NCBI GenBank assembly: GCA_963281255.1
Contig: OY725489.1
Coordinates: forward strand, 7,502,523 to 7,566,522
Length of the DNA: 64,000 nt
Source of the DNA: Aphrocallistes beatrix
Taxonomy: Eukaryota > Porifera > Hexactinellida > Sceptrulophora > Aphrocallistidae
Direction of reading: 5' to 3'
The translations under genes were made by a program, and so were the position numbers. Numbering within the stretch: position 1 is the first letter of the stretch; each line of letters begins with the position of its first letter. Below, in pieces: positions 1-64,000 of the stretch. A model generated the notes under the pieces. That model did no database searches and was not told the DNA's origin. It was given only the letters and a program-made list of their open reading frames with translations.

Positions 1-39
1 TAAATGAGACCCTAAATAGAACATTTCAATTTATTTTAG

Positions 40-3000
40 GAAAGTGAAGAAGTATACGAAGAAGAAAATATCTCCAGAAGCTTCTACTGACTCTACAAAA
101 ATCGGTAAAAGCACTTTACCCTTACAGAAGCTAGAGCTGGAGTTTGTCCATGGTTATCGCGGGTACGACTGCAGAGACAATTTGTTCTACACTTCTAAAG
201 GTAAAGTAGTATACCATATCGCAGCTGTGGGAATCGTTCTGGACAAGAATGAAAAGAAGCAGTGTTTCTATACCCAACACACAGATGACATTCTCTGCTT
301 GGATATCCATCCGAGTCGCACTATTGTAGCAACTGGACAGATTGGTGCGAAGCCGCCTATCCATATATGGGATACTGAAACAATGCAGACTCTCTCTATT
401 ATACAGGTTTGTCCAGGGGCCGTCCCAAGAATTTAGCAACTTGGAAAGTGATTTCTGGGCCCTCCAACGACTTGGCAGAGACTACATATTTTGTTTAGAA
501 ATGTGGTATTTTTATTCAAATGTTTTGAAATTCCACATTTTTGAAAAATATCAGTCTCCTTTTTGGCTTTGGATATCCCTTGAAATTCAGTCACTGAATC
601 AAAAACGGAACAAAAAGATTTGACATGTAACTTAAGCAAATTTTGTCAGATTTTGTCTCATTTGACTCAAAAATGGTTCCAATGATTTATAACAAGATTT
701 CATCCGGCAATTTTTAAAAAATCTTAAGGCCTTTCAAGCCGTTTTTCAAACCTTTCCAAGCCTTTCTCAATCCTTTTTAAGCCTTTCAAGCACAAGTTTA
801 TATTAGCTATTAAATACGTACGAGTATATACCGCAAAGAGCTTAAATCCTTTCTAGAGGGCTTGGACTAGACTTGAACCCTTTTTTAAAGGGATTGACCC
901 TTTGCCTGAGTATAGGCATGCTTGGGATCTGCTGGAGCTAATTTCTAATAGACTAATCTTGTCTTTATAAAAATACAGTCCGGGTCACTTATTATGAACC
1001 ACCAGGGGACCTAAAAAATTGTTTACAATAGAAAGACTTCATATTAAGCAAATTTGACTTACTAATTATTTGTAAGCGATAGAATTGGGACCAGAAGGTT
1101 AGTTCATAATAAACTAATGTTCTTGTTAAGCAAGTTCATAATAAGCTGCCCTGACTGTACTTTAAATATATAAAAGACCCTCTTTGGGGACTTTACTTCA
1201 CCAAATGTCCGCTTGGATCATACAGTCAGGGCCGCTTAATATGAACATTCGTTTATTATGAGATAACCTTCTGCTCCCAATTCTACCGCTTACATAGAAT
1301 TAGTATTGAGTCAAATTCGCTTAATATGAAGTCTTTCTATCGTGAACAATTTTTTATGTCCCCTGGTGGTTCATAATAAGCGACCCTGACTGTATATAGA
1401 TTGGGGGGAAGGAGAATTGTCCGGGTTGGAAGCATAATCTATTGACAGGAGGGAAAAGTCTGGATCCCAGTTAACAACTGTATTTTAGGGTTTCCATACA
1501 CGAGGTATATGTGCGATGGATTTCAGCTGTGATGGAACATTACTCGCTTCCATCGGACTTGACGACGACCACTCTATAGCAATCTACAATTGGAAATCTG
1601 CCCAGCTACAAGCTTGTGCTAGCGGACACAAGGACAGGATTTTCATGATTCGTTGGAACCCTTTCAAGTCAGATGAGTTGATAACAGTTGGCATTAAACA
1701 TATCAAATTTTGGAATAGGATCGGTGGATCAATGAAGAACAAGAGAGGTGTGCTTCCAAAGGATAAGAAGAACACCACTCTACTCTGTATCACGTTCTCT
1801 TCTAATGAAGCCAGTTCTCCTTCGGAATCGAGTACTGACAAGTTGGTTTTCACAGGGGCAGCTGATGGTAAGTTTTATACTACAACTCCCACAGTAGGGA
1901 GTTGCCTTGTTGGATCGTAATTTTGCACATGCGCAACTAGCCCCATTTTTTGAGGACACTTTTCCATCCTGATTTGGTGAATGTGTAGTATGTATATACT
2001 TTGTGTATATGCGTCAGAGTTGCACGCGGGCTGCGGGCCGACTTTTCTTATCGGCCCGCGGGCCGAAAATCTTGTCAGGACTCCCCGCGATGACAACCGA
2101 GACAATGTTTTTAACTGTCACGAGGTACCAATTAAGGAATACTTACGTAAATGGAACTTTGTTAGTTTCCACTTATTTGTGTTTGCAGAAACTCACTCCC
2201 ATAAAAGGATTCCTTAAGTGTCTCTCTATAGTTAGTAACTAACAAAGTGGGACACAAATATTTATGCGGGCTTCTTGCGGGCCGAATAATTTAGTTGCGG
2301 GATTCTTGCGGGCCGCGGGCCGGGTTACAAATTTCGGCTTGTGTGTATGCATACTCAAGAAAATCTTGGGTGTTCACACAACTGAACAATTGTGTATTCG
2401 TTCAACATATGGTAAGGTAACTCTGATACACAGTTGATGTGTTGTTCGCAAGGCTAGTTAGTAGGCCTGGTAGGTTAGTAGGCCTAGGTAGTAGGTATGC
2501 AGGGGTGTGGCTGGGAGAGGTTAATGGGTAGGAAAGGCGGCCATGGCCGCCCCACTTTTGAAGAGCTCCCGACGGCACTGGTTGTTCGTACGCCTATACG
2601 AAACCAAGATCTGTGAGTGCATAATTGAAATGTTGTGTGTGTTACACACAAAGCTCTCTACTACAATGTAATATGTACATATAAATTTCCAGCAGGGCTG
2701 GGGTTGGTTAACCGATATTCGGGATCGGTTATTTTGGTTTCCTCCAGGGCGGTTAACCGGTTAACCGATGTCAATATTAAATAGTATAATTATGGATTTG
2801 TCGACTAATATTTAACCTGATATTGAAAAATTTACAATCTTCAGTGGTCTCGAAATATACTATTTGGTTAGAAAATTTTAGAACTAATATTCACGAATCT
2901 TCATCGAAAAACAATGAAATTAGTCTAAGTATTTAGAAAATAAAGCAGAACGGCTAACCGATCCAAAATTTTCTTAACCGTTAACTGTGGTTGACGGCGG

Positions 3001-6000
3001 TTAACCGAATCCAGCCTTGTTTCCAGAATTGATCAGGTTACAATATCAAAGTATAGCAAACATTTCTAGCTCACTTTGAGACAAGATTATTGCTCCAATT
3101 CGAGTATTTATACTGTTTTAAGTAATTAAATATTTCAGGGAACATTTACGTTTGGAGTTCAATGGTTTGCACAAGAATTCATCCAGCACACGATGGCCCA
3201 ATTTACTCCATCATCACGATGACTGACGCATTCATTTCAGGAGGCAAAGACGGCGTTGTTATTTTCTGGAATGAAGATATGACCAAGAAATTGAGGGAGG
3301 TTTCTGTGGCTAAAGACAACTTTGTGGTTGGGCATCCTTATAGTGATACTCCCTGTATAAGATCGATCGATTTTCAGGTAAATTGAATTATATCAAGTCA
3401 CAACAGGCCGGCGCCACAGTGGGTGTCCGGACACGCCCACTGCCTCTTATTTTATCATTTTGTACAATATACACCAAGGGGACAAAAGTATTTGAAAATT
3501 CCATTATTTTACATACAAATTATACTAAATGGGTCAATTCATGAAGGGGATACTTCTAAACGGTATGGGATACAGCTAATCGGATTCCAGATTCGAAATG
3601 GACACCCAGTTTCTGAGAATTCCCTCTTAGGACACCCACTGTCCATAAGACATGGCGCCGCACATGCACAAGTAATCAATGCTCGACAATTCTAGTGGTT
3701 TGGTGCAGTGTTTCCCACAGGATTTTTTGAATGCGCTCATTTAGCAACGTCGACGCGCTTTTGACACGCTTTAACGCAGTTTAAAGCGCTTTGAAGTTTT
3801 TAAAATTTTGTTTTGAGGAAAAGTTAAGCGTGTCATTTAACGCGGTTTGCGGGAAACACTGAACTTTGGTATGCAGCGACAAACCTCTAAATTCCTGAGG
3901 TTTGTTATCGATCTCACAGCCAATTATATATGCACCGCCACAAGTTAAATCTTGGCTACGCCACGAGGGTGATATAACCTCGGTAATGGACATGCCTAAT
4001 TTACGGAATGTTCAGTAAAATAGGTATTTATAATATCCGGAATGGAATATTCCGTAAAATAGGCATTTTAAATTCCGGAATCGTTCCGTCAAGTTCAGTA
4101 AATTAGGTATGTCCCTCGGATATAATAGTTTTTTCAATCTTATAGTAATTCAATATGTTTCCTATGATACAATTTCTACAATTAGGGCAATACATTGATT
4201 GGCACTAAAGAGAACGAGATTATTGAAATCACTCCCTCCTCAATGGTCGTTCTAGTGCGAGGACATTGCCAAGGCGAAGTATGGGGACTAGCTCATGACC
4301 CCAAAAACTCAAACTTCGCAACTGTTAGTGATGACTCAACGCTGCGTCTTTGGAGTATAGAGATGATGGAAATGGTAATTCTGAAAACGCTTCCAGATGG
4401 TGCTAGGGCGATTTCGTATTCAAATAATGGGAAGTATATTGGAGTAGGTCTTTTGTCTGGAAAAATTATGTTCTTTTTTTCAGAATCTTTGGATTTGAAA
4501 GCAGAGGTAAGCTATAACAATATGTTGTACTATTGTCTAGTTATTTCAGCAGTTTTTATTTCCGCAAGATTTGGATTCAACTAACATGATTTCTTTAAAG
4601 TGGTAATTTTTAAAGCTTTCTTATAACATTAATATTTTCTACATCAAAATGAATTTTATTGTCATACTGGATGCAAATACAATTTGGTTAGTTTTGCAAC
4701 AAAAATAACATTCTATCTAATAGACGAATCTCATTGTAATCAGGGAATTATCTATGATCGCGATACGCTCCTTTATGCATATGATTTTAAGCCCAATCGT
4801 GTTTGGGTGCGAAAAATTTGGAATATTCTCCTATAGTACCACCATAAAGTTATTCATTGATTTGGTATGAAAATTTAATGGGATTGAAATGAAGAGCGTA
4901 TCTCCTGTGAACTGAATAATACCTTGATTGTAATAGCAGTTTTTAACCTTTCTGGTTGTGGATATACAGTCATGGTCGCTTATTAGGAACCCCCTGGGGA
5001 CAAAAGAATCCATTTATAATACGTAGAGAGGCTTCATATTAAGTGAACTCGACCTAATACAAATCCTATAGAGCTTTCCAAATTGGGACCAGAGGGTTTG
5101 TTCATAATAACGAATGTTCATAATAAGCGACCCTGACTATAGCAAATTATCCCCATCCTGTGGACCCAAAGTCCCATGGATTTCATTTGGCACTGAATTT
5201 TAACTTATGCTTCTAACTTTCTAGCTTTCTAACCGCAAATCTGAGATCACAGTCCTCAAATTCTCCCCAGACGATCGCTACCTCGCTGTGGCCAGTAAGG
5301 ATAGAGAAATCGACATTTACTCCACAGCAACAGAAGGTCGTGTGGGTGTATGTAAAGGATCTTCTGGCACCATCGTCCATTTGGACTGGGATGTCGATAG
5401 TAAGATTATAATGATGAACTCAATGGCTCGTGAGACCTTGTTTTACGAGGCACCGAAAGGGAAAAGGATTAGTGTTACCAAAGCCTGTATGCCTGATTGG
5501 CATACGAATACCTGTTCATTGACTGACGAAATGAAGGGTGTATGGTGAGTTGAGAAACTGTAAGAGAAGATTTTCAATGTCATTATAAAAATCCTGATCG
5601 AATCGACAAATCGCAGCGTTCGTTGCTGGAGTACAATTCATTTTCCATGTTTCAGTTATTTCGCACGGGTAATATCGGTATGGGTAACCATTGCTGCCAG
5701 TTATTGTTATGGAATTGTTGACTTTGCTTAAATCTAAAGTTACACCCTCACTCTCCCAGGCACACTTCCCCACTTTCTTGACTGTCGCCGCTTCTATTGA
5801 CACCAGATAATGGCACAGAACCAGTGCCACTATGAGTGTATGCTTTAGTCCCATTTTTTTCTGCATTACAGCCTACACCTCTGTATTTATACGTAATGAG
5901 ATATCTACTGTATTGAGTTGCATCTTGCGGGATGGACACATACCTATATAGTATAGCTCATAGTCTAAATTTAGAACAGTTCTCGTTCAAGCCATGTGAC

Positions 6001-9000
6001 TTTGTCACATTTTTGATGGCCAATCGATTCCTAATTTCCGCCTATTTTAGAAAAGTACATATCTCCCTCATATTACCTCTCTCGCTGTGGGTGGGCAGAT
6101 GTTACTAATAATAGTACTCATGCTTACTTTATGGGTTGCCTACAGGGTATTATACAGCCTTCCAGAGATACGCTCCTAATCTAAAATTTCTAAATTTTCA
6201 TACGCCTAAATCGCTAAATGACATTATAATATTGGGTAAATTGAGTATTTTTCTGAATTTTTACGCTCCTAAACACTTTGCAGCTTAAAATCATACGCCT
6301 AAAGGAGCGTCTCGCGCTCCTAGATAATTCCTTGGTTGCCTAGTTGTCCGTTTCACGTAGCTTCTATGGGCAAGATGAATGTAACATCAGGGTTGCCGTG
6401 GGAATGGGAATCTGTGAGAATTCCCATGGGAAAACCCAGATTTCTATATGGGATGGGAATGTGAATGACTTTAAGGCTTGGGGGATTCCCGCATGTGGGA
6501 ATCTGTGGGGTTCATAGGCCCGGCGGAAGCAACTTTTTATTGGTCCGGCCATAGCGAAAGTTGGTCCGGCCAAAAGCAAATTTGCTTATTAAAATAAGCC
6601 ATAATGGCATAAAATTGGTCCGGCCAAACCCGGACCAGTTCCGCTGGCCCTGGTTCATCTGTGGGATTCCGTGTGAGTTTTTGTGGGTTTCTGTGGAATT
6701 ATGTGGGATTTCCCACAGAAATCCTGTGGGAATGGGATGGGAATCGGAATTGAAATTCCATTCCCACGGCAACCCTGGTTATCATAGGCATCGAACTCGG
6801 GGGAGGGTCTAGACCCCCCTCCCAGATTCGAAAATAGCCCATAGACACAATCAAAGTTTAGGGATGTGTCTCCCTAAAACTCACCTAATTTGTCATTCAT
6901 TCCCAAAGTCCGGCGCCCCTGGGAGTGCCATACTATACGAATAAAACTATGTTTAGAGAGGCTTCGCGACGAAAAGAACGATAGACAAAAGCAACAACTT
7001 CGACTGTATTTCTTACATTTTAATAGCTTAACAAGTGCTTAACTACAGCTGTATTTAAATCCATAATTATTAGATAACAGTTTATATACGTATCTCCTGA
7101 TGCCATCTCATCTTCAGTGGCGTTTCTAGCTTTCTGAAACTGGTGGGGGAAAAGGTGGCAAGCCCAAAATATGGGAGAGGCTACCACCCCTGCTTGCCTC
7201 TCATCCCCTCTCTAGAATTCTAAATATTTAATTGTGAATTTGTTGATTTCTATCAGAAATATTTGGTACTAATTTGGTGAATGTAGATATCCATAGGAAT
7301 TAGCAAACGAACATTAAACGGGGGAACTGTACTATGAATTAAAAGAAAAAAATTAGACCTGAGAGCTAGTTTTGTAAATGTTTGCACCTTCCTTGAAAAG
7401 CGGCCTCTTAGTGCACCTGCACACTGGCGTAGCTTACACCTATGTCGCCCGGGGGCGGATGTATTTCATGCCGCCCCTCAACACATATTTCTGGAAAAAA
7501 GAGTTTACCAATATATATTTTATGAAACACAAGGTCAAGTGCCGCCCCCTATTAAGCGCCGCCCGGGGCGATCCGCCCCCCTCGCCCCCCCCTAGCTACG
7601 CCACTGCACCTGCACTATCACTCTATCGACTGACATTTTTTTAGTTTTTGTCGCGATTAACCACAAAATTTATTTTAGGTACGAAGGCGCTGACATAACA
7701 GATGTGAACTCTGTCGATGTTAACCAATCAGAAAAGCTCATCGCAACAGCTGACGATCTCGGCTTCGTCCGTCTGTACAACCATCCAACCACTGTTCTGA
7801 AGGCCAAGAACAGAAAGTACGTAGGACACTCGGCCCATGTTACCTGTGTGAGGTGGTCCACAGATAACGTGTACCTTGTCTCTTTGGGTGGAAATGACAC
7901 GTCGATATTAATATGGAAAATAGCGGGGAAAGATTCGCAAATTCCGCGGGCGAATGCGATCGGATCGGCGGATTCTTCGACTGACGATGAAGCTGGTTAT
8001 GACACAGATGTCGATTGGGAGAACAAAATCGATTATTCAATGAAGATCTATGAAAAACCTGGAAACTTTTCTAAAGTCGATGTACCAACGTTAGAATCTG
8101 TTGAAAGAGCGGATAAGGGTCGGCATCAAAATGTCTGTAAGACCAAAATCGCCGCGAAGGAAGGAACAGAAGATTTCAACTCTCTCAAACTGGAGCATAT
8201 TTTTGGCTATAGAGGCTATGATTCACGGGCAAATTTGTGCTTTTTGGACGCAAATCACATTGTCTATTTCGCCGCTGCCGTCGGTATTGTGCAAGATTTG
8301 GAGAATAATCGGCAGTGGTTTTACGATCAACACAATGATGACATCCTTTGCATATCGATATTTCGGAATGAAACAGATTTTAAAGATACTTTAATTGCCA
8401 CTGGACAGATTGGTAAGTTCGATTTTTTTCGTTATTTTAATGCTAAGGCCGCTGTTAATTGGAACTTGTTTCAGCTCCTCCATCCGCATCAGTATATTTA
8501 GCTACCGGATATATTGTCATTTTGTCATTATTGCATTCAGCATCTCATTGTATACATAGGCGCCGAACCCGGGGGGGCTGGGGAGGCTCAAGCCCCCCTG
8601 GAATCGAAGATGGCCCATAGACGCAATGCAAATTTTAGGGCAGCCCCCCCTAGAATGCCAAAATTACCCATGATTTCGAAAAGTTCGGCGCCCCTGATTG
8701 TATAGGAATTTTTTCCTATTATGTTATACAGTCAATATATGTACTACGTAGTATCCATTTCAATATATCTTAACGGTTTTTGAGACTTCAATGCGTTCAC
8801 TCCCACTGAAGGTAGTTTTGGAGCTGAAATAAGTTTCTTATTAACAGTGGCCTAAGTTTTTAAGGACAAAATTAATAGATTTGTTTCCACGATTTTTTTA
8901 CACGAAGTACTATCTTTCTACACTACTGAGTTTATATATTCAAATTTAATGAAATTATCTTAAATAGCTTTAGTGGTAGAGAGGCTACGGAAACAAATTA

Positions 9001-10636
9001 ACTTTCTTTCTGAACTTATCTTCAAATCCTAACTCTATCTGATCCTATAGGCGTGAATGCAGATATCCATATATGGAAACCTTACACACAAGACTCAGTC
9101 TCAGTTTTATCAGGCATTCACCAAAAGGGCGTTTCCTCACTCAGCTTTTCAAATTCCGGAGACCTACTAGCGTCTCTTGGCATCGATGAATCACATCAAA
9201 TCGTGGTTTGGAACTGGAAAGAAGGATTTGTCGTCGCTCAAGTGGATGCAAGTGTATTTCGACTTTTCCAAGTTCTGTTCATAACCACGCCCAAAGCCAA
9301 AGTAAACGAACAGGTGGAAATCCATTCTTTGATAAGCTGCGGCATCTCACACTTAAAATATTGGAATGTAACCGGAAGTAAGATGATATATGAACGCCTA
9401 ACACTTGGTCCTGACCAGCCAACAGAAACGATTCTCTCTGCATTCGAATTCAATCCTGAAACAATCATAGTTGGCAGTATAAGTGGACAGATTTATGTCT
9501 TTAATAACTTAATAGTGACAAAAACGTTGAAAATGCACAATGGACCCATTTGGGCTTTGGCCAAGCACCCTGATGGCGTCCTTAGCGGGTCTAGAGGATC
9601 ATCGTCTGAAGATGTAGTTTTGAAACTTTTCACGTTTGATGAAGAGGGTAGTTCAAAAGATTTAGCCACGAGAAAGGTTGCTTTTGATGTTAGAGCGATT
9701 GACTTTTGTGATGGGAAGATTATCATTGGAACGAAGGACTCTTCGGTAGTATTACTCACAGGTGATTCAAATGAAATCCTAAACCAAGGACATGGATCTG
9801 GTGAGTTGTGGGGCTTAGCTCTGCATCCATCGAAAATGATCGCTTTTACCGCGTCACACGACCACTGTCTTAAGTCCTGGAATCTCGAAACTCGGAAAGT
9901 CATCAGTTCTTTAGACAGTTTTTCCTATCCCATTCAATCCTTGGACATCAGCACCAATGCTGAACTAATCGCAGTCGGCTTTTGCAATGGGCAATTCACT
10001 CTATTCCCTGTCGCACCCGATGGAACCATCGATAGAGATTCAACCTTAAAAAAGCGTCGGGATTACCCTCATTCTATTAACGCGATTCGATTCTCTCCTG
10101 ATTCCACTCGAATAGCTGTTTCTTATTCGCAAAAATTCGTTGAAATATACACAATTCCCAATCTAACCAAATACTCAACTTGCAGAGGTGCGAAAGGAAT
10201 TATAACCAACTTGGATTGGTCGGAGGATTCCCAAAATTTGCAAGTCAATTCTTCAAGTTTCGAACGGCTAATTTTCAGAATCAGCGATGCGAATATTATC
10301 CAAGATTCAGATGTTATAAACCAGATTGTATGGTCTTCGAATACGTGTGTGTACGGACCTGACTTGATCGGGATTTGGCCTCCAGGCGCCAATTCAGGTG
10401 ATATCAACAACAGCCACGTGTCAAATCGCGGAAATCTCGTTGCGACCGGCGACGATTTCGGGTTAGTGAAACTTTTCAACTTTCCTGCGAATAAAAAGAA
10501 CGCTGCTTTCCTGACCTTTCACGGCCACTCAGCCCATGTGACGAATCTGAAATTCACCTTCAACGATCGCTATCTGGTCTCCACTGGCGGTGATGACTCA
10601 TGTGTGTTTATTTGGAAAACCATGAAAGAGGACTAA
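40..10636 (+). CDS. EML: Tandem EML (echinoderm microtubule-associated protein-like) protein, 3' part, seven exons in view
   Basis: Seen: exons 40-406, 1489-1867, 3139-3377, 4186-4506, 5225-5544, 7679-8412 and 9051-10636 (TAA). All introns are GT-AG and all phases agree, giving 1,314 codons. The gene starts upstream of the window, since exon 40-406 opens with the last base of a codon. Two HELP segments carry GYRGYD (152-169 and 8205-8222), each followed by many WD40 blades with IW/FW ends (for example IHIWD near 360 and the C-terminal VFIWK). Between the units lies an acidic Ser/Asp-rich linker (about 7960-8040). Family knowledge: EML proteins bind microtubules or tubulin through the HELP/TAPE beta-propellers, and EML5/EML6 carry three such units. 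Inference: a repeated HELP unit points to the EML5/6 type rather than the single-unit EML1-4. Introns hold mainly MITEs plus one antisense gene in 5545-7678. Confidence 0.95.
407..975. other. Intron stretch without gene
   Basis: First part of EML intron 407-1488. A pyrimidine-rich stretch with repeated CCTTTCAAGCC-like words lies at about 716-795. I see no coding or mobile element signature in the rest. Confidence 0.5.
976..1157. mobile_element. Pogo/Tigger-like MITE, CAGTCAGGGTCGC family
   Basis: TA duplication and inverted ends CAGTC(C/A)GGGTC..., with a subterminal TTATTATGAAC word. About 180 bp, no ORF. Related copies lie at 1223, 4967, 21246 and 37566. Confidence 0.85.
1223..1392. mobile_element. 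Pogo/Tigger-like MITE, CAGTCAGGGTCGC family
   Basis: Same family as 976-1157 and only 65 bp from it in the same EML intron. It begins TA-CAGTCAGGGCCGC and ends GCGACCCTGACTG-TA. Confidence 0.88.
2015..2337. mobile_element. hAT-like MITE, CAGAGTTGCACGCGGG family, right end truncated
   Basis: The left end CAGAGTTGCACGCGGG and GC-rich subterminal GCGGGCCG blocks match the complete copy at 54750-55015. The right terminus stops at TTTCGGC and lacks the outermost bases. Confidence 0.75.
2338..2692. other. Intron stretch without gene
   Basis: Continuation of EML intron 1868-3138. Contains a short TAGTAGGCCTGGTAGG-type direct repeat near 2457-2500. Nothing else recognised. Confidence 0.5.
2693..3019. 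mobile_element. hAT-like MITE with GGTTAACCG subterminal repeats
   Basis: Ends CAGGGCTGG and CCAGCCTTG are imperfect inverted repeats. Several GGTTAACCG words lie just inside both ends. Flanks share TTTCCAG, consistent with a 7-8 bp target duplication. Confidence 0.7.
3404..3662. mobile_element. Probable MITE with inner Tc1-like fragment
   Basis: Inverted blocks GGCGCCACAGTGGGTGTCC (3410-3428) and GGACACCCACTG...GGCGCC (3630-3659) bracket a stretch resembling the left end of the Tc1-like family (GGACAAAAGTATTTG at about 3479). Target duplication not clear. Confidence 0.5.
3706..3861. mobile_element. hAT-like MITE, CAGTGTTTCCC family, divergent copy
   Basis: Ends CAGTGTTTCCC and GGGAAACACTG with an internal GCGC/ACGCGTTAA-rich core. 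Better preserved relatives lie at 17033-17185 and 21089-21239. Confidence 0.7.
3988..4114. mobile_element. Palindromic MITE, ATGCCTAATTTCCGG family
   Basis: GGACATGCCTAATTTACGG at the left is mirrored by TAAATTAGGTATGTCC at the right, with CCGGAAT words inside. Related to 56506-56668. Flanks CTCGGTAA/CTCGGATA suggest a target duplication of about 8 bp. Confidence 0.65.
4967..5139. mobile_element. Pogo/Tigger-like MITE, CAGTCAGGGTCGC family
   Basis: Starts TA-CAGTCATGGTCGC and ends GCGACCCTGACT-A. Lies in EML intron 4507-5224, 85 bp before exon 5225. Confidence 0.82.
5516..5854 (-). CDS. Small predicted secreted protein, antisense within an EML intron
   Basis: Seen: an uninterrupted 112-codon reading frame. 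The first 22 residues form a signal peptide (KHTLIVALVLCHYLV core, small residues before the mature ATVKK). The mature part has four cysteines, a DLSKV word, then YPYRYYPC and AAIC. This order recalls the N-terminal half of mannose-6-phosphate-receptor-like (MRH) domains (C...DLS.L...Y.Y..C...C...aa.C), but the domain would be incomplete, so that homology is a weak inference. A TATA-type box at 5884-5891 on the same strand suggests transcription starting near 5860, which favours the ATG at 5854 over the in-frame ATG at 5866. The last 29 nt run antisense to EML exon 5225-5544. It could also be a retained fragment of a longer spliced gene. Confidence 0.5.
   Translation of the reverse strand: MGLKHTLIVALVLCHYLVSIEAATVKKVGKCAWESEGVTLDLSKVNNSITITGSNGYPYRYYPCEITETWKMNCTPATNAAICRFDQDFYNDIENLLLQFLNSPYTLHFVSQ
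5884..5891 (-). promoter_or_regulatory. TATA-like box for the antisense small gene
   Basis: TATAAATA on the minus strand, 30 nt before the chosen ATG at 5854. Such spacing would leave almost no 5' leader after the start at 5854. Supported only by position and sequence. Confidence 0.35.
6143..6334. mobile_element. hAT-like MITE, CAGGGTATTATACAG family
   Basis: 192 bp, bounded by an exact 8-bp duplication GTTGCCTA (6135-6142 and 6335-6342). Ends CAGGGTATTATACAG and TAATTCCTTG with GAGACGCTCCT words near both ends. Same length and about 97% identical to 53630-53821. Confidence 0.93.
6388..6777. mobile_element. hAT-like MITE, CAGGGTTGCCGTGGG family, with inner insertion
   Basis: Ends CAGGGTTGCCGTGGG and CCCACGGCAACCCTG, with many GTGGGAATGGGAAT words inside. 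A second element is inserted at 6516-6651. A smaller copy lies at 33842-34064. Confidence 0.85.
6516..6651. mobile_element. MITE nested in the CAGGGTTGCC element
   Basis: Flanked by GGTTCAT on both sides (6509-6515, 6652-6658). The inside has GGTCCGGCC words in direct and inverted order. Being inside, it is younger than its host element. Confidence 0.75.
6783..6921. mobile_element. GC-rich hAT-like MITE, CATAGGCGCCGAAC family, older copy
   Basis: CATAGGCATCGAACTCGG at the left and CCGGCGCCCCTG at the right match the family best seen at 8555-8696. More diverged, no clear duplication. Confidence 0.65.
6925..7005. mobile_element. Right-end fragment of CAGTCGAAGTCG family
   Basis: AACTTCGACTG-TA end plus the preceding AGAGGCTTCGCGA match the right third of the element at 56732-57090. 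Confidence 0.55.
7422..7606. mobile_element. hAT-like MITE, CACTGGCGTAGC family
   Basis: Exact 8-bp duplication CACCTGCA at 7414-7421 and 7607-7614. Ends CACTGGCGTAGCTTACACC and CTAGCTACGCCACTG; C-rich interior. It lies 72 bp before EML exon 7679. Confidence 0.92.
8555..8696. mobile_element. GC-rich hAT-like MITE, CATAGGCGCCGAAC family
   Basis: 142 bp with exact 8-bp duplication ATTGTATA (8547-8554, 8697-8704). Ends CATAGGCGCCGAAC and GTTCGGCGCCCCTG. Interior has mirrored GGGGGGCT and AGCCCCCC blocks. Confidence 0.93.
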
Positions 10637-11795
10637 GTGTGTGTTTTCCAGGACTTAGAGTGTGTAGGTATTTAGGGAAGATAGGTTAGGTTTAGTTCAA
10701 TGAGATTAGTGTAAATTTCAATTACTGTAGGTTTCTAGGCTATTCCGAACTATGACGAGTTTGGTATTGTGTATATTTATCTATGATACGTAGTTTGGTT
10801 GAATTGAAGTATCTGATTCGAAATGTATTTTCTCTCAACGCATATGCGAGACAATCCATGATCGCAGACTTAGGCACCCCCCAAATATTTCTCTTTTGTG
10901 CTGTTTTAAGTTACATGGGTAAACTCGTAATTTCGAAATAGCATCCCTCAGTAAATCTGTCCTGGATCCGTACCTGATTTGTAGGGTAAATTTTCTTACG
11001 TTTTTCATCGATAAATAACATTATGATATAGGGTAATATTACAAATTTTACGCTCCTAAACACTTTCAGACTTGAGATCATGAGCATAAAGGAGCGTCTC
11101 TCTGAGATAATCCCTTGCTTTGGTACTATTCAGAATTGGTAGGGTCATTTTGGACAATTTGCAGTTTGATCAATAGAAAACTGGGCTAAATAGGTTATAG
11201 CCTACAGGCTATTTCAGCAGTTTTCAATATTTTTCGGCATGGCCCTCCGCTATTGTAATTGTATTTATTCTGTGGACCCCGTTTAAACAACTGAATTTAG
11301 ATGCATTCATTTTATTTTATTTTGTAAAAAATAGACCGTATATCTGATTTGGCTTAACAACTTACTGGAAGTAAATTTGACCAAGACTTTAAACGCTGAT
11401 AGTTCTAATTCAGTGGTTCAAAACTTTCCTATATCCGATTGGTTTATATCCAAATTATTTACAAGTTAATTTCACAAAGATGCGATTCCACTGAAAACAT
11501 TATTTTATCCGAAACCTACTGTACTTATCCTTTCAAGGCAGTTATACTGGATATGCTTAGTCTTAGATACGTGGCCCAGCAAATAGATACTCCTACAATT
11601 GATATGCTTTAAGGCAGGAGTTCCATCGCGATCGACTAGAGGAAACCTTTAAAACAAACAGTTTATACAAATATTATAGTTCCATTTTGCGTTTTGTAAA
11701 ATGTCTACAACTAAGGATGCTCATATGCGAATTAATGGTAGGGATTCCCTACCGATTGAACAGATAGGCTTGCCGAGTAGCAAAAAGGAGGCGCA
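10637..11795. other. 3' flank of EML and intergenic DNA
   Basis: Follows the EML stop; the next gene (YAP) converges from the other side. A partial CAGGGTATTATACAG-family end lies at about 10985-11117 (CGCTCCTAAACACTTT and AAAGGAGCGTCTC words). No clear AATAAA directly after the EML stop. Confidence 0.5.
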
Positions 11796-12408
11796 TGCAT
11801 TAGTGCGAATTTCCCAAGTTGTCATTAGTTCTACTCTACTTTTGAGAGGGTTGTCATTTGTTCTACTCTCCCTTTGGAGGGTTGTCATTAGTTATACTCT
11901 ATGGTTTTGCTAAATATTTATTAGTTATTTGTTGACGTTTTTTTGCCTATTACACTACTAATATACAAATGGATTTAGACCTAAGTTGACTAATTCATTA
12001 AAAAATGGCAAAGAATTATGAATTATTCGAATAATTCATAATTCAAGCATGAATTAGTCAATCATGTGTGATAAAAAGGAAATTAACAATTACTAACTAA
12101 TAAAGATTATAGAAAGTGTTCCAAACATTTTCTATAGCATTGATCCATCAATCCTCGAAAACAATGTTTCCACTTCCTAAATTTCAAAATTATTCGAATA
12201 ATTTATCCCTACAATTTATGACTTTTTCTTTGCTACAACTATATTTTTCAATAATTCTTCTCAGGTTTAATGAATTATGAATTATTCGAATTATTCATTA
12301 ATTCATGAATTAGTCAACTTAGATTTAGACCCTCTCAAAAGTAGAGTAGAACTAATGACAACTTGGGAAATTCGCACTAGTGCGAATCCCAGAAATTCGC
12401 ACTAATGC
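11796..12408. repeat. Inverted-repeat element with about 50-bp arms, carrying a nested MITE
   Basis: Left arm 11796-11850 (TGCATTAGTGCGAATTTCCC ...) is mirrored at about 12331-12408. Inside the left part a unit starting GTTGTCATTAGTT is repeated about three times (11818-11910). The element at 11981-12322 is inserted in it. Confidence 0.8.
11981..12322. mobile_element. hAT-like MITE, CTAAGTTGACTAATTCAT family
   Basis: 342 bp, exact 8-bp duplication ATTTAGAC (11973-11980, 12323-12330). Inverted ends CTAAGTTGAC/GTCAACTTAG, AATTATTCGAATAATT words inside. The second copy is at 59879-60221. Confidence 0.93.
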
Positions 12409-12708
12409 AGCGCCCCCACAAAAAGCAGCTTGTGAAACGCTGCTCTAGGTTGAAGTTTAACTATATAATAATAGTACTGAATAATGATTCACAAATGCAT
12501 CACATAGAATAGTAGAACTAACAAACAATAATAATTATATATTGAATATCATCAGACGCAAGGTCCAATGGGATAGTTTGATGCAAAATATACATAGGTT
12601 AGTTTGGTAGAAAAATAGTAAAAGTTTTCATAAAGTGATTAAATCCCAGAAGAATCACACCTTCAAAGTGTACACCCATAAAATGAATGTTGAGTCAGTT
12701 GCAACTGT

Positions 12709-15700
12709 TTAACTTTGAGAAATGTTCGTTTCGCCTGTAACAGCGTCAAGTAACATTTCAGTAGAAATCGATGCTGTGAGATTTGAGACGTCGTAATGAC
12801 TGGGAGAACCGGTATCGAAATTCAGAGGAAACTCCGTAACTTCTGATGGATTTCCGATGTATGAGTCATCAGCCAGTGTCATGTTCGACCCTGGAAATGG
12901 GATGGAATCTTGATGGAGGAGTTGAGAGGGAACGTTTGGAGAATTGTCTAGCTTTGAAAGTAGGAAACTCTCCATGGGTTGTACAGGATCCATTGCTTGT
13001 TCAGTTCCTGCTATTCCAATGCCTGCATGGAGGGAGGGATAACTTTAAACTCTATAGAATCAGATTCAAATACAGTCGACTCTGCTTAATAGGATCACAT
13101 CGGTCAGAGGACATTTTTCCCCGATTAAGCGAACAACCCTATTAACCGAAAATTTTTGAATTAGCTTCTATGCGTGAGAGCTATTCTTGTCCTGCCAAAA
13201 GTGGCCCGATTAAGCAGTTGACCCGATTAAACAGTGACCCTATTGAGCGGAGTCGACTGTAGTTAATAATATAGTGGCCTAGCCAGGATTTTCAGTGGGA
13301 GAGGAGCATAGCAGCTAGCTGGGGACCTGGGGCCTTGCCCCTAGAAGTTGACAACATTTATTAATAATATGCCCAGATTCAAAACAAAGTTAGCACAGTC
13401 GACTCCGCTTAATAGGGCCACTGTTTAATCGGATCACTTTTCGGACCGGAATAGCTCTCACACATAGAAGCTAATACAGAATATCTTCGGTTAATAGGGT
13501 TCTCCGCTTAATCTGGGCGAAATGTCCTCTGACCGATGTGGGCCTATTAAGCAGATTCGACTGTATATAATGTAATACTAGTCATCACAAAATTGCGTGT
13601 ATTAAATCCTGATAATTTATCCCAACTGAAAGTTTGGCTAATTCATTTCCCGTTTGGGCGGGGAAGCCATAGTATGGCGTAAAATATGGTCTTTACTATA
13701 AATAGAATGGACCGCTTGTTAAATAAAGTAAATGCTCAATACAAAGCAGGTTTGGATCCGGGCCTGGATTTCAGAGGGGTCAAGGGCAGTGTTATGAAAT
13801 AATGCAATTTACTCGAATAAACCGCACAAAAATTTCAAAATTAACGCGATTTCCAATAATCCTGAGGGAAACACTGGTTAAGGGGGTCTAAAATACTTTC
13901 AGGGAGGGGTGCTAAAGCCTTCTGAGGGCGTGGTTACTGCAGGGTTGGATTGAACCTAGGATTTCAGGATGGGTTAAGGGGGTCTAAAATATTTCAGGGA
14001 GGAGGTAGCTAGATGCAATCTTAAATAATAGGCGTTGAGATATCATCGATAGGTTCAAGAAATACAGTCGACTCCGCTTAATCGGGTCACTTTTGGCAGG
14101 ACCGGAATAGCACTCACACATAGAGGCCAATACAAAAATATTTTCGGTTAATAGGGTTCTCGGCTTAATCGGGTCAAAATATCCCCTGACCGATGTGACC
14201 CTATTAAGCGGAGTCGACTGTATTTTGAAAATGTGTGAGGTGTAATATGCTAAAACTAGAAATTCGCAACAATAATTTTCAGATACACATCTAAATCGTA
14301 AAGAGCTCGCTCATACCAAATTTGGTAAGAACTGAACTGTTAAATACCGCAGAATGCAGGCTACGGAAGAGCAAAAAAATAAAATGTCAGTCTTAGTGCA
14401 GCTCCATTAAAACACCAATTAAGATGAAAATGTGAATAAATGGGACTAACTCATTCTTATTATAATCCATTCAAGTGCAAAAGCTGGATTAGATACAGTG
14501 AAATGCCTTATACTGGAGTTAAGATCTTAGTTCTATCTTCAAACATAGTTTTGTAGTTAAATTATAAAATATAACGATACATTTATAAATATTAGAAGTG
14601 ATGTTTTTCGCGAAAGAATGGATGATTCAGAGCAATACCATCAAGGGATCCTACATGCGAAATGTAGTAAGAACACAGTGTCCCCGAGATCGCGGATGTC
14701 ACCCAGTCATTTTCTATGTCACTGAAGCCATATAAATGCTCGGTATTCTACAGTTAAATTTCGCAGAATGTCGCGTACGAAAAGATGAAAAAACAACATC
14801 AAAGCTAACTTGCCTGAATCTTGAGATCCCTGGTGGGAATGGGAATGAGGATAATTGGAATCGTCATTAATGTTCAGCCTTGAAAAGAGGTGTTGCTGCT
14901 GAGCTATTTCTCTGATCGTGCTTAGTTCTCCAGGCTGAAACCAAGAAGGACGGTGCTGGGGGGATCCCATGCCTAAAAGTATGTGAAGGCTCAATTCGCT
15001 TTAACTTAAATTTTCATTTTGGAGCATACACCGAAATATAATACCCAAATAAACTACTAATTCTAATTCAACTATGATAGGCAAAGGTGTAACCAACTGA
15101 GTTTTAGGGTGGCCAAGGTACGGCCAAGTTGTGGTCAGGGTGCGACACAAAATTATTCATTTGAGGCCCGCATGTGCTGCATCCTCACTACGCCTCTGAA
15201 TCAGGGGTTTATCTAGGTGATCGGCCGGTACTTATAGGTGCCAGCCTGGTATCGTCTGAGGAGCCAAGGTGCTTGCATTGTGATACGATTTGGTGCCGGG
15301 GTGCCACCACGCCTGGAATGACGAAGATAAACCCCTGTTTGGGTGCCATATAACATTTATCACCTTCCAAAAAGTGCCGGACTGGAAATCATGCTCTGAA
15401 TATAGATAAAGACTGGAAACTGATTAAAAACTTGGACTAGGGATTTTGAAGTGTATTTAGGCAAAATGAAAAATACAGTCGACTCTTAATAGGGCCACAT
15501 CGGTCAGAGGACATTTTGGCCCGATTAAGCGAAGAATCCTATTAACCGAAAATATTCTGTATTAGCTTCTATGTGTGAGAGCTATTTCAGTCCTGCCAAA
15601 AGTGGCCCGATTAAGCGGTTGTCTAACAGCCCAATATCATGTTTGTATAGATTGTTAATACATTCCTAAGCTCTATCCTGTAAGGATAGATACTTTAGGC

Positions 15701-18700
15701 ATACTTCGACTCCGCTTAATAGTGTCACTGTTTAATCGGGTGATTAAACAGTGACACTATTAAGCGGAGTCGCTGTATGCCTAGTCTCCATCCTTACAGG
15801 ATAGAGCTTAGGAATGTATTAACAATCTATACAAACATGAAATTTGGCTGTTAGATTTCGCAGGATCGCTCGGACAGACGGATGTCCTCTGAGGAAGGGG
15901 GTACAAAATTCATTTTCCCCGTTTATGAATTTGTACTATAATCACCATATTCCATTTGCTTTAAACTCTATAGCAGAGGTTTATCTAGGTGTTCGGCCGA
16001 CACTTATAGGTGCCAACCTGGTATCTTCCGAGGAGGCAAGGTGCTTGCAGTGTGATTCGATTTTGGTTCCGGGTTGCCACGATCCCTGAAATTATAAGAT
16101 AAACCCCTATTTGGGTGCCATATAACTTCTATCACATTCAAAAGAAAGTGCCGGGCTGGAAAATCCTAGATAAACCCATGCTCTATAGCAGCGGTTTTCA
16201 ACCTTTTTGGGCTGTGGACCCCCTATAAAAATTTTCCTATATCCTGTGGACCCCCTCCTATTAACTGTAATACAATATTTCGAATCCTGTGGACCCCCTA
16301 ATATCTTCTGTGGACCACTAAGGGGTCCATGGACCCCAGGTTGGGAACCACTGCTCTATAGGGTAATGCGGAAATGGTTCGACTTTTCGAAAAGGAAATA
16401 GTTCGAATTGCAGATTTAAGAAATAGTTCGAATTGCAGATTTAGGAAATAGTTCGACTTTTTACCATTAGGATTAATGGTGGTTTTTAGTGAGCTATTTC
16501 CGTTTTTTTGCGAACTATTTCCACCATACCCTCTATAGCCCTAGGCATTTCCCCTCTCTCCTACTGGCTACGCCCCTGCAGAGAAAAAGTGAAAAAGGGT
16601 TAACACCGATTAGAAAAGGGTTGAACCTGGCTGGGGGAAGAGTCCTGAGGTATGTTGAGGCAGGCTGGGATGCGTCCAAGAAGTGGACCTGGTGTTATGG
16701 TCGATATAGAAGACATCTCCTTCAGGTGTGATTCCTCTCTCCCATCCTTTCGGCAGAGTTAAGGTCATATGGTCTACTTGAGAGTGAGCTCTGCTATGTC
16801 GAACTGGGTAGGCGGAATTCTGATGCTGCATCATCCGTGAGTTGGGATGGGAAATTGAAGGGAATTCAATGCTGTTTTGAGTTGAGATATTTGGATGCTG
16901 CTCGTTAGCGGTGAAAAGGAAGCCAGACTAGAAGAAAATTAGTCAAAGAAGAAAATCACAAAATGTGTGTATCATGGTAATTTAACACAAGGCTCCCAAA
17001 ATGGTGGTGCGGGGACAATTTAGTAAAAAGATCAGTGTTTCCCTCAGGATTATTGGAAAGCGCGTTAATTTTGATTTTTTGTGCGGTTTATTCGGGTAAA
17101 TTGCATTATTTCACAACAAAATCACATTATTCGACAAGCAAAGCGTGCTAAATAGCGCACTTAACGCGCTTAGTGGAAAACACTGAAAAAGATCCAATCA
17201 CTCATAAGCATAGGCGTAACGTTTTCTTTTTTTTTCAAAAAGTTGGGGGCTCCGAGCGAGCGTTCAAGTCTAGAGGGCATGTCCCCTCAAAATGTTGACC
17301 CTTGCACCCTTAGAAGTCAGTTCAGATGTTATCCTAGGATCATCAACCACATTTTACTACGAATTTTTAAATTAAAATGACAGAAAACAAGACTAAACAA
17401 TCAAACAACATTTCATTATGAGAGGTTATCCGAACTTGTTTTGCCTACTGATTGTCCGCTCAAATAATTTGGACCCCATACAATACCATTTTGTGCAGTC
17501 AATTAATATCGATTATGTTTCAAAGTGAGCAACCTCATCAAAATTGGAAGGACATTCTCCAACACGTAGAGCACTTCAATGCTTTTTGATATTTTTGGAA
17601 GTTTTTTTCTTTTAATAAAAAATATTCATAATCAAAATAAGATTTTTGGAAAAATGTCCCTAATTGTGTATCAATGGGCAAGGTGTCCCAGATGAAAAAA
17701 ATAGGGAATCATTAGGAGGTAAACTTATCTAGGTAAAGTAGATTTTGGAGAAGAACGAACAAAACAGCAGAAACCAATATAGTGCACTAGTATTTTATCT
17801 AAATAAAAATGATAATAGACAATAAACACGTGTAGATTGTTAATGAATTGAAATGCTGACTTCATTAGGAAACATAGCTGAAAGAGATAACTCAACATGC
17901 ATTTTCACTCTTCTATGAGCTAACTTACACGAGTGTCCCGCTTTTTTTATTCTATGCATACTATTTTTTATTGCGTCCTGTCATGTCCCGCTTTTATCAT
18001 GGCTCTAGTTGGCATGTATGTAAATGTCAGGAAAAAGTAACTTTGCAAACCTTGCCCCCAACCCCCCCTCAAAAAAACTAGATCGGTCACTGTCCCTCTA
18101 ATCTAGGCCATGCTGATGGTGGTTAGCCGTTTAACTGATTAACTGAATCCTTGGCTATTGTAAAAGAAACTTAAAAATTGAAAAATATTAATAAAGTCAA
18201 CAAGGATACTAACCTGCTGAGTTCTCCTTCCTTCCATCTGCTCCATCCAATTTTCCTGATGAAACTGTGGTTGTGTTTGCTGTTGTTGCGGTTGCGGTTG
18301 TTGAGAATTGTAATCTTGAATCCCGAATTCAGTATTCACAGGCGGTTGAAGATTATTTTGTCCGTAACAAGTAGCAGGACTGGAACGAGAACGCGTGTGG
18401 TTTGAGTGTGGGTAGCCGCGTGTTCTAAAAAAATATTTTCAAGAGTATAAATTCCTAATCTTGCAAATTATGGAACTGAAACTGATAACTGAAACTGAAA
18501 GTAATTGAAATTGAAAATTTGAGCAAAATGGGTGTGGCATCACCTCAAAATTTAACAATTTATGGGTGTAAAAGAAAACCATAGATTCTCGATAAAAGAA
18601 TTGCGGATAATACTAACAAATTTCGACTGGTGTTCGTATTAACGAGATTTAACGAGAATGTGGAAAGGGTGTGGTAAGGATGTGACAAGGGTGTGGTAAA

Positions 18701-21700
18701 GATGTAGTAAGGGTGTGGTAAAGATGTGGTAAAGGTGTAGTAAGGGTGTGGTAAGGTGTGGTAAGGATGTGGTAAAGATGTAGTAAGGGTGTGGTAAAGA
18801 TGTGGAAAGGGTGTGGTAAGGATGTGACAAGGGTGTGGTAAAGATGTAGTAAGGGTGTGGTAAAGATGTGGTAAAGATGTGGTAAGGGTGTGGTAAGGTG
18901 TGGTAAAGATGTAGTAAGGGTGTGGTAAAGATGTGGTAAGGGTGTGTAAGGATGTGGTAAAGATGTGTAGTAAGGATTTGGTAAGGATGTGGTAAGGGTG
19001 TAGTAAGGATGTGGTAAGGGTGTGGTAAAGATGTGGTAAGGGTTGGTAAGGGTGTGGTAAGGTGTGGTAAGGGTGTGGCATTTTTCTAGAAGGTCAAGAG
19101 AGGGAGGCAATTAGCCTCCCTGAAAATATTTTCGCCCCCTCCCTGAGTTTTTCCTCTAGAAAATCCCTCCATGTTAATATTACATGTGTATGCATAGGCG
19201 CAACTGCGGTCATTTTCGGTGAGCACGCGCCCACATACAAAGGTATAGGGCAGCCCTTCTGCTAAGAAAAGAAAAGCGATATGCACACCCAGCGACCAGA
19301 ACCTAGTTGCGCCTATGTGTATACAGTCGACTCCGCTTAATAGGGTCACTGTTTAATCGGGTCAGCCGCTTAATCGAGCCACTTTTGGCAGGTCCAGAAT
19401 AGTTCTCACACATAGAGGCTAATACAAAATATTTTCGGTTAATAAGGTTCTCCTCTTAATCGGGGCAAAATATCCCCTGACCGATGTGTCCCAATTAAGC
19501 GGAGTCGACTGTATATATAATTTGCTTATTTAACTCATGATATTCTCTCCTCTAAACCTTATTTCCAAAACATATATTTCAACTAAAATTAGTTTCAGCC
19601 CAGATCAGAGGTGTACTTTTGACTAATCTAGCTTCAAAAGGGACCATTTTGTACGATCGGACTGGTTTCAACCTGAACACTTTTTAGTCTCAACCGGACC
19701 ACTTCACACCTGATGACTACGGCCTTGCACTAACTAAGGTGGTACGTATCGCCTGAGGTGATGTACATAGGTGTAGATAGGAAGCACAAAAATATTGCAA
19801 CACGAATCGAGGGAATTGAAAGGTTCTCTTGAGCATGGAGATCAAGACAGAACCTTTCAATTCCCTTGATTCGTGTTGCAATATTGTTGTGCTTACTAAT
19901 AGTACACCTATGTACATCACCTGAGGCGATACGTACCACCCTAGTTAGTGCAAGGCCGTAGTCATCAGGTGTGAAGTGGTGCGTTTGAGACTAAAAAGTG
20001 GTCAGGTTGAAAGCAGTTCGATCGAACTTGGTGTTTGTAGAGCTAATTGATGGGGCGGAAGGGTTTCGACTCCATCAATGTATTGGCTCTGTCATTACCG
20101 ATTGGGTGAAAAGATCTCGGCCCCATCAATCCTGCGGGTAGATGGGACTGGCCCCGTCCCATCGGTAAGGGCGCCTTTGGTTGTGAGATAATACCATTTT
20201 GTCCAAATTATGGTTGGCACGACGAGATGGAAGAGTTGAGAGGCTTGTTAAGGATCTCACAGCCATATGTACGTATATATGCCCACCTCATAGTGACTAT
20301 GCCACTGGGCCAAAGATAGTCGGTTACGCCTCCCGTAAATAGTTCTAGCTAAAGTTTTACCTCTTAATCCACCAAGATTTAAAAGGAACATTCCTTATAG
20401 ATACAGTCGAAGTCGGTTTTTAACTCTCACGCCTCTGTAAACATTGTTTTTTTTTAGCAGTATAACTCCATTACAAAATAGTCGGAGGGTTTGTAACCTA
20501 GGCTATGGACAAATAAAAACGACTTCGATTATAATATAATAATCAAACTGACAAAAAAAGATTTTTATCACTATTCTTAGGGAGGGTGTCACGACTTGCG
20601 AAGTTCCCAAAATATTAGAAAGCAGATCACGGTTCTCAAAAGGATGAAAGTACTGATATACGAATATACGGAAGGACGTGTTACGCCCTAATCTGTAGCT
20701 ACCAATCAAGCCGATGTAAGAGATAAATCAAGAGCACAATTAAGAACGGTAGAATTATCAAGTTTAGACAATTAACAATAAGTGAATACGTTGGTAAGAT
20801 CTACTAGCCTACAACTTGAATATATAAGTCTACGGATCCTAATCAACGTGGGAGGTAAACTAAAACTAAACTAAGCTAAGATTATAAATAACCTATTACA
20901 GACGGAAGTAGAACGCCGTTTATGGTATAATAGCAGGCCTCTCAACTCTCAAGATCTCATCGTGTGTCTCACGATTTAGAACCACTGTTCATAATACTAT
21001 TTCCCCATATCTCACGATTTGTCACTTGCCATCACACGATTTAGCTAAATTACAGGTTGAGAGGCCTGATAATAGCATATCTCTATAGCAGCGTTTCCCG
21101 CTGAGCACGTTAAGCGCGCTATTTAGCACGCTTAGCTTGTCGAATAACTTTTTATTGTTAAATAATGTAATTTGCCCGAATAAACTGCACAAAAATTGCT
21201 AAATTAACCCGCTTTCTAATAATTCTGAGGGAAACACTGCCCAATAGGGAGGAACTACTCAGGGTCGCTTATTATGAACATTCGTTTATTATGATGAACT
21301 AGTCTCAATTTCATTTTAGATAGGATTTGTATTGAATAAAGTTCGCCTAATACGAAGTATCTCTATTATGAACAGATTTTTTGGTCCCCTGGTGGTTCAC
21401 AATAAGCGACCCTGACTGTATATACAAAAATAACTAACTTCATCATATTGGGGTTGAGAGGTGTCTGAGTGGCTCCTGGGAAAGGTGTGGTGGCGCCTGG
21501 GAATGGAGTAGTGCCAGTATTCGGCTGTGGGAACTGATCAAATGCAAATGGGTTCTGGTTCGAGCCACTCGACAGCAACTGCCGACATAACTGTTTCGAA
21601 CTTGTGTGTTGAGTCTTGAAAAAGGACTGTGGAAGTTTGCGATCTTTCATAGGTTTACTTTTGAGGTGAGAATTAGATTTCAGATTAAAAAGCTCATCGA

Positions 21701-21812
21701 GCATTTTCTTATCGTTGTCTTCAACTCTGACCACAACTTTGGATCCAGGATCGATGGTGTCCATCTCACTCGTTGAGTTTGAAGAAAAACTAGGCGAAGC
21801 ATCGTTCATCAT
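12709..21812 (-). CDS. YAP1: Yorkie/YAP transcriptional co-activator, five exons
   Basis: Exons in transcript order: 21812-21439, 18424-18214, 16927-16627, 14972-14814, 13007-12709; phases fit and give 447 residues. Domains: TEAD-binding segment (about 36-66, LDELFNLKS ... RKLPQSFF); HTRSRSSP with Ser about 139, matching the LATS site HxRxxS that creates the 14-3-3 site of YAP S127/Yki S168; a second HxRxxS (HSRAHS, about 239-244) just before a single WW domain (about 253-285, W257, W279, P282); Gln/Pro tract; acidic activation tail ending NISQS, without the vertebrate PDZ ligand. Family knowledge: nuclear TEAD partner restrained by Hippo kinases. Intron 14813-13008 starts GC rather than GT. 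Start: the tandem ATG codons at 21812 and 21809; a further 5' exon cannot be excluded. A MITE lies 60 bp upstream. Confidence 0.94.
13073..13259. mobile_element. Pogo-like MITE, CAGTCGACTCCGC family
   Basis: 187 bp, TA duplication, in YAP intron 4, 66 bp from the last exon. Repeated GATTAAGCGG and CTATTAACCG words fill both halves. Full-length copies measure 187-188 bp elsewhere in the window. Confidence 0.93.
13396..13563. mobile_element. Pogo-like MITE, CAGTCGACTCCGC family
   Basis: Same ends in the same YAP intron as 13073 and 14065; about 168 bp, internally shortened. Confidence 0.9.
13793..13876. mobile_element. Fragment of CAGTGTTTCCC hAT-like family
   Basis: AATGCAATTTACTCGAATAA through GAGGGAAACACTG equals the right half of 17033-17185 in reverse; left half missing. 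Confidence 0.6.
14065..14220. mobile_element. Pogo-like MITE, CAGTCGACTCCGC family
   Basis: TA-flanked, 156 bp, third copy in YAP intron 4. Confidence 0.9.
14221..14807. other. Intron stretch without gene
   Basis: Remainder of YAP intron 4 up to exon 14814. No repeat family or coding signal recognised. Confidence 0.5.
14808..14816 (-). promoter_or_regulatory. GC-type 5' splice site of YAP intron 4
   Basis: Exon ends CAG at 14814 and the intron begins GCAAGT, the usual form of rare GC-AG introns. The phase-1 junction to exon 13007 only works with this cut; no GT at the same position exists. Confidence 0.8.
15202..15393. mobile_element. hAT-like MITE, CATGGGTTTATCTAGG family (reverse)
   Basis: Exact 8-bp duplication CTCTGAAT (15194-15201, 15394-15401). 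Ends CAGGGGTTTATCTAGG and GGAAATCATG. Interior AGTGCCGG and GGGTGCCATATAAC words shared by all copies. Confidence 0.92.
15476..15622. mobile_element. Pogo-like MITE, CAGTCGACTCCGC family, right end missing
   Basis: Left end with TA flank is intact. The element stops at about 15622, where a hairpin element begins. Confidence 0.82.
15624..15855. repeat. Hairpin element with a pogo-MITE palindrome at its centre
   Basis: Arms begin TAACAGCC(C)AA at the left and end TTTGGCTGTTA at the right. The loop region 15703-15777 is itself a mirror of the CAGTCGACTCCGC family end (CGACTCCGCTTAATAG). Confidence 0.8.
15974..16180. mobile_element. hAT-like MITE, CATGGGTTTATCTAGG family (reverse)
   Basis: 207 bp between CTCTATAG copies. 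Ends CAGAGGTTTATCTAGG and CTAGATAAACCCATG; first of the three stacked elements. Confidence 0.92.
16189..16353. mobile_element. hAT Charlie-like MITE, CAGYGGTTYYCAACC family
   Basis: 165 bp between CTCTATAG copies. Ends CAGCGGTTTTCAACC and GGTTGGGAACCACTG resemble the termini known for hAT-Charlie elements. Repeated TGTGGACCCCC words inside. Confidence 0.9.
16362..16530. mobile_element. hAT-like MITE, GGTAATGCGGAAATGG family
   Basis: 169 bp between CTCTATAG copies. Ends GGTAATGCGGAAATGG and CCACCATACC. GAAATAGTTCGA is repeated in direct order inside and again inverted at the right. Confidence 0.9.
17033..17185. mobile_element. hAT-like MITE, CAGTGTTTCCC family
   Basis: 153 bp with exact 8-bp duplication AAAAAGAT (17025-17032, 17186-17193). 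In YAP intron 2. Confidence 0.92.
17194..18213. other. Intron stretch without gene
   Basis: Rest of YAP intron 2. Only a worn GGTTAGCCG...GAATCCTTGG remnant (about 18117-18155) of the 2693-3019 family is recognised. Confidence 0.5.
18656..19081. repeat. Minisatellite of 11-bp units, GGTGTGGTAAG/GATGTGGTAAA
   Basis: About 39 units, mostly alternating two 11-bp variants to make a 22-bp higher order, with occasional 10-bp units and A/G changes. It lies in YAP intron 1, about 230 nt before exon 18424 on the YAP strand, where RNA would read (CTTACCACACC)n. Confidence 0.95.
19324..19511. mobile_element. Pogo-like MITE, CAGTCGACTCCGC family
   Basis: Full length, 188 bp, TA flanks, YAP intron 1. 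Confidence 0.93.
19652..20030. repeat. Long hairpin, arms about 180 bp
   Basis: Left arm (CGATCGGACTGGTTTCAACC ...) pairs with the right arm ending GCAGTTCGATCG; loop at about 19834-19856. The arms share GGTGTGAAGTGGT and AAGGCCGTAG words with short elements at 44300-44376 and 55198-55310. Confidence 0.9.
20032..20403. other. Intron stretch without gene
   Basis: Part of YAP intron 1. Contains mirrored GGCCCCATCAATC/GATGGG words at 20047-20170 but no defined element. Confidence 0.4.
20404..20531. mobile_element. CAGTCGAAGTCG MITE, short copy
   Basis: TA-CAGTCGAAGTCGG at the left and AACGACTTCGATTATA at the right; family also at 56732-57090. Confidence 0.75.
20934..21068. mobile_element. hAT-like MITE, CAGGCCTCTCAAC family
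   Basis: 135 bp, ends CAGGCCTCTCAAC and GTTGAGAGGCCTG, flanks share ATAATAG(C). CACGATTT words at mirrored places. Confidence 0.9.
21089..21239. mobile_element. hAT-like MITE, CAGTGTTTCCC family (reverse)
   Basis: Starts CAGCGTTTCCC directly after CTCTATAG (21081-21088). The right flank CCCAATAG matches at 6 of 8 positions. Confidence 0.85.
21246..21418. mobile_element. Pogo/Tigger-like MITE, CAGTCAGGGTCGC family
   Basis: Right end GACCCTGACTG-TA lies 20 bp from the 5' splice site of YAP exon 1 (21439). Confidence 0.85.
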
Positions 21813-21872
21813 CAATGCTAGTAATGTAAAAAATATTCAAAAATATCGAAGTGGAAATTAAGTGCACAGAGA

Positions 21873-22018
21873 CATAGGCGCCGAACCCGGGGGGGCTGGG
21901 GAGGCTCGAGCCCCCCCTGGATTTGAAGATGGCCCATAGACGCAATACGAAATTTAGGGCTGAGCCCCCCCTAGAACCCCAAAATTGCCCATAGATTTCG
22001 AAAAGTTCGGCGCCCCTG
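21873..22018. mobile_element. GC-rich hAT-like MITE, CATAGGCGCCGAAC family
   Basis: Exact 8-bp duplication CACAGAGA (21865-21872, 22019-22026). It begins 60 bp upstream of the YAP start codon, so it lies in the leader or core promoter. Confidence 0.93.
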
Positions 22019-22026
22019 CACAGAGA

Positions 22027-23037
22027 TGTAATTGATATAAAATTCAAATAAAATAAATATTCGAGTGCTTGGGGGAGGGGGGGGGCACTTTTCAAGCCTA
22101 CCATAGGCGCTGAACCTGGGGAGGGTGTTTGGGAGGCTTGTCCTCATCTTCCCTCCTCTGGATTTGGAGATGACCTACCGACTCTACAAATATAGGTCTG
22201 GGCTCTTTGAGTTCTAGTTTAGACTCATTCTCAATTAGATAAAATTTCACGAAATTCAGCGCCCCGAGGCAGACTTTTGGCCTTTGTTTCTTACTTTTAT
22301 ATTTGGTTTGAATTTGTCGAAGGCTATTATCTTCTATCAGCCATAATACGATTTGTCCGAAATGCCTCTACCTATCCTGACTCCTAGCCTAAAGGCCCTA
22401 CCAATCCTCCTCCCGAGTCTATCCCCCTATATTATGTATTCTCCTGATATCCCCCCTCCCCCACTTCTTGAGAAATTCTTACCCTAATGTAGTGGAAATA
22501 AATGTTAGTTGAATAGAAATATCCGTTATTAAATGACGATCAAGGATTATAATGCTGTAATAGTCAAAACGATGGTCTATCAGTTGGTTAGGTGATTATA
22601 TAGTCTAAACCCTGTGGCTATTCACGGACACTTGTTGTGAGTATAGCAATTACGTAACACTTTATAACGCATTCAAGTGCACCTGGAAATGTCACAAAAT
22701 ATAAAACTGGAAAATTGGTCTGTCCAAGAGATGTGTTCGCATCCGGAATCATTTTTTCAGTTGCAGACTTGGTAAAAACAAATTGATCCTGAACCTAATG
22801 GCATTTATTAGTATTCAGATTACAACAAACTGTCCGTAATTCGTTATTTGGGATGTCTAAAACAATATAAGTACCTAACTGAGGATATTTAAAATCCTGG
22901 TACTTGACATAAGTCATAGAGAAAATCAAGGCGGGATATGGGGGATATATCTCTTCAAAATCAACATAACACCAATATATTTTAGTTTACTTATATTATT
23001 ATCTTTCACGATATAATATATATCACCCGCATAGATA
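22027..23037. other. Intergenic DNA between YAP and amphiphysin, part 1
   Basis: An old CATAGGCGCTGAACC...GCGCCCC copy of the GC-rich family at about 22102-22265; otherwise nothing recognised. The shared upstream region of two divergent genes. Confidence 0.5.
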
Positions 23038-23175
23038 CAGTCGACTCCGCTTAATAGGGTCACATCGGTCAGAGAACATTTTGTCCCGATTGAGCTATTC
23101 CGGTCCTGCCAAAAGTGGCCCGACTAAGCGGTTGACCCGATTATCCAGTGACTCTATTAAAAGCGGAGTCGACTG
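23038..23175. mobile_element. Pogo-like MITE, CAGTCGACTCCGC family, shortened
   Basis: 138 bp, TA flanks, middle part missing. Confidence 0.9.
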
Positions 23176-24098
23176 TACTAATGATTTTATCACAAAAGAT
23201 GTAATTCAATAGCTTTGAATGCTATCCATTAACATAAATCAAATGTAATCAAGGAATCCAAGGAATAGGTCTTACTATTACACAGGACAGCATTGACGTC
23301 AATCGGTAGAAAAAGATAAATTAAAATCATATTTAAGGGCAGTGAGCCAAAAATAATTAAATTTTAAATTTTTTAACAAATTTGTAATTTTATACAAGTG
23401 GTATGGTTATGACTAAAAATAATTAAAAAGTGCATTAAATTTTATTTACAACCATAAAAATGATTTTGGGACGAAAATAAGTTTTTGTTTTCGTTCTCAT
23501 CCATGGTTAATCCATGATATAATCAGTAGTCTATCCTTGTATAATATTATCCATGACCTGATACATATGAGTCTCAATACGTACATCAACTTTATACCAA
23601 AGAGATATCAAATGTAGTTAAGGATATATCTTCTTTATTGAATCCCTCCCCTTTCCATCCCTCTTGATTTCAAAACCCACTCAATTCTCACTGATTTATA
23701 ATTATTTATTGAGAGCAAAGCAGAAATAATATAATGTGTGAATTTATTGAAACTTTATAACTAGCATTGACTCTGACTGAGTTCACCATTCCCATAATTT
23801 GACTTTTGGACTTCATTAATAAATAAAAATCAGCTATAAAAAATATTAACTACTGTATCTGGAAAAATAATATGGTTAAAATGACTTTAGATGGATCATA
23901 GGTACCCCGAACCTGGGGTGCGGAGAGCTAGACAGGGGGGGCAAAAGGGGTCACAGCCCCCCCATCGGGAAAAATTTAATTATCTGTCGAGGAATGAATT
24001 TGAATAATTTTAGAAAATACACTAATTTAGCTCCCCTGTCGGGGAATTCCTGGCACCACCCCTGGAGCTAGATACTAGATTCGAGACATATTCCTGTG
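23176..24098. other. Intergenic DNA between YAP and amphiphysin, part 2
   Basis: AT-rich, no ORF or complete element; a C-rich patch at 23900-24060 resembles worn GC-rich MITE sequence. Confidence 0.5.
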
Positions 24099-24230
24099 CC
24101 CGGTTTTCAACCTTTTTTGGCTGTGGACCCCCTCCTATTAACTGTAACACAAAGTTTCTAGTCCTGTGGACCCCCTGATATATTTTGTGGACCACTAAGG
24201 GGTCCATGGACCCCAGGTTGGGAACCACTG
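24099..24230. mobile_element. hAT Charlie-like MITE, CAGYGGTTYYCAACC family
   Basis: CCGGTTTTCAACC to GGTTGGGAACCACTG; shorter than 16189-16353, left end worn. Confidence 0.75.
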
Positions 24231-24470
24231 GTTTATAACAAAGTGGTAAGACCATGGCCTTCCGGCTGCACCGCTTCCTAACGCCATGGACCTAATACAG
24301 ATATGAGTTCCTCCCTAGAAGCTTCATAAATTGACTAATGATTCCCATTCGGTGCCCCTGGATTGATTGTACATTTCTATTCAAAATATTATATTCTAAT
24401 CTACTATCTATTGATTAGATTACGGAAGTTTCCGTAGTGCTATTTATATATTGTATCATCACAAAACAAA

Positions 24471-27400
24471 ATGAGTATCAGAGCAAAAGTTCCTGCGAAG
24501 AATCCTGCAAAGATAGCCATCAAAGGGCTGGGACGTCAGTTTGAGAAAATGAAATTAGGATTTGGAATGGTTGAACAGACAAAAGATTCAAATCTAAATT
24601 TACTCGTAGACAAGTACTATCAGGTTGTTAACACTCTTTTATTATAGTTTCAGTTTGGCTTTCAAACGTAGAAAACCCTCCAAATTAATCAGTAACTATG
24701 AGAGCATTATCATTGAAAATTTATCAAAGAGGAAGGACGCTAGAAAACTTTACTGCAATTCCCATACAATTTTACTTTTACTGCAATTCCCATACAATGA
24801 GAAGGCTTAGCGGTGTACCACGTCTATTCTTATGTATGTACTACCGGGACAAAAGTATTTGAATAATATGTTCTTTACCAATTAACACTCAAAGGGTTGA
24901 AAGCAATCATTATCATTAACATGATACGCCACTTTGTCTCACTTATGTCTAGTTTGACCACTAAACATGATAGTAAAAGCACCTGGTGGCATTAGGTGAT
25001 AATTTATACATAGAATAGAGCAATTGGGTTGAAATCTTTCAAATCTTTCAAATCGGTCCACCTAAATTAGTCAATTCAAATATTTAGTATCTCTCATAGT
25101 TTAAAAGAATTCCTTCAAGAATACAGACCTCTCAGCTCTCACGATCTCGTCGTGTATCACGGTTTAGAACCACTGTTCGTAATGCTATATTCCCACATCA
25201 CGATTTGTCACTTACCACCACACGATTTAGTTAAATTACAGGTTGAGAGGCCTGAGAATAGACCCATTTTTGTATTAACTATAAGAGATACTTTATATTT
25301 GAATTCAGAATAGAACAATTGGGTTGAAATGGTTAAAGATAGGTTAACCTACATTGGTGAATTTAAATATAAAGTATCTCTTATAGTTAATACAAAAATG
25401 TGTCTATTCTCAGGCCTCTCAACCTGTAATTTAACTAAATCGTGTGATGGTAAGTGACAAATCGTGAGATGTGGGAATATAGCATTACGAACAGTGGTTC
25501 TAAACCGTGAGACACGACGAGATTGTGAGAGTTGAGAGGCCTGAATTCTTGAAGGAATTCTTTTAAACTATGAGAGATACTTTATATTTGAATTGACCAA
25601 TTTAGGTTGACCTATCTTTAAAGATTTCAACCCAATTGCTTTAATATATGTATAAATTATCACCTAATGCCACCAGGTGCTACCCATTACTATCATGTTT
25701 AGTGGTCAAACTAGACATAAGTGAGACAAACTGGCACCTGATGATGATGATGATTACTTTCAATCTTTTAAGTGAATAATTGAATTGAATTCTCTCAAAT
25801 GCTTTGTCTGATTAGACTATATACGTACTAGTGCGTGATATTCTGCGAAATCTAGCAGTTATATTTCTGCCAAATTTTGTAGATAGAACCCCTTTATGGC
25901 AATGCTGTGCACTCGATTTTTTTGCTCAAAAGTATATCCCCTCCAGATTTATATTCATATGTTCATATTTTGACACCTTTATACAAAGTGGTTTTTTAAG
26001 TACTTCCATTTTACAGTACATTTAACATGAATTTTTCTAGCATCAACACGGCGCATCCAAGTTCCTAACTTCTCTTCGCTTTTATCTCGATTGTCAAAAG
26101 AATTTACAAAACGCATACCAGCAAATTCAATCTTCATTTGTTGAGTTTTACGATTCAGAATGGATTAATAAAGATGAAATAATTGAGAAATTCTCACACT
26201 TTTCTCTCATACATGAAGAATTTACCACACAAGTACGTAAGCTATTTTCATTGTGTTTTGGTTATAATATTAGTATACGTTTTCTACTTCATAGCGCTGC
26301 TGTTAGTTGTAAACGAGTTGACTGAATAAGGCCGAATTTTCAAACTGGAATAAGGCCGAAAATGAGACTGGAATAAGGCCGAATTGTTAATCCGGAATAA
26401 GGCCGAATTATATTCAAGACTGGAATAAGGCCGAATTTTTTCACAACTGGATGAGTCGAGTGATATGTGCGTAATACTGAAATAAATAAGTGACAAACAA
26501 GTTGAATATACATTTTGCTTAAAAACATCTCACCAGGCGAATTTTCAAAATATTCCATGTCAAAAACCCTTAAAATCTCCCTGTTTCCCAACAAACCAAG
26601 TGATACTCCCAATCGACCCTCCATTCTTTAGTTCACAAATTAAAAACCATTCTTCCTCTAGATCCAAAATGAAAATTTGACCTTATTCCAGTTTTGAAAA
26701 TTCGGCCTTATTCCAGTGTTGAAAATTCGGCCTTATTCCAGTCATGAATTTAATTCGGCCTTATTCCAGTCATGAATTTAATTCGGCCTTATTCCGGATT
26801 GACAATTCGGCCTTATTCTAGTCATAAATTTAATTCGGCCTTATTCCATTCGGTTTTATTCATCTTTCCCTTGTAAACATGATACAGCTCGATCGCAAGC
26901 ATCGATATTTGCTACTGCATATTATGTATTAGAGCAAAGAGAAAATGGGCATTTTCGGTTTGAAATCATATAAAATGGCACGCGAGAGTGGTATTTTTAT
27001 TTCGTGAGGGGGTGGGTGATTGTCATTTATTATTTGTTAGAATGAATGGGAGAATGAAAGTGAGGATTCAATAATTTCATTCAAAGAAATATCCGGGACA
27101 AAACATCCGCCATTCCGCATGCAGGCCTCTCAACTCTCACGATTTTCGCTGTTATATGATGTTATATGAGACTATTACTCACTATTATTTCACGATTTAG
27201 AACCACTGTCCGTAATACTATTTACCATACTCACGATTTGTCATATGCCTTCATACGAGTTAGTTAGACCCTTTTATTTCAAAAATTCCAATCTCAAATC
27301 CTTCAAACCATCATTACTAAAAAACTATTGGCAGTTCTTCTAGTCGAATTGTCTCCGATGATTTTTTTTTATTTTTGAGTTATGAACTAACCCGAATTTC

Positions 27401-30400
27401 TCAAAACTTGTAACTTTGAAACACCCTAACTCGAAAACAATCTCAGGGACAATTCGACGTACCTTTTTTTTCCTGAATAAGCACCCCGGATTTTGGGGAC
27501 AAGGGGGACAGTTGGGGGACAATGGGGACAGGGGGGACAAGGGGGACAGGGGGGACAGAGGGACAGGGTGGGAACAAGGGAGCGACAAAGGAGGGACGAT
27601 GGAGTGGACAGGGGAGTGATATTGTGTATGAAAGGGATTATCATGAAATATGTATCAAAGCAAAAATCTGGGGTCTACCTCCCCCTAGAAACTCCCGTGC
27701 TCAAAAGTGAACTAAAATTCTTTTAGATATCCGACCGTGTTATCGACCCATACATGCAGTACCTATCTCGATTTCCCATCTATAAAGACAAGTTAGATAA
27801 AAGAGGGAGGAAACTGTTGGATTATGATTCCTGCAAACGCGAGGTCGAGAGTATGCATATAAAAATAACCAAAAATAAAGAAGGGAAAGATCAGAAGATG
27901 ATTACGCGTTTGGCAAGCTTAGAGAATGATTTTCAGAATTGTAAAGATCAGTATGATAAGATTACAGATGAGTTGTACGAAGATCTGACTCTACTCCATA
28001 ATAACCGTGTTGTGTTCTCTGCCAAGATCCTAGAAAACTTTTTTCAGGTAAATTTAAAGTATAAAAAGTTGCTTATCAAAATTTTTATCTAAATTGACAA
28101 ATCTTCTATAGTGTTAATACTGATAGCGTATACACTGCCTGAACAAATGTATTCGTACACTCCATAATTCCTCATACAAATAGTTATAATACTGATGTAT
28201 TTAGCGAGTCAAAGTATTTATTTGGTAAGAGATACGCTTAATTTAACTTCAAATTCGAATTATCCATATTCGAATTACTCACTTTTTAATCTTTCAACTT
28301 GTTTACACTCCCACAAGGTTAAAAATTTTCAAACTGTGCCACCTCATACCACCAATGCCATCATATACAATGGTGATTACTCGTGACATGTGGCATAGGA
28401 AAGCAAATGCTGAAAATACTTAATCTTGAAGAAGAGTAATTAAGTTGAAAACTTATAAAGTGGGTAATTTGAATGTGGAGAATTCGAATTTGAAGTCAAA
28501 TTAAGTGTATCTCTCACAAATTAAATATTCTTGAAACGCTAAATAAATCAATATTATAACTAGTTGGTTGTATGGGGAATTATGGGGTGTACGAATACTT
28601 TTGTTCAAGCAGTGTATATAATGTTAATACACGCGGTACGGCTGGGTACGGCGAGCACCGTACCATCGGAGTAGGTTCCGGTAGGTTTTTTTAAAAAATA
28701 TTGGGTACCTATATTACATAGGCGCCGAACCCGGGGGGGCTGGGGGGGCTCGAGCCCCCCTGGATTCGAAGATGGTCCATAGACGCAATACAAATTTTAG
28801 GGATGAACCCTCCTAGAATTCCAAAATTTCCCAAAGATTTTACAAAGTTCGGCGCCCCTACCGATATATTGATTAAGCAAACACAATGTCATTAACAATG
28901 TATTGAATGGATCCACAATATCAATATTTTCAATATCTTATATATCAAAACGCTAGGATTTTTTTTTGTGTGTTTGTCCGAATTGATTGAAGAATTGGCA
29001 TGTCGTAGAGGCGCCCACAGGGCGACTCTGCGGACACAAAGTGTCCGCAAGCCGCGCAGCGCAAGTAAGCGAATTATTCGAGCCAACATTTTGCTTTTTG
29101 CCTGCATCTTGTGATAGTATTTATTCAATGTTATTTTTGTGCCAAATACTGAATTTCCATCATTTTAGGCTGAAGAAACTCTGCACTCAGAAAGTACTAA
29201 ACTCTTCGCCTTATCTCTTGAGAAATCCAGTGAGCTGCACACCAAGGGAGATGAACATGTCTACGATATTGAAGTTACGCGTGATTTGGCCAGCGAGAAA
29301 TTTGAGAAATTATCCGTAATATCAGACGAGTCAAACTTTGAACCACCCCACCGGCAGAGATCCGGGACTTTGGAAAAAGCTAGCCTATTCCTGACTAACC
29401 CAATTAGAAGGAAAAGTGCGAGAATTTCTCATTCACTTGGCATAGACTCGAATAATGATCTCGAATTGAGCAATGGCCGTTTGGTGGTGATGTCTAACTA
29501 CAGTCCTGAGCAGTCATTGGAATCAACCTTCAACTGTACGTAAGTCAATGTTGTTCCAATTCACATTTCCGATATTTTGTGTTTCTCTATGCTTGCCAAC
29601 CTCTTTTGTATTTAAAGAATTTCTTTATAACAGAAAATCACTAGATTATAATCATTCTAGTGCAGCTCCTATAGGGAGCGGATTGTATCCATGGTTTATC
29701 TAGGATTTCCCAGTCCGGCACTTTTTTGAAGGTTATAAAAGTTATATGGCACCCAAACAGGGGTTTATCTTGTAATTCCAGGGGTGATGGAAATCTAGCA
29801 CCAAAATCGAATCACACTGCAAGCACCTTGGCTCCTCGGACGACACCAGACTGGCACCTATAAGTGCCGGCCGAGCACCTAGATAAACCCCTGATTGTAT
29901 CTAGCCAACCCATCAGGGAGGGAAGGGGTTAACACCCCCCTCCCTGTAAATATTTTAGACCCCTTAACCCCCTTGAAATCCGGGGCTGGATCCAACTCTG
30001 ATAGAGAGATGTCTTTTAATCCGAATTCCACCAAATTTCATTTATGATGCAGATATTCGCGAAATTCCATCACTTCCGGTTTTTAAAACTATTAATATGT
30101 AATACCTCTACTCAGCGGTGTTTTGTTAAAAATAGAAGTGGGGGGGCGCTTCCTTCCCGTAAAAAAGTTATATGTTTTTTCGTGAAACTTTAATCCCCTG
30201 ATGGCAGGCGCGGATACCAGTTTGGACTCAGGGGAGGCCAAAAGCGAGCGGAGCGAGCGCAGGTAATGGGGGGTCTGGGGGGTAACCCCCCAGAAAAATT
30301 TTTAAACTTAAGGTGGTCAAATATCATTGTACATCAATTCTTATCAAATCTCACACGGGATTTGAATTTCCTTCCTGTAACCTGATTACCACTTTGTGCT

Positions 30401-33400
30401 TCGCGCCAATTCATCACAAGCGTTTGCGAGTATATTTAGGTTTTAGTCAACATAGTGATAATGATACAATGTAAAAAAGTGGGGGGCAGCGCCCCCCCGC
30501 GCCCCCCCAAGCGAAAAAAGTGGGAGGGCGGCGCCCCCCCCCCCAAAACACCACTGCCTCTACTACAAAGTTGTGTTTAAATATATACACTGCTTGGCCG
30601 AAAGTATTGGAAACTATTTTGCTTTGCAGCATAAGTAATAATGAAATGGGTCTATGGACGCCAATCAATTATAGCCACCAGGTTTAATTAAATCTAACGG
30701 CAATTTCGAAATATACACACTCGAATAAATAAATCTAGAAGCTTCCTATAGACAATCCTTTCCAAAGCGTAATTACTAGCACTGTACCACCTTGTGCCAC
30801 TTGTCACTTGTTATGACAATTATATGGGAACGAGCGGATCAAGGTGGCACAAGCGATATTAATTACCCTTTAGGCATATAGATGAACAGAAAACTTCTAA
30901 ACTGAGTAACTCGAGTGTGTAGATTTCGAAGTTGATGTCAGATTTTCAGTGGCTGTCGTAATTTTAATGAATTGGCCTACATGGATAGACCCATTTTAGT
31001 ATTATTTATGATGCAATGTGGTGTTCCAATACTTTTGGCCAGGCAGTTACTTAAGTGAGACCTCAATGACTAATATAAGGCATCTTACTGTGGAGCTGCA
31101 ATATCGGTCTGTCGATCGATCTTTTCAATTTTATTCGTTGATAACTAAATTTAGGTATATTATCCCTGCATTATATGATACAGCATATCCTACTCTAATA
31201 ATGCCTCACAGTAAAATAACCAAGGATGCGGTGATAGCCGAATGGATTAATACACGATTAGCCTAAAATCGTTAACCATGTAGGATAGGCATTAAGAATG
31301 TATTACCAGCATATATAAACATGACATCAAAGTACGTAATCCGTTGTCAAAATTTCGATTAGTCATCATATCATTGCTCAACAGATCATTTTAAGCACGA
31401 CTTTGGCAATTTTCTAAGCTATTTTAAGCCTACTTCTAAATGTTATTAAGGTATAATTTTTGTGTAGAACTAAGATTTGTACGAGTTGATTTGAAAAATT
31501 TAAAATTTTTCAATGGAATGTTGTTGCATTCCTACGTTGCTATGGTAAAGCATTTTGATCAGTTGAGCCATATCCTGCAAACTGTAAGAACTAGGTCTTC
31601 AAATATGATCGTATTTGATATGCAATTGGCTACTTCTTATTAGGTAATAATACGATTTAAACTTCTAAATTCACAGACTATAGAGTTATGCGACAATTTA
31701 GTGTTTTGGTCACATTCTTAAAATCAACCCATAACTCAAAACTCGTTGAATTTAGAAGTTCAAGTTGTATTATCACCTAATAGGAAGTAGTCCATTGCCT
31801 ATCAAACACGATCAAATTTGAAGATCTAGTTACTACAGTTTGCACGAAATGGCCCAAACTGACCAAAATGTTTAACCATAGCAACGCAGGAATGTAGCAA
31901 CATTCCATTGAAAAATTCTAAATTTTTCAAATCAACTCGTACTAATCTTGGTTCTACACAAAAATCACACCTTAATACCATTTAGAAATAAGGTTAAAAC
32001 AGCTTAGAAAATCGCTAAAATCGTGCTTAAAATGACCTGTTGCGCAATGATATGATGACGAATCGAAATTTTTCCAACGGATGTTTATATATGCTGGTAA
32101 TACATTCTTAATACTTATTCTGCATGTTTAACGATTTTAGGCTAATCGTATATTAATCCATTCGGCTATTACTTCATCCCTAGTCCATGATTTTCAGTCT
32201 ACTGTGAGGCATTATTAGAGTAGGCTATGGATACAGCTATATTTGTAGTATTTGCGGCAATATTTCCTTGCCATTGTTTACATTTTGATATATTGTTGAT
32301 ACGCGTGAATTATTAACGATCAAAAACCCCTGAGTTTAGCTTTAAAACACTTGGATTTGGCTCTAAATCCCGAGGATAGTTGGCAAGTATAGGTGTGTTG
32401 CCCGACTTACTACGAAATGTGCCTCTCAATCTAATATAACATTTATATTTTAGTTAAGGCAACTGAAGACACCGAATATGATTCATCGATTGAACAGAGA
32501 AACTTTCTTGATGAGAATATGGTCATTGTGCCAACAGCAGAAGGACCTCGGACTGAAATCCAGCCTAAATTCAGCCTAGATTCACGAATGCATTCTCGTA
32601 AATTTAAACCGAAAAAGCCGTCCAGACCGCAGACATTCTATCAGCCAGAATATGACACTGATTTCATTAAGAAGATTTCTGACGACTATCTTCATACCCA
32701 GGTGCTCGAATCCATACTAATTTTATAAGTAGAAAAGAAACCGGCGTTTCTAAGGAGGTGAAGGGGGTGATAACAGGGGAGGGGGGGCATCCAGGGCATT
32801 TGCCCCGATTTTGATTCTGCGGCCCCGGATTTCATTCGACTACCTAAGCCAGTGGTTCCCAACCTGGGGTCCATGGACCCCTTAGTGGTCCACAGAGATA
32901 TCAGGGGGTCCACATAATTCGAAATTTTGTATTACGGTTAATAGGAGGGGGTTCACAGAATGTAAGAAATTGCTATAAGGGGTCCACAGTCAAAAAAAGG
33001 TTGAGAGCCGCTGACCTGGATTTTCTTTGGCCCTGCCTTGCCCCGGGCTTGGAAAATTCCTGCGGCCGACCCTGGGTGATAGTACCCTTCTTTCTCCTTC
33101 CCTTTTTTTCTCGGATTGCTACCTTTATTATGCTTGGGATTTATAATAGAAATATTTCGAAAGTGACTTTTACTTTTTTTCCCTCTTTTCACCCCTCCTG
33201 TCTCTGCAAGCTAGAAACGCCACTGCTAAAACGAATATTCAGAATTAATTCATTTTGATGACGTAATTTAATGCTAAAAGCGAGTTCTCAACGACTAATC
33301 TATGGCATTTTAATATGTAGATTCAGATTTTCACACTTTAAAAGTAATAATGTGAATATTTTATGAGGTATTAACATATGGATATATACATATTTTCACA

Positions 33401-34470
33401 CCTTTAAAAAATTTCTTATTTGAGTTAAAAGCGAGTTCTCAACGGCTAATATAGGATATTTTGAGATGTAGATTCCGATTTTCACATTTAAAAAGTAATA
33501 ATGTGAATACTTTACGAGTTATTAGCATATGTATAGTATTGACGTATTTTACATCTTTTGAAAAAATCTTCTTAGCGAGCTTTCAACGGCTATTATAGGG
33601 TATTTTATTATGTAGATTCCAAATTTCACACTTGAAATGCCCTAAAATGAGTATTTCTCGATGAATTCCGATATTCACATTTATTGTTCCTTCGAGTCAC
33701 TTTCTGGAGCTGCACTATCGGTCTGTCGACCGACATTTTTATTTTTATATCCAAGAATGCCTAGAGTAAATTCGCTGGCTCCCGGGGCGAATTCTTTAAG
33801 TTCACCCCCACATAGCAACCCCCGGGCGACCGCCCTGTAAGCAGGGTTGCCGTGGGAATGGGAATATGTGGATTTTTCTGTGGGTTTCTGTGGGTTTCTG
33901 TGGGTTTATGTAGGTTTCTATATGTATTTCCATATGGGATGGGAATAGGAATGACTTTAAGCCTATGAGTATTCCCACATGTGGGTTTCTTTGGGTATTC
34001 CCACAGAAATCCTGTGGGGATTGGATGGGAATGGGATTGAGATTCTATTCCCACGGCAACCCTGCCTGCAAGCCTCCCCAATGTACGCCACTGCATGGGC
34101 CTGACCACTTCCCAACTGCCCCCGCCTCCCCTGGAGGTTATACGGTACGTATTTGTTATATTTCAAATTTTAGAACATGATTTCAACCTCATTTTACGAA
34201 GAAGATCAAGCACTGATTGAACTAAATCGACTAAAGCGAAGACGCACCCTCTCCGTCCAAGAAAACTTCCCCAACGTATTGTACCGTGTGAAAGCTCTGT
34301 TTGACTTTCATTCTGATAACGAAGACGAACTGAACTTTGCCAATGGAGACGTAATCAGTGTAATCCTGGACTCAAACATTGATATCGATGATGGATGGCT
34401 GATGGGCAAAATCGATTCAGACCCGGTTAAGAGAGGGATTTTTCCTGCTAACCACACTACCCTTTTGTAA
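24471..34470 (+). CDS. AMPH: Amphiphysin/BIN1-family BAR-SH3 protein, six exons
   Basis: Exons 24471-24623, 26041-26232, 27727-28047, 29169-29535, 32454-32701, 34174-34470 (TAA); GT-AG throughout, phases agree, 525 residues. N-terminal basic segment (residues 1-30) fits the amphipathic helix of N-BAR proteins; BAR domain runs to about residue 255 with the family word KRGRKLLDYDS. The middle (about 270-430) is Ser/Arg-rich with basic PKKPSRPQ. A C-terminal SH3 domain (about 455-525) shows ALFDF, DDGWLMGK and GIFPANH words like amphiphysin/BIN1. I see no LLDLD or DPF/DPW clathrin-AP2 motif, as in invertebrate amphiphysins. Role by family: BAR dimers bend membranes (tubules, endocytosis) and the SH3 domain binds proline-rich partners. 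The introns host a long hairpin (24843-25818), another at 31186-32228 and many MITEs. Confidence 0.94.
25124..25254. mobile_element. hAT-like MITE, CAGGCCTCTCAAC family, left arm of hairpin
   Basis: 131 bp, flanked by AGAATA on both sides; mirror copy at 25411-25543. Confidence 0.85.
25411..25543. mobile_element. hAT-like MITE, CAGGCCTCTCAAC family, right arm of hairpin
   Basis: 133 bp, opposite orientation to 25124-25254, flanked by ATTCT on both sides. Confidence 0.85.
26324..26850. repeat. Two facing tandem arrays of GAATAAGGCCGAATT
   Basis: Five units of 23-28 bp at 26324-26445 read GAATAAGGCCGAATT; about seven units at 26682-26850 read the reverse complement AATTCGGCCTTATTC. About 235 bp of unrelated sequence separates them. 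Amphiphysin intron 2. Confidence 0.9.
26955..27110. repeat. Dispersed repeat, copy 1
   Basis: Matches 40041-40215 in opposite orientation (shared words GGTGGGTGATTGTCATTTAT, GGGAGAATGAAAGTGAGG, CGCGAGAGT). Family unknown. Confidence 0.8.
27123..27265. mobile_element. CAGGCCTCTCAAC MITE, right end lost
   Basis: Left end CAGGCCTCTCAACTCTCACG and inner CACGATTTAGAACCACTG present; no mirrored right terminus. Confidence 0.7.
27492..27613. repeat. GGGGACA-type minisatellite
   Basis: GGGGGACA/GGGACAA units of 8-10 bp repeated over about 120 bp, about 110 bp before amphiphysin exon 27727. Confidence 0.9.
28133..28613. mobile_element. Tc1/mariner-like MITE, CACTGCCTGAACAAA family
   Basis: 481 bp, TA flanks, ends CACTGCCTGAACAAATG and TTTTGTTCAAGCAGTG. 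The interior is largely palindromic; no ORF. Amphiphysin intron 3. Confidence 0.9.
28717..28860. mobile_element. GC-rich hAT-like MITE, CATAGGCGCCGAAC family
   Basis: 144 bp, complete ends, flanks only loosely alike. Confidence 0.88.
29003..29078. repeat. GC-rich dispersed repeat with GGACACAAAGTGTCC dyad
   Basis: Matches the reverse complement of 41645-41715 (AGGCGCCC, GCCGCGCAGCGCAAG words). 90 bp before amphiphysin exon 29169. Confidence 0.75.
29690..29893. mobile_element. hAT-like MITE, CATGGGTTTATCTAGG family
   Basis: 204 bp with exact 8-bp duplication ATTGTATC (29682-29689, 29894-29901). Confidence 0.93.
30113..30556. mobile_element. hAT-like MITE, CAGCGGTGTTTTG family
   Basis: 444 bp with exact 8-bp duplication CCTCTACT (30105-30112, 30557-30564). 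Ends CAGCGGTGTTTTG and CAAAACACCACTG; interior has a GCGAGCGGAGCGAGCG block and runs of G/C. Confidence 0.9.
30588..31045. mobile_element. Tc1/mariner-like MITE, CACTGCTTGGCCGAAAG variant
   Basis: Ends CACTGCTTGGCCGAAAGTAT and ATACTTTTGGCCAGGCAGT, TA flanks; starts 24 bp after the preceding element's duplication. Confidence 0.88.
31186..32228. repeat. Long inverted repeat, arms about 500 bp
   Basis: Left arm (CCTACTCTAATAATGCCTCA ...) mirrors the right arm ending TGAGGCATTATTAGAGTAGG; turn near 31715. Amphiphysin intron 4. The 49903-50540 block is a diverged relative of one arm. Confidence 0.9.
32850..33013. mobile_element. hAT Charlie-like MITE, CAGTGGTTCCCAACC family (reverse)
   Basis: CAGTGGTTCCCAACCTGGGG to GGTTGAGAGCCGCTG, same interior as 16189-16353. 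Target duplication not convincing. Confidence 0.85.
33274..33650. repeat. Tandem repeat, period about 150 bp, three worn copies
   Basis: GCGAGTTCTCAACGGCTA begins copies near 33278, 33430 and 33574. Each continues with ATGTAGATTC and AATAATGTGAATA words; the third is shorter. Amphiphysin intron 5. Confidence 0.8.
33842..34064. mobile_element. hAT-like MITE, CAGGGTTGCCGTGGG family
   Basis: 223 bp, flanks CCTGTAAG/CCTGCAAG (7 of 8). Ends 109 bp before amphiphysin exon 34174. Confidence 0.9.
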
Positions 34471-34739
34471 TTATTGTTTCATGTATATATGTGTATAATA
34501 CAAGGAAGAGGATTGTAAATATATTTGCTTCAGTTGCTGTACATATTTGTACTTGTTTTTATCAATGCTCTTGTATGCATCATTAGAACATTGCTAGAAT
34601 TATGAGTTGTTAGCAATGGCGCTCTTTGTTATACGAATTATTTATTAATACAGAATTATAGGGGTCTAGCTATAAAAAAATATGTATATGTTTCAGTCAG
34701 AATGCGTTTCCAGTCGAAAAGCATTCTGACTGCAAAATA

Positions 34740-35203
34740 CACTAACCGGACAAAAGTATTTGCACACTACATTATTTCCCATACAAATTGTACTACTATT
34801 TTGGATATTTTAATGAAGATGTATTCCAACTCGAAGAGATTCTAAGAGTCTGATTTAAGATTCGAAATCTACGCATTCGAATTGGTAATAGTTGAAGATT
34901 TCTAAAAAATTGCTCAACCCAATAAGCAAAGTTATCAACCTATGGCACAAGAGGTAATTCATCACCATCATGTATAAGATAAGTAGCGACATATGTGGCA
35001 TAAGGTGGCAGTGATTGATAATTTGAAAGCATTGGGAATTAATAATTGATAGAAATATTATACAATAACTAATTTGAATGCGCAGATTTCGAATCTGAAA
35101 TCGGCTTAGTTGTCTCACTTAGCGTTTATGTGTTTTGATCTTCATGATTAGACTCATTTTAGTAAAAAATAATGAGTGTACAAATACTTTTGTCCGGGTA
35201 GTA
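34740..35203. mobile_element. Tc1/mariner-like MITE, CACTAACCGGACAAAAG variant
   Basis: Ends CACTAACCGGACAAAAGTAT and ATACTTTTGTCCGGGTAGT, about 464 bp, just 3' of amphiphysin. Confidence 0.88.
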
Positions 35204-35608
35204 TGTATAATGCCGGCGCCTCGGTTCTAGAAGTAGTCCGGTTTGACTGGACCAGTGGCGTCGGCCCAGACATTGTCCCGCTCAGTTCCCAACTCGGTTT
35301 TAATCTGAACAAGAAAAAATAAATTATGAAAATATTTCGAATGTTTTTATAATTTTTCCTAAACAAGGGGTTTTGACAGAATGGTATTATGTCGTGATTA
35401 TATTTGAATATAATTAAACTTGCACACAAAATCCACAAGTCCTAAGCATAGGCAATGTTGCTAATAGGCGAACTCCACTGTAAATGAATTCTGGTAAGTT
35501 CTTGCGATTCCTGGAGCCAATTATTCATATTTGCCATCTTTATTACACATAAAAGCGATTGGTGGGTACATAAATTGACCCAAAATCCTTGGATTGGGTT
35601 TTAAAATA
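35204..35608. other. Intergenic DNA 3' of amphiphysin
   Basis: Nothing recognised apart from a short CCGGTTTGACTGGACC patch near 35238. Confidence 0.4.
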
Positions 35609-35997
35609 CAGTCGAACCTGTTATAACGGTCACCTGTCTATAGCGGTAACCAATGAACAGTCCCGTCCGAAATTCCATAATATTGAAGCTGTGTATAGCG
35701 GTCACCTGCTCAACGCGGCCAGCGGCTACGCGTTTGTAGTCTCTTACTGACCCTAAAACTGTGTATAACGGCCATCACCTTTTTAACGTTTTTATGTGTT
35801 TATTACAGGACCTGTTACGAACGATAAACAAGTTTCTTGTAATTACTTCAAGTAATGGATTTCTAAAAACTTGATATTTATTATACTACGTTGATACCTT
35901 TGGGGATTAAGACAATCACCTGTATATAACGGTCACCTGTGTATAGCGGCCAATTTTGTCCAGTCCCTTGGGTGGCCGTTATATACAGGTTCCACTG
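35609..35997. mobile_element. Tigger-like element, CAGTCGAACCTGTTATAACG family
   Basis: 389 bp; begins TA-CAGTCGAACCTG and ends CAGGTTCCACTG, with GTATAGCGG/AACGGTCACCTG words near both ends. A worn relative may lie at about 57484-57660. Confidence 0.85.
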
Positions 35998-36235
35998 ACC
36001 TGGATTCAATGTAAAATCCCAGTGACTGGAAAGTATGTTTTTCAATAATTATTTCACGTTTGTACATTGTACGAATATATCTGAATAGTAACAGGAATAG
36101 AATGTGTGATAATCAAAATATACATGGAGAGAGGGGGCTTTTTCACGAGGGTCATTTTTTCGCAACAGTCCTATGCAACCAAACAATTTAATCAAGGCGT
36201 ACAGGGTGTTTCACAATTGATGTTCTCTCATTTAA

Positions 36236-36351
36236 CCCTAATTGGACTTGGAATGTTGAAGTGAAAGTGAAAGTTAATTGAAAGTGAACTGAAAGTGAAA
36301 ATGAAAGTGGGAATTTTCTATTTATACCTTTGACCCCAAGTCCAAGTAGGG
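36236..36351. mobile_element. piggyBac-like MITE, CCCTAMTTGGACTTGG family
   Basis: 116 bp, TTAA on both sides (36232-36235, 36352-36355), ends CCCTAATTGGACTTGG and CCAAGTCCAAGTAGGG. Interior is GAAAGTGAA repeats. Second copy 63237-63331. Confidence 0.88.
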
Positions 36352-36394
36352 TTAATTATTAATAATTTGAGGGAATAGAGAGATATCAGTACAA

Positions 36395-36515
36395 TTACTT
36401 TCCAATATATCCCCCATCAAGTTTAATGCATGTTTTAATTCGTTCTGGCATCCCAACTATCAATTTACCTAAAGTATGTGGTTGGATATGAGGCCAGGCT
36501 AATTTTTGATTTTAT
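36395..36515 (-). pseudogene. Tc1/mariner transposase C-terminal relic
   Basis: Minus-strand frame reads LAWPHIQ, then VGMPERIKTCIKLDGGY before a stop. The MP-R-I--CI---GG pattern is the usual C-terminus of IS630-Tc1-mariner transposases. The catalytic part is absent, apparently deleted just after LAWP, so the element could only move with help from another source. Confidence 0.6.
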
Positions 36516-36706
36516 CTCTAGATTGATTCATTGAATCGAACTCTCCTTTAATAAACCAGTTATAAATAGGACATCAATTATGAAACACCCTGTACATGCT
36601 TTGGCACAAACTCATGCATGTACAAAATTGACGTCCTAAACATACGTACACAATTTTGTCTTCAAATCTGTGTCCTTTAAGCAAAAAATATATCTATAGT
36701 GTATAT

Positions 36707-37309
36707 AGAAGAACTCGGATAAGACGTACCCCTTCGGGAAGGAATTATTAGTACGTATTATCCATAAGTACGTACTAACCGAGTTTATACTACTACATAG
36801 AAATCTATATTATATATGGATTTTGGTTCAGAGAAATGACTACCTACGTACTAAACCGAAGAACGTATTATCCGAGTACGTACTAACCAAGGTTGAAACC
36901 GCTTCAACCAAATACCAATTTAACCGAATAATGGGTAGACCAAATAATTTGGTCAACCAAATAATACTTGATTATATTTTTGCATAAATGTTTATATAAA
37001 TATTTATACAAAAATATATTCAAGTATAAGTAAGCCTATTATATTTATTTGTGTTCGGACCACTTCTTGTAAGAACATGTGATTATTGTGTTGGGAAAGC
37101 ATGCAAATTATTTGTTTGGCTAAATATTCAGTTGACCAAATTATTCGGTTGACCAAATTATTCGGTTGACCAAATTGTTTGGTTCTCAACCGAATACCAA
37201 ATAATGATATTTGGTTACAAACCAAATATCAATTATTTGCAAATAATATTTGGTTAAACCGAATAATCAACTATTCGGTTTCAACCCTGGTACTAACCTA
37301 GTTCTACTG
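36707..37309. mobile_element. Pogo-like element, CAGTAGAACTCGGATAA family, with nested hAT-like insertion
   Basis: Left AGAACTCGGATAAG and right CTAGTTCTACTG-TA, with GTACGTACTAACCGAG words. The host copy is split by 36888-37289. Unbroken relative at 56800-56988. Confidence 0.8.
36888..37289. mobile_element. hAT-like MITE, CAAGGTTGAAACC family, nested
   Basis: 402 bp, exact 8-bp duplication GTACTAAC (36880-36887, 37290-37297), itself a word of the host element. AACCGAATAAT and GACCAAATAATT words recur throughout. Confidence 0.92.
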
Positions 37310-37565
37310 TATTATCCCAAAATACTACTTACAAACCAAAATTCAAAAACAAAATACTCAAATAAAAAGTTAAAAAAAATATTATGCAATGTTTATTGAT
37401 AGGTACTTTACCGTAAAATGGATTATGGATCTATTTCATCAAAACATGTGATGGATATTACGAAGCATTTTACATTCTAGTTTACTAATATTTTATATAT
37501 AAATTAGAAAATAGGGCTATCATAGTATCGTATATACTATATACTATAATTTATATCTGAGAATA

Positions 37566-37750
37566 CAGTTAGGGTCGCTTATTATGAACCTGCTTAATAT
37601 GAACATTCGTTTATTATGAACTAACCTCCTGGTCCCAATTTCATTTTTTAGATAGGATTTGTATTGAATCAAGTTCGCTTAATACGAAGTATCTCTATAA
37701 TGAACAGATTTTTTGGTTCCCTGGTGGTTCACAATAAGCGACCCTGACTG
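37566..37750. mobile_element. Pogo/Tigger-like MITE, CAGTCAGGGTCGC family
   Basis: TA-CAGTTAGGGTCGC to GCGACCCTGACTG-TA, 185 bp. Confidence 0.9.
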
Positions 37751-38006
37751 TACTTATACAGCGATCATCGGTACCGTAAGAGCCCGGGGATCGCCCAATA
37801 ATTAAAGTATGAGTTCCTAAAAAAAAAAATCCTAAGGGAACGATCACGCGTGGCCGAAAGACTAGATATATGTAATTTTAGATGTATAGATTCTTAAATT
37901 TCTATAAAATATATTTGGAATTTGTTGTATCATATTCATCTTGACGTCTCACATTCTTATAAGACTCGAAATACAGAATATTCTCTCATTGTTCACATAT
38001 GGGAAA

Positions 38007-38322
38007 CAGGCTCTCAAACTGTGATCTAACCAAATCGTGTGACATGCTAAAATAGTTTACAGTGATTCTAAATCGTGAGATAATAGTGAGTCATGGTCTA
38101 CAGTCGACTCCGCTTAATAGGGTCACTGTTTAATCGGGTCACTTTTGGAGGGACTTGAATAATTCTCATACATAGAAGCTAATGCAAAATATTTTCGGTT
38201 AATAGGGTTCCGCTTAATCGGGGCAAAATGTCCTCTGACCGATGTGACCCCATTAAGCGGAGTCGACTGTATTATTAAAAATCGTGAGACACATGATGGG
38301 ATCATGAGAGTTGAGAGACGTG
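38007..38322. mobile_element. CAGGCCTCTCAAC-family MITE split by a pogo-like MITE
   Basis: CAGGCTCTCAAAC at the left and GAGAGTTGAGAGACG at the right belong together; 38101-38269 is inserted between them. Confidence 0.8.
38101..38269. mobile_element. Pogo-like MITE, CAGTCGACTCCGC family, nested
   Basis: 169 bp, TA flanks, younger than the element it interrupts. Confidence 0.92.
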
Positions 38323-38688
38323 GGTAAACTGTCTCTGAGTGGACTATTAGAGGAGATTGGATAATGACTGAAAAATGTCTAAATAATATTTTTAGATTCT
38401 AACTTCGGCCATGATAAAAGAGGGAGGCGGCTTTGAATCTCGTGTGGCATGGCTGGACGCAATAGAAAAGTATATGTAATCCAAAAAATCCGGATTTAAT
38501 GGAGAAATTTCACTTGAAAATGGGACACTCGTGAATTAGCTCAATGGAGAAGTATAGAAAGCGGACGTCCAGCCAAAAACGGAACGGTTAGCATTTATGC
38601 TATGGATTTCTGTAGCTCTATCTGAAACAGGGGGTACAATTTTAAGGTGCGGCAATTCCAGTCTATTCCGTGAGAAGGTTGCGGCACC

Positions 38689-38829
38689 CATAGGCGCCGA
38701 ACCCGGGGGGGGTTGGGGGGGCTTGAGCTCCCCCTGGAATCGAAGATGGCCCATATATGCAATACAAAATTTAAGGCCCCCCCTGGAACCCCGAAATTGT
38801 CCTTAGATTTCAAAAGTTCGGCGCCCCTG
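38689..38829. mobile_element. GC-rich hAT-like MITE, CATAGGCGCCGAAC family
   Basis: 141 bp, flanks GCGGCACC/GCGGCACT (7 of 8). Confidence 0.92.
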
Positions 38830-39376
38830 GCGGCACTCAATGCTAATTTGTGAAATTTTAATGGGCACAGACTTTGAAGTTGCGGCCTAGGCCCCATGTG
38901 CCGCACCCTGGCTATGAATCTGGCTGCAATACGTCCAAGGCCTCAAGGTTCAACCCAATAATTTTGTACTGCGCCCTTGCTGCACCCTTGTCGCATGCTG
39001 ACCCAATTCAGTTGTCTACGCCAGTGGTATTCAACATGGGGTACGCTGACTCTCAAAATTTTATATCTCAACATATTATTAATTAATTAAATAATAATAG
39101 CATGAGTTAACTGTTTACACTGAAAGTTCAAAAACAGTCTGGGGGTACGGTTGGAATTTTTTTGAAGACAACTAGTCTACGCCTCTGATTACGGTTAATG
39201 GGAGGGGCCAACAGTCAGAAAGGTTGAAAACCACGCCATTGGGTATGCCTATGGCACCCGGATTTGGCGCCTAATTTATCCACTTCTCTATAAAATAATG
39301 ATATTTCGCTGTTTTCTAACTTAGTCGGTATTCCTAGTAATTAGAACTAATCAAATTTGGCTGAATAATACTTGAA
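38830..39376. other. Upstream region of importin beta-1
   Basis: Holds scattered scraps of a CCAGTGGTATTCAACATGGG element (39023 onward) and its apparent far end (GGTTGAAAACCACGCCATTG near 39220). No promoter motif could be defended. Confidence 0.4.
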
Positions 39377-42300
39377 ATGGATGTGACGCTATCACACATT
39401 CTCGAGGCGACTGTATCGAACGATAAGCAGCAATTGGAAGACGCACAGCGTTTCCTCGAAGAAGCAGCGGCCAAAAACCTACACATCTTCCTGCACGAAC
39501 TTTCGAAAGAACTTGTCGACCAATCAAAAAATGGGATAGTTAGGATGGCTGCTGGTTTACAGTTGAAGAATTACCTCACTTCTAAAGATGATAAAACGCG
39601 GTCGGAGTACCAGAGACGATGGTTGCTAGCAGAAGATCGAATACGCGATGAGATAAAGTCCAATATTCTCCGTAGCCTCGGGACGGAACAAATTCGCCCT
39701 TCGTCCGCTGCGCAAGTTATCGCTGCGATTGGCTGTGCCGAATTGCCTGAAGGAAAATGGACGGATTTGATAGCTTCTCTCCTCACTTTTGTGACTGGTG
39801 CTGGTAGCTCCGAGTCTCTCAAAGAGGCAACGTTAGAAGCTTTAGGTCAGTTAGGGGAGTAATGCGGAAATGGTTCGACTTTTTGAAAAATGAAATAGTT
39901 CGAATTGCAGATTTAGGAAATAGTTCTACTTTTTATCATTAGGATTAATGGTGGTTTTTATGTGAACTATTTCCTTTTGTGGAAAGCCGAATTATTTTCG
40001 TTTTTTTGCGAACTATTTCGACCATACCTTTAGGGGAATGGCGGACGTTTCGTCGCTGATATTTCTTTGAATGATATTATTGAATCCTCACTTTCATTCT
40101 CCCATTCATTCTAACAAATAATAAATGACAATCACCCACCCCCTCACGAAATACTACTCTCGCGTGCCATTTTATATTATTTCAAACTCAAAATGCCCAA
40201 TTTATATTTGCTCTTATACAAAATACTCTCCAAAATGCCCACTGACTCTCATATCAATTCTATTCAGCTTTAGAACAAATTCATGTTTCCCAACAGTTTG
40301 TAATTCCATTCTAAAATATCAGCGACGAAACATCTGTTTACCCAGTTAGGGATATTATTTTAGCACTACAGCTCCTATAGGGAGATACCATTGTGGCGGT
40401 AATGCGGAAATGGTTCGACTTTTCGAAAAAGGAAATAGTTCGACTTTTGATCATTTGGATTAATGGTGGTTTTTATGTGGACTATTTCTTTTTTTGGAAA
40501 GTCGAACTATTTCCACCATACCTTGCAAGATCTTGAGACTTCATTCTCTAGGTCAGGGTTTTTTTTAAGGTTGAGACCTTGGTATAACTCAGCTTAATCA
40601 CGGTGTAACCACCGAAAAAATATTAACCAAATATTGCCCACGCTGCAGCGGCCGACCCAAATCGTGGTGTAACTGATCGCTCTTTAAAAAAACCCTGCTC
40701 TAGGTTATCTCTGTGAGGAGATTTCACCTCAGATCATCACTGGACAATCGAATAACATCCTGACAGCTATCATACAAGGCATGCGTCGAGAGGAAACCAG
40801 CAATCGAGTGCGACTCGCCGCTTGTAAAGCTCTTCTCAACAGTTTGGACTTCACGAAAGCAAACTTCGATACAGAGCAAGAGAGACACGTTATTATGCAG
40901 GTACTGCATTGAATGGTAGAGCTGTGCTATCGTTATGTTGACCAAGATTTTAGTAGAGGTCCCATTGGGTATAGAGCAAAGTTTTGGAAAATAGAATAAA
41001 ACCTGGGGGGGGGCAAGAGCGTGCGACGGTAAGGGGGCCTTGAAATTTTTAAAAATATTAGATGCTCAAATATCGATTAACAGCTATTGTTGTTACCTAG
41101 GGAAAAGAAAATCTCGGACAATAGTGGAAGAAAAATGTAATTGGGATATATATTTAAACTCAATTAACATAATTTGGGGTTTAGTTTTAATCTATAAGTT
41201 TGTGTGGAGTCCTGCCATACCACAGCTTCCTTCACTGCTCCACTGCCCGGCACCACGGTCCCCCACAGGCTCCAAACCTGGGGGGGGGGGCCCTAGGTAC
41301 CCACACTTGGCGTCTATGGTATAGGGAGATGTTCTTATGAAGGGCCGTAGCCATTTTTACGAATTATTAACGACAGGTGGGGCCACTAAAGTACCACCCA
41401 ATACACAAACCAGACCAAGATATTTGAACACTACATTATTTCCCATACAAATAGTAGTAGATTGGATCTCTTCATGAAAGAAATACAATAAAACTCTGGG
41501 AGATACTAAGGATCTGATTTCAAATTCAAAATCGTTCATCAACCCCATTGAATAAATTAATCAACCTGTGCACTGAATGAAATTCATCAACATCTTGTAT
41601 AGTAGTTAAAATTGACATATGTAGCACATACAATTATTGATAACAAGCGCGCTTCGCTTGCTTGCGCTGCGCGGCTGGCGGACACTTTTTGTCCACCAGA
41701 GGCGCCCGTTGACCGCCTAGGCTCAAATTTATTAATTATAAAGTAGATAACATCTCTAAATACGTCTGTCTTACTGTTATAATCGATTTGAAAACGTTTG
41801 AATCGTAAACCCGATAGGCGGATCTTCGTTTGAAGGGGCTAGAGCAGTGATTCTCAAAGTGGGCCGTAGAGCCCCCCCAGGGGGCGCTGAAAGGTTGTTG
41901 GGGGGCGCTATAATGTAAGGGGGCGCTGGGGGGGCGCTAATGTGTTTTGTTAGCAATACATCTACGATATTTGTACCTCAAAAAAATGTGTATTCCAGAA
42001 TATTGATGGTCAATCTTTGAAACAAATTTCAACATTCACCGTAGTTGTTAGAGCTAGAAAGTACAATAATCACACTGGTTTCCCGTGACTAATTAATACA
42101 ATAATTACACTGTTGATGGCTTACGAATCATGAGTAAGGGGAGGGGGCGGTGTCGACACTAAAATCCTGATTAGGGGGCGGTGTGCTAAATTTGTTTGAG
42201 AAACACTGGGCTAGAGCAAGGCTAAGCCCCCAAGGTTGCGTTTTGTCCCCCAATGTTATAAAATGTTATTGTCTGCGCCGTCCCTGATCATTCTGATATA

Positions 42301-45300
42301 TGCAGCTTACCCTTACCAGCAGAAGATAAATAGTTAGCATCCATTGTCCACTTCCCACATTACATTTATTTCTAGGTGGTATGTGAAGCGACACAAAGCG
42401 AGGAACTCCAGGTTCGTGTGGCTGCACTACAGAATTTAGTCAAGATAATGTCTCTCTACTACCACTACATGGAACAGTACATGGCTCCAGCTCTCTTCGC
42501 TATTACCATCGACGCAATGAAATCCGAGATAGAAGAGATTTCGCTACAAGGCATCGAGTTCTGGTCTACTGTGTGCGATGAGGAGGATAGCTTGTCCTAT
42601 GAGATGGATGAGGCCACACGCCATGGACACCCACCTGGTCGGCTCAGCAAGCATTACGTGAAAGGCGCCCTCCAGTACTTAGTCCCGATCCTACAGGAAC
42701 TGATGACGCGTCAGGAAGAAGTAGATGACGATGATGAATGGAATCCTTGTAAAGCGGCTGGCGTTTGTATCATGTTAATGGCTAATGTCGCTGAGAACGA
42801 GATTGTTGATAAAGTAATGCCGTTTATTGACGCGAATATTAAAAGCGAAGATTGGAGGTTTCGAGAGGCGTCGATTATGTGTCTTGGCTCGATTCTGGAC
42901 GGTCCGGATGAGGAAACGCTGGGAAATATCGTTTCGCAGGCGCTTGGCGTTATGATTGATTTGCTGAGTGACCCCATGGTACCTGTGAGAGACACAGCTG
43001 CGTGGACTATTGGTAAGTCTTTTATAAATTTATGCATACCGTATTTCCCTGAATAAGCGCCGGGTCTAAAGGGTGAGCGAAATAAATAAGCGCCGGGGCT
43101 TGAATAAGCGCCGGGGCTCGAATAAGCGCCGGGGCTCGGGTAAGCGTCGGACGCCGGGGCATTTAGTTCTCTGAACATCATATCAAACTAGTATTCTCAG
43201 TAGTGGCATAGATACAAGTGCTTTTTGAAACATTACATTATCCTTTTTTAACTAACATTCTCAGTTGTGGAAAAAATAAAAGTGCCAGTCAATGTAGTAA
43301 ACAAAAAAAAGAGCGCCGGGTCAAAATAGCGAATGAAAAAAATAAGCGCCGGGGCTTGAATAAGCGCCGGGTCTAAAGGGTGCACGAAATAAATAAGCGC
43401 CCGGGCACTTATTCGAAGCAATACGGTAAATTTACTTTAGTTTATAATAGGTACATAAAGTAAACAAATTTCCAAAATAGGCTAGAGACTAACTTCCGAC
43501 GGTTAACATGGGGTTTTCAGGGGTGTAGATTACGAATATCATATTTTCGAAGCTATAATATATATTAATTGTTTACTTTTGTTATAGTACATTCACCTAT
43601 TCATAAGCGTTTATCTTCCCCGAATCAGTCCTAGTCTTTTATATACAGTCGACTCCGCTTAATAGGGCCACTGTTTAATCAGGTCAACCGCTTATTGGAC
43701 CACTTTTGGCAGGACCGGAATAGCTCTCACACATATAAGCTAAGGCAAAATATTTTCGGTTAATTGGGAACTCCGGTTAATCGGGCCAAAATGTCCCCTG
43801 ACCGATGTGACCCTATTAAGCGGAGTCGACTATAGTACATAAGTAGTAATTAAAGAATTGCTCATATTTTAAAGAATCTTATAATGTTTTAAGTAAGAAC
43901 TGTCACTAAGTGATTCCTTACTAACATGACACCTCGACATTATCTTTCAAAACCAAAAAAATTCCCTTCCCCTTCTTCTCTTTCATAGGTCGAATGTGTG
44001 AAGAGCTGCCAGAGGTAGTGGTACAACATCCTTCCTTAAATAATCTGTTGCAAGCACTACTCATCGGCCTTGGAAGTGTGCCTCGCGTCGCTACCAACAC
44101 TTGCTGGGCTTTCATCTCCCTTGCAGAAGCGGCGTATAATAACGTTATTTCTACTGAGGAGGAAGATCCCGACACCTACGCTCTGTCTCCAATCTTCGAG
44201 GAATTGATTTCCAAGTTGCTGAATTGTAGTGAGCGGAACGACTCGTCTGGTTCAAATCTTAAAAGTGCGGCTTATGAGACTCTTATTGAGGTAAGATCAA
44301 GGCCGTGGTAGGCACAGGTGTGAAGTGGTACGTTTGAAACCAGTCCAACCGGACCCGTGGCTACCTTTACCTTGAAAATAGTGCAGCTTCTAGTATGCAC
44401 ACATGGCACAACTTGGCATATTCGCTTCCTATTGCTTTGCAGGATGGGCGCGATCTATACTTTTGTATGACAAACTGAGAACTCTGGGTTCTTTTGGTTC
44501 ACAACCAAGGACATTTTAGGTAGGCACGTGCCTCCTAAAATGGCCCTATTTATTGAGACACCCATATGTGCCGAACCCCGGGGGACTGGGGGGGCGCTCG
44601 CTCCCCCCTTGGATTCGAAGATGGCCCATGGACATGGGTTTATTTAGGTTATTTCCAGTCAGGCACTTTTTGGTGATAAAAGTTACATGGCACCCAAACA
44701 GGGATTTATCTTGTATTTCCAGGGGTGATGCCAACCCAGCACCAAAATTGAATCACACTGCAAGCACCTTGGCTCGTCGGACGCTACCAGGCTGGAACCT
44801 ATTAGTGCCGGCCGAGCAGCTAGATAAACTCCTGCCCATGGACGCAATACAAAATGTAGGGCTGAACCTCCCCTAGAACCCCAAATGATCCATAGATTTC
44901 CAAAGTTCAGCGCCCCTGGGGACACCTTTGAGGCAGTGTTGCCAACAGAACCATCTTGGGTCCAAATGGTCTGAAATTTCGTATTACTGTTAATGAGAGG
45001 AGTTAGAAGAATGTTAAAAATTGCACTAGGATATCTAAGGTCTGATTTCAATAAAATGTGGTTCCATTTCTATATGGCGTAGATGTGCATAATATATTTT
45101 TAATGAAATCCCAGCACATCCGGGTTTTATTTTATAAGCGTATACAGTGTAATTCGCTTATTACCAACTCGGGGTTTGTTCACAAAATAGTTGCTAATAA
45201 GGGAACAGAATTAATACAAAATATATACTTGGAGCTTGAAAATTGGTTGCTAATCAAGCAATGTTGCTAGAAAGGCGAACTCCACTCAAACTTGCCAACT

Positions 45301-47684
45301 GTTTCGTTTTTGGCGGGGCGTCCCGTTTTTTTCAGTCTTCTACAGGGTGGGGCATAAGTTCTGCCACAAGCTTCATTAGGTATAAAATTTCTTATACTCA
45401 AACAATCTTAGCTATTATGGTCTTTAGAGATTGTAATTTCAATATTCTCAATGGTTTCAAAAGATTTTTGATTCCAAGTCCTAGAACTGTGTTTTGTGGA
45501 GAAAAAATGTGTCCTGACACGCAGCGAAAATTGAGAATCAGGGGCCTTATTCACTAAGAAAACTTAAGATTTGCTTAACTTTATATAACTTTATATAGTG
45601 GAAATTTTGAAGAGTTGCATTACGATTTGGGTAAATAGATGTTCAATGATACCAATAGAAATATAAACTACCTAAATACTGGAAATATTCCAAGTCACTC
45701 ACGAAATATTCGTGATGTCATACTTAAGTATTATGACGTCATACTTAACTAAAAATATTACGTAACTTTCTGAAAAGTTTAACAAATGAGTCAAAATTTG
45801 TCAAGCATTTCAATTGTACCACTTAAAATTAATAGAGTATGCAATCTATTTGAATTCTTTAAAAATCTCTTCTAATTTTGAAGATTCAAAAGTTAAGCAA
45901 ATCTTAAGTTTTCTTAGTGAATAAGGCCCCAGGGCCCACTGCTTTTCTAATTATCTTTCTAGAATCTTCAAATTCTAGGACTAATTATCTCTCACATTTT
46001 CCTCGAACACTCTAAATTTGTAGAAATATAGGATGTTTAAATCAGTACATATTGAGAAACATTTGGATCAGAATTTTTGGTGATGTAAAAAAAGTGCCAT
46101 TTTGGGTGATTTTGCAAAATATACCTAATTTGAACTCGTGAAATGATAACTTTATCTCGTTTCTGATAATGAATTCAATGGATTTGTGAAATATTTCCAA
46201 GGTGTATGAAAGGTATCTGATGCTAAATCGTCATAGAACATCGATTATAGAGATATTTTTTACAGAATCTCGAATTTCGCTGCGTGCCAGGACACATATT
46301 TTCTCTATAAAATTGCCACATAACACAGTTCCAGTGGGCTTAGACTCGAAAAATCTTTTAAAATCATTGAGAATATTCGAATTATAATCTCTAAAGAGCA
46401 TAATAACTAAGATTGTTTGAGTATAAGAAATTTTATACCTAATGAATCTTGTGGCAGAACTTGTGCCCCACCCTGTATTGAGCTAGTTTTCACGAGTGTA
46501 AATATACTTTCCAAAATGCCACTCAACGAAATACGAATTAAATAAATAATCTGGATGAATTTTGTTTTCTACGAAATTTCCGTTTGCCCTATAAATAGAT
46601 TATAGCAATTTCTAATAGACAGACTCCATCATATTATAATTTCTTTATTACTATTTTTGTGTAGGTAATCCGTTACTGCGCAAAAGATTGCTATTCCACC
46701 ATCGGAAAGACCACACTGCACATACTCGAGAAACTCCAGCACTCCATCCAAATCAACCTTCCAGCAGCGGAGAGAAATCAGATCAACAACATCCAATCCT
46801 ACCTCTGCGCTACCCTGCAAAGCCTCCTGCGAAAACTGACCAAAGAGGACATTCTCAAATTCTCCGATTCCGTGATGCAGGCGTTAATCTTTATCTTACA
46901 GACATCTGGCACTCAGAACGGTAGCATACAAGAAGACGTGATTCTTACTGTTGGTTCACTGATCGAAGTTTTACACTCTAATTTTGCGAATTATATGGAA
47001 GGCTTCAAACCATATCTTTTCTCTGCCCTACAGAATTATAGTGAATACCATGTGTGTATAGCAGCTGTTGGAGTGGTAGGAGATTTGTCTCGTGCCTTGG
47101 GTGATACTATCCTCCTGTACTGTGATGACATCATTAAAATCCTGTTACAAGGTTTAACGGAAGTTTCCTTATTCCGTGATGCGAAGCCGCATATCATCTC
47201 GACCATCGGAGACATAGCTCTAGCCATTGGACCCAATTTCAAAAAGTACATTGATACTGTGCTGCAGCTCTTGTCTCAAGCTTCGCAAGTCGATGTTGAC
47301 CGAAAAGATTACTCACTGGTTGAGTATATGAATGAGCTAAGGGATAGTTGTTTGGACGCTTATACTGGGATCATACAAGGTCTTAAAGGCAGCGATTCGG
47401 CCGAAGTCAATCAGGAAGTACAACTCATTTGGCCACAAGTGCCTTTCATCCTCGCTTTTATCGATTACATAGGAAAAGACCCTGTCCATACGGACTCTAA
47501 CATTTGCTCGTGTTGCGGGATTCTAGGCGATTTGTCCTCATCCTTTGGTACGAATATGGATCCGCTTTTGAAGGATAAACAGGGCATTGATAAGCTCCTG
47601 TTGGAAGGAAGGAGCTCTGAAACTCCAAAGACTAAACTCTACGCAAATTGGGCTGCAACTACGATAAAAAAGTTCAATCAGTAA
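39377..47684 (+). CDS. KPNB1: Importin subunit beta-1 (karyopherin beta-1), five coding exons
   Basis: Exons 39377-39845, 40704-40900, 42376-43012, 43989-44290, 46665-47684 (TAA). All GT-AG, phases agree, 874 residues, against 876 in human. HEAT repeats run throughout. Strongly conserved words include NPCKAAGVC after the acidic loop ([10 protein letters not shown], near 42720), [11 protein letters not shown]-like [12 protein letters not shown] (exon 3 end), and [17 protein letters not shown] (exon 3 start). Role by family: carries importin-alpha/cargo through the nuclear pore, binds FG nucleoporins, and releases cargo on Ran-GTP; the N-terminal HEATs bind Ran and the C-terminal part binds the IBB domain of importin-alpha. 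Only four coding introns is low for an animal copy. A MITE starts 13 nt into intron 1 and another element 27 nt into intron 3. The 3' UTR carries one more intron. Confidence 0.98.
39858..40028. mobile_element. hAT-like MITE, GGTAATGCGGAAATGG family
   Basis: 171 bp, flanks GTTAGGGG/TTTAGGGG (7 of 8). Starts 13 nt after the 5' splice site of importin exon 1. Confidence 0.9.
40041..40215. repeat. Dispersed repeat, copy 2 (reverse of 26955-27110)
   Basis: ATAAATGACAATCACCCACC and CCTCACTTTCATTCTCCC match copy 1 in reverse; continues here a little further. Confidence 0.8.
40398..40522. mobile_element. hAT-like MITE, GGTAATGCGGAAATGG family, short
   Basis: GGTAATGCGG to CCACCATACC, 125 bp; no clear duplication. 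Second copy in the same intron. Confidence 0.85.
40901..41401. other. Intron stretch without gene
   Basis: Start of importin intron 2. C/G-rich patch at 41225-41300 looks like a worn GC-rich MITE. Confidence 0.4.
41402..41640. mobile_element. Tc1/mariner-like MITE, left part only
   Basis: AACCAGACCAAGATATTTGA and ATTTCCCATACAAATAGTA match the left side of 34740-35203; stops where the GC-rich repeat 41645-41715 begins. Confidence 0.7.
41645..41715. repeat. GC-rich dispersed repeat with GGACACTTTTTGTCC dyad
   Basis: Reverse-orientation relative of 29003-29078. Confidence 0.75.
41845..42208. mobile_element. hAT Charlie-like MITE, CAGTGATTCTCAAAG family
   Basis: 364 bp, exact 8-bp duplication GGCTAGAG (41837-41844, 42209-42216). 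Ends CAGTGATTCTCAAAG and TTTGAGAAACACTG; GGGGGCGCT words near the left, GGGGGCGGTG near the right. Confidence 0.92.
43039..43426. mobile_element. DNA transposon derivative, CCGTATTTCCCTGAATAAGC ends
   Basis: 388 bp with TA flanks; ends CCGTATTTCCCTGAATAAG and CTTATTCGAAGCAATACGG. AATAAGCGCCGGGGC is repeated three times at the left and again before the right end. Begins 27 nt after the 5' splice site of importin exon 3. Possibly ISL2EU-like; not certain. Confidence 0.8.
43646..43832. mobile_element. Pogo-like MITE, CAGTCGACTCCGC family
   Basis: About 187 bp, TA flanks, importin intron 3. Confidence 0.92.
44300..44376. repeat. Short element sharing words with the 19652 hairpin
   Basis: CAAGGCCGTGG ... 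GGTGTGAAGTGGTACGTTTG ... CCTTG; imperfect inverted ends, about 77 bp, 9 nt after importin exon 4. Confidence 0.55.
44563..44918. mobile_element. GC-rich hAT-like MITE split by another MITE
   Basis: Outer flanks GAGACACC/GGGACACC (7 of 8). Outer ends CATATGTGCCGAACC and GTTCAGCGCCCCTG. Element 44633-44834 is inserted. Confidence 0.9.
44633..44834. mobile_element. hAT-like MITE, CATGGGTTTATCTAGG family, nested
   Basis: 202 bp, exact 8-bp duplication CCCATGGA (44625-44632, 44835-44842), which is a word of the host MITE. Confidence 0.93.
44919..45342. other. Intron stretch without gene
   Basis: Importin intron 4. A scrap with TATTACTGTTAATGAGAGGAG resembles the interior of the Charlie-like family. 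Otherwise nothing recognised. Confidence 0.4.
45343..46475. mobile_element. Large mariner-like foldback element, CAGGGTGGGGCATAAG
   Basis: 1,133 bp, TA flanks, inverted ends of about 200 bp (CAGGGTGGGGCATAAGTTCT at the left, its mirror at the right). No transposase frame. Element 45539-45932 is nested. Confidence 0.9.
45539..45932. mobile_element. MITE, GGGGCCTTATTCACTAAG family, nested
   Basis: Ends CAGGGGCCTTATTCACTAAG and CTTAGTGAATAAGGCCCC; related in its ends to 61103-61624. Confidence 0.8.
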
Positions 47685-47726
47685 TTAATTAGGTAAGTGA
47701 GAGCCTTGTTTAGAAACTACAGTATA

Positions 47727-48204
47727 CACTACCCAGACAAAAGTATTCGACCACCACGAAAACATACATACAAATAGTATTAAATTAGATCTTTTTAAAT
47801 AGGAACATGTCCCTAAACAGTAGAAAATACTCTATTTTTTAGTTCAAATTCGTAATCTACACATTCTAATAACTCATAATTGAGAGTTTCAACTCAATTA
47901 CCTATTCTTATGTCGAAAATTATCAACCTATGCCAATTTGTGTCACTAAACGCCATCATATATAATGGCTGTGACTTGGGACAAGTAGCATCAAGTAGCA
48001 AATGTTGATATTTATTAACTTGGGAGTTAGTAATTAAGCTGAGGCTATCAATTATGAGTAATTAGAATGTGTAGTTTACGAATTTGAAATAAAAAATTGA
48101 GTATTCGTTACAGTTTGAGAACATATTCCTTTATGAATAGAACCACTTTAACACTATTCGTATGGCAGTTTCTGTGGTGGTCGAATACTTTTGTCCGGGT
48201 ACTG
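47727..48204. mobile_element. Tc1/mariner-like MITE, CACTACCCAGACAAAAG variant
   Basis: About 478 bp, TA flanks, ends CACTACCCAGACAAAAGTAT and ATACTTTTGTCCGGGTACTG. Confidence 0.9.
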
Positions 48205-48879
48205 TAGATATTGGATGTAGTGATAATTTTCTCCGTTTTGAGATGCCCCGGAGATAATATTCCATTCAAATTTTATTGGATATAGTGATATATTAGTTAT
48301 AGTGTTAATTGACCAAAAACTCCCTGGTCTTATCACTATATCTAATATCTTCTGTAAATCGTTTCAGTAGTTCAGTGTTCCGTAACCGGAGTTAGATACA
48401 TAGGCGCCAACTTTTAAAAAGTAATAAAAACCTGGGGGGATCAACCGGTAAAAATATTTTTATATTTTCTTATTAATTTTGATAATAGGCAACATCCATG
48501 CATAATAGGCACAAAACAATGTTTAACATTCTACATAAAGTTAAACACTAGATAAAAGCATTAGAGATTTTTCAGGGAAAGAAAACCAAAATTGAGATAT
48601 TTAACACCATTGTATAAAATTCATAATCGTATATGACTAGATAATTTATACCAGTGGTGGCACGAGGATGGGGCCTGTGTCCCACCTGAATTCGCTGTGC
48701 CTCACCTATTCTCCACTTGTGCCTCACCTACGATAGAGCGCTAGCTATGATTTATACGTTTTGGTTGTGGGTATTTAGGGATGTGGCCGTTTGATTAGCA
48801 GCCTTTCAGAGGTCCCCTAGCAATGCTTGATTTTATTAATTAATATTGACATCGGTTAACCAGCTCCAGACCAGTGTTG
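48205..48879. other. Intron stretch without gene
   Basis: Part of the importin UTR intron. CATAGGCGCCAAC at 48401 recalls the GC-rich MITE end without a partner. Confidence 0.4.
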
Positions 48880-49115
48880 CTAGATGAGTTGTTCACCATG
48901 TTCATGCCACATATCTTCAAATGTTCATGGCAAAACTCAAATGTTCATGCCATTTTCATGTCAAATCAAAGAAGTATTTTCCATGATCATCCCCAAAGTA
49001 AAAAGTTCTGGCCATGTTTATGTCAAAAAGTAAAAAGTTTATGCCATATTCATGCCACAAATCAAAAGTTCATGAAAATGGTCAAATCTATGAACTTTGT
49101 TCATGATATGGCAAC
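48880..49115. repeat. GTTCATGCCA-rich element
   Basis: GTTCATGCCA/TTCATGGCA words recur about eight times between CAGTGTTGCTAGATGAG (48872) and ATGGCAACGTTG (49107); the ends are weakly inverted. Confidence 0.55.
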
Positions 49116-49198
49116 GTTGAAGCACACTAAAACTTCAAAATATCCAATACGATTTTGCTATATTTCTTAATGGTTTTGTATTAACTTTTATTTTGTAG

Positions 49199-49450
49199 GA
49201 GATTGCCGTCAGTGAGAGATCCATGTCTGAAGAGAGCGATCTAATCTGTGAACAACTGCCTGACCTACTTCAGTGGTGGTGTGGATTTGTCCAGGAAATC
49301 AATCATCGTACCCAATTAGTCCTTTTCATTTCTAACTTACCACATCTTGTGTGTGGTTGTATTAGATCTTTCGCTATTTTCTGGTATTGAAGTCTGTCTA
49401 AGTCGTGTGCTAGTCTCCGTTCAGTATTAATAAATTTACCATTACTTTAC
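49199..49450 (+). other. Terminal 3' UTR exon of importin beta-1
   Basis: Begins after TTTTGTAG and contains AATAAA at 49429-49434. Assigned to KPNB1 because no other plus-strand gene lies between. Confidence 0.6.
49429..49434 (+). terminator. AATAAA polyadenylation signal
   Basis: Canonical hexamer 230 nt into the terminal importin exon. Confidence 0.55.
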
Positions 49451-49902
49451 TCGCCTATGGCTAACTTAGTATTTTATCCCTCATTACATTTTATCTGATT
49501 TTATATTACGTATTTGAATTATTTTGATCATGATCATTATGGTAATTTAGACTTTGCAGTTTTGTTTTACATTTATTTATCCGCTAAATTAGAGCAGTGG
49601 TTGCCGAACTAGGGTCTACAGCAGGGGTAGCTTTTTAAGAGTTTAAACTTTTTTATCAATTAAAAGTAAAAGAACACTATATATGGTTATGTGGTTTCAG
49701 CATACATGCCAACTTGGGCCATGATATTAGCGAGACGCAATATACATATACAAGTATCCTTACTATTAAAACTCGATTAATGTTTGTGTATATATATATA
49801 CCTTACAATCTACCTTAGAGTGATAAAGGAAGGATGTCTCGCCAAAAACGTGAAGGTTGGAAATACTTGGCATGTATGGTTTTGCATAATTTTATTAATA
49901 TA
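49435..49902. other. Intergenic DNA between importin and the sulfotransferase
   Basis: Fragment GCAGTGGTTGCCGAACTAGGG (49593-49613) looks like a worn Charlie-like end. ACTATTAAAACTCGATTAATG (49762-49782) recurs at 62697. Confidence 0.4.
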
Positions 49903-50540
49903 CACTGCCTGAACAAAAGTATTCGTACACCCCATTATTCCCCATACAAATAGTTATAATACTGATTTATTTGTGGTTTACGAGATATTCGACAAATTAC
50001 CAAATGTGACCAATATGATACATTGTCGAATATCTCGTAAACCATTGAATTTAGAGGTCGAAATTATATTATCGCTGATAGGAAATAGTGTATTTGCTAT
50101 CAAATGGAATTATATTTGAATGTGTAGCCATTGCAGTTTTCAAGATATAACCCCAACTGACCAAAACACGTTTCCATAGCAACACTGGAATGTAGCAACA
50201 TTTCATGAAAAAAATCCAAATTTTTCGTATTAACCCATTCACATCTCAGTTCTATGCGAAACATTTTATAATAAAAACACTTAGAATTGCCCCTAAACGG
50301 CCTCTGATAATCACCAAATTTGTCACAAATATAACCTATTGCGCAACCATATGGTGACTAATCTAAATTTGAACAACGGATATGGGTACTTTGACACCAT
50401 ATTTATATATGCTAGTAATACATTCCTAAGCTCTATTGTACTTTGTTAATGATTTAAGGCAGCTCATGTATTTATTCAACCATCTTCTACCGCATCCCTA
50501 GTCCCAGATCCGCAAGTTACTGTGAGGCCTTATATACAGT
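49903..50540. mobile_element. Tc1-like left end joined to one arm of the 31186-32228 family
   Basis: Begins TA-CACTGCCTGAACAAAAG, has a 45-bp internal hairpin (CGAGATATTCGACAAATTAC region), then follows one arm of 31186-32228 to TACTGTGAGGC...AGTAGGCTAT. No right Tc1-like end. Confidence 0.7.
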
Positions 50541-50569
50541 AGGCTATGTCTAAATGTTTCCCACGAAAC

Positions 50570-50711
50570 TATATTTTGATCTGAAAATATGTAGAATTTT
50601 GATCAGAAATGTGGAATTTGTATTAATTAGTATTGAAATTCCACATTTCTGATCAAAGTTCTACATTGGTTTTCTGATCAAAATTATACTAATTTTCTGA
50701 TCAAAATATAC
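50570..50711. repeat. Hairpin of TTTTGATCAGAAA words
   Basis: TATATTTTGATC ... AAATGTGGAATTT is mirrored by AAATTCCACATTT ... GATCAAAATATA. Confidence 0.8.
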
Positions 50712-50946
50712 AGTCTCGTTTACCCCCATTCGGAAATCTCCCCCGGCAAAGACCTAGTGTTATTAGGGCTTGCGTTGTACTCGTATATTTTTTCAATGGA
50801 ACAAAGGCAGTTAATGATCTTTTTATATTTAAAGAACTGATGGATATAATCAACTGAGTCATATTAACATTAAAAGCAATTTATCTTCAAAATCATATTT
50901 GATTAATCCTTTGCAGAACTGCGAAATTGAACACATAACATCACAA

Positions 50947-53481
50947 CTAAATGCTATAATCAGCTCCAAACATCCTCCGCGTTTTAAAAGTCGCCCTCAA
51001 TCCATCCCCAATTAACCTTTCCACAACTGGATGTAAGGTTGTAGGTCTGTGCAGCGTTTTGTTCCTTTTGGCATAACCATCTGGAAATTCTTCAATACAC
51101 TCCAACCCATTCTTGAGTACGGGCTTGTTTAGAAATTCAGCTATCGTATGGACTATTTTAATTTTGTTGATAGCCAGATCTTCGTAGAGAAGTACTAGCT
51201 TTGGTCTGGCGAAATTCCTGAGCCAACCTTCGATAAATCGAGGCCACCTTTTAGCTAGCTGACTTTGGAATGTTATCACTTCAGGATCTAAATAAAATAT
51301 TTAGTATGAACTTGATATTTTTCAATAATTCGAAAAGAGCTACTACCACTTCAAAAGTACAGTCGACTCGGCTTAATAGGACCACATCGGTCAGAGGACA
51401 TTTTGCCCCGATTTAACCTAAGACTACCGAAATATACCACAGTGATACAACTTTATGGCTTATTTCCCATTGAAAATGGCTGGAGACATCCGCGATTTTC
51501 GATAATCTAGGGTTAAGCGGAGAACCCTATTAACCGAAAATATTTTGAATTAGCTTCTGTGTGTGAGAGCTAATCTGGTCCTGCCAAAAGTGGCCCGATT
51601 AAGCGGTTGACCCAATTAAACAGTGACCCTATTAAGCGGAGTCGACTGTCCTCAAATTTGTTTGCTGTCTGTTGTATACAGAGCATTATACAGCCCTCCA
51701 GAGATACGCTTCTATTCTTAAATCCATTAATTTTCATACGCTTAAATCGATAAATAATATTATAATACAGTACACCCTCGCTAATCCGAACAGCTCTGTG
51801 CCAATGATCGAAAAAATCGTTCGGATTAGTGAAATAACACTAATTCAATGGAGTATTGACTATAAAAAATTTGAATTGTTAGAATATTAAGGATAATATT
51901 TGGTTATAATTGCTTCTTTAATGAGGTTTCTCAATCTGATTGAAGTGTATATAATATTATAAACGTTGATTTAAAGCATAGATGCGAAAAAGATTATATT
52001 TCAGGTGTTCGGATTGTAAGAATGAAGTGTTCGGATTAGCGAGGGTTCGGACTAGCGAGGTTCGGATTAGCGAGGGTGCACTGTAGTGGGTAAATTGGCT
52101 AATTTTCTAAATTTTCTCGCTCCTAAACACTTTAGGGCTTAGAATTATACGCCTAAAGGAGCGTCTCGCGCTCCTAGATAATCCCTTGGTTGTACATCAT
52201 GTTAATTATTAATTAACCTCCAAACCACCTTATTGGCTCGCTCCTGGACCCAGAATTGCACGCGGGCCGAAATTTTTAGTTAACCCGGCCCGCAAGAAGC
52301 CCGCATAAATATTTTGGCCCACTTTGTGAGTTACTAACTATAGAGAGACACTTAGGGAATCCTTTATGGGAGTGAGTTTCTGTGTTCCATTTACGTAAGT
52401 ATTCTTATGGGAGTGAGTTTCTGAGTTCCATTTACGTAAGTATTCCTTAATTGGTACCTCATGACAGTTAAAAACATCATCTCGGTTGTCATCGCGGGGA
52501 GTCCTGCCAAGATTTCCGGCCCAGGGGCTCGCAAACTATTATATTCGGCCCGCACGGCCCGCGGGCCGATAAGAAAAGTTGGCCCGCGGGTACCCCCCCC
52601 CAATCCAAATCCTGACTACGCACCCAATACTTACCATCCCATGATTTGTCCGAGAATCCTTTCGGATCATCCGTAAAGTGACGATTCGACTCAGCGATTA
52701 TAGACTCTCGTGGATGTCTCATTAAAATAATTGCTCTGCCAAACTCAACCATTGAAGGGTGCTGTTTCATGCTGTTCAGCATGCCCGGGTCATTTTGATG
52801 GAAGATTTCTTTGTATATGAAATGCGTCTTAATGACCAGCGCTTTTCCATCGTCGATATTTCCTCCCATAAAATGCTCGTCGTCTCTATTGTATATCGTC
52901 CCTAAAACATGTTAAACAGCAATAGTAATAGCAATTTTTTAAACAAATGCTGGAATGCATCGGCATTTTTTTGGTTAAAAAAGGTATTTTTGTTGATTTT
53001 TTAAAAAATTGAGTTGCATTTTCACAGTGCAACTACATCATATTTGTCCAATTGATTTCATAACCTAAGGGACATCGAGCCCCCTCTGGATTGGAAGATG
53101 ACCCATAGACGCAATACAAAATTTAGGGCTAAGCCTCCCCTGGGACCCCGAAATTGTCCTTAGATTTCGAAAAGTTCGGCGCCCCTGGTTTAGAGAGACC
53201 TTTTTAAAAAATATAATCTACCAATTCCTACCTGTAAAACACCCAGTACTCTCTTCAATCAGATATCGAATCCATGTAGTCCCGGAGCCTGGAAATGTAG
53301 CCAATGCGACTAGCGCTTCATTTATATCCTTCGGCTTCTTTTCAATCGGACACTTCATTTGTTCATTTGATAAATCTTGAACTTCATGTTTGATAGTATC
53401 ATCAGTAGATTTGTGAATAAGCAGGAATATAATAAAGCTCATACACAGGAGGAATACTGAGAATTGCACCTTCCTCCTCAT
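50947..53481 (-). CDS. Type II membrane sulfotransferase, WSCD-like, three exons
   Basis: Exons in transcript order 53481-53232, 52901-52635, 51287-50947 (TAA at 50947-50949). GT-AG junctions, phases agree, 285 residues. The start ATG begins MRRKVQF, then a hydrophobic anchor (about residues 6-23), then a lumenal domain. PAPS-binding 5' loop TFPGSGTTWIRYLIE (about 67-81), 3'-phosphate region LMRHPRESIIAES with Arg and Ser in the expected places, and KTHF shortly before it. Family knowledge: Golgi sulfotransferases of the Sulfotransfer_3/WSCD type move sulfate from PAPS to carbohydrate or similar acceptors; the acceptor cannot be told. No WSC domain is present, unlike vertebrate WSCD1/2, so the protein is the catalytic part only. 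Intron 2 is filled by four transposons. Confidence 0.87.
51360..51648. mobile_element. Pogo-like MITE, CAGTCGACTCCGC family, with about 90 bp extra
   Basis: Complete ends, 289 bp. The extra stretch 51418-51508 is not seen in other copies and has no clear ends of its own. Confidence 0.88.
51679..52188. mobile_element. hAT-like MITE, CAGGGTATTATACAG family, split by another element
   Basis: Outer flanks GTTGTATA/GTTGTACA (7 of 8). Interrupted by 51768-52083. Confidence 0.9.
51768..52083. mobile_element. Tigger-like MITE, CAGTACACCCTCGC family, nested
   Basis: 316 bp, TA flanks, ends CAGTACACCCTCGCTAATCC and GATTAGCGAGGGTGCACTG. TTCGGATTAGCGAGG is repeated three times at the right end. Confidence 0.92.
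52251..52600. mobile_element. hAT-like MITE, CAGAGTTGCACGCGGG family
   Basis: CAGAATTGCACGCGGGCC at the left, GGCCCGCGGGCCG near the right. Includes an internal 60-bp direct duplication (GGGAGTGAGTTTCTG word twice, 52369 and 52409). Confidence 0.75.
53066..53188. mobile_element. GC-rich hAT-like MITE, right part
   Basis: AGACGCAATACAAAATTTAG to GTTCGGCGCCCCTG; left end lost. In sulfotransferase intron 1. Confidence 0.8.
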
Positions 53482-53629
53482 AAAACCTAAGAAATATACA
53501 TACACTATTTTTAGCCATTTTCTGAGCAAATACAGTTGAAATTATGAGCAGATATAAATAAATAGTGCAGTTCTTATAGGGGATGTCCTTTGATAGGCCT
53601 GTTGGGAGCAAACTAAAGGTAGTACATAC

Positions 53630-53821
53630 CAGGGTATTATACAGCCTTCCAGAGATACGCTCCTAATCTAAAATTTCTATATTTTCATACGCCTAATTGG
53701 CTAAATGACATTATAATGTTGGGTAAATTGGGTATTTTTCTGAATTTTTACGCTCCTAAACACTTTGCAGCTTAAAATCATACGCCTAAAGGAGCGTCTC
53801 GCGCTCCTAGATAATTCCTTG
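53630..53821. mobile_element. hAT-like MITE, CAGGGTATTATACAG family
   Basis: 192 bp, nearly identical to 6143-6334 (about five differences). Confidence 0.93.
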
Positions 53822-54043
53822 TACTACATACTACTTGATAAATTGAGCCACGATAAAAGCTGGACGCGGTGTTGAATTCTCCGGTACAGGCGGGACGCAA
53901 TAGAAAAGTATTATACATAGAATCCACAAAAGTGGGACATAATGGTGAAAGTAAAAACTGGACACTCGCCAATATTAGCTGAATTAGAACGATTAAAAAG
54001 GGGGGACGTCCCGCCAAAAACGAGACGGTTGGCATGTATTTAG

Positions 54044-54215
54044 GGTAATGCGGAAATGGTTCGACTTTTCGAAAAAGGAAATAGTTCGAATTGCGGATTT
54101 AGGAAATAGTTCGACTTTTTATCATTAGGATTAATGGTATCTTTTTTGCGAACTATTTCCTTTTTTGGAAAGTCGAACTATTTCCGGTTTTTGTGCGAAC
54201 TATTTCCACCATACC
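54044..54215. mobile_element. hAT-like MITE, GGTAATGCGGAAATGG family
   Basis: 172 bp, exact 8-bp duplication GTATTTAG (54036-54043, 54216-54223). Confidence 0.93.
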
Positions 54216-54269
54216 GTATTTAGTATGCCAAAAATCATATTCGAAAAAAAGTGTTGTAACAAAATCATA

Positions 54270-54446
54270 CAGTCTACTCCGCTGCGCGGGGCTCGAAATT
54301 TTGCCCCGATTAAGCAGAGTTCGCAATTTAACCGATGTAACTTTGTATTAGCTTCTATGTTTGGTTTGGGAAATATTTCCTGGAGATTTGTCCCAGTTTA
54401 CGGGTTTTCCCTATTAACCGATGTTCCAATTAAGCGGAATCGACTG
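54270..54446. mobile_element. Pogo-like MITE, CAGTCGACTCCGC family, diverged subfamily
   Basis: CAGTCTACTCCGC to AAGCGGAATCGACTG-TA; the interior differs clearly from other copies. Confidence 0.8.
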
Positions 54447-54749
54447 TATTCAAGGCCGTTGAACCGGGATGAGGATTGGTAGGGCCATGCCTTACCAACC
54501 TTAACCGGATCCTATGCCTAAGGTATTTAAAAAGGTGGTACGGCAATTATTGTGGTTTTGCCATACCTCTAATACAGATTCTGTGAAAAAGTGGTACGAC
54601 AAATGCCGTACCACTTCCACCAGACCTGCAATTATGGCATGGACGATGTACCACGTCCGTATGTCTGAGATGCCAACCTTTAGAACTTGGAATCCGTGAG
54701 AATCGAGACAATTTTTTTGTTGTCCTCTAATGAATTACTGTGTCCAAAC

Positions 54750-55015
54750 CAGAGTTGCAGGTGGGCCGAAATTTGAAACCGCAGCCCGGCCCGCGGCCCG
54801 CAAGAAGCATAAATATATTTGTCCCACTTTGTTAGTTACTAACTATAGAGAGATACTTAAGGAATCCTTTTATGGGAGTGAGTTTCTGCAAACACAAATA
54901 AGTGGAAACTAACAAAGTTCCATTTACGTAAGTATTCCTTAATTGGTACCTCATGACAGTTAAAAACATTTTTAAAAAAAAAAGTCGACCCGCGGGTAGC
55001 CCGCGTGCAACTCTG
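54750..55015. mobile_element. hAT-like MITE, CAGAGTTGCACGCGGG family, complete
   Basis: 266 bp, exact 8-bp duplication GTCCAAAC (54742-54749, 55016-55023). Ends CAGAGTTGCAGGTGGG and CCCGCGTGCAACTCTG. Confidence 0.93.
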
Positions 55016-55540
55016 GTCCAAACTAGAGTCAACTATGTATTTGTATTTGAACATACATCCATGGTTAAAATTTCGTTAATTAGTCACAATAATGCATTTC
55101 TTTTTTAACTTAATTAAAAAAACAACGAATCATTATGACCTATATAGCATAAACAAACTTGTAGCAAAGTAGACTAAAACGCGACCAAATTGACAGGGTA
55201 TTCAAGCGTGGTATGAACAACCAGGTGTGAAGTGGTCCGTTGGGACTAAAAAGTGGTCTGGTTAAATTCGACCCAACCGCACCGGTGGCTACGGCCTTCT
55301 TGAATAGGGCACATTGAAGTTTTTGACTCCATCCTGGACTTTTAACAACTTACCGAAAAAAATCCCAGAGTTACCCCGGATAGCCATTAAAAATCATCTG
55401 AATCGAAAATTTTTTTTTTGAGATTGATTTTTTTTTAGTTGTTGGCTTCCAAAAGTTTTCGCATTCTTATGAGACTTCGGCGGCTCACTAGATGAAATTT
55501 CATATATGAATATGACCATCTTTCCTTAGATCAATTAGAA
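55016..55540. other. Upstream region of the SOCS gene
   Basis: Includes a short element at about 55198-55310 (TATTCAAGCGTGG ... CTTCTTGAATA) that shares GGTGTGAAGTGGT and GACTAAAAAGTGGTC with the hairpin at 19652-20030. No promoter motif recognised. Confidence 0.5.
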
Positions 55541-58401
55541 ATGTTTAAAAAAATAAAAAGTTTCACTCTATCACGGCTAAACTCTACCCCTTCAACCATC
55601 AGGGAAACACCCAATAGCCCACCTGATGCCCGTCAACGCAGTTTGACCCTAGGTCCACATAACATATATTCCGATCACCCATTCACCCAAGATAACGAAC
55701 AACACAGTGATTGCGCACCAAATGATTGTTTTATGAACTCAAACTCGAATCGTCGAGAGAAGAAGTCACGGACGCTGGACTATCGCCATCCGAGGCCTAA
55801 TAATAATTCCCTATACAACCCAAATGGGTTTCGTCATGGTAGAAAGGCACCACGCGAACGTGAAGATGATGGCGACGATCAAGGTCCTGAATATCTGAGA
55901 AAACCGCCTTTTTCCTGCTCAAACGATGGAGGAAAGTCGGCTATAAATGGGCTAGGCCCGCCTTTGCCGCCTCGCAAAATACGCTCAGCTACGTTGCCAT
56001 TAAACTTCGCTGGTTCCTCCCTGCCTCCCACTCTACCACCGAGGCGCAAAATGAACGGAAACTCAATTAACGATTACATGAATCCGTTACATTTCCAGCC
56101 TTCTGCGAAACTTGACGAGGGGAAAATAATGCAGAATATTCGTGATTTGGTTAGACACGGTTGGTACTGGGGCCCACTGAGTAAGGAAGAAGCTGAAGAG
56201 AAACTTTGCGATGCGACAGATGGCACTTTTCTTGTTCGGGACAGTTCAGATGATCGCCACTTGCTCACCATCTCATTTCGTACCTCCACGAAAACATTCC
56301 ACACGCGTATCGAGTTTTCTCGAGGCAAATTCTCCGTATTTCCTAACTGTTCCGACGACTGCTACGATTCAGTGGAACAATTGATTGATCACGCCATGAA
56401 CCACTGTAAGAATGGGGTGTTTTTCTATAGGTAAGTTCTAGTTTGATTCTATTAATACAGTAGAGAGATGTCCTCATATTATAACATGGATTTTGTATTA
56501 TGCATGGGCATGCCTAATTTCCGGGACGGGACGGGACCGTCCCGGAAAATCTAGAAACCTAATTTCCGGGATGGGACGGCATCCCGTCCCGGAAATTAGG
56601 TACCTTTTCTGTCCCGTCCCGGAGATTAGGCATCTTGACTCGTTCCGTCCCGGAAATTAGGCATGCCCATTACGCATGTACGTATCGCGATCCTGCGAAA
56701 TTTGACATTTTGATTTCATTCAATTTTTATACAGTCGAAGTCGTTTTTTTTGTTGTCCAATTGATGACATAGCCTAGGCGACCAAAAAATCCCTGACAAC
56801 AGTAGAACTCGGATAACAAGTACCCCCGGGAAGCGGAAAAAAGTACCTACTATTCGTAAGTACTACGTACTAACCGAGTTGATATTACATAGGAATCTAT
56901 ATATTAAATGAATTTTGGTTCAGAAAAGTGAGTATGTACTAAGCCGAAGTACGTCTTATCCCGAGTACGTACAAACCGAGTTATACTGTAGTAATGGAGA
57001 TACGTTCCTAATAAAACAATGTTTACAGAGGCTTGCGATAAAAAAAACGATGGACAAAAAAAATCAAGGCAAATAAAACGACTTCGACTGTAATTGCGAT
57101 TTAAGTGATGATGCTGATGTATGCGCTCTTTGCAGTTCCCGTCTCCTTTGTTAACGTTTTATGGGCTTAGCACAAGGGCGTAGCCAGTCACTCAAATCTA
57201 CATGTCCTGGCGGGCCCTTGGCTATCCCTTTTCTTTGCCCCAAAATTACGGTACCTTCGTCGTTTCGGGTTTTGACTATTCCCGAAAAAAATTTTGCGAC
57301 GCTATACCATTCGTGACCTAACTATTCGCGGTTTTCAGCACAAATAATTTTGGCTAGATAGCAAGAACTTCACAAGTCTGACCAAATACTTGAAAAGGTT
57401 AATTATTATTCATGTCGGTTATGGCGTGCCTGGAACTCAAAAAATGGCAGTCTTCCAATTCTGTTAACTTTTTACTTATAAAGTGAAATCTGTCTACAAC
57501 GACGATCTAAGTGACTTGCTAAAATGAGCGTTAGGTACAGGTGGCCTATATTTATATAGCGGTTAAATATAATGGTAAAGTCGACGATAGGACTGTTTTA
57601 AGCAGACGTTATGTACAGGTGACTGCTACATAGAGTGGACCCTATAGCAAGTTCCACTGTATAATCCTAAGCTGTCAAAAAATTCAATTGTCTGGAAATA
57701 ATATACGCTAGTTTAAAATCTAGGAACGTAATTGCCCCCCCCCAGTGTTTCCATCAACCTTTAGTCTCGCCGTTCGTGGGGGCTCCTGTACAGGTATCCC
57801 TCGCCGTTCGCGGGGGTTACGTTCCTAGGAATTGTCGCGAATGGCAAAATCGCAAACGGCAAGACGTTAGTACTTGTACAATGAGAATAGTGGGGTTACG
57901 TTCCTAGATTATAAAAACGACGCTAGATACTGTTTGCTAAATACGTTATTGATTCAATAGTTGCGCACTTGAACATATTAATATGGAATCTGTGCTATAT
58001 AAATGTATATTATTATTATTACGTATAAGGCTATGGACTCATGGTAGCCCATGAAACTACTGAAGAGAGTAACGAAAACCGCGAATAGTCGAGGGAATGA
58101 GTCGCAAATAGCAAAACAAGACAATTTTCCGCGAATAGTCGAAACCGCGAATGGCGAGGGTTGCCTGTATATGATTTCAGACCTAAATTAAACTCAATTT
58201 TCCTTTTCTAGTCATAGACACGAACAGCCGTCCATCACTCTTCACGTCTGCCTGATCAAGCCTCTCTCTCGATTTCTCCAACTCCGCACGTTACAGCATC
58301 ACTGTCGTTTCGTGATCCGTCAATACACACGCCTCGATCTAATAGAGAATCTCCCCTTGCCCTCTCGTATACAGGAATACGTCAGTATGTCGATTTTCTA
58401 A
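55541..58401 (+). CDS. SOCS6/7: Suppressor of cytokine signalling, SOCS6/7 type, two exons
   Basis: Exons 55541-56430 and 58212-58401 (TAA); GT-AG, phase 2, 359 residues. Long basic N-terminal region with Ser/Asn-rich stretches and two proline motifs (PPLPPRK about 140-146; PPTLPPRRK about 162-170) suited to SH3 ligands. SH2 domain about 207-297 with WYWGPLS start and FLVRDSS containing the phosphotyrosine-binding Arg (about 233). SOCS box in exon 2: SLQ-like TLQHHCRFVIR (BC-box part) and LPLPSRIQEYV (Cul-box LPLP). Family knowledge: the SH2 domain picks phosphotyrosine targets, while the SOCS box recruits elongin B/C and cullin-5 for ubiquitylation. The RQYTRLDLIENLPLP tail fits SOCS6/7 better than SOCS1-3/CIS; 6 and 7 cannot be separated. 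Confidence 0.95.
56506..56668. mobile_element. Palindromic MITE, ATGCCTAATTTCCGG family
   Basis: 163 bp; GGGCATGCCTAATTTCCGGG is mirrored at the end. Four CCGTCCCGGAAATTAGG-like words. Flanks ATTATGCAT/ATTACGCAT. Confidence 0.88.
56732..57090. mobile_element. CAGTCGAAGTCG element split by a pogo-like MITE
   Basis: TA-CAGTCGAAGTCG to CGACTTCGACTG-TA. Interrupted by 56800-56988. Confidence 0.88.
56800..56988. mobile_element. Pogo-like MITE, CAGTAGAACTCGGATAA family, nested
   Basis: 189 bp, CAGTAGAACTCGGATAA to AACCGAGTTATACTG-TA. Confidence 0.88.
57091..57790. other. Intron stretch of the SOCS gene
   Basis: Worn Tigger-like scraps (57240-57350 with TTTCGGGTTTTGACTATTCC; 57484-57660 ending AAGTTCCACTG-TA). 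No coding signal. Confidence 0.45.
57791..58166. mobile_element. Tigger-like MITE, CAGGTATCCCTCGCC family
   Basis: 376 bp, TA flanks, ends CAGGTATCCCTCGCCGTTCG and GGCGAGGGTTGCCTG. CCTCGC and TTCGCGG words resemble well-known Tigger/pogo termini. Ends 45 bp before SOCS exon 2. Confidence 0.88.
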
Positions 58402-58670
58402 CACTGGAAATGTATTGATGTGGTTTTTAATTGTAAATATACTTTCAATTTTATTTTCCTCTTCTATTTCAATTTTATTTTCTTACTTGTTGATTTGATG
58501 CTATTTCATATGTTGTATTTTTTTGGAAATATTTTGTTCTAACGCCTTCTGTTGACACTAAAGTTATGTTGATGTAACAGTTATCGTTTTAAATACAGAA
58601 GAGATTTTTGCTTTTTTGAGGTTCTGTAACAATGCCCCTAGAGAAACACAACTTTGCCCTCCCCCCGAAG

Positions 58671-58875
58671 CATGGTTTTATCTAAGATTTTCCAGTCCGG
58701 CACTTTTTTGGAGGTAATAAAAGTTACATTGCACCCAAACAGGGGTTTATCTTGTAATTCCATGGGTGGTAGCAACTCAGCACCAAAATCGAATCACACT
58801 GCAAGCACCTAAGTTCCTCAGATGATACCAGGCTGGCACCTATAAGTGCCGGCCGAGCACCTAGATAAACCCCTG
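58671..58875. mobile_element. hAT-like MITE, CATGGGTTTATCTAGG family
   Basis: 205 bp, exact 8-bp duplication CCCCGAAG (58663-58670, 58876-58883). Confidence 0.93.
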
Positions 58876-59878
58876 CCCCGAAGACCCGCCTATGCCGAGG
58901 TTCACATCTAAATGTAGTCACGCCGTTTCACAAAAATTCCCAAGTACAATGGAGTCTCCTAACATGGCGTTTGCCTGTTGTAGAGAAATATCCTCTTCTC
59001 GGAGAGTGCTTCACTCTATTACATACATACATACAGGGGCGGTCCCAGATGGGGGCATCCGGGGCATTTGCACCGAGTTTGACTTGTAGAATTCATAGCA
59101 TTGCTCATATGGAAGTAGTCTTATCCCTGTTTAGAAAATATAGTTGGACCATTAGTCCAGGATCAATCGAAAGCTCTAGCAGTTATAGTTTTAAAGTTAT
59201 GGTATTTCAACGGACCGCTAAATGGGGAAATTTGCCCGTACTGCGTAATCATTTGGTTATAACTTTTGAACGGATTGTCCGATTTGGAAAGTCTTTTCTT
59301 CTATGTACGTATATATCGAGTCCTACTTGACATTTTATTAGCATAGAATATCTGTAATTAGTTAATATCAACAATTCTAAACAATTCCAAAGAGAATTGT
59401 ATCAAGAATCGGATTTTCGGACATCGGGGGTCAAAAATTCGTCTTCCGAAACTTGGACTTTTGATATGTTTTCAAGGATGCTTTTGACTAACTTCGCTGA
59501 TATTTTTGTCTTGTTCGGAATTTTTCTCTTGCTCGGAATCCATGGTTATGTAGTATAAGAATATCATATATCAACAATCTCACGGATCTACGCAACAGAC
59601 CTTTCAACAATTTTATGTAAAACCTTTTTATAATAGGGGCAAAATATTTTCGCACCCTTGCGATTATTCGAGTACAGTAGAACATCTATAAGTGTTATCT
59701 CTATAAATGGAGAATCTCTAGATGTGGGGTGTAAGACAATTTTGAGCTATCTTTATTCGTCTCCATACAAAAGAGCCTATATAAATGGGGAATGGGGAAG
59801 TAAACATTATTTTTCTATTCAAATTAATATCTTTGATGGGGGGAGCTGAGCTCTCCCACTGGGGGTTATACAGTATAT
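58876..59878. other. Intergenic DNA between SOCS and the CM1 gene
   Basis: GGGGCGGTCCCAGATGGGGG near 59036 and CAGTAGAACATCTATAAG (59675) may be single element ends without partners. No ORF of note. Confidence 0.45.
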
Positions 59879-60221
59879 CTAAGTTGACTAATTCATGAAT
59901 TAATGAATAATTCGAATAATTCATAATTCATTAAGCCTGAGAAGAATTATTGAAAAATTTAAACTTTTAGCCAAGAAAAAGTCATAAATTGTAGGGATAA
60001 ATTATTCGAATAATTTTTAATTCAGGAAGTGGAAACATTGTTGTCGAGGATTGATGGATCAATGCTATAGAGAATGTTTGGAACACTTTCTATAATCTTT
60101 ATTAGTTAGCAATTGTTACTTTCCTTTTTATCACACATGATTGACTAATTCATACTTGAATTATGAATTATTCGAATAATTCATAATTCTTTGCCATTTT
60201 TTAATGAATTAGTCAACTTAG
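59879..60221. mobile_element. hAT-like MITE, CTAAGTTGACTAATTCAT family (reverse)
   Basis: 343 bp, exact 8-bp duplication CAGTATAT (59871-59878, 60222-60229). Ends 66 bp before the start codon at 60288. Confidence 0.94.
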
Positions 60222-60287
60222 CAGTATATATGGTGTTTTCGTTTCTAAAGTAATTTTTGCCTTCAAATCCAAGTAGCGTATAACAAA

Positions 60288-63200
60288 ATGGATTCGCTTA
60301 CCACAAGCATCGATTTCGATCAGAGTTTTCAAGCCAATTGGAGAGCAGAACTGGCCACTCAAAACAATTTAGATTTTGATGAGTCAGCAAATTTGAATTT
60401 GTCTCAAAGCATCCGAATGGATCCTAACACGCCCGAAATAACTCACTACATCAAACAGTACAAAGATCAATTGGAAACGCTGCAGAAAGATAACTTCTCA
60501 CTCAAACTGCAGATTTTCTATTTCCAGAGAGCTTTTGAGAATGCTGGTAATTTAGAGGGACATCACTCAGGGGGGAGAGGGGTTGCAAGGGGGGTAAATG
60601 CCACCCTGTGAACTTTTCTTTCCCCTGGCAAAAATTTATTTCTAGTTTATAGTACAGTCGACTCCGCTTAATAGGGCCACATCGGTCAGAGGACATTTTG
60701 CCCCGATTAAGCGGAGGACCCTATTAACCGAAAATATTTTGTATTAGCTTCTATGTGTGAGAGCTATTCCGGTCCTGCCAAAAGTGGCCCGATTAAGCGG
60801 CTGAACCGATTAAACGGTGGCCCTATTAAGCGGAGTCGACTGTATTTCCTACTTCCATCAGGCTTAATATACATTTTTGAAATTTTACAAAAATATTTTC
60901 TGATAGAGAGGACGGGTACCCAACTGGATGCCGCCTCCTCAGGTTTCCATTTGGGTTTGTGTCCTCTCTAGAACACTTTACATTTTAATCTGAAAAAATA
61001 GAGCTTTCTGGACCTCGTATATATGAAAAAAACACTACCCTACCAGGGTTGGATGGTAGGTCCGGATCTCAGACTGAGAGGATCTACTTAAAATACTTCC
61101 AGCAGGGGCCTCATTCACTAAAGTTCTTAGAATTTTTCTTAATTTAATTCTAAGTGCAATTCTAAGAATATTTCTTAAAATTGCTTTGAAATTCTTAGAA
61201 TTCATAAAGAATTATGTGGCATCAAATTCTTTACGGATTCTAAGAATTATTCTTAGAATTTGATCAATTCTTAGAATAATTCTTAGAATCGCATTTTTTC
61301 TCAGAATTCTTATAGAATACTATCTTGAAGAAATTTTCTTGAAACATCGATTTAGAATGAATTTAAGTCAACCTCCTACCTCACTTAAAAATTCTCTTAG
61401 AATTTGTATGCATTCTAAGAATTTGGCAAATTCTAAGAACTTTATAACTTTAGTGAATACCACTTAAAATAATTCTAAGAATAATTCTTAGTTTTAAGAA
61501 AAATTCTAAGAATTCACTAAATTCTAAGAAAAATTCTAAGAATTCACTAAATTCTAAGAATTCGCTAGATTCTAAGAAAAATTCTAAGAAATTCAGTTTA
61601 GAACTTTAGTGAATGAGGCCCCAGGGGGGGGATAACCCTCCGAGGGGTGCTAGATGAAACATGTACCATGTACCCTACCCTACCAAAAATACTCGTCCTC
61701 CCCAATATTCCCATACAAATTCATTTTATTAGTACTTACTACCTAAATTTTACATGACCCTTAGGCTAGTCATGAAAAATTTAGAATGGCAAATTTCATC
61801 TTACCAAATGGACACTCCGAAAAGTGGACAAACGCTCTACAACGGACAAACCTCGTGGAGTGGATTTAATTTACCATATATACTTGTGTATGTGATACTT
61901 AAGCACTCTCCGAGAAGCGAGCATCTCTACAACGGACAAAAGCCATGTCTTCAATGTGCTCCTTATTTGGTGTCTGGACTCTATAGTTTGGAATACTGGA
62001 GAAATCTATGAAATCTATCGAGACAATCCAACTCATTATTTAAAAAATTATTAATTATCAGATCATCATTATTATGTTCGTTTAGGTTTGGCGGAATTTC
62101 CTGATTCTTCTGAGTGTAAAGAAGGATTTTCTGAGTTGGAAAAGGAATTCACAGACAACAAAAAGTTGCTAGAAGATGCCAATCTAGCTATCAATCAGCT
62201 AACTGACCAGAATAAGGAACTGCATAAGAAGTTGTCTAAACTCGAAAAAAAATTTTCTGAGAATAAAAATAAATTTGAAGAACTGTCATCTATACTGGAA
62301 CAGAAAGATGCTGAATTCGATGAGCTGAATGAGAATTTTATCGGAATTTCGCACGAAAATAAGCAGTTGGAACAGAGGTGTGAAAATGTTATTGATCAGG
62401 TCCAAAGGCTAGAAAGCGAAATTGCATTCCTGAAAGCTAAAAGTGTTGAGGAAACAGCAGATAATTTAGGTATGTTATAAAAATACAGTCGACTCCGCTT
62501 AATAGGGCCACATCGGTCAGAGGACATTTTGCCCCGATTAAGCGGAGGACCCTATTAACCGAAAATATTTTGTGTTAGCTTCTATGTGTGAGAGCTATTC
62601 CGGTCCTGCCAAAAGTGGCCCGATTAAGCGGCTGACCCGATTAAACAGTGACCCTATTAAGCGGAGTCGACTGTAGTTTTAATAGTAAGGAGATAACTAT
62701 TAAAACTCGATTAATGTGTATTTATATATCTGAGCTCATACGAAAATGTCGACTCATCGTGGAATTATGACGTTATTGTCACCGTTTTTTATAAATTAGA
62801 AATTTCAGTTTTTCGACCACTACTAGTATTTAGCAAATTAAATGATCTTTGCCTAAAAATGACAGCCATTTCTAATACATAGTTTGAGCTGAAATTTATC
62901 AGTTTGTCACTATCATTGTCAACAGATTTTAGCGCCTGTGCGTGTTTTATCATCCCTAATGCGTGTCATCTGGTTTCGAAATGTTAGTCTGACCTGCCTG
63001 AGGGGGGTACCTTGGGGTCCAGGTATTATACAGCTCGCCAGAGATAAGTACCTAATCTCAATCGCGTAAATTTCCATACGCTTAAATCGATAAATAACTT
63101 TATGGTTTAGGATAATATTGCAAAATTTTGCACTCCTAAGCATGATTGGGATTAAAATCATGCGCCTAAAGGAGCGTCTCGCGTTCCTAGATAATTCCCT

Positions 63201-64000
63201 ACTTGCGACCCATGTATTTATTAATACCCTACTTGGACTCGGAATGTTGAATTGAAAGTGAAAGTTAATTGAAAGTGAAAATGAAAGTGGGATTTTTCTA
63301 TTTATACTTTGTACCCCAAGTCCAAGTAGGGTTAAGATAAGAATTTCCCTAGGAGATGCACAGAAGTTGGCAGAGGCAGAAGAAAACGCGCGATTCTATC
63401 AAGAAAAGAACGCACAAGTGATAGAATTCGCGAAACCGTTAGCACAGAAACTCCAAGAGACACAGGAGCTTTTGGAAGTGTCGGATCAAAGGTGTGAAAA
63501 GTTGTGCGATGAGCTGAAAAAGGCGGACAGTAAGCAAAGCGTATTTTCAGAAAAGGTCGCAGGCTTGGAGAGAGAGATTTTAGAGCTAAAGAGCAAAAAT
63601 GCGAATTTGACTAGGCAAAATAATGAACTTTCAAATTTCACTGAAAGTTTGGAGCAGAAAAACGCGGAAATTTCGAGTGAAAGCTCACAGAATTCTTCAA
63701 AAATTAAAGATTACGAAATGATTCTCGATTCCTTGCATCAGAGAATTAACGAAAATGCGAAGTTACTCGCAGCTCAAGATGAGGAAATAGGTGCAAAAAA
63801 CCGCGAAATCAAAGCCAAATCACACCTTGAAGAGTCTCTTATACAAGCAAAATCAATCATTTCGAAGTTAGAAAGCCAATTACAAACACAGAATAGTGAA
63901 ATTTTGTCATTAGAAGATTCAAAAAACGACGAATTAGTTGCTTTGAAACAAAAATATTTTCAAACTGAGACCATGTTGGATGAGAAAGAACTGAATTTCG
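60288..64000 (+). CDS. CDK5RAP2: Centrosomin/CDK5RAP2-type CM1 coiled-coil protein, 5' part
   Basis: Exons 60288-60546, 62086-62469 and 63353 to beyond the window end; phase-1 GT-AG junctions agree, 429 codons seen with no stop. Residues about 52-83 (IKQYKDQLETLQKDNFSLKL and IFYFQR) match the CM1 motif (KKENFNLKLRIYFLEE in the human protein), which binds gamma-tubulin complexes at centrosomes. After CM1 there is almost unbroken Glu/Lys/Gln/Asn-rich coiled coil. The short acidic N-terminus before CM1 is typical of the family. CM1 is also found in myomegalin, Drosophila cnn and fungal Mto1/Pcp1, so the name is a family call. Introns 1 and 2 each hold one nearly identical pogo-like MITE (60655, 62486). 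Exon 3 starts 22 bp after a piggyBac-like MITE. Confidence 0.87.
60655..60842. mobile_element. Pogo-like MITE, CAGTCGACTCCGC family
   Basis: 188 bp, TA flanks; differs from 62486-62673 at about four positions. Confidence 0.95.
61103..61624. mobile_element. MITE made largely of ATTCTTAGAAT words
   Basis: Ends CAGGGGCCTCATTCACTAAAG and CTTTAGTGAATGAGGCCCC. Between them some 25 copies of TTCTTAGAAT/ATTCTAAGAA words in both orientations. In intron 1 of the CM1 gene. Confidence 0.88.
62486..62673. mobile_element. Pogo-like MITE, CAGTCGACTCCGC family
   Basis: 188 bp, TA flanks, starts 17 nt after the 5' splice site of exon 62086-62469. Confidence 0.95.
62674..63019. other. Intron stretch without gene
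   Basis: ACTATTAAAACTCGATTAATG (62697) recurs from 49762; nothing else recognised. Confidence 0.4.
63020..63200. mobile_element. hAT-like MITE, CAGGGTATTATACAG family
   Basis: CAGGTATTATACAGC to ATAATTCCCT; more diverged than 6143 and 53630, duplication unclear. Confidence 0.85.
63237..63331. mobile_element. piggyBac-like MITE, CCCTAMTTGGACTTGG family
   Basis: 95 bp, CCCTACTTGGACTCGG to CCAAGTCCAAGTAGGG, TTAA directly after the right end; left flank reads TTAATA. Ends 21 bp before exon 63353. Confidence 0.85.

What the first reader, a model, noticed from the sequence alone, without database searches (positions are those of the whole stretch)
15966..16538. Three unrelated MITEs in series, all using the same 8-bp target CTCTATAG
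CTCTATAG occurs four times and the three intervals are complete members of three different families (CATGGGTTTATCTAGG, CAGYGGTTYYCAACC, GGTAATGCGGAAATGG). hAT elements duplicate 8 bp on insertion, so after one insertion the target exists twice and can be hit again. The pattern implies a landing site that is renewed by each insertion, a ratchet that could build MITE chains. A fourth family member (21089) also starts directly after a CTCTATAG, which argues for target preference rather than chance.
Basis: partly seen in the sequence, partly recalled or inferred. Interest (0 to 1): 0.82.

Follow-up and report, generated by a model that had tools for sequence, protein, structure and literature searches.

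The report
Three small transposons sharing one target
Three short mobile DNA elements from different families sit head to tail, separated by the same eight letters, most likely because each landing copied the landing site and left it open for the next one.

Summary
CTCTATAG lies at 15966, 16181, 16354 and 16531, and the three intervals are complete short inverted-repeat elements (E1 207 bp, E2 165 bp, E3 169 bp). Other copies fix their ends: 5 of 5 E1 copies carry perfect 8-bp duplications of different sequence; E3 has one perfect and one 7/8 elsewhere; the other two E2 copies share its ends but show no clear duplication. The block does not recur in the window. Best reading: three separate insertions into one octamer, each duplicating the target.

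The "ratchet" is only partly supported. CTCTATAG is a good but not exceptional target, 8-14 times the average octamer. In simulation that gave no chain of three in 6000 runs with 23 insertions and 3 in 2500 with 60; a sharper preference with 60 insertions gave 24%. So sharper preference, added attraction to the junction, or luck is needed. E1 and E2 are not fully unrelated: their outer decamers match at 6-8 of 10 positions. Tandem insertion around one duplication is in print for Dada transposons, and non-nested MITE arrays for plant MULEs. No host genome was held, so chains could not be counted.

The parts
15966..15973 (+). CTCTATAG, first copy (left duplication of E1)
15974..16180 (+). E1: 207-bp MITE, ends CAGAGGTTTATCTAGG / CCTAGATAAACCCATG; 4 other copies in the window, 4 of 4 with perfect 8-bp TSDs
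16181..16188 (+). CTCTATAG, second copy (between E1 and E2)
16189..16353 (+). E2: 165-bp hAT-like MITE, ends CAGCGGTTTTCAACC / GGTTGGGAACCACTG, internal CTGTGGACCCCCT repeats; 2 other copies without clear TSD
16354..16361 (+). CTCTATAG, third copy (between E2 and E3)
16362..16530 (+). E3: 169-bp MITE, left end GGTAATGCGGAAATGG, right end CTATTTCCACCATACC, GGAAATAGTTCG repeats in both orientations; 3 other copies, one with a perfect TSD GTATTTAG, one with 7/8, one with none
16531..16538 (+). CTCTATAG, fourth copy (right duplication of E3)
21081..21239 (+). Not part of the chain: separate MITE (CAGCGTTTCCC...GGGAAACACTG, 21089-21239) after another CTCTATAG; its right flank is CCCAATAG (6/8)

Best explanation
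The block records three separate cut-and-paste insertions of short non-autonomous elements into the same octamer. The first insertion duplicated CTCTATAG. A second element inserted exactly across one of the two copies and duplicated it again. A third did the same, leaving X-E1-X-E2-X-E3-X with no element interrupted. Shown: structure, boundaries, 8-bp duplications in the E1 and E3 families, distinct families, no recurrence as a unit in the window. Inferred: that the insertions were separate in time, that E1 came first (it is the most diverged from its family), and that reuse is helped by a modest preference of 8-bp-TSD transposases for nTYnnRAn-like octamers, perhaps with some further attraction to the transposon-target junction.
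For: Four identical octamers exactly at element ends. Family boundaries fixed by other copies with other TSDs. Neither the block nor any joint of it recurs among the 4 other E1, 2 other E2 and 3 other E3 copies. Outer ends of the block (CAGAGG... and GGTATGG...) match at 3 of 10 positions, so it does not look like one element. Divergence from family majority: E1 16/187, E2 3/131, E3 2/143; Fisher P = 0.03 (E1 against E2) and 0.006 (E1 against E3), fitting different ages. Target preference: 1.34 bits in the TSD against 0.37 +/- 0.15 for 300 random sets, CTCTATAG in the top 0.4% of window octamers, or 1.4% without the 21089 element; CTCT register in 3 of 19. Spacing: 2 gaps of 8 bp or less among 27 hand-listed elements against 0.10 expected, P = 0.005.
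Against: The measured preference alone makes a chain of three very improbable (0 of 6000 and 3 of 2500 runs). The other two E2 copies have no clear TSD, so an 8-bp TSD for E2 rests on this copy. Three of E1's four other TSDs (GATACAAT, CTTCGGGG, TCCATGGG) show no liking for CTCTATAG. Of the 10 CTCTATAG places left after masking, only the chain and 21089 carry an element at the octamer by the flanks seen. No empty site or second allele was available. The order of insertion rests on few sites and on majority sequences that include the copies themselves.
Confidence: 0.82

Rival explanations
1. One composite element: the three pieces moved and inserted together as a unit.
For: All three lie side by side with one octamer. 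E1's left end and E2's right end match at 7 of the first 10 bases, so E1-E2 could in principle be cut as one; macrotransposition of neighbouring P elements has been proposed as a source of composite MITEs (PMC1562414, passages).
Against: No second copy of the block or of any joint among the 9 other copies in the window; the nearest approach is a weak E2-like stretch (66 bp, 71%) at 44938-45000, 103 bp from an E1 copy. Inner octamers equal the outer ones exactly at family ends, which a composite unit would not need. Block ends match at 3 of 10 positions.
Confidence: 0.06
2. Allelic mixing: different individuals carried different MITEs at the same hot octamer, and out-of-register exchange between alleles at the short duplications joined them.
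For: Needs the site to be hit three times, but in different lineages, which spares the requirement that a duplicated copy be hit. Fits identical octamers equally well. No call tests it.
Against: Exchange would have to use 8 bp of homology between different inserts, twice (inference). No allele data to test.
Confidence: 0.07
3. Assembly or haplotype-collapse artefact.
For: None seen; the window's origin and reads are unknown.
Against: Joints would rest on 8-bp overlaps only, too short for an assembler to join reads (inference). The flanks 15856-15965 and 16539-16838 have no other match in the window at E 1e-4.
Confidence: 0.03
4. Chance coincidence of octamers beside elements, with no common target.
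For: CTCTATAG is common in this window (10 places after masking), so some elements will lie beside it.
Against: All four copies sit at zero distance from element ends in one register; E1 and E3 families make 8-bp duplications elsewhere.
Confidence: 0.02

Closest known systems
Tandem Dada-U1A_DR / Dada-U1B_DR insertions in zebrafish U1 snRNA genes (PMC3706591, passages)
   Same: Two different transposon families inserted in tandem and separated by one copy of the target duplication (GCGAAT): the same renewed-target logic.
   Different: Dada elements target RNA genes with 6-7-bp duplications. Here the target is a loosely preferred octamer in DNA that is unique in the window, and there are three families.
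SaTar arrays of non-autonomous MULEs in guayule and rice (PMC5907723, passages); clustered Ac-mMITEs in pineapple (PMC8449440, passages)
   Same: Non-nested linear arrays of small elements joined through a target sequence that each insertion leaves available; mixed families in the SaTar arrays.
   Different: There the linker is a microsatellite and the elements are Mutator-like, with 9-10-bp TSDs where not in microsatellites. Here the linker is exactly one 8-bp duplication.
hAT MITEs such as Mar (PMC3517528, passages)
   Same: 8-bp TSD; TIR CAG(G/A)GGTAGGC resembles the CAGNGGTT ends of E1 and E2; Mar's TSD consensus nnnTAnnn and an example CTCTAC(C/T)C resemble CTCTATAG.
   Different: No transposase for E1 or E2 is known here, so hAT membership is by ends and TSD length only. 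The words nested, tandem and adjacent do not occur in that paper's main text.
CMITE tandem arrays of corals (PMC2872659, passages)
   Same: Full-length MITEs in a row.
   Different: Elements and spacers there are highly similar to each other and the authors favour replication slippage over repeated insertion.

Membership tests
hAT MITE (E1) | 8-bp target site duplication | tested here: met
   5 of 5 copies, five different octamers
hAT MITE (E1) | short terminal inverted repeats beginning CA | tested here: met
   CAGAGGTTTATCTAGG / CATGGGTTTATCTAGG, 8 of 10 outer bases; that hAT ends usually begin CA is recalled and agrees with Mar
hAT MITE (E2) | 8-bp target site duplication | tested here: inconclusive
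   1 of 3 copies
hAT MITE (E2) | terminal inverted repeats beginning CAG | tested here: met
   CAGCGGTTTTCAACC / CAGTGGTTCCCAACC, 7 of 10 outer bases
hAT MITE (E3) | 8-bp target site duplication | tested here: met
   2 of 4 copies perfect, 1 of 4 with 7/8, 1 of 4 none
hAT MITE (E3) | ends of the CA... type | tested here: not met
   ends GGTAATGCGG / GGTATGGTGG; 0-3 of 10 matches to E1/E2 ends. Superfamily left open; others also make 8-bp TSDs, e.g. P (PMC1562414, passages) and some Merlin families (PMC8101967, passages)
hAT MITE (E1, E2, E3) | mobilised by a hAT transposase | not tested
   no host genome held; transposase genes were not searched for in the window (Pfam was run on 6 host-gene-like ORFs only)
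hAT target motif | nTnnnnAn (Hermes; hobo in earlier work) or nnnTAnnn (Buster) | tested here: met
   CTCTATAG fits both by letter. Over 19 other TSDs: 6 of 19 nTnnnnAn (P 0.008), 4 of 19 nnnTAnnn (P 0.06)
Serial-insertion array (Dada/SaTar kind) | different complete elements, not nested, joined by the target sequence | tested here: met
Serial-insertion array (Dada/SaTar kind) | recurs at many loci | not testable with these tools
   one window; no genome held

The most novel reading that the evidence does not exclude
A transposon-target junction is itself a preferred landing place for unrelated transposases: each insertion renews an octamer that several 8-bp-TSD machineries accept, so chains grow without nesting, across superfamilies (E1/E2 hAT-like, E3 with other ends), and become precursors of composite MITEs, since E1's left end and E2's right end could be cut together.
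Probability: 0.25. Interest if true: 0.72.

Novelty: new variant of a known kind. Interest (0 to 1): 0.46.

Why it matters
If chains of this sort are common, target choice of 8-bp-TSD transposons is not independent of earlier insertions, statistics of insertion and nesting are biased, and a simple route exists from single MITEs to composite ones. The claim can be tested directly by counting MITE-TSD-MITE-TSD chains in any MITE-rich genome against the target logo.

Tried and rejected
Host genome search: none is held for this window. Related copies elsewhere: one exact pattern each from E3, E2 and E1 in viral contigs gave 0 stretches; one pattern of a frequent TA-flanked MITE of the window in genome contigs gave 0. 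These collections hold viruses and prokaryotes, so the absence says little.

Empty site within the window: 300-bp flanks of 13 CTCTATAG places were compared with the window; the DNA next to the chain (15856-15965, 16539-16838) had no match at E 1e-4, so no paralogous empty site was found. The shared CTTTAAACTCTATAG at 13050 is followed about 15 bp on by a TA-flanked MITE and shows no further similarity to the chain's flank; taken as chance.

Excision footprints of CTCTATAG: of four patterns only the loosest matched, at 9033, 22182 and 59174, none convincing.

The 20 TSDs were chosen by hand. Of 39 rows, 13 were kept, 2 were chain members and 24 dropped (11 of the AGTCGACT family, which is TA-flanked; 4 with ATTCGAAT; 9 others such as GGCATGCC at 56515). 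From the 56 candidates (AGTCGACT rows not printed) only 2 further ones were taken (23933, 33842), and 5 came (15202, 29690, 44633, 39858, 21089). The detection asks for near-perfect TSDs, so it cannot date insertions. The profile pools 13 families and may blur family-specific preference; the simulation inherits this and includes 21089 in its weights. The 27 elements are also hand-listed and include copies without a TSD.

Literature: ten searches answered. One search returned no paper and mostly off-topic ones. I read passages of 13 papers, no whole paper. In these listings and passages I saw no report of a chain of hAT MITEs on one 8-bp TSD; most subscription papers are outside the library. 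Genome ARTIST (PMC4744444, passages) mentions multimers by nested transposition or self-insertion. From memory, double P-element insertions at one duplication and MITE multimers in rice and maize are known; not checked here.

Full report
What is there. Between 15966 and 16538 the octamer CTCTATAG occurs four times in the same orientation, and the three intervals between copies are complete short elements: E1 (15974-16180), E2 (16189-16353), E3 (16362-16530). E1 has ends CAGAGGTTTATCTAGG and CATGGGTTTATCTAGG (second end reverse-complemented, here and below), E2 CAGCGGTTTTCAACC and CAGTGGTTCCCAACC, E3 GGTAATGCGGAAATGG and GGTATGGTGGAAATAG. None is interrupted by another.

Are the boundaries right? 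Self-comparison of the window finds four more E1, two more E2 and three more E3 copies, plus weak partial E2-like matches, the longest near 11215 and 44938-45000. All four other E1 copies lie between perfect 8-bp duplications: CTCTGAAT (15202-15393, whose 3' part is damaged), GATACAAT (29690-29893), TCCATGGG (44633-44834) and CTTCGGGG (58671-58875), read in the orientation of the element. E3 at 54044-54215 has GTATTTAG on both sides; at 39858-40028 GTTAGGGG/TTTAGGGG (7 of 8); at 40398-40522 none. The two other E2 copies (24098-24230, 32850-33013) end at the same 3' base and one keeps the 5' CAG, but flanking duplications are not recognisable. The second is passed within the window: none of the 9 other copies abuts a member of another of the three families; the nearest case is the weak E2-like stretch at 44938-45000 (66 bp, 71%), 103 bp from an E1 copy.

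How special is the octamer? CTCTATAG is found 15 times against 1.6 expected from 100 shuffles. Three of these (2224, 52338, 54843) are in one repeat family and 60065 is in another. After masking the chain to one copy and two repeat copies, 10 remain against 1.6-3.7 from Markov models of order 3-5. I have no explanation for this mild excess. The element at 21089-21239 starts after one of them; its right flank is CCCAATAG, 6 of 8, and it belongs to a separate family with a sister at 17033-17185.

Target preference. I collected 20 insertions of the 8-bp class outside the chain (17 with perfect duplications, 2 with 7/8, and the 21089 element with 6/8; choice of rows told under Tried and rejected). 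Their strand-symmetrised profile carries 1.34 bits over the octamer; 300 random sets gave 0.37 +/- 0.15, at most 1.04. By this profile CTCTATAG weighs 13.9 times the window average (top 0.4%), or 7.9 times (top 1.4%) if 21089 is left out. Without 21089, 3 of 19 duplications have CTCT in the chain's register (CTCTGAAT, CTCTAGGT, and GGCTAGAG, which is CTCTAGCC on the other strand; P = 0.0003), 6 of 19 fit nTnnnnAn (P = 0.008) and 4 of 19 fit nnnTAnnn (P = 0.06). CTCTATAG fits both published hAT patterns: nTnnnnAn for Hermes (PMC10368747, passages) and nnnTAnnn for Buster-type Mar, for which CTCTAC(C/T)C is given as one flank (PMC3517528, passages). An octamer acceptable to more than one machinery is a fair reason why different families share it.

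Is preference enough? Simulated insertion of 23 elements with these weights (21089 included) gave some shared site in 4.2% of runs but a chain of three in 0 of 6000. With 60 elements a chain of three came in 3 of 2500 runs. Squaring the weights, without added attraction, gave 1.7% (23 elements) and 24% (60). A tenfold added attraction of existing duplications at the measured weights gave 1.5% (23) and 21% (60), a hundredfold 47% and 99.6%. So a sharper preference than the pooled profile shows, together with more insertions than I could recognise, would do without any added attraction. The profile pools 13 families and the case was picked by a reader looking for oddities, so these numbers do not prove added attraction; they show that renewal of the letters alone is weak at the measured preference. 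Elements of this class are somewhat clustered: 4 gaps of 40 bp or less among 27 hand-listed elements against 0.48 expected (P = 0.001); with the chain counted as one, 2 against 0.41 (P = 0.06).

Order. Against family majority sequences E1 of the chain differs at 16 of 187 sites, E2 at 3 of 131, E3 at 2 of 143; E1 against E2 P = 0.03, against E3 P = 0.006. The chain's E1 is the most diverged of 5 E1 copies, its E2 the least of 3 and its E3 the least of 4. This suggests that E1 landed first, but majority sequences of 3-5 copies include the copy tested and the families may have had several sources.

What it most likely is. Three insertions in series into one octamer, renewed each time. E1 and E2 have kindred ends (8 of 10 between left ends) and are best called hAT-like MITEs by ends and TSD length. 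E3 makes 8-bp duplications but has other ends, so its superfamily is open; if it is not hAT, two kinds of transposase used the same octamer, which would be the more surprising reading. The rivals (composite unit, exchange between alleles, assembly error, chance) are less likely for the reasons given in their sections.

What is known. Tandem Dada-U1A_DR and Dada-U1B_DR insertions separated by one target duplication are in print (PMC3706591, passages), and non-nested MITE arrays joined by microsatellites are described in guayule, rice and pineapple (PMC5907723 and PMC8449440, passages). The authors of the guayule paper called the uniformly non-nested multimer architecture not previously described. 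Palindromic target motifs that extend past the duplication are reported for TIR elements of Drosophila (PMC3276498, passages). I saw no report of a chain of three families on one 8-bp duplication in the listings of ten paper searches and passages of 13 papers; the library is open-licence only.

Host. Pfam matches of six ORFs of the window to EML beta-propellers, importin-beta and HEAT repeats, and an SH2 domain mark it as eukaryotic DNA, from an animal as I read it; the species is unknown, and no genome is held. No stop-to-stop ORF of 150 aa or more overlaps the chain; it appears to be non-coding DNA between the EML-like gene and the importin-beta gene.

Noticed in passing
19194-19350: An inverted-repeat element with ends ATAGGCGCAACT (flanks GTGTATGC/GTGTATAC) is abutted by a TA-flanked CAGTCGACT MITE that begins inside the right flank repeat: perhaps another insertion into a duplication.
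   Followed up: partly
39858-40028: An E3 copy sits about 12 bp after a likely splice donor (TTTAG/GTCAGT, inferred) of an importin-beta exon.
   Followed up: no
window-wide, e.g. 1572, 8207, 31678, 61979: CTCTATAG remains commoner than Markov models predict after masking (10 against 1.6-3.7), with several copies not beside a recognisable element end.
   Followed up: partly
15622-15855: Large imperfect palindrome that contains ends of the TA-flanked CAGTCGACT MITE, just upstream of the chain.
   Followed up: no
40398-40522: E3 copy without any recognisable duplication, 31 bp from another 8-bp-TSD element (40554-40697, TSD CTCTAGGT).
   Followed up: partly
11981-12322 and 59879-60221: Family with inverted ends CTAAGTTGACTAATTC and 8-bp duplications (ATTTAGAC, CAGTATAT), unlike the CAG-ended elements.
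   Followed up: no
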